Shown in pieces: positions 1 to 37,626 of a DNA stretch of 37,626 nt (positions are counted from its first letter, which is position 1; every line of letters starts with the position of its first letter). A model generated the notes under the pieces. It was not told where the DNA came from. It was given only the letters and a program-made list of their open reading frames with translations, and made no database searches. The translations under genes were made by a program, and so were the position numbers. The DNA comes from Deferribacteraceae bacterium. GTDB lineage: Bacteria > Chrysiogenota > Deferribacteres > Deferribacterales > JAISNW01. The DNA is taken from contig JAIRQX010000108.1 of the NCBI GenBank assembly GCA_031256375.1, positions 1-37,626 on the forward strand. The letters run 5' to 3'.

Positions 1-160
1 CATGAGCATAGCGCGTCTTTGCGAGGAGCAACGCGACGAAGCAATCCAGAATAAAACAATCTGGATTGCCGCGCCAAAGGTGCGGCAATAACAATCAATG
101 TAAAGTGGAACAACTATAATAATCGCACAGGACGTGCGGCGCGAAAGCGCAAAGGTAAGT
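1..160. repeat. Left-edge dispersed palindromic repeat and hairpin string
   Basis: This non-coding stretch upstream of the first gene has two parts. Bases 12-85 belong to the dispersed 'ctttgcgag...gaagcaatcc' family also seen at 11553 and 23284; within it AATCCAGA and TCTGGATT (50-68) form a hairpin, and CCGCGCC/GGTGCGG a second. Bases 124-155 hold mini-hairpins (GCAC-aggac-GTGC, GCGC-gaaa-GCGC) ending in gcgcaaaggta, which is shared with 3794-3804 and serves as the Shine-Dalgarno of the gene at 163. Confidence 0.7.
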
Positions 161-162
161 AT

Positions 163-546
163 ATGAAATTATTAAAAACCGGAAATGCCTTAAAACGCTT
201 TGAGCAGCTTGTGGTATTAAAAAAAGTTACGCAGACGGTTGAGAATTTTGAACCAGTCAACAGTTACATTAATATGCCGATAAAAGCTGTGATACAGCCT
301 GCAAACCCCGAAAGGCTGAATATATATACAGTGGATTTTAAATTACGTTATATAAAAATTCACTCAATATCAGAAATGGCGGTAAACGACATTATAGTTT
401 ACAAAAACAGGGATTACATACTGATAGAGTTACAGGATTACGACGATTACGGATATTACGAAGCACTAGGGGAAGAGATAAAAACAGCGCCACGGACGGC
501 GCGTGAACGAAGTGAAGTCATGCGGACGGCAATAGCTACGCAATAG
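163..546 (+). CDS. Phage head-closure / head-tail connector protein
   Basis: This 127-residue protein probably sits at the head-tail interface, closing the DNA-filled capsid and joining it to the tail. The middle and end of the chain read like the head-closure families: a beta-rich stretch with VNDIIVYKNRDYILIE followed by DYDDYGYYEALGEE, matching the typical 'dxVxYxgxxYxV...dxxdYGYxxxxxEE' pattern. It precedes the neck terminator and baseplate genes, as expected. The start ATG follows gcgcaaaggta from the upstream repeat. The last ~18 residues (TAPRTARERSEVMRTAIATQ) are encoded by the hairpin-string repeat that fills the next gap, so the original C-terminus has been replaced or extended by repeat sequence. 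Family assignment is from pattern and position only. Confidence 0.65.
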   Translation: MKLLKTGNALKRFEQLVVLKKVTQTVENFEPVNSYINMPIKAVIQPANPERLNIYTVDFKLRYIKIHSISEMAVNDIIVYKNRDYILIELQDYDDYGYYEALGEEIKTAPRTARERSEVMRTAIATQ

Positions 547-626
547 AGCGGCGCTGCTGTCTGCAAGACCGCCGCCGTCCACGGATGGACGATATTAATT
601 CGCGCATGACGCGCGGCGCGGAGTGC
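488..626. repeat. Hairpin-string intercistronic element (R1)
   Basis: This GC-rich mosaic of short inverted repeats spans the end of the head-closure gene and the gap before the metallopeptidase-like gene. It aligns over its full length with 5369-5493, with modules gcgtgaacgaagtgaag (501), gtctgcaagaccgccgccg (560) and cacggatggacg (580). Its right end gives GGAG, five bases before the ATG at 629. Confidence 0.75.
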
Positions 627-628
627 AA

Positions 629-1696
629 ATGAATTCAACATTGCCTAAATGGATAACGATGTTCAGCAAGGGCGCAGGGCGCTCTTTTTCGGATTCTTGC
701 GATTGGATAAAAACGTTCACGGACGCGGATAAAAAAGATGACCGATGGATAACGGTTAAATCCAACGGTGAGCATATATTGATTGGAAAGGGCGGCGAGA
801 TAAAAGCCGGACTTGGCGGAAAATTTACCGGGCAGAAGATAAGCGGGATAAAAAACAAACCAACTGATAAAACTCCGCCGCCGAAACAACCGACAAAACC
901 TGCAACAGTTAAATCAACTTTATCTACAGACACGAAAAAAAATCCGCAATCTTTAATATCCGGCGGGAGTGTGAAAAAAGATAGTAAAGAAGCGCTTGCC
1001 ATACAATACGCTGCAATGAAAGACAGACTTGACGCATGTAAAACATATGAAGAGTTTAAAACATTCAAAAAAGAACATAAACATACATTTAAAAGCGGGT
1101 TAATAACTGACGATGCAAGTCCAAATACGTGCTATTTACCCGGAGGTGACAATTGGCTGGCTGAAAAGGATATGATGTCCGGCTATTTGGATACTGTAAA
1201 AGTAGTTGCCGGAAAAGGCGCAACATTGCCTGCAATGCAGTTACTTACAAAAGATAGTGAAAGAAAATACCTAAACAGAGATACTATGAATCTTATCAAT
1301 GATCCTAGAAATTATAATGGTATTTGTGGTGACAGAAAAAACATTGTTTTAAAACGTCCAAAAAATGATCTATCGGAAGTTGCAAATGAGTACCAAAAAG
1401 GGGTTAAATCATCAAAAAGTCTACATAGAACTTTAACGCACGAAATAGGTCACACAATAGATAAAGATTTCAGTTTTAAATATAACGGCAAACAATACAC
1501 AACAGACAGTATGATGGGGTTAGGTGAGGATTTTATTAAAAAGAATGTAAGCAGTTACGGTACAACAAACAAAAGAGAATGTATGGCTGAATGTTTTTCA
1601 AGGTATGTAGGATGGAAAAACGGAGCAGATAAAAAACCCTCTGATTTCGCTTTAGCTGTAGCAGAGGGTATGCTCAAACAGAGGGAAAAAGAGTAA
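629..1696 (+). CDS. Virion-associated protein with C-terminal HExxH metallopeptidase-like region
   Basis: This 355-residue protein has two parts. Residues 36-70 carry a motif common in phage minor head/structural proteins (DDRWITVKSNG, then LIGKGGEIKAGLGGKFTG), followed by a Pro/Lys/Thr-rich linker (about 75-110). The C-terminal region carries HEIGH (H271, E272, H275) followed 42 residues later by ECMAECF (E317, E321), a layout typical of zincin metallopeptidases with a glutamate third ligand. What is seen is the zincin signature; that it is a peptidase packaged with or attached to the virion is inference. A toxin or effector role is possible, because polymorphic toxins and phage-delivered effectors use such domains. 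The ATG at 629 is preferred over the GTG at 623, since GGAG lies five bases upstream of it. The gene ends 3 bp before a convergent small gene. Confidence 0.6.
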   Translation: MNSTLPKWITMFSKGAGRSFSDSCDWIKTFTDADKKDDRWITVKSNGEHILIGKGGEIKAGLGGKFTGQKISGIKNKPTDKTPPPKQPTKPATVKSTLSTDTKKNPQSLISGGSVKKDSKEALAIQYAAMKDRLDACKTYEEFKTFKKEHKHTFKSGLITDDASPNTCYLPGGDNWLAEKDMMSGYLDTVKVVAGKGATLPAMQLLTKDSERKYLNRDTMNLINDPRNYNGICGDRKNIVLKRPKNDLSEVANEYQKGVKSSKSLHRTLTHEIGHTIDKDFSFKYNGKQYTTDSMMGLGEDFIKKNVSSYGTTNKRECMAECFSRYVGWKNGADKKPSDFALAVAEGMLKQREKE

Positions 1697-1699
1697 AGG

Positions 1700-1879
1700 T
1701 TATTTAATATGATTATTAAAACGATTATAAAAATAAACCAATTGCTCGAGCTCTTCAACCTCTGCATCTGTAGGAGGGTACGATACTATTTCTACATGAA
1801 GGCGACCTTGATCAGTGTACCTACAATATTTCTCAAAAAGATACATCATTCTTTCCCATTCTTTTTTCGGCATATCCAT
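1700..1879 (-). CDS. Small acidic protein of unknown function, antisense copy A
   Basis: This 59-codon minus-strand ORF starts MDMPKKEWERMMYLFEKY, has a central EIVSYPP and an acidic VEELEQL helix, and ends NNHIK. No family is recognised. Support for coding: a leader GGGTGA sits just before the start (Met1 or Met3 could be used), a well-spaced promoter lies at 1916-1944, and copy B keeps the same ORF with mostly conservative changes (R/K, Y/W, H/Y) and silent changes in Leu and Pro codons. It converges on the metallopeptidase-like gene with a 3-bp gap, against the direction of the late operon. Possible roles are a moron-type lysogenic gene, an immunity factor for the neighbouring protein, or a superinfection factor; none can be shown here. 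Confidence 0.7.
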   Translation of the reverse strand: MDMPKKEWERMMYLFEKYCRYTDQGRLHVEIVSYPPTDAEVEELEQLVYFYNRFNNHIK

Positions 1880-1915
1880 AATTCACCCATTAATAATTCA
1901 TTTAACGACATACAA

Positions 1916-1944
1916 ATTATAGTGTATTTTCGCGGATTTTGCAA
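1916..1944 (-). promoter_or_regulatory. Sigma70-type promoter of antisense copy A
   Basis: Read on the minus strand, TTGCAA (1939-1944) and a perfect TATAAT (1916-1921) are separated by 17 bases. Transcription would begin near 1909, about 30 bases before the start codon at 1879. The same arrangement is preserved in copy B. Confidence 0.75.
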
Positions 1945-1971
1945 TGAAAAAATGATGAAAAACATAAAAGG

Positions 1972-2148
1972 TTATTTAATATGATTATTAAAACGATTAT
2001 AAAAATAAACCAATTGCTCAAGCTCTTCAACCTCCTCATCCTTAGGGGGGTACGATACTATTTCTACATAAAGGCGAGTTTTATCCCATTTACAATATTT
2101 CTCAAAAAGATACATCATTCTTCTCCATTCTTTTTCCGGCATATCCAT
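1972..2148 (-). CDS. Small acidic protein of unknown function, antisense copy B
   Basis: This 58-codon paralogue of copy A starts MDMPEKEWRRMMYLFEKY and ends with the same 22 residues from EVEELEQL to NNHIK. It differs by a one-codon deletion around residue 22 and about ten substitutions. It has the same GGGTGA leader and its own promoter at 2185-2213. A transcript from this promoter could continue through copy A and become antisense RNA to the metallopeptidase-like gene, since no terminator is visible between them. Function unknown. Confidence 0.7.
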   Translation of the reverse strand: MDMPEKEWRRMMYLFEKYCKWDKTRLYVEIVSYPPKDEEVEELEQLVYFYNRFNNHIK

Positions 2149-2184
2149 AATTCACCCATTAATAATTCATTTAACGACACACAA

Positions 2185-2213
2185 ATTATAGTGTATTTTC
2201 GCGGATTTTGCAA
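2185..2213 (-). promoter_or_regulatory. Sigma70-type promoter of antisense copy B
   Basis: On the minus strand, TTGCAA (2208-2213) and TATAAT (2185-2190) are 17 bases apart, identical in layout to the copy A promoter. It fires away from the neck gene at 2247 and against the late operon. Confidence 0.75.
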
Positions 2214-2246
2214 TGAAAAAATGATGATAATCAAGGAGGAAATAAA

Positions 2247-2711
2247 ATGAAAACCCTCTGTATTTATATTCAGAAACTGCTTGATTACCCGCCGGAGTTA
2301 ATTGTTATCGGCAGGATGAATTTTGAACGCTCTAATCTTAAGGGCGAGTACATTGTCGTTGATGAGACTGAAATAGTCATAAAAGGGCAAACGCTTAATT
2401 ACGACCATAAAACAGATACTGAGTTTTATACTGTTTATAAATCTTCGCGCTGCGTTATATCGTTTTACGGAGATAACGCCAAAGACACTCTTATAAGGTT
2501 TGCGGCATTACAGAAATCGCAAAAAAGCAATGATTTGCAATCGGAACTTAACACTGCAATATACAGATGCCATAACCCGAGACATTTAAAAACACAGGAC
2601 GGAACGCAGTGGAATGAACTCTGGCAAGTAAATATAGTATGCGATTATAGCGCCGGAAGTTCAGAAACCGCAGAAAGCATTGAAACGCTGGAAATAAATA
2701 TTTATGACTGA
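2247..2711 (+). CDS. Phage neck terminator protein (gp12-like, LIC_12616 family)
   Basis: This 154-residue protein is expected to cap the tail tube and join it to the neck. The chain follows the LIC_12616/gp12-like pattern: an opening segment ending in Y-P-P-E-L-I-V, a strand with YKSSRCVISFYGDNAKDTLIRF (S-V/I-x-F-x-G-x-x-A-x-D), a segment starting with IYRCHN, then WNELWQVNIVCDY and a final IETLEINIYD. The ATG is preceded by a strong AAGGAGG. It overlaps the next gene by 8 bp. In related contractile phages the sheath, tube and tape-measure genes usually follow this gene; here the spike gene follows directly. Confidence 0.75.
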   Translation: MKTLCIYIQKLLDYPPELIVIGRMNFERSNLKGEYIVVDETEIVIKGQTLNYDHKTDTEFYTVYKSSRCVISFYGDNAKDTLIRFAALQKSQKSNDLQSELNTAIYRCHNPRHLKTQDGTQWNELWQVNIVCDYSAGSSETAESIETLEINIYD

Positions 2712-3393
2712 CTTATACGAAATAATAAAAAAGATAATCCGGCGTGAGTTCGCGGATATTCATACCGTATTGCCTGCAAAGGTAACAAAGGTAAATGAAA
2801 CTACAATCAACTGTCAGCCTGTGATAAACCGCGTAAAGGATGATGAATCAATAGATATGCCGGAATTCGCCGAAGTTCCGCTTATGACATTACAGGGGGG
2901 CGGCTGTTATATCCAACTGCCTGTAGCGGTGGGTGATTACTGTTTATTGCTTGTGTCTGAACGGTGTTGTGACAGATGGTATAAAGGGCAAGACAATATG
3001 CCTCCGCTGTCTGGCAGGATGTTTGATTATTCGGATTGTTTTGCCGTTGTGGGGATAAACCCTGAAAATACGGCGTTTGAGATACCGGAAGAGGGAGAGA
3101 TAATCATAAAAACCAAAAACGGCGATTATGTCAAGATTAAAGACGGTGATATTATTGATATTTACACTAAAGGCAAATGTAATATAAAAGCTGACGGAGA
3201 TGTAAATATAGAAACAGCCGCTAATTTGACAATAGGTGATGGTACAACGCCTGAAACGCCTTTCGGGACAAAACTTTTAAAATGGCTTAATGAACATCAG
3301 CATATAAGCGGAGCGCCGGGCGCTCCTACAAGTCCGGCTGTGACTCCGGCAACTGACTCGGAATTTTCACAAAAAGTAAAAACGTTTGCATAG
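2704..3393 (+). CDS. Gp138-family membrane-puncturing spike / baseplate assembly protein
   Basis: This 229-residue protein fits the Gp138/GpV-like spike that sits at the baseplate tip and pierces the outer membrane. The N-terminal half is an OB-like domain (about 20-115) with LPAKVTKVNETTINCQP and a run ending in PVAVGDYCLLLVSER. The C-terminal part has a repetitive beta-helix-like stretch (IIIKTKNGDYVKIKDGD, then IDIYTKGKCNIKADGDVNIE, about 130-180), as in spike stalks, and a tail with GTKLLKWLNEHQH and a Pro/Thr-rich end. It overlaps the neck gene by 8 bp and the next start lies 11 bp after its stop. Confidence 0.8.
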   Translation: MTDLYEIIKKIIRREFADIHTVLPAKVTKVNETTINCQPVINRVKDDESIDMPEFAEVPLMTLQGGGCYIQLPVAVGDYCLLLVSERCCDRWYKGQDNMPPLSGRMFDYSDCFAVVGINPENTAFEIPEEGEIIIKTKNGDYVKIKDGDIIDIYTKGKCNIKADGDVNIETAANLTIGDGTTPETPFGTKLLKWLNEHQHISGAPGAPTSPAVTPATDSEFSQKVKTFA

Positions 3394-3403
3394 GGGGAAT
3401 GTT

Positions 3404-3640
3404 ATGCCATTAGACGGAAATATATGCGGGAAACAAATATATGCGGCATTATTTGAGGAAAACCCATCAAATTTAGCTTCTTCTGAGAAGTTAGAACAGT
3501 TCTGTACGGAACTATTCAACTATATCAAAACAAATATGACGGTGACGTGCAACCTGACAGTAGCTACAACCGGAACTGAAAGCGCTCAGACAGGAACGGC
3601 AACCGGAAGCACAACAAATCAAAAGGTAACAATATCGTGA
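3404..3640 (+). CDS. Small phage baseplate-region protein, unknown
   Basis: This 78-residue protein is not recognised. It starts MPLDGNICGKQIYAALFEE, has a short helical middle, and ends in a Thr/Gly/Ser-rich strand pattern (TVATTGTESAQTGTATGS). The ATG at 3404 is chosen over an upstream TTG at 3386 because AGGGGG lies a few bases before it. Small proteins of this layout are common between spike and wedge genes of contractile phages, so a structural or assembly role is likely but not shown. Confidence 0.6.
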   Translation: MPLDGNICGKQIYAALFEENPSNLASSEKLEQFCTELFNYIKTNMTVTCNLTVATTGTESAQTGTATGSTTNQKVTIS

Positions 3641-3644
3641 AGTC

Positions 3645-3805
3645 CTGCGGATGGCGGTATTATAAAGAAGGGCGCGTAGCGCATGAATCAGCGGCATGGA
3701 TGCCGCGTGAACGCAGTGAACCCGCTGGATGCGGCAGGACGCCGACGCGCACGGATGCGCGTTGGTTAATCGGACAGGACGTCCGGCGCGGGAGCGCAAA
3801 GGTAA
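3645..3805. repeat. Hairpin-string intercistronic element (R2)
   Basis: This non-coding gap between the small protein and the gp25-like gene is full of GC-rich inverted repeats. It shares gccgcgtgaacgcagtgaa (3702) with R1 and R3, cgcacggatgcgcg (3748) with R4, and caggacgtccggcgcg...gcgcaaaggta (3775-3804) with the left-edge element. The final gcgcaaaggta is again placed as the Shine-Dalgarno for the next ATG (3813). Confidence 0.75.
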
Positions 3806-3812
3806 AAATAGC

Positions 3813-4166
3813 ATGAGAGTGCGCAGAGTAACCAGCGGCGACTGGACATTCGGTCAGGGGGCTGCAAACTACGCAACAGGCGGCGAGGCTGTGCGACAGC
3901 TTATAATAACCCGACTGAAATCTTTTAAATATGACTGGTTTCTTGATATGTCAGCGGGAATAGACTGGATAGGGATATTTGGCAATAAAAATACAATGGG
4001 GATTATCCGCCGTGAAGTATGGCGCGTAATCAGAGATACTGAAGGAATAAGGGATATAAAAGATATATCAATCAATGTGATTGACAGAAAAGCGACAATT
4101 ACCGTGAGCGTGGTAACCGCTTACGATTCAGAGTTCACGGAAACGATAGATATTGGAGCGGCTTAA
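3813..4166 (+). CDS. Baseplate wedge protein, gp25/GpW-like
   Basis: This 117-residue protein matches the gp25-like (lysozyme-fold without activity) wedge family that starts sheath assembly around the baseplate. Visible features are GDWTFGQG near the start, an AVRQLIITRLKSFKYDWFLD segment, GIDWIGIFGNK and a C-terminal IKDISINVID strand followed by the usual beta hairpin. Upstream in-frame codons to 3729 are repeat sequence, and the ATG at 3813 follows aaaggta. It lies directly before baseplate J with one base between stop and start, as in P2-like and related operons. Confidence 0.8.
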   Translation: MRVRRVTSGDWTFGQGAANYATGGEAVRQLIITRLKSFKYDWFLDMSAGIDWIGIFGNKNTMGIIRREVWRVIRDTEGIRDIKDISINVIDRKATITVSVVTAYDSEFTETIDIGAA

Positions 4167-4167
4167 T

Positions 4168-5346
4168 ATGAAACCCATAATAGACCAGACCGGAATACAA
4201 ATACAGACGTTTCAGGAAATATATGATGAACTTGCGGGAGCGTTAAAAGAGATTTACGGCGCGGACATCAACCTTGAGCAGTCAACCCCTGACGGGCAAA
4301 GGATAGGGATTGAGGCTAAACTTATGCTTGATTTGCAGGCGGCGCTAGCTGCGCTTTATAACGAGTTAGACCCTGATTTTGCCGCAGGTCAGGCGTTAAA
4401 CAGGCTTATAAAACTGTGCGGAATCAGGCGTAAACCAGCGGCGCGTTCCAGTGTGGATGTAACAATAACGGCTCAATATAATCTTACATTGCCTATAAAT
4501 TACACAGTACAGGATATAAACGGGAAAAACTGGGTGACAGCCTCTGAATATACGCTAACACAGGGCATAAATGCTGTAACAATGCACTCGGAAGAGTGGG
4601 GCAATATTGACGCCGGAGCTAATACAATAAATAAACCTGTGACTGTTATTCTTGGCGTACAGTCAGTCACAAACCCAGAACCCGCAATACCCGGCGCAAA
4701 CGAGGAAACAGATCAGCAGTTGCGTTTAAGAAGAAACAGAAGCCTTGAAAACGCTGCATATTCATCAACAGGGAGTTTGTATGCAAAACTATATAATATC
4801 AGCGGAGTAACAAAGTTAAAAATATATGAGAACAGCGCTGACATTTATAACGATACATTATCACTAAACCCGCATTCACTCTGGATTATAATTGAGGGAG
4901 GAGATATATCAGACATAGGTGAAATTATAGCCAAAAACAAAACAGCCGGAACAGGGCTTAAAGGAGGTATGACGGCAACATTCACAGAAAATATCTATAA
5001 GCCTGACGGAACGATGTTTTATATGGTTCATACGATGTCTTTTGACAGACCTGTTTTAACACAGCTTTATATCCGCGTAATTATAAAAAGAAAATTGATA
5101 AATTACCCTGTTGATACCGAAGCGATAAAAGAGAGTATAGAACGCGAAAACGATTTTGATATAGCTGAAAATGCGGTTGTGACAAGCCTATACGCGGCAA
5201 TATACAAAGCCGGGAATACATTTATAGCTTCTGAACTTCAGATAAGCCGTGACGGTGTAAATTGGTCGGGTGAGTTTATAGAGGCGGGGGCTTGGGAACG
5301 GTTTGTTGTGTCTTATGAGAATATAGAAATAACGGAGATTATATAA
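4168..5346 (+). CDS. Baseplate J family protein
   Basis: This 392-residue protein is a baseplate wedge subunit of the gpJ/gp6 family. It has the characteristic start (IDQTGIQIQTFQEIYDELA, then INLEQSTPDGQ), the D-x-x-x-A-x-G-Q-A-L-N-R-L element, and the central segment GANEETDQQLRLRRNRSLEN that is nearly diagnostic of the family, followed by a repeat-like beta domain and FTENIYKPDG. The ATG at 4168 is chosen over the TTG at 4153 because GGAGCGG lies upstream. Length is normal. Its neighbours gp25 and the gpI-like protein complete the wedge. Confidence 0.9.
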   Translation: MKPIIDQTGIQIQTFQEIYDELAGALKEIYGADINLEQSTPDGQRIGIEAKLMLDLQAALAALYNELDPDFAAGQALNRLIKLCGIRRKPAARSSVDVTITAQYNLTLPINYTVQDINGKNWVTASEYTLTQGINAVTMHSEEWGNIDAGANTINKPVTVILGVQSVTNPEPAIPGANEETDQQLRLRRNRSLENAAYSSTGSLYAKLYNISGVTKLKIYENSADIYNDTLSLNPHSLWIIIEGGDISDIGEIIAKNKTAGTGLKGGMTATFTENIYKPDGTMFYMVHTMSFDRPVLTQLYIRVIIKRKLINYPVDTEAIKESIERENDFDIAENAVVTSLYAAIYKAGNTFIASELQISRDGVNWSGEFIEAGAWERFVVSYENIEITEII

Positions 5347-5347
5347 G

Positions 5348-5505
5348 TTGTTATATCAGCGGCAAGGACGCCGCGTGAACGAAGCGAAGTCCTGCGGAGG
5401 GCAATAGTTACGCCATAGAGCGATACCGCCGTCTGCAAGACCGCCGCCGCGCACGGATGGGCGTTATTTATTCGCGCAGGACGCGCGGCGAAGCTAAGGA
5501 GATTA
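5348..5505. repeat. Hairpin-string intercistronic element (R3)
   Basis: The gap between baseplate J and the gpI-like gene is a near full-length relative of R1: gcgtgaacgaagcgaag (5373), ggcaatagttacgccatagagcg (5400-5422), gtctgcaagaccgccgccg (5431) and cacggatgggcg (5452). It ends in a caggacgcgcggcg module before AAGGAG, which serves the ATG at 5511. Confidence 0.75.
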
Positions 5506-5510
5506 TATAA

Positions 5511-6242
5511 ATGGGCAACGACTTTATAAAAGAATATCTCGCTATGCTGATACTGCAATATTCCGATATGCCAAAAGCAAAAGGCGAGATGACGGCAATA
5601 ATTGGGAACTTCAGTAAAATTTATTCATTATATGAAAATTTCCGCAGTGAGTTTGACCTTGACGCGGCGACAGGGAAACAACTTGATTTAATAGGAAAAA
5701 TTATAGGCTTACAGCGTAATGTACCGTATGCAATCGCAAAGAGATTTTTCGGGTTCTCAGAGTATGAGAAATCAGGCGCGTTTGCTGATAAAAACGACAG
5801 TTTTTTAGCCGTATATCCTTTTGCTGATAAATTCAGCCCGAAATATACAAATTTTCAGATGGATGACTATACATATAGACTGTTTATAAAGCTGAAAATA
5901 GCGAAAAATATATCATCCGTATATATGATTAGCGGTGAACGCACAGGCATTCAGGAAGCGGCGCTAAATGCTTTCGGCGCAGCGGCGTATGTAATAGATA
6001 ACCTAAACATGACACTGACAATTTATATTAACAATAAGATTGCGGAATTAATTGAATACATAGTTAGTTTAGATTTGCTTCCGCGCCCGCAGGGAGTGAG
6101 CTACAAATATGTTATTATTGCTGATATAGGCTATACGCTGGGGTTTTCAGACAACCAATATTCATTGGGTTTTTCAGATAAATTTAATATGGGTGTGAAA
6201 GGCGGGAAATTTGCGAAGAAATTGCAGAGAGGAGCGGAATAG
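5511..6242 (+). CDS. DUF2612 / gpI-like baseplate protein
   Basis: This 243-residue protein fits the DUF2612 family, which takes the place of P2 gpI after baseplate J and links the wedge to tail fibres. The signature element FDLDAATGKQLDLIGKIIGL is near residues 45-65, followed by DDYTYRLFIKLKIAKN and, near the C-terminus, LDLLPRPQGVSYKYV. The last residues contain a doubled YTLGFSDNQ/YSLGFSDKF motif. The ATG has an AAGGAG at good spacing. The gene ends at the start of another hairpin-string gap. Confidence 0.8.
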   Translation: MGNDFIKEYLAMLILQYSDMPKAKGEMTAIIGNFSKIYSLYENFRSEFDLDAATGKQLDLIGKIIGLQRNVPYAIAKRFFGFSEYEKSGAFADKNDSFLAVYPFADKFSPKYTNFQMDDYTYRLFIKLKIAKNISSVYMISGERTGIQEAALNAFGAAAYVIDNLNMTLTIYINNKIAELIEYIVSLDLLPRPQGVSYKYVIIADIGYTLGFSDNQYSLGFSDKFNMGVKGGKFAKKLQRGAE

Positions 6243-6412
6243 AGCGATAGCAATGGCGTGCGCCCACAGGAAGTGGGCAAGACATCCGCCAGACGAAGCC
6301 GCAAAGCGGCTGACTGAATGGCGAAGCGGCGTACCGCAAGGCGGATTTACTCCGCCGAGGATAAAGCCGCGTGTGCGAAGTGAGCGCACGGATGCGCGAA
6401 CGGAGAAAAATA
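6243..6412. repeat. Hairpin-string intercistronic element (R4)
   Basis: This gap holds at least five successive mini-hairpins: CCCAC-aggaa-GTGGG (6263), GCCGC-aaa-GCGGC (6298), GGCGG-atttact-CCGCC (6341), GTGCG-aagtgag-CGCAC (6373) and GCGCacggatGCGC (6384). The last shares the cacggatg module of R1-R3. The tail-fibre gene has its own AAGGAGG after the element. The gap stays open as a short plus-strand reading frame, but its low-complexity charged product is not credible. Confidence 0.7.
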
Positions 6413-6428
6413 AATAAGGAGGCGCATA

Positions 6429-7619
6429 GTGTCTAAAATAGTCAGACCGGATAAGAATGTAGGGACGTTTGCCCAAAATGCGACAGGTTATAACCGGACA
6501 GTGTTCGGGGAAACAACACAAAGTGACGATTTAACTGAAAATCTCAGCGAGAAATTTTTAAAGGGCTGGGAGATTGTGAACGTGAATGAAGCCCCGACAA
6601 AACAGGATTTTAATGCAGGATTTTTTACTCTCAGTAAACTTACAGCGTATTTATATCAGGCGGGAATCCCTGAATGGAATGTACATCAGGAATATCACGC
6701 TGATTCAGTGACAATTCACGATGGAGTGATATACCAATCGCTTGCTGATAATAATATTGGCAATAACCCGGGCGCGTCATCTGAAAAGTGGCGGAAAATA
6801 ATACAAGACTATACTGAAACTCCTGACGCTACAGAGACGGTGAAAGGGAAAGCCGCGTTTGCCACCTTGGAAGAAGCGCGTGAAGGGATAATTGACAATA
6901 AAATAATGTCTCCGGCACAGGTAAAAGATGTTACATCTTCAGCAATATATGGCGCGAAAGTTGGCGATGTTTTACTGCCTGTTGTTGACGGCATTTTAAT
7001 GATTCCTGATATGACAACGCCCGGATTTGAACCGTATCAGACGGTTATAAGATCATCAGAAAAATGGACAGCGCCATATGATGGTGTTTATGAGTTTGAG
7101 CTTTGGGGTGGCGGCGGCAGCGGCGGCGGTGGCGGTATGTGGGTTAGTGAATTGGGTGGCGGCGGCGGTGGCGGCGGCGGTAGCGGTTATTATGTGCGGG
7201 ATGCAAAGGTATTAATGGCGCAGCAAACATATAATGTTGTTATTGGCGAGGGTGGGGTTTACGTTGATAGTACGTCTGTTAATGGTAAAAACGGCGGATT
7301 TACAGATATATCGGCGCTGGGGTTAAGGGCGCTTGGAGGTAACGGCGGTTATGGCGGCGGTAATGGCGGTGATGGCGGTGGCGGTGGAATTGGCGGCATC
7401 GGTGGCGTTAATGGCAGTAACGGCGGCAATGGTTCTTACGGTTATTTAGGCGGCACTGCGGGATTTAGTTCAATCGGAGGCGGAGGCGGTGGCGGCGGAA
7501 GAAATGTAGCGAATTACGGTAATGGAGGAGGAGGTGCAACCGGATATGGCGATTGGACTGATTATTATAGTGGATCTGGCGGTTTACCCGGCGCAATTAG
7601 AATAACAAGAGTTTCATAG
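6429..7619 (+). CDS. Tail fibre / adhesin with glycine-rich C-terminus
   Basis: This 396-residue protein is the likely receptor-binding fibre. The N-terminus (1-70) is probably the baseplate attachment part. Residues 75-120 resemble a small carbohydrate-binding-like module (SVTIHDGVIYQSLADNNIG ... SEKWRKI). Residues 125-170 contain the tail-fibre element VKGKAAFATLEEAREG ... IMSPAQVKD. The C-terminal ~180 residues are extremely Gly-rich, with many GGGGG runs, as in glycine-rich-domain fibre tips that form polyglycine-type lattices. Translation starts with GTG, supported by AAGGAGG eight bases upstream. The Gly-rich part is encoded by GGC/GGT-rich DNA prone to length change. Confidence 0.8.
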   Translation: MSKIVRPDKNVGTFAQNATGYNRTVFGETTQSDDLTENLSEKFLKGWEIVNVNEAPTKQDFNAGFFTLSKLTAYLYQAGIPEWNVHQEYHADSVTIHDGVIYQSLADNNIGNNPGASSEKWRKIIQDYTETPDATETVKGKAAFATLEEAREGIIDNKIMSPAQVKDVTSSAIYGAKVGDVLLPVVDGILMIPDMTTPGFEPYQTVIRSSEKWTAPYDGVYEFELWGGGGSGGGGGMWVSELGGGGGGGGGSGYYVRDAKVLMAQQTYNVVIGEGGVYVDSTSVNGKNGGFTDISALGLRALGGNGGYGGGNGGDGGGGGIGGIGGVNGSNGGNGSYGYLGGTAGFSSIGGGGGGGGRNVANYGNGGGGATGYGDWTDYYSGSGGLPGAIRITRVS

Positions 7620-7628
7620 GGAGGATAT

Positions 7629-8315
7629 ATGCCGATATTTTATACGAAAGATGGAATGGCAGAGGTTTGGGATGTACAGCCGGAAGGGTATTTAACTCAG
7701 GAAGAATACCTTGCAACGGTATCTTCTGAGAAAAAAGCGTTAGATGAAATTACCGGTTATAAACGTATGCTTGCCGCAATGGATTACTACGCACTGAAAC
7801 ATTATGAGCGGCAAATTTCAGACGCTGAGTTCGCAGTATATGAAAAAATGCGGTTTGATTTAAGAAATAAAATAAGAACATTAGAGGGCAAACCGGCGCT
7901 GCCCAATGTACAGAAAAAAGAATATGCGCTTAAATCACATAATCACACAGTATCGCAAATAATTGATTTTTCGTCTGCTTTTGCTCCTATGCCACAACCT
8001 ATATATTTTGTATATGAAGAAGGATTTTATGATGACAAAGGCAACTGGTATGAAGAAGTAGGATGGTGGGATAATGGCGGCACATTTCATTCATATCCGA
8101 CGGGATTAACAATGCATGATTATAGAGTTTCTTTTCTCGGGGGATGGGCAAGAATAGTTGTTACACAAAGCAAAAACGGCAACTATATGGCTAATTTACC
8201 AAATGACGGTACATGGGCGTATTATATGAAAGGTAGCGCCGGGATAGCTGCCGGCGGCGCAGCAGTAAAGGCTAATTCTGCTGATGACGCAGGTTTTGCA
8301 TGGAGGATAAAATAA
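7629..8315 (+). CDS. Tail fibre protein with N-terminal chaperone-like module
   Basis: This 228-residue protein combines two parts. Residues 30-95 contain a helical hairpin, L...MDYYALKHYERQISDAEFAVYEKMR...IRTLE, of the type found in tail-fibre assembly proteins and repeated in the next gene. After it, YALKSHNHTVSQIIDFSSA is a classic fibre linker, and the end (GGWARIVVTQSKNG ... GFAWRIK) looks like a small fibre tip domain. It could bind a host surface sugar or protein as an alternative fibre. GGGAGG precedes the ATG. Its stop overlaps the next start (TAATG). Confidence 0.65.
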   Translation: MPIFYTKDGMAEVWDVQPEGYLTQEEYLATVSSEKKALDEITGYKRMLAAMDYYALKHYERQISDAEFAVYEKMRFDLRNKIRTLEGKPALPNVQKKEYALKSHNHTVSQIIDFSSAFAPMPQPIYFVYEEGFYDDKGNWYEEVGWWDNGGTFHSYPTGLTMHDYRVSFLGGWARIVVTQSKNGNYMANLPNDGTWAYYMKGSAGIAAGGAAVKANSADDAGFAWRIK

Positions 8316-8677
8316 TGGAAAAAATAATACACAGACAGGATAACACTTTTGTAATTGAGCATAATGGAATGCCTTATCATTTAACGTCAGCGGCAGAGCC
8401 GGAGCGGGGTATATACGCCGCTACGCTTGATCTGTACAAAACGGACAAGACGGAATTTGAAGAGGAATATCCGCCTGAACCGCCGACACCGGAAGAGATC
8501 CGCAAAGCTGGTATATTAGCAGAAATAGCAGAGTTAAAAAAGTTTCTGACAGATACAGACTACCGCGCAATTAAGCATTTTGAAGGGTTTTTAACTGAAG
8601 AGGAATATGAACCTTACAAACAGGAGCGGAAAAAAGCGCGTGACAAGATCAAAGCGCTTGAAGCGGAGTTAATATGA
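8315..8677 (+). CDS. Tail fibre assembly chaperone-like protein
   Basis: This 120-residue protein has a short N-terminal beta part, a Pro/Glu-rich linker (YPPEPPTPEEIRKAG) and a C-terminal helical hairpin, LTDTDYRAIKHFEGFLTEEE...YKQERKKARDKIKALE. That hairpin is the typical end of tail-fibre assembly chaperones ('TDY..iK..EG...eey...R..wRd.I..Le') and repeats the module in the protein before. The ATG at 8315 overlaps the upstream stop and has GGAGG before it; the ATG 15 bases upstream lacks this. It overlaps the next gene by 4 bp (ATGA). Confidence 0.7.
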   Translation: MEKIIHRQDNTFVIEHNGMPYHLTSAAEPERGIYAATLDLYKTDKTEFEEEYPPEPPTPEEIRKAGILAEIAELKKFLTDTDYRAIKHFEGFLTEEEYEPYKQERKKARDKIKALEAELI

Positions 8678-9057
8678 ATTTTTTTACTGCTGAAAAAATT
8701 ACGTATTTCATAATCATAGCGGTTTTCATTTTTTTGTTCGCCTTCATCGGTTGCGAAGAATGGCGTATCGCAAGGCTTAACGCCGCGCTTGATAAATCAA
8801 ACACGGAAACCGCTATTGCAAAGCATGACGCGCAAATGTGCAGAGGTACAATAGACAGACAGAATGAGTTAATTTCTGCGCACGCTATGGATATGGAAAA
8901 GAGCAAAGGTGAGTATGAAAAAAACGTTGCGGAGTTAAGGGCGGAAAGCGGTAAAAAACGTACAGAGGTTGAAAAACTATATGCTCATGGGATAAGTTGC
9001 AATCAGGAGCTTTACTTGATAAAAAGCCAGTTGGATGGGTTTTATGCGGTGTATTAA
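8674..9057 (+). CDS. Rz-like inner-membrane spanin (i-spanin)
   Basis: This 127-residue protein has one N-terminal membrane anchor (about residues 8-26) and a long periplasmic coiled-coil (about 30-115) with regular Leu/Ala and charged residues, as in i-spanins. These span the periplasm and join an outer-membrane lipoprotein to fuse the membranes at the last step of lysis. The Rz1-like partner starts inside its 3' end in another frame, the usual nested or overlapping arrangement. It has two extra Cys residues (CRGTIDR and SCNQEL). Sequence is not recognisably close to a named Rz, so the call rests on topology and context. Confidence 0.7.
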   Translation: MNFFTAEKITYFIIIAVFIFLFAFIGCEEWRIARLNAALDKSNTETAIAKHDAQMCRGTIDRQNELISAHAMDMEKSKGEYEKNVAELRAESGKKRTEVEKLYAHGISCNQELYLIKSQLDGFYAVY

Positions 9058-9256
9058 TTTATTGCTATTGATGATATGTACAGCCTGTGCGGCAAAGCCT
9101 GTTTACGTTTATCAGGATATTTACATACCGCAGAAATGTAGAATTGAAACGCCTGTAAAGCCTGTAAAATCTGATAACGCAGGGATTATGCTGAATGACT
9201 TAATACAATATACGCATGAGCTTGAATACGCTCTGAATGCGTGTAAGGGGGAATAA
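9035..9256 (+). CDS. Rz1-like outer-membrane spanin lipoprotein (o-spanin)
   Basis: This 73-residue protein has a short hydrophobic signal (INLLLLMICTACA) with a lipobox-like end at TAC, giving a lipidated Cys, then a KPVYVYQDIYIPQKC segment rich in Pro, Tyr and Lys. It overlaps the i-spanin by 23 bases in the +1 frame. Translation could start at 9035 or at the ATG at 9044. The lipobox is imperfect (Cys in place of Leu at -3). The presence of an o-spanin implies an outer membrane in the host. Confidence 0.65.
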   Translation: MGFMRCINLLLLMICTACAAKPVYVYQDIYIPQKCRIETPVKPVKSDNAGIMLNDLIQYTHELEYALNACKGE

Positions 9257-9480
9257 AACTATACGGGCTGGAGCAGGCTCCCCCCGTATGCCCCCCACGA
9301 TAATGGCATTAATCAGAAAAAGCGTGGTCTTTCTGATTAATGATACAGATTACGAAGGCGCAAAGCGCCGCACGTGCGACGAAACGCAGTGAGGAGCAGC
9401 GAAGCAAGCGCCATTGAGCGGGATTTATTCCCGCGAAATAGAGCGAAGCGCTCGAGTGTGAGCGCAGTGAACATTACGAG
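9257..9480. repeat. Intergenic hairpins and hairpin-string element (R5)
   Basis: No gene is seen here. Bases 9261-9288 form ATACGGG...CCCGTAT enclosing GGAGC-ag-GCTCC. Bases 9307-9342 are a perfect 13-bp inverted repeat (CATTAATCAGAAA/TTTCTGATTAATG) with a 10-base loop and no following T run. Bases 9355-9475 are a string of mini-hairpins (GGCGC-aaa-GCGCC, GCGGG-atttatt-CCCGC, GAGCG-aag-CGCTC) and the module gtgagcgcagtgaac related to R1-R3. Confidence 0.7.
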
Positions 9481-9491
9481 AGGAAAATAAC

Positions 9492-9578
9492 ATGAACAGG
9501 GTTATTGATTTTGTTTTCCTGATTGGCGCGGCAATGGCTGCGGCAGTGAGTTATGTAAGTTATCTGATAGGGTTTTAA
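9492..9578 (+). CDS. 28-residue single-span membrane peptide in lysis cassette
   Basis: This short ORF encodes MNRVIDFVFLIGAAMAAAVS followed by YVSYLIGF: a single hydrophobic segment with a charged N-terminus. GAGAGGAAA lies 7-10 bases before its ATG, and its stop is immediately followed by the ATG of the holin-like gene, so the two are translationally coupled. It could be a holin partner, antiholin or pinholin-like peptide, or a leader that sets holin translation. No family is recognised. Confidence 0.5.
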   Translation: MNRVIDFVFLIGAAMAAAVSYVSYLIGF

Positions 9579-9893
9579 ATGCCTGTACACATGACTTTTG
9601 AGCATATAGTTTTTTTTATGATTATTTCTGTTTTAGGCGGCGTTGTAGCGTTTTTCAGGAAGCATAAAAACGGAGAAACAGGAACGGAAAGAGTCGCAAT
9701 AGCGGCGGGATATGTTTGTGTTTCTGTTTTTGCCGCTCTTCTGACGCACTACGCGCTGACATATCTGGAAGTACACGAGGGACTGCACAGGGCTGCGATA
9801 GGCCTGGCGTCATATATGGGCGGCAGTTTGCTTGACGCGGCGGAGAAAAGAGGGATTAAACATATTGAAAATGGTAAACATGTAGAAAAGTAA
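9579..9893 (+). CDS. Holin-like membrane protein
   Basis: This 104-residue protein has three hydrophobic segments (about 7-26, 42-65 and 71-88), a charged loop (RKHKNGETGTER) and a basic tail, matching holins of the three-span class such as lambda S-like families. The last segment, HRAAIGLASYMGGSLLDAAEKR, resembles the third span of that class. It would form the membrane holes that release the endolysin. Its start abuts the stop of the small peptide, and the endolysin begins 15 bp after its stop. Confidence 0.7.
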   Translation: MPVHMTFEHIVFFMIISVLGGVVAFFRKHKNGETGTERVAIAAGYVCVSVFAALLTHYALTYLEVHEGLHRAAIGLASYMGGSLLDAAEKRGIKHIENGKHVEK

Positions 9894-9908
9894 CAGGGGG
9901 AAAAGATA

Positions 9909-10250
9909 ATGAAATTAGGGGATTATCAAGAGATTTTTAGTTCAAACATAGCAAAATTATTAGTATATGCTCAAACGCAGGGGTACGGCTGCCGGTTACG
10001 TGAAGTAGAACGGACAGAATATCAGCAAAAAGAGTATTTGCGTATAGGAAAAAGCAGAACATTAAACTCCATGCACATTAAGAGTCTTGCTGCGGATATT
10101 TATTTTACAAAGGACGGGAAACTTATTGAAACAAAAGACGGCTTGAAACAAATCGGAGCGTACTGGGAAAGTCTAAGCAAAAATAACCGCTGGGGCGGGA
10201 ACTTTACAACACTGGTTGACTGCCCTCATTTTGAGATGATGGAAAATTGA
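9909..10250 (+). CDS. Endolysin, M15-family peptidoglycan peptidase
   Basis: This 113-residue protein is an M15-type metallopeptidase that cuts the peptide part of peptidoglycan (L-Ala-D-Glu or D-Ala-D-Ala type). The two zinc-site motifs are intact: SMHIKSLAAD gives H56 and D63 (SxHxxxxAxD) and DCPHFE gives H107. There is no signal peptide, so release depends on the holin. AGGGGGAAAAG precedes the ATG. It is a compact single-domain form like those of many phages of Gram-negative hosts. Confidence 0.85.
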   Translation: MKLGDYQEIFSSNIAKLLVYAQTQGYGCRLREVERTEYQQKEYLRIGKSRTLNSMHIKSLAADIYFTKDGKLIETKDGLKQIGAYWESLSKNNRWGGNFTTLVDCPHFEMMEN

Positions 10251-10282
10251 AATTATATTACAGACTTGAATATGAGGAATAA

Positions 10283-11509
10283 ATGAACGCGACTTCGGAA
10301 CACTTTGAGGAAATATCAGTAACAAAGCCTTTTATGCGTTTTCTTAGGGAAAACGCGCGTTATAAAGTAGCTTATGGCGGCAGAGGAGGGGCGAAATCTG
10401 AATCTATCGCACGGATACTTCTCGCAAAAGCTGTGAAACAACAGATGCGTATTCTATGCACCCGCCAATATCAGGCATCAATACGCGACAGTGTTCATAA
10501 GCTGTTATCAGATATAATCCGTTCATATCCCGTCACACTTGATCCGTATTTCAAGATTACCAACGATTCAATAGTCTGTAACGGCAGCGGTTCGGAATTT
10601 ATCTTCAAAGGGCTGCAAAACATAATTGAAATAAAATCGATGCAGGCGGTTAATATTTGCTGGGTAGAGGAGGCTGTAAACGTTACAGCCGACAACTGGA
10701 ATATACTGATACCGACCATCCGCGCAGAAAACTCTGAAATATGGGTGAGTTTTAACCCTATAAATATCACAGACCCGACATATCAGCGGTTTGTATTAAA
10801 CAGGGCAAGCGATGATCAGATTACCCTTTCTGTAACTTACAGAGATAACCCGTTTTTCCCCGGTGTGCTGCGCCGTGAGATGGAGCAGTGCAAAAAGAAT
10901 GATTACGACCTTTATCTGCATATCTGGGAGGGTAATCCGAAAACATTGTCTGACGCAATTATTTTTAAAGGCAAATATGAGATAAAGGAATTTCAAACAA
11001 TGCCATGCCCGCGTTGGAGGCTGGGAGCGGATTGGGGGTTTGCCGCCGATCCGTCAACGCTTATTGCCATGTATATAAATGAAAACAATTTATATATACG
11101 TCACGAGGTTTACGGACATGGCATTGAAATACGCGATATGGAACAATTCTGGAAGCCTGTACTTGATAAGACAGGGAAACAAACTGTTTACGCCGATTGC
11201 GCAAGACCTGAGACAATATCGGACGCGAACAGGTATTCCGGAACAACCGTAACCGCCGCAAAAAAGTGGGCTGGCTCCGTTGAGGACGGCATTGAGTTCA
11301 TCCGCGGAAAATTCGGGAAAATATATATCCACCCCGAATGCAAACATACCGCTGAAGAGTTCGGCAGGTACAGCTACAAAGTTGACCGGAAAACGGAAGA
11401 GATATTGCCGGTTGTGGCTGACGCTTTTAATCATTGCATAGACGCTGTACGGTACGGGCTTGACGGATATATACGAAATAATAGCTGTGACTACGGGGAG
11501 TTATTATAG
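10283..11509 (+). CDS. Terminase large subunit
   Basis: This 408-residue protein is the DNA-packaging motor ATPase and nuclease, of the PBSX/Terminase_3 type. The Walker A motif is YGGRGGAKS (32-39), the Walker B is ICWVEEA, and the nuclease domain has its acidic residues in RLGADWGFAADPS (D250), VYADCARPE and the final NHCIDAVRYG. All key residues are present, so the enzyme looks functional. GAGGAA lies before the ATG. It is the last phage gene: no small terminase or portal is beside it, and the next gene is a host gene on the other strand. In most phages the terminase is next to the portal, so either the prophage map is circularly permuted or genes are missing. Confidence 0.92.
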   Translation: MNATSEHFEEISVTKPFMRFLRENARYKVAYGGRGGAKSESIARILLAKAVKQQMRILCTRQYQASIRDSVHKLLSDIIRSYPVTLDPYFKITNDSIVCNGSGSEFIFKGLQNIIEIKSMQAVNICWVEEAVNVTADNWNILIPTIRAENSEIWVSFNPINITDPTYQRFVLNRASDDQITLSVTYRDNPFFPGVLRREMEQCKKNDYDLYLHIWEGNPKTLSDAIIFKGKYEIKEFQTMPCPRWRLGADWGFAADPSTLIAMYINENNLYIRHEVYGHGIEIRDMEQFWKPVLDKTGKQTVYADCARPETISDANRYSGTTVTAAKKWAGSVEDGIEFIRGKFGKIYIHPECKHTAEEFGRYSYKVDRKTEEILPVVADAFNHCIDAVRYGLDGYIRNNSCDYGELL

Positions 11510-11552
11510 CAATTCATTAACACAGCAAATATTCATTTGACCTCCGTTAACT

Positions 11553-11667
11553 ATAGCAGTTCCATAATACATTAACCGTCTTTGCGAGCGGAATGTTTTT
11601 TATGAAGCGTGGCAATCCATGCAGATAAAGGCTTACACTGGATTGCTTCGTCACTGCGTTCCTCGCG
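11553..11667. repeat. Dispersed inverted-repeat element, copy 1
   Basis: From atagcagttccataatac this copy matches the element at 23284 for about 115 bp with a few differences, through gattgcttcgtcactgcg and ttcctcgc. It then diverges and lacks the right terminal inverted repeat. It lies in the gap between the terminase and the first host gene, so it marks or neighbours the prophage edge. Confidence 0.85.
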
Positions 11668-11684
11668 GTCCACAAAACATTGCT

Positions 11685-12557
11685 CTAAAATCCATGCTCT
11701 GATGGCTCAATCCGTCTGATTATCCGGTTTTGAGTATTTGGACTGCGTATTTTATTAATATATTCATATGCTTTTACCTTTTCGCCGCAAATATAATAAA
11801 AGAGGGCAAGATCAGCAAAATTGGAATCCGGATGGTTTAAGCTGTAATCTTTATAGAATGCGATTTCGTCTTCATATATGAGGGAAGGACTTTCACGGAA
11901 GAGCTTAATCAGCTCTTCCGGCGTTGCAATATCAAAGACAGTAACGGCTTCTCCGGAAAAAACGATCGGAGTTTCTATCTCTTTATAGATAGCCCTGATA
12001 TTTGTAATAATCCTTTTGCCAAAAAAAATTTGAAGCTCTTCCGGCGTTGCAATATCAAAGACAGTAATAAATTTGCTGTCAGCAACATCTGAATTTACAT
12101 TACTTTTATAAATAGTATCCAAAACTTCAAAAATATACTGACGGCGTTTTGTGTCAATAATTTTGTCGGCATACTTTTCAGCTTTTACCTTATCGCCGCG
12201 TTCAGCGTATAAGCAGGAAAGTTCCGCGTAATTAATATCCGGATTTCCCAAAGCCCGTTTTTTAGCGGAATCATAAAATTCCTGTTCCTTTTTCTCTTGC
12301 GATGTCTGCATCCTGCTCAGAACGCTGACATTTGTATTCGGATAATTTTCTTTGGTATAATCAACATAACCGTACTTATGTTTCAGTTCTTCAGTTGTGG
12401 CAATATCGTAAATTGTAAAAGTTTCGCCCGTATAAGAAAGTTCTGAGGTTTCAGAGTCTGTTTCCCCTTTTATTTTCAATCCGAGGTTTGCAATAAAAAA
12501 AAACGCGACAAAAAAAACAGCAATAACGGAAGCGGATATAATGAGCAATTTTTTCAT
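11685..12557 (-). CDS. Membrane-anchored protein with three FDIATPEEL-type repeats
   Basis: This 290-residue protein has an N-terminal membrane anchor or signal (residues 3-27) and then lies outside the cytoplasm. It contains three copies of a short motif: TIYDIATTEEL (48-58), TVFDIATPEEL (165-175) and TVFDIATPEEL (206-216). Two TPR-like helical units, each with an E/GDKVKA.(K/E)Y element, lie at about 108-136 and 246-274. The second and third motifs share a 34-base identical DNA stretch (11911-11944, 12034-12067), showing recent duplication or conversion. No family is recognised. It follows the U32 gene on the same strand. A promoter-like TTGCAA or TTGAAA with TATACT/TATAAA lies just upstream. 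Confidence 0.75.
   Translation of the reverse strand: MKKLLIISASVIAVFFVAFFFIANLGLKIKGETDSETSELSYTGETFTIYDIATTEELKHKYGYVDYTKENYPNTNVSVLSRMQTSQEKKEQEFYDSAKKRALGNPDINYAELSCLYAERGDKVKAEKYADKIIDTKRRQYIFEVLDTIYKSNVNSDVADSKFITVFDIATPEELQIFFGKRIITNIRAIYKEIETPIVFSGEAVTVFDIATPEELIKLFRESPSLIYEDEIAFYKDYSLNHPDSNFADLALFYYICGEKVKAYEYINKIRSPNTQNRIIRRIEPSEHGF
11911..12067. repeat. 34-bp identical direct repeat inside a gene
   Basis: Bases 11911-11944 and 12034-12067 are identical over 34 bases and encode the FDIATPEEL motif of copies 3 and 2 of the protein above. The spacing is 123 bp, a multiple of three, so recombination between them would remove 41 codons in frame. Confidence 0.85.
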
Positions 12558-12594
12558 TCGCCCCTCTTTTTTTATAAGTATAATGATTGTACTT

Positions 12595-13818
12595 TCAATT
12601 GCAAGTTGGTATCAATATTCTTCTTAATATTGACAGTTTCGGCGCTCTGATATCCGAAGGGATTGTCATTATTTCGTTTGAACGGCTGAATTCCAGCGAC
12701 ACCCCCTTACTGTTTCTGATCTCTTTTACTGTCAGATCATACTCTTTCAGCTCCGGCGTCAGCAGTGAAAGCGTTTCTCCCGTGATAAATTTACCCGTAC
12801 ATTCCACTTCAAGGCAATTGCCGTTATTTCCCCGCGCCACTCCGAGAAAGTCTGAATTACGGATATATGCGGAACTGTCATAATTCATGGCATCCCTGTC
12901 AGGCACACCGGCATAAAAACCCTCAGTATAGCTCCGGTTGCTTACGCTTTCCAAAAGAGTACGCCAGTACGGATCTGCGGAATACTCTTCAGGATTTTTG
13001 AGCGCAAGATCTATAGCGCGTCTGTAAACCCCGGTTACAACAGCCACATACATAACACTCTTCATCCGCCCTTCTATCTTCAGGCTTGTTATCCCGATCT
13101 TTGCCAATTCACCTACCCTGTTTATCAGACAGAGATCTTTGGCATTGTAAAGATATGTGCCGGCTTTATCTTCCGCGATCTCCATATCCTGATTGCGGCG
13201 CGTTTCTTCCCTGATAGCCGCGGATTTGTATTTCCAGCGACACGGCTGCGCACACTCGCCGCGGTTTGCGTCTCTCCCTGACATATAGGCGCTTATCAGG
13301 CATCTGCCGGAGTATGATATGCACAGCGCGCCGTGAGCGAATACTTCCAGTTCGCACGAAGGTTTATGAGACATCGCGGCAAGTTCTTCCTTTGATAGTT
13401 CACGCGCCAGAATAACTCTTTTTGCCCCCTGCTCAGCCCAAAACCTTACGGCGGAAGAGTTTGTGGTATTCGCTTGTGTGCTTATAAATCTGTCTATATT
13501 AGGCGCAGTATCAGCCGCAAGCCAAAAAACTCCGGGATCGCTGATTATAAAAGCATCCACCTCAAGCGCCGCCATTTTTTTGAGATAATCCTTTAAACCC
13601 GGGATCTCGTGGTCTCTTGCGTAAGCGTTTACGGCAAGGTAACCCTTTTTCCCCCTGTTATGGAGATATTTCATAGCTGATCCGATCTCTTCTTCGGTAA
13701 AATTACCCGCGTATGCGCGCAAACCGTATTCAGCGCCGGAAAAATACACGGCATCCGCGCCGTAGGCAACGGCTGCTTCAAGTTTTGCCATATTTCCGGC
13801 GGGGCTTAATAATTCCAT
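12595..13818 (-). CDS. U32-family tRNA/rRNA hydroxylation protein (TrhP/RlhA-like)
   Basis: This 407-residue protein belongs to the 'peptidase U32' family, whose studied members (TrhP, RlhA) hydroxylate tRNA or 23S rRNA uridine/cytidine using prephenate-dependent chemistry. It has the N-terminal ELLSPAGNMAKLEAAVAYGADAVYFSG region, the family signature EVFAHGALCISYSGRC (158-173) and C189/C193 in GECAQPC, giving the four Cys (166, 173, 189, 193) expected for the Fe-S site. The C-terminal domain (about 310-407) is a beta-barrel-like extension. The start has GGAGG eight bases upstream. Which RNA it acts on cannot be told from the sequence; the many tRNA-modification genes nearby favour tRNA. Confidence 0.85.
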   Translation of the reverse strand: MELLSPAGNMAKLEAAVAYGADAVYFSGAEYGLRAYAGNFTEEEIGSAMKYLHNRGKKGYLAVNAYARDHEIPGLKDYLKKMAALEVDAFIISDPGVFWLAADTAPNIDRFISTQANTTNSSAVRFWAEQGAKRVILARELSKEELAAMSHKPSCELEVFAHGALCISYSGRCLISAYMSGRDANRGECAQPCRWKYKSAAIREETRRNQDMEIAEDKAGTYLYNAKDLCLINRVGELAKIGITSLKIEGRMKSVMYVAVVTGVYRRAIDLALKNPEEYSADPYWRTLLESVSNRSYTEGFYAGVPDRDAMNYDSSAYIRNSDFLGVARGNNGNCLEVECTGKFITGETLSLLTPELKEYDLTVKEIRNSKGVSLEFSRSNEIMTIPSDIRAPKLSILRRILIPTCN

Positions 13819-13855
13819 CTATTTTTCCTCCGCAAAAAATTTAATTACGTTTCGG

Positions 13856-13884
13856 TTGATAAAATCTTTCTTATGAGTTATATT
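13856..13884 (+). promoter_or_regulatory. Promoter of PBP1A gene
   Basis: TTGATA (13856-13861) and TATATT (13879-13884) are 17 bases apart, giving a start point near 13891 and a leader of about 28 bases. Its -10 box faces that of the minus-strand U32 promoter, seven bases away. Confidence 0.6.
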
Positions 13885-13890
13885 AGTCTA

Positions 13891-13919
13891 ATTATAAGTT
13901 TATGGTATTTATACATCAA
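13891..13919 (-). promoter_or_regulatory. Promoter of U32-family gene
   Basis: On the minus strand TTGATG (13914-13919) and a perfect TATAAT (13891-13896) are 17 bases apart. The start point falls near 13884, about 66 bases before the ATG at 13818. The -35 box overlaps the first base of the PBP1A start codon and the polymerase footprint overlaps the opposing promoter. Confidence 0.65.
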
Positions 13920-16279
13920 TGTTAAAATTACTTAAAAGTTTTTTTGGAAGCAGAATTTTACGTTACACCGTTTTGGCTGTATTTTTAGGTGTTTTTGCCG
14001 GCGTTTCCTTAACCGGTTATCACCTTTACAAATTGGCGCATACACTGCCCTCTGTGGAAGAAATTACGCGGTACCGTATGAGTCAGCCGTCAATGTTGTA
14101 TGATGAAACGGGCGCAGTGATTGCAGAGCTTGGCAATGAGCGCAGATACCCGATCCCTATAAGCAAAATGCCGGTGTATCTCCAGCAGGCTGTCATCGCT
14201 ACAGAGGATGCGCGCTTTTATGAGCATAGCGGCGTTGATTTTTTAGGTATATTCCGCGCAATGCTTACAAATGTTAAATCAGGACGGTTTGCCGAAGGCG
14301 GAAGCACACTAACCCAACAGCTTGTCAAAAATATCTTTTTCACTAAGGAAAAGAAGCTTATACGTAAATATAAAGAGGCTGTGCTTGCGTACCGTCTGGA
14401 TAAATATCTTACAAAAGATGATATACTTGAGTTTTACCTTAACTACGTCAACTTCGGCAGAGGCGGGTACGGCGTGCAGGCCGCCGCCGTCAACTATTTC
14501 GGCAAAAATGCCGCAGATTTGAATCTCACTGAGTGCGCCCTTTTGGCTGGGATACCAAAAGCTCCGGGGATTTATGCGCCCCACCTGAACCTTGACCGCT
14601 CTCAGCAGCGCCGCAATCATGTGCTCCTGCGGATGTATGAAAACGGCTATATCAATGAAGACGAATACCTTAAATCTATAGAGGAACCTATAGTCATCAC
14701 TGAAACTATACCGCTCAGGCTACGACACGCGGGGTATTTCCTTGATTTTGTGTTGCGTTATCTGTCTGATGAACTGGAGATAAGCGAGCCCCAGAATAAA
14801 GGGCTTAAAGTTTATACAACACTGAATGTAACCTTTCAGGATAAGGCGGAGGACGCTGTACGCAACAATCTTTTGAAAACATCCAAACGTCAGGGTTATT
14901 TCGGACCTGCCGGAAAGATATCAGACTCGCCGGACGAAGAGATTGTGCTTGCCGGAAATGTTGACGGCGATCCGGTGGTAATTAATAATTCGCCGGAATC
15001 CCTTTTGCAGATTCCCCCTTACCTTGCTGTTTTGGGGTTTAAAAAGGCTGTTGCCGTTAAAGTTGATGATCAGCAGGTCAGTATAAAGATTGATAATAAT
15101 ACTTCAGGCGTTTTGAAACTTATAGACAACCGCTGGGCGAGAGCTGAAAACAGCAACAGCGGACAGCTTAACAGCTTTAAGACAATCCTTGAGCCGAATG
15201 ATGTAATTTATGTGCTTCCCAAGGAGAAAGAACAGGGCGTATATCTGTTGGAGCAAGATCCGCCGATGGACGCGGGGCTTGTCGCTATTGATTCAAAAAC
15301 CGGCGCGATTAAAGCTATGGTCGGAGGGTTTGCTTTTGAAAAAACTATGTTTAACCGCGCCGCACAGGCAAAACGGCAGGTCGGCAGTTCGTTTAAACCT
15401 ATCGTTTATGCCACGGCAATTGAATACGGTATGCAACCGATGACAAAGATACTTGACGCGCCGGTAATAACTTCTCCCAATGAACGCGGGAAGGTTTGGC
15501 GCCCGAAAAACTTTGAGGACAAATATTATGGGGAAACTACTATTAAAGAGGGGCTTACCCGCTCAAGAAACATCATAACCATAAAAATAGCGGAAAGGCT
15601 TGGAATACGCAGAGTCTTGGATATGGCGCAAAAGTTCGGCATTACCTCCGATCTTCCGGCTGATCTTTCCATAACTATCGGTTCCGGTTCTGTATCTTTG
15701 CTTGAAATGGTTTACGCTTACTCCGTGTTTCCGAATATGGGCACGCGCCCGGCAAACCCATATTTTGTAACAAAGATTGAGGACTCTGAAGGAAATATTC
15801 TTTATGAAATGAGTCCCCCCGCACATGTAAGAGTTATCCGTCCGGATACCGCTCATATTATGACAGATATCCTTATAAATGTCGTTGAAAACGGCACAGG
15901 CGCCCGCGCAAAGGCGATCCCCCGCCCTATCGGCGCAAAAACAGGCACCACTAATGAAAACCGCGATACTTGGTTTATTGGTTTTATGCCAAACTTTGTG
16001 GTAGGCGTTTGGATGGGATTTGATGAATTCCGCGAACTGGGATCGGAGACAGGGTCTCAGGCTGCCGCCCCTGTTTGGGTAGAGTTTGTTAATTCGGTAT
16101 TGCCTTATATACCGAGGGCAGTTTTCCCTGTTGCTGACGGAGTTATATACCGAAAGGTTGATTTGATCAATTGGGAGCCGACAGATAAACTGGAATCGGA
16201 AAATATCTCGTTTGAACCTTATTCTTTCACGGATATACAGGACGATTTTTCAGACGAACTCATTTCGCAAGCGCAATAG
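13919..16279 (+). CDS. mrcA: Penicillin-binding protein 1A, bifunctional transglycosylase/transpeptidase
   Basis: This 786-residue class A PBP polymerises glycan strands and cross-links peptides outside the inner membrane. It has an N-terminal membrane span (about 14-35), a GT51 domain with ATEDARFYEHSGVD (catalytic E96) and GGSTLTQQLVKN, and a transpeptidase domain with SSFK (S490-K493), SRN (549-551) and KTGTT (674-678). A beta-rich insert lies between about residues 300 and 460, as in PBP1A. Length is normal for the family. The Shine-Dalgarno is weak, but the promoter at 13856 and the short leader fix the start. Confidence 0.95.
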   Translation: MLKLLKSFFGSRILRYTVLAVFLGVFAGVSLTGYHLYKLAHTLPSVEEITRYRMSQPSMLYDETGAVIAELGNERRYPIPISKMPVYLQQAVIATEDARFYEHSGVDFLGIFRAMLTNVKSGRFAEGGSTLTQQLVKNIFFTKEKKLIRKYKEAVLAYRLDKYLTKDDILEFYLNYVNFGRGGYGVQAAAVNYFGKNAADLNLTECALLAGIPKAPGIYAPHLNLDRSQQRRNHVLLRMYENGYINEDEYLKSIEEPIVITETIPLRLRHAGYFLDFVLRYLSDELEISEPQNKGLKVYTTLNVTFQDKAEDAVRNNLLKTSKRQGYFGPAGKISDSPDEEIVLAGNVDGDPVVINNSPESLLQIPPYLAVLGFKKAVAVKVDDQQVSIKIDNNTSGVLKLIDNRWARAENSNSGQLNSFKTILEPNDVIYVLPKEKEQGVYLLEQDPPMDAGLVAIDSKTGAIKAMVGGFAFEKTMFNRAAQAKRQVGSSFKPIVYATAIEYGMQPMTKILDAPVITSPNERGKVWRPKNFEDKYYGETTIKEGLTRSRNIITIKIAERLGIRRVLDMAQKFGITSDLPADLSITIGSGSVSLLEMVYAYSVFPNMGTRPANPYFVTKIEDSEGNILYEMSPPAHVRVIRPDTAHIMTDILINVVENGTGARAKAIPRPIGAKTGTTNENRDTWFIGFMPNFVVGVWMGFDEFRELGSETGSQAAAPVWVEFVNSVLPYIPRAVFPVADGVIYRKVDLINWEPTDKLESENISFEPYSFTDIQDDFSDELISQAQ

Positions 16280-16288
16280 ACTGTTTAT

Positions 16289-17200
16289 ATGTTAGAATTA
16301 GCCGTATCAAGTAAAAAAATGCAGAAAATTGACAGGCTGCTTGATAAAGCATCCCAAACCAACACCGCTGTTTTAATTATTGGAGAAAAAGGGGTGGGGA
16401 AAAGCGCGTATGCGCAGCGGATACATGGTTTCAGCCCGCAAAAAAACTTACCTTTTGTACTTTTTAAAGCGAACAGATATGACGGCGATATAAGCGGGTG
16501 TATAGTTAAGGCGGGCGGCAGCACACTATTTATATACGAAGTGGCTTATATGCAGCTAAAAGATCAGGTTGAGCTTATGAAATTCCTTATAAGCGCGAAT
16601 CATTCAAATAAATTCCGTTTAATAGCGTCAACTTCCGTCCCCCTTGAGCCTCTTGTAAAAGACGGTTCATTTATGGAAGACCTCTACTTTTACCTGCGCG
16701 TCATGCAGATACGCATCCCCGCTCTGAGGGAACGCAAAGAAGATATCCCTTCGCTTATTGATTCTATGTCGGAAAAGATATCCGGCGAATACGGCAGAAA
16801 TTACCGGTTTGACAATGAGAGCAAAAAAAATATTTCATCAAAACCGTGGAAAGGAAATATAATTGAACTGGAGAAATATATCCGGTTTATTTTGGACAGC
16901 GCCGGTACCGATACAATAACCGCAGCTGAACTTGAAAGGATTGATGCGGCCGCAAGAGAAATGAAAACGGCGGAAAGTTTAAGTGAAAAACTTTACAGCA
17001 TTGCCTGCGAATTCTTGGAGACAGCGAAACAAAGTTCCACTTACACCGTTTTTGAACAATATAAAAAACTGGTAACTCCGCCGGTTTTGCGCGCCGCCCT
17101 GCATATTGCGGACAACAATAAATCTATGGCTGCCAAACTCTTGGGGATAAACCGCAACACTTTAAAAAAGAATATGAGAGATTATAATATTGAAGATTGA
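16289..17200 (+). CDS. Degenerate NtrC-like AAA+ regulator with Fis-type HTH, no GAFTGA
   Basis: This 303-residue protein has the AAA+ core and DNA-binding end of sigma54 activators but no receiver domain. Walker A is present as GEKGVGKSAYA (about 31-41), the ALRERKEDIPSLI element with the arginine finger is present, and the C-terminus has an intact Fis-type helix-turn-helix (NKSMAAKLLGINRNTLKK). However, the segment that should carry GAFTGA is deleted: about 25 residues between FVLFKANRYDG and GGSTLF are lost. The Walker B LFLDE has become LFIYE. It is therefore unlikely to remodel sigma54 polymerase and may act as a sigma70 repressor/activator or a partner subunit. It begins 9 bp after the PBP1A stop and overlaps RNase R by 11 bp. 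Confidence 0.8.
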   Translation: MLELAVSSKKMQKIDRLLDKASQTNTAVLIIGEKGVGKSAYAQRIHGFSPQKNLPFVLFKANRYDGDISGCIVKAGGSTLFIYEVAYMQLKDQVELMKFLISANHSNKFRLIASTSVPLEPLVKDGSFMEDLYFYLRVMQIRIPALRERKEDIPSLIDSMSEKISGEYGRNYRFDNESKKNISSKPWKGNIIELEKYIRFILDSAGTDTITAAELERIDAAAREMKTAESLSEKLYSIACEFLETAKQSSTYTVFEQYKKLVTPPVLRAALHIADNNKSMAAKLLGINRNTLKKNMRDYNIED

Positions 17201-19214
17201 TAAGCGCCGAAAAGATCGCGGCGGCGGCAAAAAACCGGAGGGTTCCTGTTTAACGCTGACCGGTTGTATAACGGCGCATCCTGACGGATACGCTTTTTTT
17301 ATGCCGGACGGCGGAGGCGAAGATATCTTTGTGCCGGCGTCAAAACTTTATCCGGCGATACATGGAGATCGTGTAAAAATAAAAAAAATATTTTTACGCG
17401 GACGCCCTGAAGGTCATGTTGTCAGCGTTCTTGAACATGGGTTGGGGATTATTGTCGGGCGTATTGAAATACGCCGCGGTTATTATAACGTTGCGCCGTT
17501 CAACCGGCGGTTTCCGTACACTCTGTTTGTGCGTAAAAAAGACGGCGATAATTATAGAGACGGCGATATTGTTGTATGTGGTATAAAACGCTATCCGGAT
17601 CGTAAAAACGGCGCGGAAGGGGAGATAACAAAACATCTCGGCAATATAGAGAATAAGGGAATAGAAAACCTTATCGTTATAAACAAATACGGTCTGACTC
17701 GGGAGTTTTCAGCAAAGGTCAGCGCTCAGGCTGACGAAGCCGCGCAATCGCTGCCAGTTAAAGGGGAAAATAAAGGACGTACAGATTTAAGGGGACTTTT
17801 TACCGTCACAATTGACGGTGAAACGGCGCGGGATTTTGATGACGCTATAAGCGTAAAGAAGTGTAAAGACGGCTGGACCCTTTATGTCCACATTGCCGAT
17901 GTGGCGCACTATATCCGTCCCGGCGCGGAGCTGGATGAAGAGGCGTACCGGCGCGGAACCAGCGTTTATTTCCCTGAATTTGCAATTCCTATGCTGCCGG
18001 AAGCGCTTTCAAATAATGTATGCAGCCTCTGTCCCGAAGAAGACCGGTTTGCGGTAAGCGTTAAAATAAAGTACAGCAAAACAGGGGAACGGCTGGGTTG
18101 TTCATTTTACAATGCTGTAATACGAAGTGACCGCAGACTTACATACGGCTATGTAAACGAATTGCTTGCCGGAAGAGAAGTATCTGACCGTAAGGTAACT
18201 ACGCTTGCCCAAAAAAGCGCGGAGCTTATGGAAATAATCAGTAACCGGCGCAGAAAACAGGGCGCTATAGATTTTGATCTGCCGGAGGCGGAGTTTTGTT
18301 TTGATAAAAACGGAGAGATAACGGATATTTTTCCCGAAGAACGCGGCATAAGTGAACGGATAATTGAAAATTTTATGATAGAAGCAAACGAAGCCGCGGC
18401 GGAACTGCTTGAAATAAAAACTTCAGAAGGGAACCCGCGCCGCAAGGGAAGAGGTCGTTTACAGACTGATACTCCGGCAAATGCTAAAGGTTTTGCGGCA
18501 ATTTTCCGTGTTCACGATTCCCCTGATATGGGAAAAATATATCAGTGGGTCAAATATGCCCGTATTTTTGGCGTACCGGCGGGTAAAATCCCGGGTAAAA
18601 TTGAACCGCAGACTGTACAGAGATGGTTTGCCGCAACAGAAGGGAATTCATGTTCGTATCTTCTTAAATCAATGCTTGTGCGCAGTATGCAGCGCGCCGG
18701 ATATTCCTGTGAAAACATAGGACATTTCGGGCTTGCCTCTGATTGCTACACACATTTTACAAGCCCTATAAGGCGTTATCCTGACCTGATTGTACACAGG
18801 CTGCTTAAACGGCATCTCTTCGGGGAGAGTATTGATATTCCGGCAAGTTATGTAAAATCGGCGGCTATGCGCTCCTCTGCGACAGAACGCAGCTCAGAGG
18901 ATGCTGAACGTGAAATATCGCTTTATAAAAAACTGATATATTTGCAAAACAACGCTGAAAATGTATATGACGCCTATATAAACAGGGTTACAGCGGACGG
19001 GTTTTATGTATTTCTTGAAAAACTATTGATGACAGGATTTGTGGATATTGCCGCGCTGCCGAAAGGTCGTTGGTTTGCCGATCCGGGCAGTTGCGTAATC
19101 TATAAGCGGAACGGTTTTGCCTATAAATTAGGCGATCATGTGCGAATAAACTGGATAAGCTCTGACTGGGACAGGCTTGAGGCTTTGTTTGCTCCGGCGC
19201 ATTTAAAAAATTGA
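17190..19214 (+). CDS. rnr: Ribonuclease R
   Basis: This 674-residue 3'-5' exoribonuclease degrades structured RNA and helps tmRNA-linked quality control. It has an N-terminal cold-shock/OB domain (about 22-85: LTGCITAHPDGYAFFMPDGG), an RNB catalytic domain with DGETARDFDDAISV near residues 208-222 holding the metal-binding Asp residues, HIADVAHYI, HFTSPIRRYPDL, and a C-terminal S1 domain (from about residue 590). It is shorter than the 813-residue E. coli enzyme, lacking the long basic tail and N-terminal HTH. The TTG start overlaps the upstream regulator by 11 bp, so translation is probably coupled. Confidence 0.93.
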   Translation: MKIDKRRKDRGGGKKPEGSCLTLTGCITAHPDGYAFFMPDGGGEDIFVPASKLYPAIHGDRVKIKKIFLRGRPEGHVVSVLEHGLGIIVGRIEIRRGYYNVAPFNRRFPYTLFVRKKDGDNYRDGDIVVCGIKRYPDRKNGAEGEITKHLGNIENKGIENLIVINKYGLTREFSAKVSAQADEAAQSLPVKGENKGRTDLRGLFTVTIDGETARDFDDAISVKKCKDGWTLYVHIADVAHYIRPGAELDEEAYRRGTSVYFPEFAIPMLPEALSNNVCSLCPEEDRFAVSVKIKYSKTGERLGCSFYNAVIRSDRRLTYGYVNELLAGREVSDRKVTTLAQKSAELMEIISNRRRKQGAIDFDLPEAEFCFDKNGEITDIFPEERGISERIIENFMIEANEAAAELLEIKTSEGNPRRKGRGRLQTDTPANAKGFAAIFRVHDSPDMGKIYQWVKYARIFGVPAGKIPGKIEPQTVQRWFAATEGNSCSYLLKSMLVRSMQRAGYSCENIGHFGLASDCYTHFTSPIRRYPDLIVHRLLKRHLFGESIDIPASYVKSAAMRSSATERSSEDAEREISLYKKLIYLQNNAENVYDAYINRVTADGFYVFLEKLLMTGFVDIAALPKGRWFADPGSCVIYKRNGFAYKLGDHVRINWISSDWDRLEALFAPAHLKN

Positions 19215-19240
19215 CAGTTTGGAATGATATACGTTACAAT
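19211..19240 (+). promoter_or_regulatory. Promoter of cbiM
   Basis: A perfect TTGACA (19211-19216), which overlaps the RNase R stop codon, is followed 18 bases later by TACAAT (19235-19240). The leader to the ATG at 19308 is about 60 bases, too short for a cobalamin riboswitch. Confidence 0.55.
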
Positions 19241-19307
19241 CAGCTATTGTTGAAAAGATACTTTTGACAGCCTGCTATGATTTTTGTTTTTCAGGAGAAA
19301 CAGTATT

Positions 19308-20339
19308 ATGCATATGGCAGACGCGTTGTTATCCCCCGCGGTCGGCGTGACTATGTGCGCCGTAAGCGCCATCGCTATCGTATGGTCAGTGAAAAAAATT
19401 AAAAAAGATGATCTCTGCGAAAAAAAGATTCCCGTTATGGGCGTGATGGGCGCATTTATCTTTGCCGCACAGATGATTAACTTCACGATTCCTTTGACGG
19501 GTTCAAGCGGGCATATTGGCGGCGGTATTTTGCTTGCCGCAATGATCGGCGGCTTTCCCGCGCTCATTTCCATGTCGGCGGCGCTTATAATTCAATGCCT
19601 GTTCTTTGCTGACGGAGGTTTACTTGCCATAGGATGCAATATCTTTAATTTGGGCGTTATCCCGTGCCTGATTGTATATCCGCTGCTCTTTAAACCGCTT
19701 GTCAAAAACGGCTTTACTTTTGGCAGAATAACGATAGCGTCCGTTGCGGCGGTAATTATAGCTTTACAGTTAGGCGCGTTTGCCGTAGTTCTTGAGACTC
19801 TGCTTTCAGGCATTACAAAGATACCTTTTTTAACTTTTACATTTTTGATGCAGCCTATTCATCTTGCGATCGGCTTGGCTGAGGGTATAATAACCGCCGC
19901 TGTGCTATCTTTTGTCTATAAGGCGCGTCCGGAAATAATAGAAAGCAGCTTTGACAGAAAGGCAATAAACAATGATGTTATTACGAGAAAAATAGTTATT
20001 ATGCTTGCGGTTATTACACTGTTTGCCGGAGGTATTCTTTCCCTGTTCGCCTCTTCATATCCTGACGGTCTTGAATGGGCAGTGGAAAAAGTAACGGGGG
20101 GAACGGAGCCTGAAGTGTCCGGTTATATTGTAGAGGGTGCGGTATCAATTCAGAAAAAGGTTTCGGTTATGCCCGGCTATAACTTCAAAGATACGGAAAT
20201 CGAAGGCTCAAAAGCGGGAACAGCCGCTTCAGGGATTGCAGGGGGGATAATAACCTTTTTACTTGCGGGCGTTTCTGCTTTTGCCATATCACTTGTAAAG
20301 AGAAAACAAAAAAACAGCGCGGTTGTTTCCCTGCGTTAA
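19308..20339 (+). CDS. cbiM: ECF-type cobalt/nickel transporter, CbiM-CbiN fusion
   Basis: This 343-residue membrane protein is the substrate-binding part of a cobalt (or nickel) uptake system. The ATG at 19308 is chosen because AGGAGA lies 9 bases upstream and it yields the essential N-terminal MHMADALLSP, whose His2 binds the metal. The CbiM part (1-~215) has several membrane spans and the GSSGHIGGG and CNIFNLGVIP elements. From about residue 225 a CbiN-like part follows, with a span, the hallmark SSYPDGLEWAVEKV (about 248-261) and a final span. The membrane partner CbiQ and ATPase CbiO are not nearby and must be encoded elsewhere. Confidence 0.9.
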   Translation: MHMADALLSPAVGVTMCAVSAIAIVWSVKKIKKDDLCEKKIPVMGVMGAFIFAAQMINFTIPLTGSSGHIGGGILLAAMIGGFPALISMSAALIIQCLFFADGGLLAIGCNIFNLGVIPCLIVYPLLFKPLVKNGFTFGRITIASVAAVIIALQLGAFAVVLETLLSGITKIPFLTFTFLMQPIHLAIGLAEGIITAAVLSFVYKARPEIIESSFDRKAINNDVITRKIVIMLAVITLFAGGILSLFASSYPDGLEWAVEKVTGGTEPEVSGYIVEGAVSIQKKVSVMPGYNFKDTEIEGSKAGTAASGIAGGIITFLLAGVSAFAISLVKRKQKNSAVVSLR

Positions 20340-20348
20340 GGTGAATTG

Positions 20349-20366
20349 CGCCGCCGGCGGCGTTTT
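20349..20366 (+). terminator. Possible weak terminator/attenuator after cbiM
   Basis: The palindrome CGCCGCCGGCGGCG followed by TTTT lies in the 34-base gap between cbiM and mtaB. The stem would have five GC pairs with a CCGG loop and only four T residues, so termination would be partial at best. Confidence 0.3.
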
Positions 20367-20373
20367 CAAAGAT

Positions 20374-21624
20374 ATGAAGATAGCGTTTACCTCGTTTGGC
20401 TGTAAAGTAAATCAGGCGGAAACTGATAAACTGATTTGCAGTTTGCCGGAGCTAAACTCGGAATATATAAAAAATGCCGCGCAAGCGGATATTTTGGTTG
20501 TAAACACTTGTGCGGTCACTGAAAAAGCACAGAATGACGGGGAAAAGTATCTTAAACGCCTGAAAAATATTAACCCTTCACTATTAATCATCGCCACAGG
20601 CTGTCTTGCGGAACTCCTTAAGGAAAAACTGAAAGACCGTGGCGCTGACGTTGTGATCCCTAACGCTGAAAAGGATTCCATACCGCAAACCATAGCTTAT
20701 ATAATTAAAAAAAAGCAATCCGCGGATATAGCTTACAGAACAGTAAAGGCATTTTCAGGCGCGAGGACGCGGGCGTTTTTAAAAATTCAGGACGGCTGCG
20801 CTTCTTTCTGCGCGTACTGCATTATACCGTTTTTACGCGGGACGCCGCACAGCAAAGATATTGATACTGTATATAATGAGATGACCGCCTTTGTGCGCGG
20901 CGGCTATAAAGAGATTGTGCTGACAGGCGTGCATATAGGGATATACGGTAAAGATGCCGGCGGAGATATCTCACTGACAACGCTTTTGAAGAGGCTGATT
21001 GAAATAGACGGCGATTACAGGATAAGGTTAAGCTCCCTTGATGTGCATGATATAACGCCTGAACTGATTTCGCTTGTGGCTGAATCCGGCAACAGAATCT
21101 GTCCGCATTTTCATATATCGCTGCAAAGCGGAAGCGGGGAGATACTTTTAAAAATGGGCAGAAAGTACGCTCCCGAAGCGTTTATTTCAGCGACGGAAGC
21201 AATCCGCGCCGCTATACCGGACGCCTGTATCGGCTGCGATGTGATAACCGGTTTCCCCGGAGAATCAGAAAAGCATTTTGAAGAAACATCCTCACTTCTG
21301 AGGCGGACAGAACTGAATTATCTGCATATCTTTCCGTATTCAAAACGTCCGGGTACGTCCGCGGCAAAGATTACGGGGCAGTTGCCCGCCGCTGTCAAAA
21401 AGGAGCGGGCAGACAGGCTGCGTGAGTTGGGGGATGAATTCCGGCAAAAAAGCGCTGCCGCCATGACGGGCAAATCTGTCCGCGTACTGTCAGAACGCGG
21501 CGGAAAAGGGCATTCGGATAATTTTTATATGGTCAGACTGCCGGCGGGAGTTGCCGAAAATACATTTTTTACGATAACTGTTACAGGTTCCGGCGAAGGG
21601 TATATGCTTGAAGGGGAAATTTAA
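20374..21624 (+). CDS. mtaB: tRNA t6A37 methylthiotransferase MtaB
   Basis: This 416-residue radical SAM enzyme adds a methylthio group to N6-threonylcarbamoyl-adenosine at position 37 of tRNAs reading ANN codons. The N-terminal UPF0004 domain has the three cluster Cys (C10 in SFGCKVNQAE, C46 in NTCAVTEKA, C77 in ATGCLAE). The radical SAM motif is GCASFCAYC (C142, C146, C149), followed by the RLSSLDVHDI element and a short C-terminal TRAM-like region. FGCKVNQ and the NTCAVT sequence separate it from MiaB. The ATG at 20374 is chosen because the family starts at MKIAF; the upstream in-frame start overlaps cbiM. Confidence 0.92.
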   Translation: MKIAFTSFGCKVNQAETDKLICSLPELNSEYIKNAAQADILVVNTCAVTEKAQNDGEKYLKRLKNINPSLLIIATGCLAELLKEKLKDRGADVVIPNAEKDSIPQTIAYIIKKKQSADIAYRTVKAFSGARTRAFLKIQDGCASFCAYCIIPFLRGTPHSKDIDTVYNEMTAFVRGGYKEIVLTGVHIGIYGKDAGGDISLTTLLKRLIEIDGDYRIRLSSLDVHDITPELISLVAESGNRICPHFHISLQSGSGEILLKMGRKYAPEAFISATEAIRAAIPDACIGCDVITGFPGESEKHFEETSSLLRRTELNYLHIFPYSKRPGTSAAKITGQLPAAVKKERADRLRELGDEFRQKSAAAMTGKSVRVLSERGGKGHSDNFYMVRLPAGVAENTFFTITVTGSGEGYMLEGEI

Positions 21625-21654
21625 AGCCCGGAAATGTGAATCCGCGAAAAAGTG

Positions 21655-21683
21655 TTGACATACGGCGATTATAATCCTAACCT
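21655..21683 (+). promoter_or_regulatory. Possible promoter of acyl-CoA ligase gene
   Basis: A perfect TTGACA (21655-21660) is followed 17 bases later by a poor -10 (TAACCT, 21678-21683). A TATAAT-like box also lies nine bases after the -35, which is too close. The assignment is weak. Confidence 0.35.
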
Positions 21684-21740
21684 TTCCTTTTGTTACTTAA
21701 AAATATCGGTAAATTCTGTTTTACGGTTTGGGAGGAAAAT

Positions 21741-23270
21741 ATGGAATTCAAAATACTGCCTGATCTGATTAGTAAGAATGCTGCCGCATACCCCGATAAA
21801 GTATGCATATTTTTTAAAGAATGTACATATACTTATGCTCAGGTTGAACAAAAAATAGTTTCCACCGCAATCACACTGAAGAACAACGGTGTCCGGCGGG
21901 GCGACAGGGTGGTTATCCTTTTGGAAAACAGCCCTGAGTTTACCTTCGCATATTTCGGAATAATGAAACTCGGAGCGATAGCAGTACCGACCAACGTCTT
22001 TCTGAAAGACCGTGAAATAGCGATTAATATGAACGACTGTGACGCTGAATATATAATTACTTCTGAAACTTTTGCCGAAAGGATGACGCATATATTTGAA
22101 CTGGCGCTGCAACTGAAAAAGATATTTTCTTACGGTAAAGTGTCTTTTAATACTGTACATATAGAAGATCTGACGGAGGAATTACCGGAAGTAAATATTT
22201 TACCCGGCGATTTAGCGCTGGTTCTCTATACGTCCGGAACAACCGGCAGACCAAAGGGCGTTATGCTTGAACATAGAAATGTTCTGGCAAACGCTGAAAC
22301 TGTCGCGGCTTTCATGAAGTATAATAGTGACGACAGAATGTTGCTTGTACTGCCGATGTTTCACGCCACATCCATGCTGGCAAGTATGCTTGCGTCGCTT
22401 GCACAGAGCGCAGGCGTAATAATTCTTGAATCCATACTTGAAGTTTCAAAAGCATATTATCCGAAAATGCTTGCAAAACTCAAACCAACCCTTACTGTTG
22501 GCGTACCCGCTCTTTTTGCAACCCTTACCAGAGCAAAAGTCACACCGGAAACGAGGGAAGCTGTTTTCCCGTTCCGTATCGCCTTATGTGGCGGGGCTCC
22601 TCTGCCGGTTGAGATTATAAATCGTTTTAAAGATGTTTACGGCAAAATTATACTTGAAGGATACGGATTAAGCGAAGCTTCACCTGTGTTGTCCGTTAAT
22701 CCGATTACAAAACAGAAAGTCGGCACCATCGGCGTGCCGCTTCCCGGGGTGGATATTAAGATTGTTGATGAAAATGACAACGAAGCGCCTCTAAATACGC
22801 CGGGAGAGCTGATCGCACGCGGACCGAATGTTATGCGCGGTTACTGGAACCAGCCGGAGGAGAGTGAAAGAACCCTCAGAAACGGTTGGCTGCATACCGG
22901 AGATATTGCCTCTCAGGATGAGGAGGGATACATTACAATAATTGACCGGTTAAAAGACCTTATTTTGGTAAAAGGGATGAATGTATATCCGAGAGAGATA
23001 GAGGAACTCCTTTATAAATACAGCGGGGTAATCACGGCTGCGGTGGTAGGCATCCCTGACGGAGAGGGGAGTGAAATTCCGGTAGCGTATGTAAAGATAA
23101 ACCCTGAATCGGAAGTGACTGTGGATGCGCTGAAAAAATATATCCGTCACAACATTGCAAGTTTCAAAGCGCCGCGCCGGTTTATAATAACCGACGACAT
23201 CCCGCTTAACGCAGGCGGTAAAGTGATGAAAAAAGAACTCCGGGAACGCGCAAAAAAAGACTTTATGTAA
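21741..23270 (+). CDS. Long-chain fatty acid/acyl-CoA ligase (AMP-forming)
   Basis: This 509-residue ANL-superfamily enzyme activates a carboxylic acid with ATP and transfers it to coenzyme A. The phosphate-binding motif is YTSGTTGRPKG (163-173), followed by EGYGLSEASP, GWLHTGDIA, the hinge DRLKDLILVKGMNVYPREIEE and the adenylation Lys in GGKVMKKELRE near the C-terminus. Overall pattern is closest to long-chain fatty-acid ligases of the FadD type, but the acid chain length cannot be read from the sequence. The start at 21741 has GGAGG seven bases upstream. It stands alone between MtaB and an inverted-repeat element. Confidence 0.88.
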   Translation: MEFKILPDLISKNAAAYPDKVCIFFKECTYTYAQVEQKIVSTAITLKNNGVRRGDRVVILLENSPEFTFAYFGIMKLGAIAVPTNVFLKDREIAINMNDCDAEYIITSETFAERMTHIFELALQLKKIFSYGKVSFNTVHIEDLTEELPEVNILPGDLALVLYTSGTTGRPKGVMLEHRNVLANAETVAAFMKYNSDDRMLLVLPMFHATSMLASMLASLAQSAGVIILESILEVSKAYYPKMLAKLKPTLTVGVPALFATLTRAKVTPETREAVFPFRIALCGGAPLPVEIINRFKDVYGKIILEGYGLSEASPVLSVNPITKQKVGTIGVPLPGVDIKIVDENDNEAPLNTPGELIARGPNVMRGYWNQPEESERTLRNGWLHTGDIASQDEEGYITIIDRLKDLILVKGMNVYPREIEELLYKYSGVITAAVVGIPDGEGSEIPVAYVKINPESEVTVDALKKYIRHNIASFKAPRRFIITDDIPLNAGGKVMKKELRERAKKDFM

Positions 23271-23283
23271 GACTGCGGCGGAT

Positions 23284-23418
23284 ATAGCAGTTCCATAATA
23301 CATTAACCGTCTTTGTGAGCGGAATGTTTTTTATGAAGCGCGGTAATCCATGCAGGTAAAAGCCCAAACTTGATTGCTTCGTCACTGCGTTCCTCGCAAT
23401 GACGAGTGAAACTGCTAT
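23284..23418. repeat. Dispersed inverted-repeat element, copy 2 (complete)
   Basis: This 135-bp element is bounded by terminal inverted repeats ATAGCAGTT / AACTGCTAT. The left half holds cgtctttgtgagcgga...aagcgcggtaatcc and the right half gattgcttcgtcactgcg...ctcgcaatgacg, which is a reverse-complement version of the same theme, so the RNA could fold into a long hairpin. It has no ORF, which suggests a MITE-like or palindromic-unit repeat. Copy 1 lies at 11553. Confidence 0.85.
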
Positions 23419-23448
23419 GACCGCTGAGAAATTACATTAAACCGCTTT

Positions 23449-24489
23449 ATGTTAATAACCGTTGATTTTGAACATACTGAAAATAATCCGGACAGATATA
23501 TCATCGTTGATGTGCGCAGCCCCTCGGAATATGCGGAAAGCACTATAACGGGGGCAGTTAATATCCCCCTTTTCTGCGATGAAGAGCGCGCCCGCATAGG
23601 TACGCTTTATAAACAGGAAAGCAAAGCCTCTGCCGTAAAAGCGGGCGTGGAGTATGTAAGCGGATCGCTTCCGCAGATTTACGACAGGTTTGCCTCTCTG
23701 GCGGTAAAACAGAAGAAGTTTCTGATCTTCTGCGCCCGCGGAGGGATGCGTTCCGAAGCTGTGGGCAGCTTTCTTGCATCTGTGGGATTTCCTGTTATAA
23801 AGCTGGGGCAGGGGTATAAAGGCTACAGACAGCATATAGTCCGGCATCTGCCTGAACTTATAAATAAAATTTCCACCGTAACGCTGTATGGCAAGACAGG
23901 CGCAGGGAAAACCCTTATCCTGCACGAAATTAAAAAGTTGGGGTATGATGTTCTTGATCTGGAAGGGTGCGCAGGTCACAGAGGATCTCTTCTCGGCGCG
24001 ATAGGACTTCCGCAGAAACGTTCACAGAAGCGGTTTGAAACATTGCTTTACGATTCACTCAAAAGCGCAAAATCAGATATAATCTTTACCGAAGGGGAGA
24101 GCAAACGCATCGGGAATATTTATCTTCCGGGTCTTCTTATGGAAAAGATGAATACCGGCAGGAAACTGTTAATCGAAGCGGATATTGCGACCAGAAAGGG
24201 GATAATAAAACAGGAATATATCGGGGCTGATTTTGATAAAACCTCTGTTATTCCTGTCTTGGAAAAACTAACGCGCTATGTAGGCAAAGAAAGGATTGCC
24301 AATTACAAAACTCTGATTGAAACGGAATCTTACGATACGGTTATTGAAGAGCTGATGACAAAGTATTACGATATTGCGTATAATACGCCTGAAGAAGAGT
24401 TTGAACGCTCATTTTTTAACTTTTCACCTGCGCGCGCCGCATCAGAGATCGTTGAATATATATACAGCGGTTATAATTACATTAAATGA
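23449..24489 (+). CDS. mnmH: tRNA 2-selenouridine synthase
   Basis: This 346-residue enzyme (MnmH/SelU) replaces sulfur of 2-thiouridine at tRNA wobble position 34 with selenium from selenophosphate, through a geranylated intermediate. The N-terminal rhodanese domain (1-~135) has the catalytic C95 in FLIFCARGGMRSEAV. The second domain has a P-loop, YGKTGAGKTLIL (147-158), and ends near residue 340. Length is normal. It implies that the genome also encodes selenophosphate synthase (SelD) elsewhere. The start lies just after the inverted-repeat element, and no clear Shine-Dalgarno is visible. Confidence 0.93.
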   Translation: MLITVDFEHTENNPDRYIIVDVRSPSEYAESTITGAVNIPLFCDEERARIGTLYKQESKASAVKAGVEYVSGSLPQIYDRFASLAVKQKKFLIFCARGGMRSEAVGSFLASVGFPVIKLGQGYKGYRQHIVRHLPELINKISTVTLYGKTGAGKTLILHEIKKLGYDVLDLEGCAGHRGSLLGAIGLPQKRSQKRFETLLYDSLKSAKSDIIFTEGESKRIGNIYLPGLLMEKMNTGRKLLIEADIATRKGIIKQEYIGADFDKTSVIPVLEKLTRYVGKERIANYKTLIETESYDTVIEELMTKYYDIAYNTPEEEFERSFFNFSPARAASEIVEYIYSGYNYIK

Positions 24490-24614
24490 AACGGCGCTTT
24501 TATGACTCATAAAAAACGGGCGTGGATTTTGTACTTGTCAACAATGTAAATATCTGATAAACGGATTATGCATATACCAAATAAAATTACAGAAAAGGGC
24601 ATATTGATATACTG

Positions 24615-25931
24615 ATGCGCAGTTATTATATACATACCTACGGCTGCCAGATGAACGGGTATGATTCGGAAAGGATAGCCGCAACCCTTGAGTCTGCCGG
24701 GATGTTTTCCGCTGCATCCCCTGATGAGGCTGAACTTGTAATTTTAAATACCTGTTCTGTCCGCGAAAAACCTCAGCATAAAGTTGAAAGCCATGTCGGG
24801 AAACTCCGCCAAAATCAGATTAATGCCGGGTTGCCGCTCAAAATCGGGATAATGGGCTGTGTTGCCCAACAGGAGGGAGATAACTTCCTCAAACGTTTTC
24901 CTTATGTTGATTTTGTGCTGGGTACGGATAACATTGATATGCTTCCTTATGCCCTAAATGAGATAGCTTCGGGGAAACGACTGTCAGAGACAGCAATGTA
25001 TGGTGACGGAAAGTTTCATATCCTTCCGTTTGAGCGTAAAGATAGCGTATCCGCTTATGTCACCATAATGAAAGGGTGTGACAACTTTTGCAGTTACTGC
25101 GTAGTGCCATATGTACGCGGCAGAGAGAAAAGCCGGTCTCAGCGTGAAATTCTGGATGAGGTTAAACGCGCTGTTCACTCAGGGGTAAAAGAGATAGTAC
25201 TTTTGGGGCAGAATGTAAACTCTTACGGCAAAGGCATTCCTGATGAAACGGGTTTTGCCGGTCTTTTGAGAAGCGTGGCGGAGACGGACGGAGTATGCAG
25301 GGTGCGTTTTGTAACCTCACATCCGAAAGATTTTTCTGAGGAAATAGTTAGAATTATGGCATATCACCCGAATATATGCCCGTGTATTCATATGCCGCTT
25401 CAGTCAGGTTCCGATGAAATCCTGAAAAAGATGAACAGGGGATATACATACAGCGGATACCGCGATAAAATCGTTGCGGCAAAAGAGATTCTGCCGGATA
25501 TTCTCTTTTCATCCGATTTTATACTCGGTTTTCCCGGGGAAACTGACGAAGATTTTGAACATACTTTTGACGCTGTGCGGGAGATCGAATATGAAATGAT
25601 CTTTGCTTTTAAATATTCTGTCAGACCGGGTACAAAGGCGGAACTTTTTAAGGATAATGTTCCTGACGAGGTAAAAACGGCGCGCCTTCAGAGACTGATA
25701 GAAGCGCAGGAGCGAATAATATCAAAAAGGTACGAAAAGATGATCGGCGCTAAGTTGAGAGTGCTGGCGGACGGAGTGAGTAAACGCGGCGGGAATGTAT
25801 ATACGGGTCGCACGGAACACAATAGGGTAATGAATTTCAGATCGGATTCTCCGGTAAAGCAAGGTTTAATAGTTGATGTCAGACTTACGGAAGTTAAGCG
25901 CAACAGTTTGTACGGAGAGTTAAACAAATGA
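24615..25931 (+). CDS. miaB: tRNA i6A37 methylthiotransferase MiaB
   Basis: This 438-residue radical SAM enzyme methylthiolates isopentenyl-adenosine-37 in tRNAs reading UNN codons. It has the first cluster Cys at C11 (HTYGCQMNGYDSERI), C47 (NTCSVREK) and C82 (GIMGCVAQQ), and the radical SAM Cys at C155, C159 and C162 (KGCDNFCSYCVVPYVRGRE). A C-terminal TRAM domain (about 375-438) has the RNA-binding strands. Length and motif order are typical. The stop overlaps the BioY start (ATGA), so the two are co-translated. Confidence 0.95.
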   Translation: MRSYYIHTYGCQMNGYDSERIAATLESAGMFSAASPDEAELVILNTCSVREKPQHKVESHVGKLRQNQINAGLPLKIGIMGCVAQQEGDNFLKRFPYVDFVLGTDNIDMLPYALNEIASGKRLSETAMYGDGKFHILPFERKDSVSAYVTIMKGCDNFCSYCVVPYVRGREKSRSQREILDEVKRAVHSGVKEIVLLGQNVNSYGKGIPDETGFAGLLRSVAETDGVCRVRFVTSHPKDFSEEIVRIMAYHPNICPCIHMPLQSGSDEILKKMNRGYTYSGYRDKIVAAKEILPDILFSSDFILGFPGETDEDFEHTFDAVREIEYEMIFAFKYSVRPGTKAELFKDNVPDEVKTARLQRLIEAQERIISKRYEKMIGAKLRVLADGVSKRGGNVYTGRTEHNRVMNFRSDSPVKQGLIVDVRLTEVKRNSLYGELNK

Positions 25932-26491
25932 ATTCACAAAAAATAGCTATTACAGGCGTATTGACATCGCTTTTCGCGGTCAGCGCGTTTATACGCATAC
26001 CGACTCCTTTTGTACCGCTGACTATGCAGACATTTGTTGTGCTGCTTGCGCCAATGCTTGTCGGGGCAAAATACAGCTTTGCGGCGGTGGCGCTATATAT
26101 AGCGCTGGGGCTTGCAGGGCTGCCTATATTTGCGAACGGCGGAGGTCCCGCTTACATTTTTCAGCCCACTTTCGGTTTTCTAATCGGTTTTTTACTTTCA
26201 ACTATACCGTGTGGTCTTTTGAGCCGGAATAAAAACGGTTTTTTACCGCTGTTTTTATCGGGAATGATCGCATCAGTTATAATACATCTGGCGGGCGGCA
26301 TAGGGTTCTGGCTGAGCATGAATCTGGCGCAGGGGAAAGACGTTTCTCTGTATAAAGCTGCAACGCTGGCGGTTGTCCCGTTTATAGTCCCGAATTTTAT
26401 AAAGCTTACAGCGGCGGTATTTATTGCGCGCAGATTAAAACCGGCGCTGCGTGATTTGTCATCTGTACAAAACGCCAAAACTGTGCTATAA
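25928..26491 (+). CDS. bioY: Biotin transporter BioY
   Basis: This 187-residue membrane protein is the biotin-binding S-component of an ECF transporter. Visible family elements include the N-terminal ALTSLFAVSAFIRIP-like span with TPFVPLTMQTFVVLLAPMLVG, then LYIALGLAGLPIFANGGG and FGFLIGFLLS, with about six membrane spans. No EcfA or EcfT gene is adjacent, so it works alone or with a shared energising module. It overlaps miaB by 4 bp. Confidence 0.92.
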   Translation: MNSQKIAITGVLTSLFAVSAFIRIPTPFVPLTMQTFVVLLAPMLVGAKYSFAAVALYIALGLAGLPIFANGGGPAYIFQPTFGFLIGFLLSTIPCGLLSRNKNGFLPLFLSGMIASVIIHLAGGIGFWLSMNLAQGKDVSLYKAATLAVVPFIVPNFIKLTAAVFIARRLKPALRDLSSVQNAKTVL

Positions 26492-26551
26492 ATATGCCTG
26501 TGATTTGCGTGATATTAAGTGCAACATTTTTGAATAAATGAGGGTGTTTTA

Positions 26552-27811
26552 ATGCAACTTGCCGTGCTGGGACTTAACCATAACAGTGCGCCGGTAGCCG
26601 TGCGTGAAAAGATGTCAGCAGCCCCTGACAAAATAGCGGAAATATACGGTAAATTCCTTTCCTATAAAAAAGTTAGTGAAGCTGTCATACTCTCTACTTG
26701 CAACAGGATTGAGTATTATCTTGTCACAAAAGATAATCTTGATACGGCGGATATTCTTTATATGGTTGCTATTAACTGTGAAGTCGGAGCGGCTGTCCTG
26801 CGCAAACATTCATATACATACTGCGGTTCCGATGCCGTCAGACACCTGATAACAGTAGCCTCGGGGATAGACAGCCTTGTTTTGGGCGAACCGCAGATTT
26901 TCGGTCAGGTAAAAGACGCCTTACGCGGCGCGCGTAACAACGGGGCAGTAAAAAGCTATCTGAACAGACTTGAACAGTTTGTGCTTAACATAACTAAAAA
27001 AGTGCGTACTGACACGGGGATATCGGAAAATGCCGTGTCTGTCAGTTACGCCGCGGTTGACCTTGCCAAAAAGATCTTCGGTACACTGGAGGGGCACAGA
27101 GCGCTGATTATAGGCGCCGGCGAAATGTGTGAACTGGCTGCGGAACATTTGACAGGAGCGGGGATAGGGCATATAACGGTAACAAACCGTACCTATATCC
27201 GCGCCAAGGAACTGGCGCGTAAATTTTACGGCGATGCTGTAGAATTTGCCGATTTTCCGGCTATGTTACACGAAGCGGATATCATTATCAGCTCCACCGG
27301 AGCGCCCACTGCGGTAGTTACGCCTGAAATGGCAGCCGCCGCTATGAAAAAACGGAAACGTTCCCCTATGTTTTTTATTGATATAGCGGTACCCCGGGAT
27401 ATAGACTCGGCTGTGGGCGATATTGAAAATGTGTATGTTTACGATATTGACGACCTCAAACAGGTAGTGGAAGCGAACAGGCGCGAGAGGGAAAACAGGG
27501 CTGTGCAGGCAAAAGAGATGATAGACGGCGCTGTAATACGTTTTGAAAAAAGGATTGAATCTCTTTCCGCAACCCCTCTTGTTGTAAAACTGCGTTCCAA
27601 AGCTGATTCAGCGTTAAAAGAGGAGCTGAAGCGTTATTGCCGCAAAAATAAAATCAGTAACCCGGAAGAGGCGGAGCGGCTTGCGCAAATGACAAAAAGC
27701 GCCGTAAATAAAATGATGCATACCCCCACAAGAAATCTTAAAGATTTTGCGGGTGACGGGAAAAAATATACTTTGGCGGAAGCGGCCGCGCTGCTTTTTG
27801 ATATAAAGTAA
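26552..27811 (+). CDS. hemA: Glutamyl-tRNA reductase
   Basis: This 419-residue enzyme makes glutamate-1-semialdehyde from glutamyl-tRNA, the first step of C5-pathway tetrapyrrole synthesis. The catalytic Cys is C50 in ILSTCNRIEYY, and GLNHNSAPVAVRE starts the N-terminal domain. GEPQIFGQVKDA and the NADPH-binding ALIIGAGEMCELAAEHL follow, and a C-terminal dimerisation helix (from about 320) closes the chain. GAGGGTG precedes the ATG. It is the first of four heme genes; hemL (the next step) is not in the window. Confidence 0.95.
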   Translation: MQLAVLGLNHNSAPVAVREKMSAAPDKIAEIYGKFLSYKKVSEAVILSTCNRIEYYLVTKDNLDTADILYMVAINCEVGAAVLRKHSYTYCGSDAVRHLITVASGIDSLVLGEPQIFGQVKDALRGARNNGAVKSYLNRLEQFVLNITKKVRTDTGISENAVSVSYAAVDLAKKIFGTLEGHRALIIGAGEMCELAAEHLTGAGIGHITVTNRTYIRAKELARKFYGDAVEFADFPAMLHEADIIISSTGAPTAVVTPEMAAAAMKKRKRSPMFFIDIAVPRDIDSAVGDIENVYVYDIDDLKQVVEANRRERENRAVQAKEMIDGAVIRFEKRIESLSATPLVVKLRSKADSALKEELKRYCRKNKISNPEEAERLAQMTKSAVNKMMHTPTRNLKDFAGDGKKYTLAEAAALLFDIK

Positions 27812-27832
27812 TACCGGAGGATTATTAAAATA

Positions 27833-28753
27833 ATGACTGTTACAATAGCCACAAGAGGTTCAGAATTAGCCCTTTGGCAGGCAAACCACATAAAAGATAT
27901 GATTGAGCGTGAACATCCGGAGGTAAAAGTTTCGCTGAATGTTATAAAAACCACGGGGGATAAGATACTTGATGTTCCGTTAGCGACAATTGGCGGGAAA
28001 GGGCTTTTTGTGAAAGAGATTGAGGATGCTCTGCTGGCGGGGAAAGCGGATATTGCCGTGCACAGCATGAAAGACGTGCCGGCAATAATACCGCAGGAAT
28101 TGGAGTTTTATGTCAATCCTAAAGGGGAAGAGCCTAATGACGCATTCCTTTCCGTAAAATACAACAACATAAAAGAGTTACCGAAAGGTTCGGTGGTTGG
28201 CACCTCCTCGTTGCGCAGGAAATTGCAGCTTATGCAAATCAGGTCTGATTTGGCGATAAAAGATTTGCGCGGCAACGTAAACACACGGATAAGAAAACTC
28301 ACCGAAGGTGAATATGATGCGGTAATCCTCGCAAAAGCGGGGCTGGTAAGACTTGGTTTAACACAGCATATAAAAGAAACCCTGCCGGTGAACGTTATGA
28401 TCCCTGCGGCTTGTCAGGGGGTGCTGGGAGTGGAGGTACGCAAAGATGATGACAGAGCAAAAAAGCTTCTTGATTTTTTAAAAGATAAAGAAACATCTCT
28501 TAAAGTAGCCGCGGAAAGGGCTTTTCTTCAAATTCTTGAGGGGGGGTGTCAGGCGCCTATAGCCTGTCATGCGGTAATCTCCGGAGATAATCTGTGTATA
28601 TGCGGTTATCTGTCTGATCTTGACGGAAGCGGCGTTATTAAAGAAACTGTCTCAGGAAACGCGGAAAATGCCTCAGATTTAGGAATTGCTCTGGCAAAAA
28701 AGATACTGGATACAGGCGGTGATCAAATTCTGCGTAAAATATACAAAAACTGA
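27833..28753 (+). CDS. hemC: Porphobilinogen deaminase (hydroxymethylbilane synthase)
   Basis: This 306-residue enzyme joins four porphobilinogen molecules into hydroxymethylbilane. It starts TVTIATRGSELALWQA and has the KDVPAIIP and GNVNTRIRKL elements, ACQGVLGVEVR, and the dipyrromethane cofactor Cys at C239 in GGCQAPIA. Length is normal. GGAGG lies before the start, 21 bp after hemA. The stop overlaps the hemD start by one base (TGATG). Confidence 0.96.
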   Translation: MTVTIATRGSELALWQANHIKDMIEREHPEVKVSLNVIKTTGDKILDVPLATIGGKGLFVKEIEDALLAGKADIAVHSMKDVPAIIPQELEFYVNPKGEEPNDAFLSVKYNNIKELPKGSVVGTSSLRRKLQLMQIRSDLAIKDLRGNVNTRIRKLTEGEYDAVILAKAGLVRLGLTQHIKETLPVNVMIPAACQGVLGVEVRKDDDRAKKLLDFLKDKETSLKVAAERAFLQILEGGCQAPIACHAVISGDNLCICGYLSDLDGSGVIKETVSGNAENASDLGIALAKKILDTGGDQILRKIYKN

Positions 28754-29448
28754 TGAATGTCCTTATTACCCGCGCTGCTGAACAGATCGCAGAAACAATA
28801 AATATCTTTTCCTTTTACGGTCTGTCGCCTTACTGTATGCCGATGATTCAGTCCGTTGCGTTACAAACCCCCGAATTTAAGTACAGGTTTTATGACTACT
28901 GTATCCTTACAAGCCCTACAGCGGTGAGATATTTTGCCCCGCACGGCATAGGCGCGTCAAAATATGCGGCAGTCGGCGCAGCAACCGCAAAAGCTATAAA
29001 AGAACTGCTTAAAGTTCCGGAGGAAAACATTTATACTCCGGAAAACGCTTATGTAACCGAAATAGAAAAGTTTTTTGCCGGTGCGGATTTAACGGGAAAA
29101 AAGGTAACGGCGCCGGGAGCGCGGGAAAGAATAAAAGATTTAGGAGCTGTTTTTCAGGCGAAGGATCTCTTTTTTGAATCGCCGGCGCTTTATGAAACGG
29201 CGGCTGTGCAGTACGCTAAAGGAGAGGTTGAATCAACTATAGATAAATATCATATAGAAGCTGTAACATTTTTTTCTCCGTCCGCGGTAAACGCATTTTT
29301 CAGACAGACTGAGCTGTCCGGAGATGTAATAACTGCCGCTATAGGCAGCACAACTGCAAAAAGCCTTTCCGCTATAGGAAGAACTCCCGTCTGCGGACGG
29401 GAGCAGACAGCGGAATCGCTTGCGCGCGCGCTTAAAATAAACAATTAA
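28753..29448 (+). CDS. hemD: Uroporphyrinogen-III synthase
   Basis: This 231-residue protein closes hydroxymethylbilane to uroporphyrinogen III. Sequence is weakly conserved in this family, but the start MNVLITRAAEQIAETINIF, the GAATAKAIKELL, the FFSPSAVNAFF element in the second half and AAIGSTTAKSLSAIGRTP near the end are typical. Its place between hemC and hemB, with overlap to hemC, supports the call. No siroheme methyltransferase domain is fused to it. Confidence 0.9.
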   Translation: MNVLITRAAEQIAETINIFSFYGLSPYCMPMIQSVALQTPEFKYRFYDYCILTSPTAVRYFAPHGIGASKYAAVGAATAKAIKELLKVPEENIYTPENAYVTEIEKFFAGADLTGKKVTAPGARERIKDLGAVFQAKDLFFESPALYETAAVQYAKGEVESTIDKYHIEAVTFFSPSAVNAFFRQTELSGDVITAAIGSTTAKSLSAIGRTPVCGREQTAESLARALKINN

Positions 29449-29467
29449 TAATATCTAGAGGTGGATA

Positions 29468-30439
29468 ATGTTTCCAATAACCAGATCGCGCAGATTACGC
29501 GCAACCCCTGCCATCAGGCGTTTAGTACGCGAAAACGCCCTTTCGTCTGACGATCTAATATATCCGGTCTTTGTCTGTGAAGGGGCGAACGTTAGAGAAC
29601 CTATCGGCTCCATGCCGGGGATAAACCGCTTCAGCGTTGACACTGTCTCCGGAGAGTGCAATGAAATTGAAAAGCTGGGGATACCCGCCGTACTTCTTTT
29701 TGGCATACCGTCTCACAAAGATGCTACAGGCAGTGAGGCTTATAACGCTAACGGGGTAGTACAGCGAGCTATCCGCGCAATCAAAAAGAACAGTAAAAAT
29801 CTCCTTATTATAACCGATGTATGTATGTGCGAATATACAGACCACGGTCATTGCGGCGTAATAAAAGGGGATAGTGTGGATAACGACGCAACTTTGGAGC
29901 TTTTATGCAAAGAGGCGCTCTCCCACGCTGAAGCGGGGGCGGATATAATAGCTCCAAGCGATATGATGGACGGACGGGTTTCAGCCATAAGGAAAAAACT
30001 TGATGAAAACGGTTTTGAACTCACACCTATAATGAGCTACGCTGTAAAGTACGCATCCGCGTACTACGGTCCTTTCAGGGAGGCTGCTGAATCCACTCCG
30101 GCGTTTGGCGACCGCAAAACGTATCAGATGGATCCCGCAAACCGCAGGGAGGCAATTAAAGAAACTCTTCAGGATATAGCTGAGGGAGCGGATATGGTTA
30201 TGGTCAAACCTGCGCTCGCGTACCTTGACATTATCCGCGATGTCAGGGATATTACCGATCTGCCTCTGGCAGCGTACAACGTATCCGGCGAGTATTCAAT
30301 GATTATGGCGGCTGCCGAAAAAGGGTGGATAGACGGTGATAAAGTTATTATGGAGAGTCTGCTTTCCATGAAGCGCGCGGGGGCGGATATGATTATAACA
30401 TATTTTGCAAAAACGGCGGCGCGGCTTCTGAATAACTGA
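29468..30439 (+). CDS. hemB: Delta-aminolevulinic acid dehydratase (porphobilinogen synthase)
   Basis: This 323-residue enzyme condenses two aminolevulinate molecules to porphobilinogen. It has the Cys-rich metal site [13 protein letters not shown] (C119, C121, C129) of the zinc-dependent class, the [19 protein letters not shown] region with one active Lys, and [15 protein letters not shown] with the Schiff-base Lys. Length is normal. Its ATG follows TAGAGGTGG, 20 bp after hemD. It acts before HemC in the pathway although its gene is last in the cluster. Confidence 0.96.
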
Positions 30440-30469
30440 TAAATAAGAATATGGGGCTTTTTATAAAAA

Positions 30470-31333
30470 ATGACGTTACTGAGTGAAGAGAAACTTGAAT
30501 GTTCGCACCGTGACGAAATATCAAGACTTATCAGAGAGATGCGTCCGAATATAAGCGAGTACAGCTTTGCCAATCTCTATCTGTTCCGCCGCCAGCATGA
30601 TTACAGGGTACTGCGGCGGGACGGGCGGCTTTTTCTTCAGGGGGTCACTTACGACGGCGCGCAGTATCTGATGCCCTTTTCACACCCTGCGGATATAGGG
30701 GAGTCTCTTCTTGCAGAATTAATGAAAGATGGCTTGCGCCTTTTCCCTGTAGATGAAAAAGATTTGACAGTCTTTCCGGAAAACAGATACCGGTTTGAGT
30801 TTAACGACAACGACTCTGATTATATATATACAAGAGATAAGATAGCTCTGTACCCCGGCAGACATCTCCATAAAAAACGCAATTTAGTAAAACAGTACCG
30901 TACTTTGTATAAATATGAAGATATGCGGTATAGCTGCGAAAGAGCAGAGGACGCCAGAGCTGCGCTCCGGCAATGGCTTGAGCTAAGCAAGGAACCGGTT
31001 GAAAATACAGATTTTGAGGTATGCGCCGAAGCGATAGACCTTTGCGAAAATTTAGCTCTTTCCGGCATGGTGTATTACGCGGACGGTCGGCCCACAGGTT
31101 TTCTTCTGGGGGAAGAACTTAACGCAAATACATTTGTGATACATTTTGCCAAAGGCGTCACTATGTTCAAAGGGATATATCCGCATATGTATAACAGTCT
31201 GGCAGCCTCCCTGCCTGAAAAATACACTGTGCTTAATTTTGAACAGGACTTGGGGAAAGATACGCTGCGGTACGCCAAGTCCGCATATATTCAGGACTCA
31301 ATGCGGAAAAAATACAGAGTATCGCTGAAATAA
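30470..31333 (+). CDS. DUF2156 (LPG synthase C-terminal-like) protein
   Basis: This 287-residue soluble protein matches the DUF2156 family, related to the GNAT-like acyltransferase domain of phosphatidylglycerol lysyltransferases. Features are ISEYSFANLYLFRRQHDYRV, YPGRHLHKKRNLVKQY, a VIHFAKGVTMFKGIYPHMYN segment and the final VLNFEQDLGKDTLRYAK-type ending. It lacks the membrane domain of MprF, so a peptidoglycan or lipid lysyl/alanyl transfer role is uncertain. It starts 30 bp after hemB and ends 3 bp from the convergent cytochrome gene. Confidence 0.8.
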   Translation: MTLLSEEKLECSHRDEISRLIREMRPNISEYSFANLYLFRRQHDYRVLRRDGRLFLQGVTYDGAQYLMPFSHPADIGESLLAELMKDGLRLFPVDEKDLTVFPENRYRFEFNDNDSDYIYTRDKIALYPGRHLHKKRNLVKQYRTLYKYEDMRYSCERAEDARAALRQWLELSKEPVENTDFEVCAEAIDLCENLALSGMVYYADGRPTGFLLGEELNANTFVIHFAKGVTMFKGIYPHMYNSLAASLPEKYTVLNFEQDLGKDTLRYAKSAYIQDSMRKKYRVSLK

Positions 31334-31336
31334 GTT

Positions 31337-31684
31337 TTACGCTTTGTGGCAGGAAAGGCATTTATCCAGTTCCGCATGATAAGCGTTTTTAGGCCATTCG
31401 TTGTGGCACAGGAAGCACCGTTCGCCGCAGCCGCCGTTGATGTTGGTTTTGGGTATAACGGATAATTTTTTGGATTTGCCGTTGTGACATAACGCGCAGG
31501 TTCCCAGTGACAGATGATCAGCTTTACCCTGTAGCTGCGGATGACACGAGTAACACGGTCCCGAACACCCCGATACCCCTTCTTCCGGAAATATTAAGAA
31601 CAGAAAAATTACCACAAATACGACATAACAGAATCCAATAATAAAAACCCTTTTTTGCTTGCTTTTATCCTGTTTCCCGCACAT
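31337..31684 (-). CDS. Small tetraheme c-type cytochrome, membrane-anchored
   Basis: This 115-residue protein has an N-terminal hydrophobic segment (about 12-32) and four heme-binding CxxCH motifs at residues 44-48, 63-67, 90-94 and 109-113 in about 70 residues. It is probably a periplasmic electron carrier held by its anchor, or exported with cleavage. H57 and H103 are candidate axial ligands. The ATG has GAAGGA eight bases upstream, which supports a start inside the HemW gene: the two overlap by 76 bp out of frame on the same strand. Its electron partner is unknown. Confidence 0.85.
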   Translation of the reverse strand: MCGKQDKSKQKRVFIIGFCYVVFVVIFLFLIFPEEGVSGCSGPCYSCHPQLQGKADHLSLGTCALCHNGKSKKLSVIPKTNINGGCGERCFLCHNEWPKNAYHAELDKCLSCHKA

Positions 31685-32682
31685 TTAAGCAATCCTTCGC
31701 CCGCAAGGACGTTTATTTTATCTGTAAGCTCGTTTGTTATAGCGCCAAATTTTTCTGTGATTTCAAGAAGATCCACCCCTTCAACACATCTTAAGCCAAA
31801 CACAACGCTTTCAAGCGCCGCTGTTTTGCAATCATACATCTCCACATCAGCTTTTTCAAGAGGATCTGCTATATACGTTTCTATATCGGGCAAATGGCTG
31901 TATCTCACCCGTCTGCCCTCCCTGACTACCATTGAGTGAGCTCCCGCGCCGACTCCGTAGTAAGGCTGCATCCTCCAATATTTCATATTATGAATAGATT
32001 CATGCCCGGGGATAGAGAAATTTGATACTTCATAACGCATATAACCCGCGTCCTCCAAGATACCGGTAACCATTTCAGTCTGGTAAGAGTCATCAGAGGC
32101 TTTATCTGTAAGATACCCCGTATCAGGGCTGTATGAATAAGCCGATATATGTTCCGGTCCCAGAGCGATAAATTTTTTGACGGAGCGTTTAACGGTTTGC
32201 GCGTCAACTGAAGGGATGTCGTACATCAGATCAAGATTAATATCACATCCGGTATTAGATCGTATTATATCATACGCGGCAAAAATCCGCTCAGATGTGT
32301 GAATACGCTCTAATAGCCGCAGAACGGAATCGTCTGCGCTCTGCGCCCCGACGCTTATTCTGGATACCGGAAGCCCCGACAAATCACTCATCAGCTCTTT
32401 TGTTACGCTTTCAGGGTTAACCTCAACCGTAAATTCAGCGCCGCAAAACCCGGTGAGAGAAACGATTTTCTCAAGGAGTACCGGCAGTTCAGCTCCCAGC
32501 AGAGAAGGGGCGCCGCCTCCGGTATAGACAGTATCAAAAGAGTTTCCCTCAAGGCTTTTTATCTCGGTTAAAAGCGATTTCAGATAGGCGTCAAGGCAGG
32601 TCCGGTCTGTGACTGAGTAAAAGCCGCAATAAGGACATTTCCGCGCGCAGAAAGGGATGTGAATATAAAGTCCATGATTCAC
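31609..32682 (-). CDS. hemW: HemW-like radical SAM heme chaperone
   Basis: This 357-residue protein has the HemW-type radical SAM motif IPFCARKCPYCGF (C12, C16, C19) without the fourth Cys that marks the coproporphyrinogen dehydrogenase HemN, then TVYTGGGAPSLLG, FTVEVNPESV, RISVGAQSADDSVL and a C-terminal HemN-like domain (about 290-357). HemW passes heme to target proteins rather than making it. Translation starts with GTG; no strong Shine-Dalgarno is seen. It lies between a response regulator and a c-type cytochrome and opposite the hem genes, which suits a role in heme handling. Confidence 0.85.
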   Translation of the reverse strand: MNHGLYIHIPFCARKCPYCGFYSVTDRTCLDAYLKSLLTEIKSLEGNSFDTVYTGGGAPSLLGAELPVLLEKIVSLTGFCGAEFTVEVNPESVTKELMSDLSGLPVSRISVGAQSADDSVLRLLERIHTSERIFAAYDIIRSNTGCDINLDLMYDIPSVDAQTVKRSVKKFIALGPEHISAYSYSPDTGYLTDKASDDSYQTEMVTGILEDAGYMRYEVSNFSIPGHESIHNMKYWRMQPYYGVGAGAHSMVVREGRRVRYSHLPDIETYIADPLEKADVEMYDCKTAALESVVFGLRCVEGVDLLEITEKFGAITNELTDKINVLAGEGLLKCAGNRIKASKKGFLLLDSVMSYLW

Positions 32683-32700
32683 TGTTATTTATTGCAATGA

Positions 32701-33741
32701 CTACAGCGTAATCATTTCGCCGTTAAGTATTCTTTTTATTTCCTGAATATTTTCCACGAAAACATCAACTATATCAGGGTCAAAGTGAGATCCTTTTTCA
32801 TTTTTAAGATAGCTGATTGATTTTTCAATACTCCACGCCTCTTTATACGGTCTGCTTGTTGTAAGGGCGTCAAATACATCAGCTATAGCCACTATGCGTC
32901 CGTACAACGGAATCTCCAAGCCTTTCAGCCCGTTAGGATATCCGGCGCCGTTAAATTTTTCGTGGTGAGTCAGAGCAATTTCGCCGCCCTGCCTTAAATA
33001 TGGGCTTTTTGCGTCTTTCAGCATATCATAGCCGATTTGTGAGTGTCTTTTCATTATTTCAAACTCCTCAGGCGTATAGGACGCTGGTTTAGTCAGTATA
33101 CTGTCAGGAATTCCTATTTTGCCGATATCGTGCAGCGGCGCGGAATGAAATATAATATTCTGTTCTTGGATATTTTTCCCGAACCCCCGCATTATCACAA
33201 CGGAATAAGAAGCGACGCGGGTAATATGAGTTCCGGTGTTAGGGTCTTTGTATTCCGCCGCGTTGCCGAGAACCGAGATCGCTTCGTGTTCCCGCTCCTC
33301 TATGACACAGACGGACTTGCGCACTTCCTCTTCCAGCAGCAACGCTTTATCTTTAAGAAGGAGCTGGGATTTGCATAATTTTGCGAGGCTTGTAAGTCTG
33401 GCTTTAATTTCGGCGGGGTTGAGGGGTTTGTTTAAAAACTCCATTGCCCCCGCCTCCAGCGCGTCTAAGAGGAGCTGATTGTTGTCCGAAACGGCGGTGA
33501 TCATAACTATAGGCAGATCGGGGTGATACTGCCGCACATTTTTAATAAAATCAATCCCGTGCATTTCCGGCATCATATAGTCGGTCAGTATTATATCAAC
33601 AGGGTTACAAGATACGTATGTCAAGGCTTCCATGGCTGAGGTAAAACTATGTACATTCATCTTCAGATCTTTTGCAAACGCTTCTATTAAAAGCAGATTT
33701 ACAATGTTGTCGTCAACGGATACTATATTAATGTCATGCAT
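32701..33741 (-). CDS. Two-component response regulator with HD-GYP phosphodiesterase domain
   Basis: This 346-residue protein joins a receiver domain (1-120, phospho-acceptor D54, T82 and K105) to an HD-GYP domain (about 155-340). HD-GYP motifs are intact: HDIGKIGIPDSIL (H204, D205) and HHEKFNGAGYP (259-269). It should hydrolyse cyclic di-GMP, or a related cyclic dinucleotide, in answer to a sensor kinase not in the window. A short coiled-coil (about 122-150) links the domains. AAGGTG precedes the ATG. It is placed 21 bp after lysS in the same operon. Confidence 0.93.
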   Translation of the reverse strand: MHDINIVSVDDNIVNLLLIEAFAKDLKMNVHSFTSAMEALTYVSCNPVDIILTDYMMPEMHGIDFIKNVRQYHPDLPIVMITAVSDNNQLLLDALEAGAMEFLNKPLNPAEIKARLTSLAKLCKSQLLLKDKALLLEEEVRKSVCVIEEREHEAISVLGNAAEYKDPNTGTHITRVASYSVVIMRGFGKNIQEQNIIFHSAPLHDIGKIGIPDSILTKPASYTPEEFEIMKRHSQIGYDMLKDAKSPYLRQGGEIALTHHEKFNGAGYPNGLKGLEIPLYGRIVAIADVFDALTTSRPYKEAWSIEKSISYLKNEKGSHFDPDIVDVFVENIQEIKRILNGEMITL

Positions 33742-33762
33742 TAAACACCTTGGAATCAGTAG

Positions 33763-35274
33763 TTATTCTGTGTCTTCTTCCGGTCTCATATGAGGAAACA
33801 GTATGACCTCTCTGATATTACGCTGACCGCACAAAGTCATTACAAGTCTGTCCACGCCCATTCCCGCCCCCGCAGTCGGCGGCATACCGTATTCAAGAGC
33901 GGTTATATAGTCGTTGTCCATAAAATGGGCTTCTTCATCTCCGCTCTCCCGCGCAATGACCTGTTTTTCAAAACGTTCCCTCTGATCAATCGGGTCGTTG
34001 AGTTCATTAAACCCGTTTGCCAATTCAATACCGCCGACAAACAGTTCAAACCGTTCCGTTATCTCAGGGTCTGCCTTGCTGGACTTAGCCAGAGGGGAAA
34101 CATCTTTAGGATAGTTAATTATAAAAGTCGGATTGAAAAGTTTATGCTCTACAAGTTGCTCAAATAACTCCATTACCAGTCTGCCTTTTCCCCATGAGGC
34201 GACCATCTGCGTATTATTATCCGTTGTTAATTTCTGGTGACAATTCTTTTTTAATATATTAATGACCTGTTCTTTTGTAACCATTTCTTGTACGGGGATG
34301 CCGGCATATTTTTCAATAGCTTCCTCCATCGTAAGGCGCGGCCACGGAGCTGAAAGATCAATCTCGGAAAGTCCCGACGGACCCTCACAGTATCCCACCG
34401 GTTTGCCGTTAACTTTTATGGCAATCTCTATAAAAAACTCCTCAATCATATTCATAAGATCATGGAAATCGGCATAAGCCATGTACCACTCTATCATTGT
34501 AAATTCTGGATTATGGCGCACAGACAGCCCTTCGTTGCGGAAGTTGCGGTTAATTTCAAATACACGCTCCAATCCGCCGACAACAAGGCGTTTGAGATAA
34601 AGTTCCGGGGCGATGCGCAGACAAAGCGCCATATCCAAAGCGTTGTGATGGGTAACAAACGGTTTTGCCGCGGCTCCGCCGGCTATCGGCTGCATCATAG
34701 GGGTTTCAACCTCCATAAAGCCCTTTGATACAAAATATTCTCTGAGCAAATGAACGATAAGGCTTCTCTTGATGAAGGTTTTTTTTACACTATCGTTAGC
34801 AATAAGGTCTACATAACGATGACGGTGGCGTATTTCAACATCTTTCAGTCCGTGCCATTTTTCGGGAAGATCCCGCAATGTTTTGGTTAGGATTGTGAAT
34901 GATGTCGCGCACATTGTAAGTTCGCCTGTTTTTGTGCGGAAAAGGAAACCTCCGGCTCCGACAAAATCGCCGACATCGCAGAGTTTAAATACATCAAACT
35001 CATCTTTTTTCAGCATATCCTGTTTTATATAGAGCTGAAGCTCGTCAGTTCTGTCTTTTACGGTAATGAATGTAGCCTTGCCGAATGTCCGCATAGACAT
35101 GATTCGTCCGGCGGCGATATATTCAGGCTTGTTTTTCTGAAGGGTTTCTGAAGAGTCATCTTTATGCGCAGCGGCAATCTCCGACAAATCTTTGTTCCCT
35201 TTAAAATAGTTAATATATGGAGAAATACCCGCTTCCTTCAGGCGTTCCATTTTTTCCAGCCGGTGAGAGTCCAT
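33763..35274 (-). CDS. lysS: Lysyl-tRNA synthetase, class II
   Basis: This 503-residue enzyme charges tRNA-Lys. It has an OB-fold anticodon-binding domain (about 50-150: AAGRIMSMRTFGKATFITV-type start) and the class II catalytic domain with motif 2 (FEINRNFRNEGLSVRHNPEFT) split around residues 240-265 and motif 3 (GMGVDRLVMTL). The start ATG at 35274 is chosen because AAGGTGG lies just upstream and a promoter at 35303-35331 would place transcription start after the longer frame's ATG. It heads the minus-strand operon with the HD-GYP regulator, HemW and cytochrome. Confidence 0.95.
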   Translation of the reverse strand: MDSHRLEKMERLKEAGISPYINYFKGNKDLSEIAAAHKDDSSETLQKNKPEYIAAGRIMSMRTFGKATFITVKDRTDELQLYIKQDMLKKDEFDVFKLCDVGDFVGAGGFLFRTKTGELTMCATSFTILTKTLRDLPEKWHGLKDVEIRHRHRYVDLIANDSVKKTFIKRSLIVHLLREYFVSKGFMEVETPMMQPIAGGAAAKPFVTHHNALDMALCLRIAPELYLKRLVVGGLERVFEINRNFRNEGLSVRHNPEFTMIEWYMAYADFHDLMNMIEEFFIEIAIKVNGKPVGYCEGPSGLSEIDLSAPWPRLTMEEAIEKYAGIPVQEMVTKEQVINILKKNCHQKLTTDNNTQMVASWGKGRLVMELFEQLVEHKLFNPTFIINYPKDVSPLAKSSKADPEITERFELFVGGIELANGFNELNDPIDQRERFEKQVIARESGDEEAHFMDNDYITALEYGMPPTAGAGMGVDRLVMTLCGQRNIREVILFPHMRPEEDTE

Positions 35275-35302
35275 TATATACCACCTTAAAATTATTACTG
35301 TC

Positions 35303-35331
35303 ATTATAACATCTCCCCTTTTAAAAGACAA
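35303..35331 (-). promoter_or_regulatory. Promoter of lysS operon
   Basis: On the minus strand TTGTCT (35326-35331) and a perfect TATAAT (35303-35308) are 17 bases apart. The start point falls near 35296, leaving a leader of about 22 bases to the ATG at 35274. Confidence 0.7.
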
Positions 35332-35369
35332 GACCGGAGATAAAAATAAAAATTCATCTGTTTACCTTG

Positions 35370-35397
35370 TTGACAAATTATTTTTTTATGTTATTAA
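35370..35397 (+). promoter_or_regulatory. Promoter of gdhA
   Basis: A perfect TTGACA (35370-35375) and TATTAA (35392-35397) are 16 bases apart, with a T-rich spacer. The leader to the ATG at 35435 is about 30 bases and ends in AAGGAGGG. It is divergent from the lysS promoter with about 40 bases between them. Confidence 0.6.
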
Positions 35398-35434
35398 CGT
35401 TTTATTAAATGAGTTTTAAGGAGGGCAATATTAA

Positions 35435-36781
<1,347 letters not shown>

Positions 36782-36814
36782 TACTTTATTATTTATTCTG
36801 GAGATACTTATTTT

Positions 36815-36994
36815 ATGCTGAAAATACCGGAAGATTTACTGGAGGTGTTGGTTTGCCCAAAATGCAGGGGGAAGATCGAACTGAGTGAAAAAATGGGCGG
36901 AATTATCTGTAAAAATTGCAGACTGGTATATCCTGTAACGGAAGATATACCGGTTATGCTTATAGATTCAGCAAAACCTCTTGAAGAGAATTAA
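36815..36994 (+). CDS. Trm112-like zinc-ribbon protein
   Basis: This 59-residue protein matches the bacterial Trm112/YcaR family: an opening LLEVLVCPKCRGKIELSE, a central turn and ICKNCRLVYPVTEDIPVML. Four Cys (C14, C17, C32, C35) could bind a zinc ion, although many bacterial relatives have lost them. The ending DIPVMLIDSAKPL is typical. In bacteria it may stabilise or activate methyltransferases; the target is unknown. Its ATG is preceded by CTGGAGATA at longer spacing. Confidence 0.85.
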   Translation: MLKIPEDLLEVLVCPKCRGKIELSEKMGGIICKNCRLVYPVTEDIPVMLIDSAKPLEEN

Positions 36995-37030
36995 AATCCT
37001 CTGTATGTGAAGAGTTAAAAACGGAGCGCT

Positions 37031-37626
37031 ATGGAAATCCTGACAACGGCGCAGATCAGAGAGGCTGAAAAGGCTGTTATAGAAAAGATCGGCGTTCCGG
37101 CGGTTGTATTGATGGAGCGTGCGGGGTTGGAGGTGTACAGAGAGTGCGCCAACCGGATACCCGCAAACGCCGGAGTATTAATTCTCGCGGGAAGAGGCAA
37201 TAACGGCGGTGACGGACTTGTTGCCGCCCGTCTTTTTAAAAACGCCGGTTATGATGTTACCGTTATGATGCCCGGTTCCAAAACCCCGCTGTCGGCGCAA
37301 ACCGCTCTTCAGCGGCGCATATTGCGGGGGATCGGCTTAAAGATTTATAAAATAGCTCCGAATCGCGCTATTCCGTCTCTGGAAGGATATGATCTTATAA
37401 TAGACGCTCTTCTCGGCATCGGGCTGAACCGCCCCGCAGATGAGTTTTTATCAAAGATAATAGCCGCGGCAAACCGTGCGTCCGCGTTAAAAGCGGCGGT
37501 TGATATACCCAGCGGGCTTGACGCCTCTTCACACAATATACCCGGCGAAACGTTCAGAGCCGATCTCACAGTTACTTTTTGCAGACCAAAGATCCCGCAT
37601 ATCCTGCATCCTGCCAAAGCGTACTG
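37031..37626 (+). CDS. nnr: NAD(P)H-hydrate epimerase / dehydratase, N-terminal part (cut by window)
   Basis: This partial gene (198 codons, no stop) encodes the YjeF N-terminal domain that epimerises damaged NAD(P)HX, a metabolite repair enzyme. It starts MEILTTAQIREAEKAVIEKI and has the family motifs GVPAVVLMERAG, ILAGRGNNGGDGLVAARLF, the Rossmann part LIIDALLGIGLNRPADEF and AVDIPSGLDASS. In bacteria the ADP-dependent dehydratase domain is commonly fused at the C-terminus, but that lies outside the window. GGAG lies five bases before the start. Confidence 0.92.
   Translation, partial: MEILTTAQIREAEKAVIEKIGVPAVVLMERAGLEVYRECANRIPANAGVLILAGRGNNGGDGLVAARLFKNAGYDVTVMMPGSKTPLSAQTALQRRILRGIGLKIYKIAPNRAIPSLEGYDLIIDALLGIGLNRPADEFLSKIIAAANRASALKAAVDIPSGLDASSHNIPGETFRADLTVTFCRPKIPHILHPAKAY

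Follow-up and report, generated by a model that had tools for sequence, protein, structure and literature searches.

Two short open reading frames (ORFs), S1 and S2, repeated in tandem on the strand opposite to the late genes of a prophage, raise the question of what such mini-genes do there. They lie in a window of 37,626 nucleotides that is one whole contig (C128) of a Deferribacteraceae genome (1.95 Mb in 128 contigs). The initial annotation treated the pair as isolated moron cargo. We propose, with a probability of about three in four, that they are colicin-style immunity genes for an adjacent phage-borne polymorphic toxin of the MuF/portal type, with promoters of their own that would be active in the lysogen. 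Positions 1-11509 of the window are the end of the prophage, in which the following genes were recognized:

163-546: collar-like gene (weak match)
623-1696, + strand: 357-aa ORF, a toxin-like gene ending next to the mini-genes
2247-2711: tail terminator gene
2704-3393: baseplate spike-like gene
downstream of 2704-3393 and before the terminase: baseplate J, DUF2612 and glycine-rich fibre-like gene
10283-11509: terminase large subunit

Host genes encoding a U32 peptidase, a penicillin-binding protein and an RNase R-like protein follow past the prophage on the same contig. The succession of neck, baseplate J, fibre-like and terminase genes and then host genes identifies the phage on C128 as temperate. 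Between the toxin-like gene and the tail terminator gene, the mini-genes occupy two direct repeats (90-96% identical, spacing 269-272 nt), each with a promoter, a leader, a ribosome-binding site and a minus-strand ORF:

1695-1966 (start also given as 1685): repeat unit 1, from the toxin stop to upstream of promoter P1
1700-1879, - strand: S1, immunity-like ORF of 59 aa, with a homologue next to each toxin domain and under purifying selection
1883-1888, - strand: S1 ribosome-binding site GGGTGA (GGGTG invariant in the five close copies)
1916-1944, - strand: promoter P1, TTGCAA-17-TATAAT, with the same position and spacing in diverged copies
1967-2233 (start also given as 1957): repeat unit 2, a second copy of the transcription unit
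1972-2148, - strand: S2, immunity-like ORF of 58 aa, the tandem copy by repeat comparison, also under purifying selection
2152-2157, - strand: S2 ribosome-binding site GGGTGA
2185-2213, - strand: promoter P2, TTGCAA-17-TATAAT, with the same position and spacing in diverged copies

Two tandem units with antisense ORFs had been described at a length of ~262 bp each; the units and their ORFs stand, and the length is corrected to ~270 bp. As also described, S1 and S2 share one frame and differ by a one-codon deletion, and the TTGCAA-17-TATAAT promoter of each unit was located at 1944-1916 and 2213-2185.

The late strand is also open over both units (91 and 89 aa), so the openness of an ORF is by itself no evidence for genes on the minus strand. 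Three further close copies of the small gene are present on a second contig, C109, with protein identities of 71% (S3), ~54% (S4) and ~51% (S5). We examined selection in codon alignments with relocated substitutions for the 10 non-independent pairs formed by S1-S5. Amino-acid changes in the minus frame fell below expectation in all 10 pairs (p 0.0002-0.024, the pairs being non-independent), as the initial annotation had anticipated. For example, the minus frame had 17 changes against 27.2 expected in S1/S3 (p 0.0002) and 22 against 31.9 in S4/S5 (p 0.0002); the S1/S2 pair is weak alone (9 against 12.8, p 0.024). The late-strand frame stayed near expectation in most pairs (27 against 25.0 in S1/S3) and reached p < 0.05 in just two of the 10, both involving the decayed S5 (S1/S5, p 0.021; S2/S5, p 0.005). 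The minus frame is under purifying selection, and the late-strand frame is mostly under none.

A broken minus ORF facing an open plus frame, which the initial annotation had named as evidence against the genes, occurs once. An in-frame TAG interrupts S5 (L006:10188-10361, + strand), which lies next to the MuF toxin gene and whose late-strand frame is open. S5 is a decayed gene whose tandem partner, S4, is intact; selection still points to the minus frame, and S5 is the single broken gene among six. The stop in S5 and the openness of all units on the late strand would suit a non-coding tandem repeat whose real frame, if any, is the late-strand one. Such a reading is hardly credible against the purifying selection on the minus frame, its general absence from the late-strand frame and a minus-strand protein still recognizable in a more distant copy. 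This copy, on contig C62, is homologous to the other members at 29-34% identity (scores of 61-78, where 5000 shuffles of each pair reached 59 at best).

Promoter-like sites are not enriched in the region (11 seen against 12.5 expected in shuffles). The credibility of P1 and P2 comes from the -35 and -10 elements, spacer, leader and GGGTG being placed alike in three further diverged copies. All five close copies keep TTG(C/A)nn, a gap-free 17-nt spacer, TATnnT, the leader and GGGTG before the ATG. Together with the deficit of substitutions in the minus frame, these conserved promoters bear out the earlier proposal of real protein-coding genes on the minus strand with promoters of their own. Direct reading and folding in three copies of the locus also identified a potential end for their transcript:

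1631-1669, - strand: candidate intrinsic terminator inside the 3' coding end of the toxin gene, with stem ACCCTCTG/CAGAGGGT (8 bp) and then T6

In both the window and the portal copy, a minus-strand hairpin followed by T6 lies within 70 nt of the end of the toxin gene, and the T-run after the hairpin is weaker in the MuF copy. The stem codons CCC TCT ... GCA GAG GG(T/C) are kept in the three copies and adjacent codons vary. A terminator scan (loop of at most 8) did not list the 1631-1669 hairpin because its loop is longer than the limit of the scan. This hairpin may end the immunity transcript and leave the late transcript unaffected. With their own promoters and a candidate terminator between regular phage genes, moron-like autonomous transcription of the mini-genes is plausible.

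Could the units instead work mainly as RNA? Antisense RNA or transcriptional interference that dampens leaky toxin expression in the lysogen in a type I-like manner, with a secondary role for the peptide, would fit the good-looking convergent promoters, a transcript running into the 3' end of the toxin gene and the candidate terminator located there. We regard this as improbable because selection acts at the protein level in every pair, the ribosome site is invariant and coverage is limited to the last ~65 nt of the toxin gene.

The nature of the convergent gene, whose stop is 3 nt from that of S1, provides a clue to the role of the mini-genes. It has the following parts:

623-1696, + strand: toxin-like gene, with a short N-terminal part and linker (phrog_25904-like, WITVKSNGEHILIGKGGEIKAGLGGKFTGQ) and then the metallopeptidase domain
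941-1693, + strand: C-terminal zincin-type metallopeptidase domain of ~250 aa (weak Pfam matches, AlphaFold2, Foldseek)
1439-1453, + strand: zinc-binding motif HEIGH

Pfam returned Reprolysin_4, ATLF and M43 zincin matches at residues 257-335, all below gathering cut-offs, and the PHROG matches of the protein were the C-terminus of phrog_324 and phrog_25904. The AlphaFold2 model of the domain (pLDDT 80) has weak best matches in Foldseek (best E 0.007, TM 0.36) to zincin metalloproteases, the lethal-factor catalytic fold and PPEP-1. Furthermore, the domain is under purifying selection (dN 0.14 and dS 0.74 between the window and portal copies). A sequence search of the genome identified exactly four such domains:

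toxin domain 1: standalone, 623-1696 on C128, with antisense partners S1 and S2
toxin domain 2: C-terminus of the portal protein (PF06381, 744 aa) on C109
toxin domain 3: C-terminus of the MuF protein (PF04233, 31.8 bits, above cut-off; 579 aa) on C109
toxin domain 4: standalone on C62, preceded by a short integrase-like ORF (called by eye, with no Pfam integrase match) and near a tRNA-like sequence

The HExxH motif and downstream glutamates are invariant across the four domains, and the window domain is 66-77% identical to those fused to the MuF and portal proteins. Pfam detected no MuF domain (PF04233) in 623-1696. By its sequence, this gene is not a MuF toxin but encodes a standalone relative of the toxin domain found on the MuF and portal proteins.

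A gene of the small family abuts each of the four toxin domains in antisense and convergent orientation; the two stops lie 2-4 nt from each other or overlap by 4 nt. Every toxin gene is directly followed by a small gene of the size of immunity genes (<150 aa). Conversely, all six small genes adjoin a toxin domain or a tandem partner that adjoins one, and no orphan small gene was found in the genome. The identities of toxin domains and partners also fall together (77/71, 66/54, 63/51, 38/29, 36/34 and 33/30%). This constant pairing speaks against isolated cargo and suggests that the mini-genes, instead of being a moron on their own, probably encode immunity. A moron of unrelated function (e.g., superinfection exclusion) placed beside the toxin by chance would account for the separate promoter, the opposite strand and the late genes on both sides. 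Such a coincidence is very unlikely to have recurred at four of four toxin domains in four different genomic contexts without leaving an orphan copy.

As immunity proteins, S1 and S2 would be small cytosolic proteins that bind the metallopeptidase of the convergent gene and inhibit it. The small proteins are acidic (pI 4.8-5.3) and three of the four toxin domains are basic (pI 9.0-9.3). The MuF-linked domain is near neutral (pI 6.4), so charge complementarity with the small proteins is not uniform. The small protein has a predicted alpha-beta-beta-alpha fold, for which a search of the PDB gave no match.

The carriers of the domain point to a modular organization. Residues 2-275 of the MuF protein are ~40% identical to Vibrio phage head proteins without the extension (the Athena1 protein has 269 aa and no extension), and the N-terminus of the portal protein is 45-47% identical to its Vibrio phage counterparts. 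An IMG/VR scan with a MuF alignment yielded 484 relatives; the metallopeptidase domain is absent from the 80 that were kept and from all 78 complete ones. IMG/VR scans with the MuF and portal single sequences gave no matches. Nine of the IMG/VR MuF relatives (L094, L101, L102, L106, L116, L117, L128, L130 and L131) are ~335 aa longer, and the extra length apparently corresponds to inteins near a conserved CRC motif rather than to toxin tips. The same toxin domain thus sits on different carriers (portal, MuF and standalone), and the portals of relatives of the same order (L027, L031 and L033) end in a PBECR1 nuclease domain instead. The extension-free MuF relatives and the PBECR1 domains on the portals of relatives suggest that the metallopeptidase is a variable tip. 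Polymorphic toxins (PMC5576092, PMC3482391) and polyvalent proteins (PMC5512222) show this pattern of a carrier with a variable tip.

Alternatively, the domain could be a virion-maturation or self-processing enzyme and the small protein a timing inhibitor that holds it back until assembly. Zincin domains occur in polyvalent proteins more often than any other domain and were proposed to process them (PMC5512222), and the phage region of C109 also encodes a DUF2213 protein (L006:1067-2863, - strand) with the polyvalent-protein domain LPD3. We consider this explanation unlikely. The absence of the domain from 78 of 78 complete MuF relatives indicates that assembly does not generally depend on it, an assembly inhibitor would be expected within the late operon rather than in a separately promoted unit on the other strand, and the C62 cassette stands alone beside a short integrase-like ORF.

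The toxin copies on C109 and C128 may belong to the same phage. C109 has portal, MuF, sheath-like DUF3383, Dit-like, gp41 hub and DUF2213 genes, a set complementary to the neck, baseplate and terminase genes of C128. In the searches made, Portal_3 was found once in the genome, on C109, and Terminase_3 once, on C128. Furthermore, C128 starts with a dispersed repeat of a kind that would break an assembly. The complementary gene sets and this repeat suggest that C109 and C128 are probably one prophage with three toxin copies, split by the assembly.

The immunity reading would then work as follows. The prophage bears the toxin-like domain on virion parts (portal and MuF) and in a standalone gene flanked by collar/neck genes. 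The putatively toxic metallopeptidase would travel in the virion and enter the next cell together with the DNA. During lysogeny, the late operon would be silent and the immunity genes would fire from the sigma-70-type promoters on the opposite strand. Lysogens would be shielded both from leaky expression and from the toxin of siblings that undergo spontaneous induction, and non-lysogens would be unprotected. The tandem copy, S2, could raise the dose or be diverging in specificity. A more elaborate version, which we find doubtful, has one phage placing the same effector at three portal-vertex positions (portal, MuF and a separate neck-region gene), each with an antisense immunity unit. The convergent layout would then act as a switch: late transcription would pass through the immunity units, silence them and leave the lysis-committed cell unprotected while lysogens remain protected.

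The immunity genes of pore-forming colicins are antisense and separately promoted, and colicin immunity is expressed independently of the induced toxin. For colicin M, the immunity gene cmi is found downstream of the toxin gene and on the other strand (PMC5277000), a convergent arrangement shared with the mini-genes. However, the proteins are unrelated, and colicins are secreted bacteriocins whereas the toxin here is a putative virion component.

MuF toxins are reported to include a metallopeptidase in 20% of cases and a small downstream ORF in 89% (PMC5576092). Our cassettes resemble them (Jamet et al., 2017, PMC5576092) in the temperate phage, the metallopeptidase class and the small ORF directly downstream and, for the C109 copy, in the MuF N-terminus with a variable C-terminal toxin-like domain. 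They differ in that the small gene is antisense, convergent and separately promoted, the same domain is also found on a portal and standalone (the window has no MuF domain) and the toxin and immunity families are without relatives in the collections searched. We know of no published MuF toxin with an antisense, convergent immunity layout. This assessment draws on the main text of PMC5576092, where the words 'opposite' and 'antisense' do not occur.

Other known systems share part of the arrangement. Portal- and MuF-PBECR polyvalent proteins (Iyer et al., 2017, PMC5512222) also have an effector fused to the portal or MuF protein that is proposed to be injected with the DNA, and PBECR-type fusions are present on portals of this order. 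In contrast, the metallopeptidase replaces the PBECR nuclease here, and no comparable abutting antisense gene was found at the PBECR portal loci that we read. Phage toxins with two immunity genes have been described (PMC12226406, PMC11699363). For example, the Apk2/IapK/Aph1 and Bxa/Bsi/BAH prophage sets combine a phage-borne toxin with two immunity genes, but their two immunity proteins act by different mechanisms whereas S1 and S2 are tandem copies of one opposite-strand gene. Type II toxin-antitoxin systems differ from the convergent separate units described here: toxin and antitoxin share an operon, and the antitoxin usually binds DNA and regulates its own expression.

If correct, this interpretation would define a toxin-immunity family with a rationale for its layout: immunity is on in the lysogen and the toxin is made only in the late program. 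It would place a colicin-like logic on the phage particle and one toxin cassette on different virion proteins within one genome. It would also widen the range of MuF-type toxins, adding the portal as a carrier and a bacterial order for which we found none described. Furthermore, antisense mini-genes beside phage structural genes could be recognized as immunity genes through their convergent neighbor.

All the evidence on the toxin and small genes comes from one genome. No relatives of the toxin domain or of the small protein were found in the phage, plasmid, IMG/VR and GTDB collections searched, in agreement with the initial description of a protein resembling nothing recognizable. The toxin domain was found in none of the genomes of 99 relatives and, by profile, in none of 384 other genomes; the small protein was found in none of 99 other genomes. 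We rejected phrog_3453 as a weak relative (E 8e-4) because its matches elsewhere are mostly in large unrelated frames. Also discarded were a toxin match in genome G039 (E 0.005), which is spurious and lies inside a solute-binding-protein-like gene, and the results of a PDB sequence search with the toxin profile, mainly chance matches to HPr. The relative search also returned a match in Brevibacterium phage Cantare at E 0.5.

Two further MuF proteins in the genome have different C-termini. The one on C112 (L023:505-2073, - strand; 522 aa) has a different HExxH C-terminus (HEVTH). A small convergent antisense ORF (L023:212-508, + strand), whose stop overlaps the MuF gene by 4 nt, resembles part of L006:14807-15679. 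A second, unrelated toxin of the same genome may also rely on the antisense layout. The third MuF protein, on C115 (L025:988-2382, + strand; 464 aa), has a C-terminal extension, and its gene is overlapped by a sense-strand ORF of 163 aa (L025:2325-2816, + strand). Finally, a dispersed repeat of ~120 bp is present at the contig start, with repeats in the window at 1-160, 120-163 and 3767-3810 and ~48 matches in the genome, and GC-rich intergenic repeats (CAGGACGTNCGGCGCG...GCGCAAAGGTAA) lie between phage genes. Both kinds are candidate mobile or MITE-like elements.

What the first reader, a model, noticed from the sequence alone, without database searches (positions are those of the whole stretch)
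16289..17200. NtrC-like regulator without GAFTGA loop and with altered Walker B, between PBP1A and RNase R
The protein keeps Walker A, the arginine-finger segment and a Fis-type HTH, but the sigma54-contact loop is deleted and the Walker B Asp is Tyr. It cannot work as a standard sigma54 activator. Its tight place between PBP1A and RNase R, with an 11-bp overlap with the latter, is conserved-looking and suggests a specialised regulator or structural partner.
Basis: partly seen in the sequence, partly recalled or inferred. Interest (0 to 1): 0.5.

Follow-up and report, generated by a model that had tools for sequence, protein, structure and literature searches.

The report
Stripped NtrC regulator in gut Deferribacterota
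In gut-dwelling Deferribacterota a two-component switch beside a cell-wall gene appears to have lost its sensor kinase, its receiver and its sigma-54 motor parts, leaving a small protein with a DNA-binding domain and an intact nucleotide-binding loop that selection still seems to preserve.

Summary
The 303-aa ORF between PBP1A and RNase R keeps Walker A and a Fis-type HTH, lacks the GAFTGA loop, and has Tyr for the Walker B Asp. Its arginine-finger segment is recognisable, but both arginines are gone. The pre-sensor-I insert, sensor II Arg and receiver are also missing.

Orthologues explain this. Six other families of the order have uvrB-PBP1A-kinase-regulator-rnr (split in one), with a full-length, intact NtrC in 23 of 23 copies aligned. 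Three families, by genome statistics the insect-, vertebrate- and shrimp-gut ones, have stripped forms (21 of 21). The kinase orthologue is in 25 of 26 genomes of the full-length families and was found in none of 21 stripped ones. Walker A survives in 21 of 21 stripped copies, as does the recognition-helix Arg. In two Mucispirillaceae genera the gene is under purifying selection (omega 0.03-0.07). rpoN and intact paralogues remain.

Best explanation: a kinase-free, sigma54-independent DNA-binding regulator whose AAA+ core binds but does not hydrolyse nucleotide. Targets and ligand are unknown. GAFTGA-less NtrC proteins are known; this fuller stripping looks like a new variant.

The parts
16289..17200 (+). 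stripped NtrC-type regulator, 303 aa: AAA+ core, lid, Fis-type HTH; no receiver
   Evidence: ORF; Pfam; 47-sequence alignment; AlphaFold2 model pLDDT 92.3; nearest solved folds FleQ, NtrC1, FlrC, NtrX, VpsR AAA+ domains
16382..16405 (+). Walker A GEKGVGKS (residues 32-39); G,G,G,K kept in 21 of 21 stripped orthologues
16466..16498 (+). site of the lost L1/GAFTGA loop (about residues 60-70); Walker A to Walker B spacing 41-46 residues in f1 against 64 in 26 of 26 full-length copies
16523..16543 (+). Walker B remnant TLFIYEV (residues 79-85); Asp replaced by Tyr83
16595..16615 (+). site of the lost pre-sensor-I insert, L2 (about residues 103-109); Walker B to sensor I 29-32 residues in f1 against 41 in 26 of 26 full-length copies
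16670..16696 (+). arginine-finger segment FMEDLYFYL (residues 128-136), both Arg replaced
16718..16750 (+). start of lid, PALRERKEDIP (residues 144-154); second Arg and Asp kept in 47 of 47 orthologues aligned, first Arg in 40 of 47
16853..16870 (+). sensor II segment GNIIEL (residues 189-194), Arg lost
17084..17185 (+). Fis-type HTH (HTH_8, residues 266-299), best conserved part against full-length orthologues of the order (48% mean identity against 34% for the AAA+ core)
13919..16279 (+). PBP1A, upstream neighbour in 17 of 17 stripped loci of the order where the contig shows it (window included)
17190..19214 (+). RNase R, overlapping by 11 bp from the TTG start; downstream neighbour in f1 (4 of 4), in f6 genera g8 and g14 (5 of 5), not in f6 genus g12 (0 of 10), and in 23 of 23 full-length loci of the order fetched

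Best explanation
The gene is the remnant output of a NtrB/NtrC-type two-component system that once sat as uvrB-PBP1A-kinase-regulator-rnr. In gut-associated Deferribacterota the kinase and the receiver domain were lost. So were both inserts by which NtrC-type motors engage sigma54 RNA polymerase, and the residues for ATP hydrolysis between subunits. SHOWN by sequence: the orthology, the losses, retention of the P-loop and HTH, and purifying selection in two f6 (Mucispirillaceae) genera. INFERRED: the protein binds DNA through its conserved HTH at sites descended from those of the full-length regulator. It represses or activates sigma70-type promoters rather than sigma54 ones. Nucleotide binding at the P-loop, without hydrolysis, sets its fold or oligomeric state in place of phosphorylation. 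Its operon neighbours (PBP1A, RNase R) are possible but unproven targets.
For: Conserved locus. Kinase orthologue (165 bits or more, nearly whole query) in 25 of 26 genomes of full-length families and 0 of 19 genomes of f1 and f6; the two f9 genomes show only catalytic-part matches of 64 bits or less. Residue table over 47 orthologues: Walker A G/G/G/K 21 of 21 stripped; HTH Arg 21 of 21; finger 1 in 1 of 21; finger 2 in 0 of 21; L1 Phe and Thr 0 of 21; each of these 26 of 26 in full-length copies. HTH identity to full-length copies of the order 0.47-0.50 against 0.22-0.32 for the AAA+ core; between full-length families 0.58 and 0.69. Omega of the three closest pairs 0.029-0.065 (g12) and 0.055-0.068 (g14), adjacent PBP1A 0.074-0.108 and 0.075-0.080. 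rpoN present. 28 of 28 paralogues inspected, of 34 found in 10 stripped-lineage genomes, keep both fingers. Confident AAA+-lid-HTH model. Precedent: R. capsulatus NtrC lacks GAFTGA, acts with sigma70 and is reported to need ATP binding rather than hydrolysis (PMC10274813, passages seen); TyrR, DhaR and HupR are reported sigma70 dependent (PMC3162934, passages seen).
Against: No DNA target, promoter or ligand is shown. No consistent sigma54 promoter and no clear footprint was found at the operon. Selection could not be measured in the window's own genus: no second genome of it is among the 45 of the order held. The one same-genus pair in f1 (G002/G003) is saturated at synonymous sites and its pN/pS (0.27) exceeds that of PBP1A (0.09), so constraint looks looser in f1. 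Full-length controls are tighter still (omega 0.019-0.023, their PBP1A 0.034-0.053), so even the f6 copies are looser in absolute terms. The P-loop glycines could be kept for folding alone. The same paper cites a GAFTGA-less Vibrio regulator (printed as VspR) that does not need ATP, and Caulobacter NtrC needs its Walker B Asp (PMC10274813).
Confidence: 0.6

Rival explanations
1. A decaying gene: after the kinase was lost in symbionts with reduced signalling, the regulator lost function and survives only because its coding sequence lies between, and overlaps, genes that need the operon kept.
For: The stripped families are gut-associated by the genome match; a fall in signal-transduction genes is reported for Termitispirillum (PMC12887300, passage seen). 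The f1 same-genus pair evolves faster than its PBP1A, and stripped copies have higher omega than full-length controls. f9 copies carry low-complexity inserts.
Against: Omega 0.03-0.07 in the closest pairs of two f6 genera, below that of the adjacent PBP1A. Open frames in 21 of 21 copies. In f6 genus g12 RNase R is not next door (0 of 10), so polarity on rnr cannot hold the frame there. Recognition-helix Arg kept in 21 of 21.
Confidence: 0.12
2. A DNA-tethered partner of intact enhancer-binding proteins: it joins their mixed rings or competes for their sites and damps sigma54 transcription.
For: rpoN and intact paralogues coexist in the same genomes. The AAA+ core is the most constrained of the large domains in g12 (pN/pS 0.14 against 0.17-0.21 for linker, lid and HTH), as an interaction surface would be.
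Against: It lacks the fingers and L1, and its HTH follows its own full-length orthologue. No direct evidence of mixed rings was sought or found.
Confidence: 0.1
3. A second-messenger receptor like FleQ or VpsR: the P-loop region binds cyclic di-GMP or another nucleotide and switches a sigma70 repressor or activator.
For: Nearest solved folds include FleQ (Z 24.3) and VpsR (Z 23.1), both with PDB titles that mention c-di-GMP. The window holds an ORF at 32701-33741 that reads like a receiver-HD hydrolase (not family-searched).
Against: FleQ's c-di-GMP contact residues were not tested here; many AAA+ regulators score about the same.
Confidence: 0.13

Closest known systems
NtrC of Rhodobacter capsulatus and Caulobacter (PMC10274813, passages seen)
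   Same: NtrC-type AAA+ with Walker A and HTH, deletion in L1 covering GAFTGA, action at sigma70 promoters
   Different: They keep the receiver, the kinase NtrB and phosphorylation; Caulobacter NtrC also needs its Walker B Asp. Here receiver, kinase, pre-sensor-I insert, Walker B Asp and both fingers are gone.
TyrR, DhaR and HupR (PMC3162934, passages seen)
   Same: paralogues of sigma54 activators that lost sigma54 contact and are reported sigma70 dependent
   Different: They are described as carrying substitutions or a small deletion in the loop; recalled: each keeps an N-terminal regulatory domain. The window protein has none.
VpsR (7v2b) and FleQ (6jdl), AAA+ regulators with non-canonical action
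   Same: fold: Z 23.1 and 24.3 with the model
   Different: both keep an N-terminal domain (recalled)
Pfam PF14532 Sigma54_activ_2
   Same: 78.6 bits against a cut-off of 25, profile positions 3-138 of 138
   Different: a domain family only; it names no function
Full-length orthologue in other families of the order, e.g. L036:4676-6064
   Same: same place, related HTH and linker, same rnr neighbour
   Different: receiver, GAFTGA, FLDE, both fingers and an adjacent soluble kinase all present

Membership tests
sigma54-dependent enhancer-binding protein (NtrC, group I) | AAA+ domain with lid and Fis-type HTH | tested here: met
sigma54-dependent enhancer-binding protein (NtrC, group I) | GAFTGA loop | tested here: not met
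   absent in the window and in 21 of 21 stripped copies; present as G[AS][FY]TG[AS] in 26 of 26 full-length copies
sigma54-dependent enhancer-binding protein (NtrC, group I) | Walker A | tested here: met
sigma54-dependent enhancer-binding protein (NtrC, group I) | Walker B Asp and paired arginine fingers | tested here: not met
   LFIYEV and FMEDLYFYL
sigma54-dependent enhancer-binding protein (NtrC, group I) | receiver domain and cognate histidine kinase | tested here: not met
   no receiver; no kinase orthologue found in the four f1 genomes, 78-96% complete
GAFTGA-less sigma70-acting NtrC relatives (TyrR, HupR, R. capsulatus NtrC) | NtrC-type AAA+ and HTH with L1 deleted or altered | tested here: met
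GAFTGA-less sigma70-acting NtrC relatives (TyrR, HupR, R. capsulatus NtrC) | N-terminal regulatory domain (recalled feature) | tested here: not met
   ORF begins at the AAA+ domain
GAFTGA-less sigma70-acting NtrC relatives (TyrR, HupR, R. capsulatus NtrC) | regulation of sigma70 promoters | not testable with these tools
   needs in vitro transcription or a deletion strain
Pfam PF14532 Sigma54_activ_2 | score over the curated cut-off | tested here: met
   78.6 against 25 bits

The most novel reading that the evidence does not exclude
Animal-gut Deferribacterota converted a phosphorylation-driven sigma54 motor into a hydrolysis-dead, nucleotide-gated DNA-binding switch, more than once: in the Termitispirillaceae/Mucispirillaceae line and separately in the shrimp-gut line. 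Each time they shed kinase, working receiver, the sigma54-contact loop and the fingers, but kept the P-loop, the lid motif and the recognition-helix Arg beside PBP1A or RNase R.
Probability: 0.3. Interest if true: 0.68.

Novelty: new variant of a known kind. Interest (0 to 1): 0.52.

Why it matters
It gives a phylogenetic series (outgroup, full-length families, stripped lineages) of how a sigma54 activator is taken apart and what survives. It makes a testable case that an AAA+ transcription factor can work by nucleotide binding alone. It links a cell-wall synthase locus to a regulator kept in three gut families after its sensor was dropped. It also warns annotators: such genes score as sigma54 interaction domains although the parts that engage sigma54 are gone.

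Tried and rejected
Forty-two of those rows served as the alignment for the fold.

Sigma54 promoter scan upstream of uvrB, PBP1A and the regulator: a few single-genome hits at p 0.05 or less, nothing consistent across families; no evidence either way. Footprint of uvrB upstream regions in f6: nothing clear, and my slices of minus-strand loci were probably misplaced, so inconclusive.

Number of origins: f1+f6 sister support 82/60; unresolved in the quick tree; f1+f6+f9 on one side 53/38. One to three strippings remain possible. PMC12887300 reports the insect-gut clade as sister to Mucispirillaceae (passages).

FleQ-like c-di-GMP binding was considered but not tested by residues. The paralogue motif scan needed three passes because of strand and pattern errors; one search printed nothing and was redone. 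NCBIfam gives no equivalog over cut-off among the rows shown for the window protein or for the five full-length and stripped relatives and kinases scanned beside one another, so no name comes from there.

Papers searched for a prior description. None of the rows listed showed this locus; the lists were capped and the library lacks most subscription journals.

Full report
WHAT IS THERE. The ORF 16289..17200 (+) encodes 303 aa. Pfam finds Sigma54_activ_2 (residues 7-146), AAA_lid_14 (147-226) and HTH_8 (266-299), and no receiver. Nine bp separate it from PBP1A; RNase R overlaps by 11 bp from its TTG. The motifs are GEKGVGKS (Walker A), LFIYEV (Walker B), FMEDLYFYL (finger segment), GNIIELE (sensor II) and GINRNTLKKN (recognition helix). 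Assignment of fingers, sensors and L1/L2 to these segments rests on recalled PspF/NtrC anatomy applied to the alignment.

WHOSE GENOME. The window is contig C128 of genome G000 (1.95 Mb, 95.6% complete). G017 C1 2,234,389 stands in a table of PMC10344455 (passage) in a hydrothermal-vent column; the heading is cut there, and that it is Deferribacter desulfuricans is recalled. G003 (1.6 Mb, 260 contigs, 78%), G015 (one contig, 2,347,083) and G045 (1.3 Mb, 50 contigs, 90%) fit Termitispirillum reticulitermitis MS499-41 (1.58 Mb, 254 contigs, 78.6%), Mucispirillum schaedleri (2.35 Mb, circular) and 'Rimicarispirillum atlantis' (1.34 Mb, 49 contigs, 90.7%) in PMC12887300 (passages). So the order is Deferribacterales. 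By this inference, not by a name on any record, the window's family f1 is the insect-gut family Termitispirillaceae, f6 the vertebrate-gut Mucispirillaceae and f9 the shrimp-gut Microvillispirillaceae. Families f4 and f7 were not identified, so a free-living home for the full-length families is supported only for f2, f3, f5 and f8, each by one matched isolate.

THE LOCUS. In the 13 genomes of f2, f3, f4, f7 and f8 fetched, the order is PBP1A-kinase-regulator-rnr as far as contigs reach (G006 pieced from two contigs); uvrB precedes PBP1A where visible. In f5 the operon is split: regulator-rnr in 10 of 10 loci fetched, and uvrB-PBP1A-kinase in 8 of 8 fetched. f6 has PBP1A before the stripped regulator in 14 of 14 loci where the contig shows it, uvrB before that where visible, and rnr after it in genera g8 and g14 (5 of 5) but not in g12 (0 of 10). 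f1 has PBP1A-stripped regulator-rnr (rnr 4 of 4; PBP1A 3 of 3 where the contig shows it). The phylum-level outgroup f10 has PBP1A-kinase-full NtrC contiguous in 3 of 3, without rnr, so the full two-component form is the likely root state. In f9 a 604/621-aa degenerate orthologue sits beside rnr (2 of 2), with uvrB-PBP1A elsewhere and no kinase after PBP1A in the stretch seen. The kinase is HisKA + HATPase_c in the two scanned, and none of seven checked has a 19-residue window above Kyte-Doolittle 1.75, so it is probably soluble.

CO-LOSS. A whole-order search with the kinase (45 genomes) gives near-full-length matches of 165 bits or more in 25 of the 26 genomes of f2-f5, f7 and f8. The miss, G023, is 73% complete. 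In the 19 genomes of f1 and f6 there are none: best 83 bits, over the catalytic part. These genomes are 57-98% complete, so single absences mean little, but 19 of 19 do. In f9 the best is 64 bits. The same search finds the f10 kinases at only 100-112 bits over residues 93-307, so a very divergent orthologue would look weak; for those the locus context, not the score, identifies them.

RESIDUES. The 47-row table covers 26 full-length copies (23 of the order, 3 of f10) and 21 stripped copies (f1 4, f6 15, f9 2). Not in it: G023 (no orthologue identified), G035 and G037 (full-size hits of 482 aa, not fetched). Full-length copies keep the tested residues in 26 of 26, except the first lid Arg (19 of 26); the L1 aromatic is Phe or Tyr. 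Stripped copies: Walker A G/G/G/K 21 of 21; both lid Arg and the Asp 21 of 21; HTH Arg and Thr 21 of 21; HTH Asn 19; receiver Asp 0; L1 0; finger 1 in 1; finger 2 in 0; Walker B Asp 3; Walker B Glu 5; sensor I Asn 11 (all f6); sensor II Arg 15 (all f6). Walker A to Walker B spacing is 64 in all 26 full-length copies, 41-46 in f1, 51-53 in f6 and 73 in f9. Walker B to sensor I is 41 against 29-32 in f1, 31-37 in f6 and 60-78 in f9. Thus both inserts were shortened in f1 and f6. In f9 the loop residues are replaced and other insertions were gained.

CONSTRAINT. In f6 genus g12 (10 copies) the three closest pairs give omega 0.029, 0.059 and 0.065; in g14 (4 copies) 0.055, 0.066 and 0.068. Adjacent PBP1A gives 0.074-0.108 and 0.075-0.080. 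Median pN/pS over all pairs is 0.21 against 0.27 for PBP1A in g12, and 0.10 against 0.11 in g14. In g12 the AAA+ core has pN/pS 0.14, lid 0.21, linker 0.17, HTH 0.21 and the short N-terminal tail 0.58. Against my reading: the one f1 same-genus pair is saturated and looser (0.27 against 0.09 for PBP1A), and full-length controls are tighter in absolute terms (omega 0.019-0.023 where measurable, their PBP1A 0.034-0.053). Compared with full-length copies of the order, the HTH keeps 47-50% identity in f1, f6 and f9, while the AAA+ core keeps 32, 32 and 22%. Between full-length families the values are 58 and 69%, and f10 against them 38 and 58%. So within this class the HTH diverged little more than between full-length families, while the motor part changed a great deal.

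SPECIFICITY. rpoN is present: 43 of 45 genomes of the order are over cut-off for the DNA-binding domain (G001 is below cut-off and G043 has none), and G000, G001, both f9 and three f10 genomes for the core-binding domain (7 of 7). In ten stripped-lineage genomes 39 sigma54-activator domains were found at E 1e-10 or better: 34 score 174 bits or more, and 5, all at this locus, score 69 or less. Of the 34, 28 were inspected: 28 of 28 keep FRxDLxxR and 25 keep a GAFTGA-like loop (GAFTGA, GAYTGA, GAYTGS, GSFTGS or GAFTDA). The other three, all f1 and apparently one NtrX-like gene, read GAFTNA, GAFPGA and a deleted loop. The three other paralogues of G000 keep GAFTGA, LDE and both fingers. So loop drift is not unique to this locus, but the fuller stripping is, among those inspected.

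TREE. PBP1A+RNase R, 28 rows, LG+C20: f1 and f6 are sisters with weak support (82/60). The full-length families of the order form a group (94/95). f9 is on a long branch. A grouping of all three stripped families is neither shown nor rejected (53/38). The published sister relation of the insect-gut clade to Mucispirillaceae supports one stripping there (PMC12887300, passages).

STRUCTURE. AlphaFold2 with 43 rows gives pLDDT 92.3 and pTM 0.75: AAA+ core, lid, a long helix 212-247, HTH. Nearest chains are FleQ (6jdl, Z 24.3, rmsd 2.1, 216 aligned), FlrC, NtrC1, NtrX and VpsR (Z 23.1); the best rows are close to tied. A fold match shows no activity.

HOW IT MOST LIKELY WORKS. With no kinase, no receiver, no sigma54 loops and no trans-acting fingers, phosphorylation-driven remodelling of sigma54 polymerase is excluded on established mechanism (inference). 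What is kept suggests DNA binding gated by nucleotide occupancy. R. [quoted passage not shown] Targets are unknown; autoregulation of the PBP1A operon is a guess.

NOVELTY. GAFTGA-less relatives are well known (PMC3162934). I found no description of this locus in the rows listed. I rate it a new variant of a known kind.

Noticed in passing
window 2247-11509: ORFs that read like a tailed-phage or Mu-like block (baseplate-like, tail-fibre-like, terminase-like large subunit at 10283-11509) next to housekeeping genes; names are from reading, not from a family search.
   Followed up: no
window 11685-12557 (-): A 290-aa ORF with a signal-like N-terminus and three copies of a motif like TVFDIATPEEL.
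   Followed up: no
L215, L221, L228 (G001, G002, G003): A second enhancer-binding protein, NtrX-like by appearance, has a drifting loop: GAFTNA, GAFPGA, and loop deleted, while fingers and Walker B stay; a G000 gene on L226 that may be the same one has GAFTGA.
   Followed up: partly
L191 4939-6753 and L192 6831-8696: The f9 (probably shrimp-gut) orthologues carry AHN-type low-complexity repeats inside the AAA+ domain and a long degenerate N-terminus without the receiver Asp.
   Followed up: partly
L070 3426-5675: PBP1A of G033 reads as two ORFs (191 and 529 aa), a frame break or assembly error.
   Followed up: no
f5 genomes, e.g. L068 with L049: The uvrB-PBP1A-kinase-regulator-rnr operon is cut between kinase and regulator, the two halves at separate places in the genome.
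   Followed up: partly
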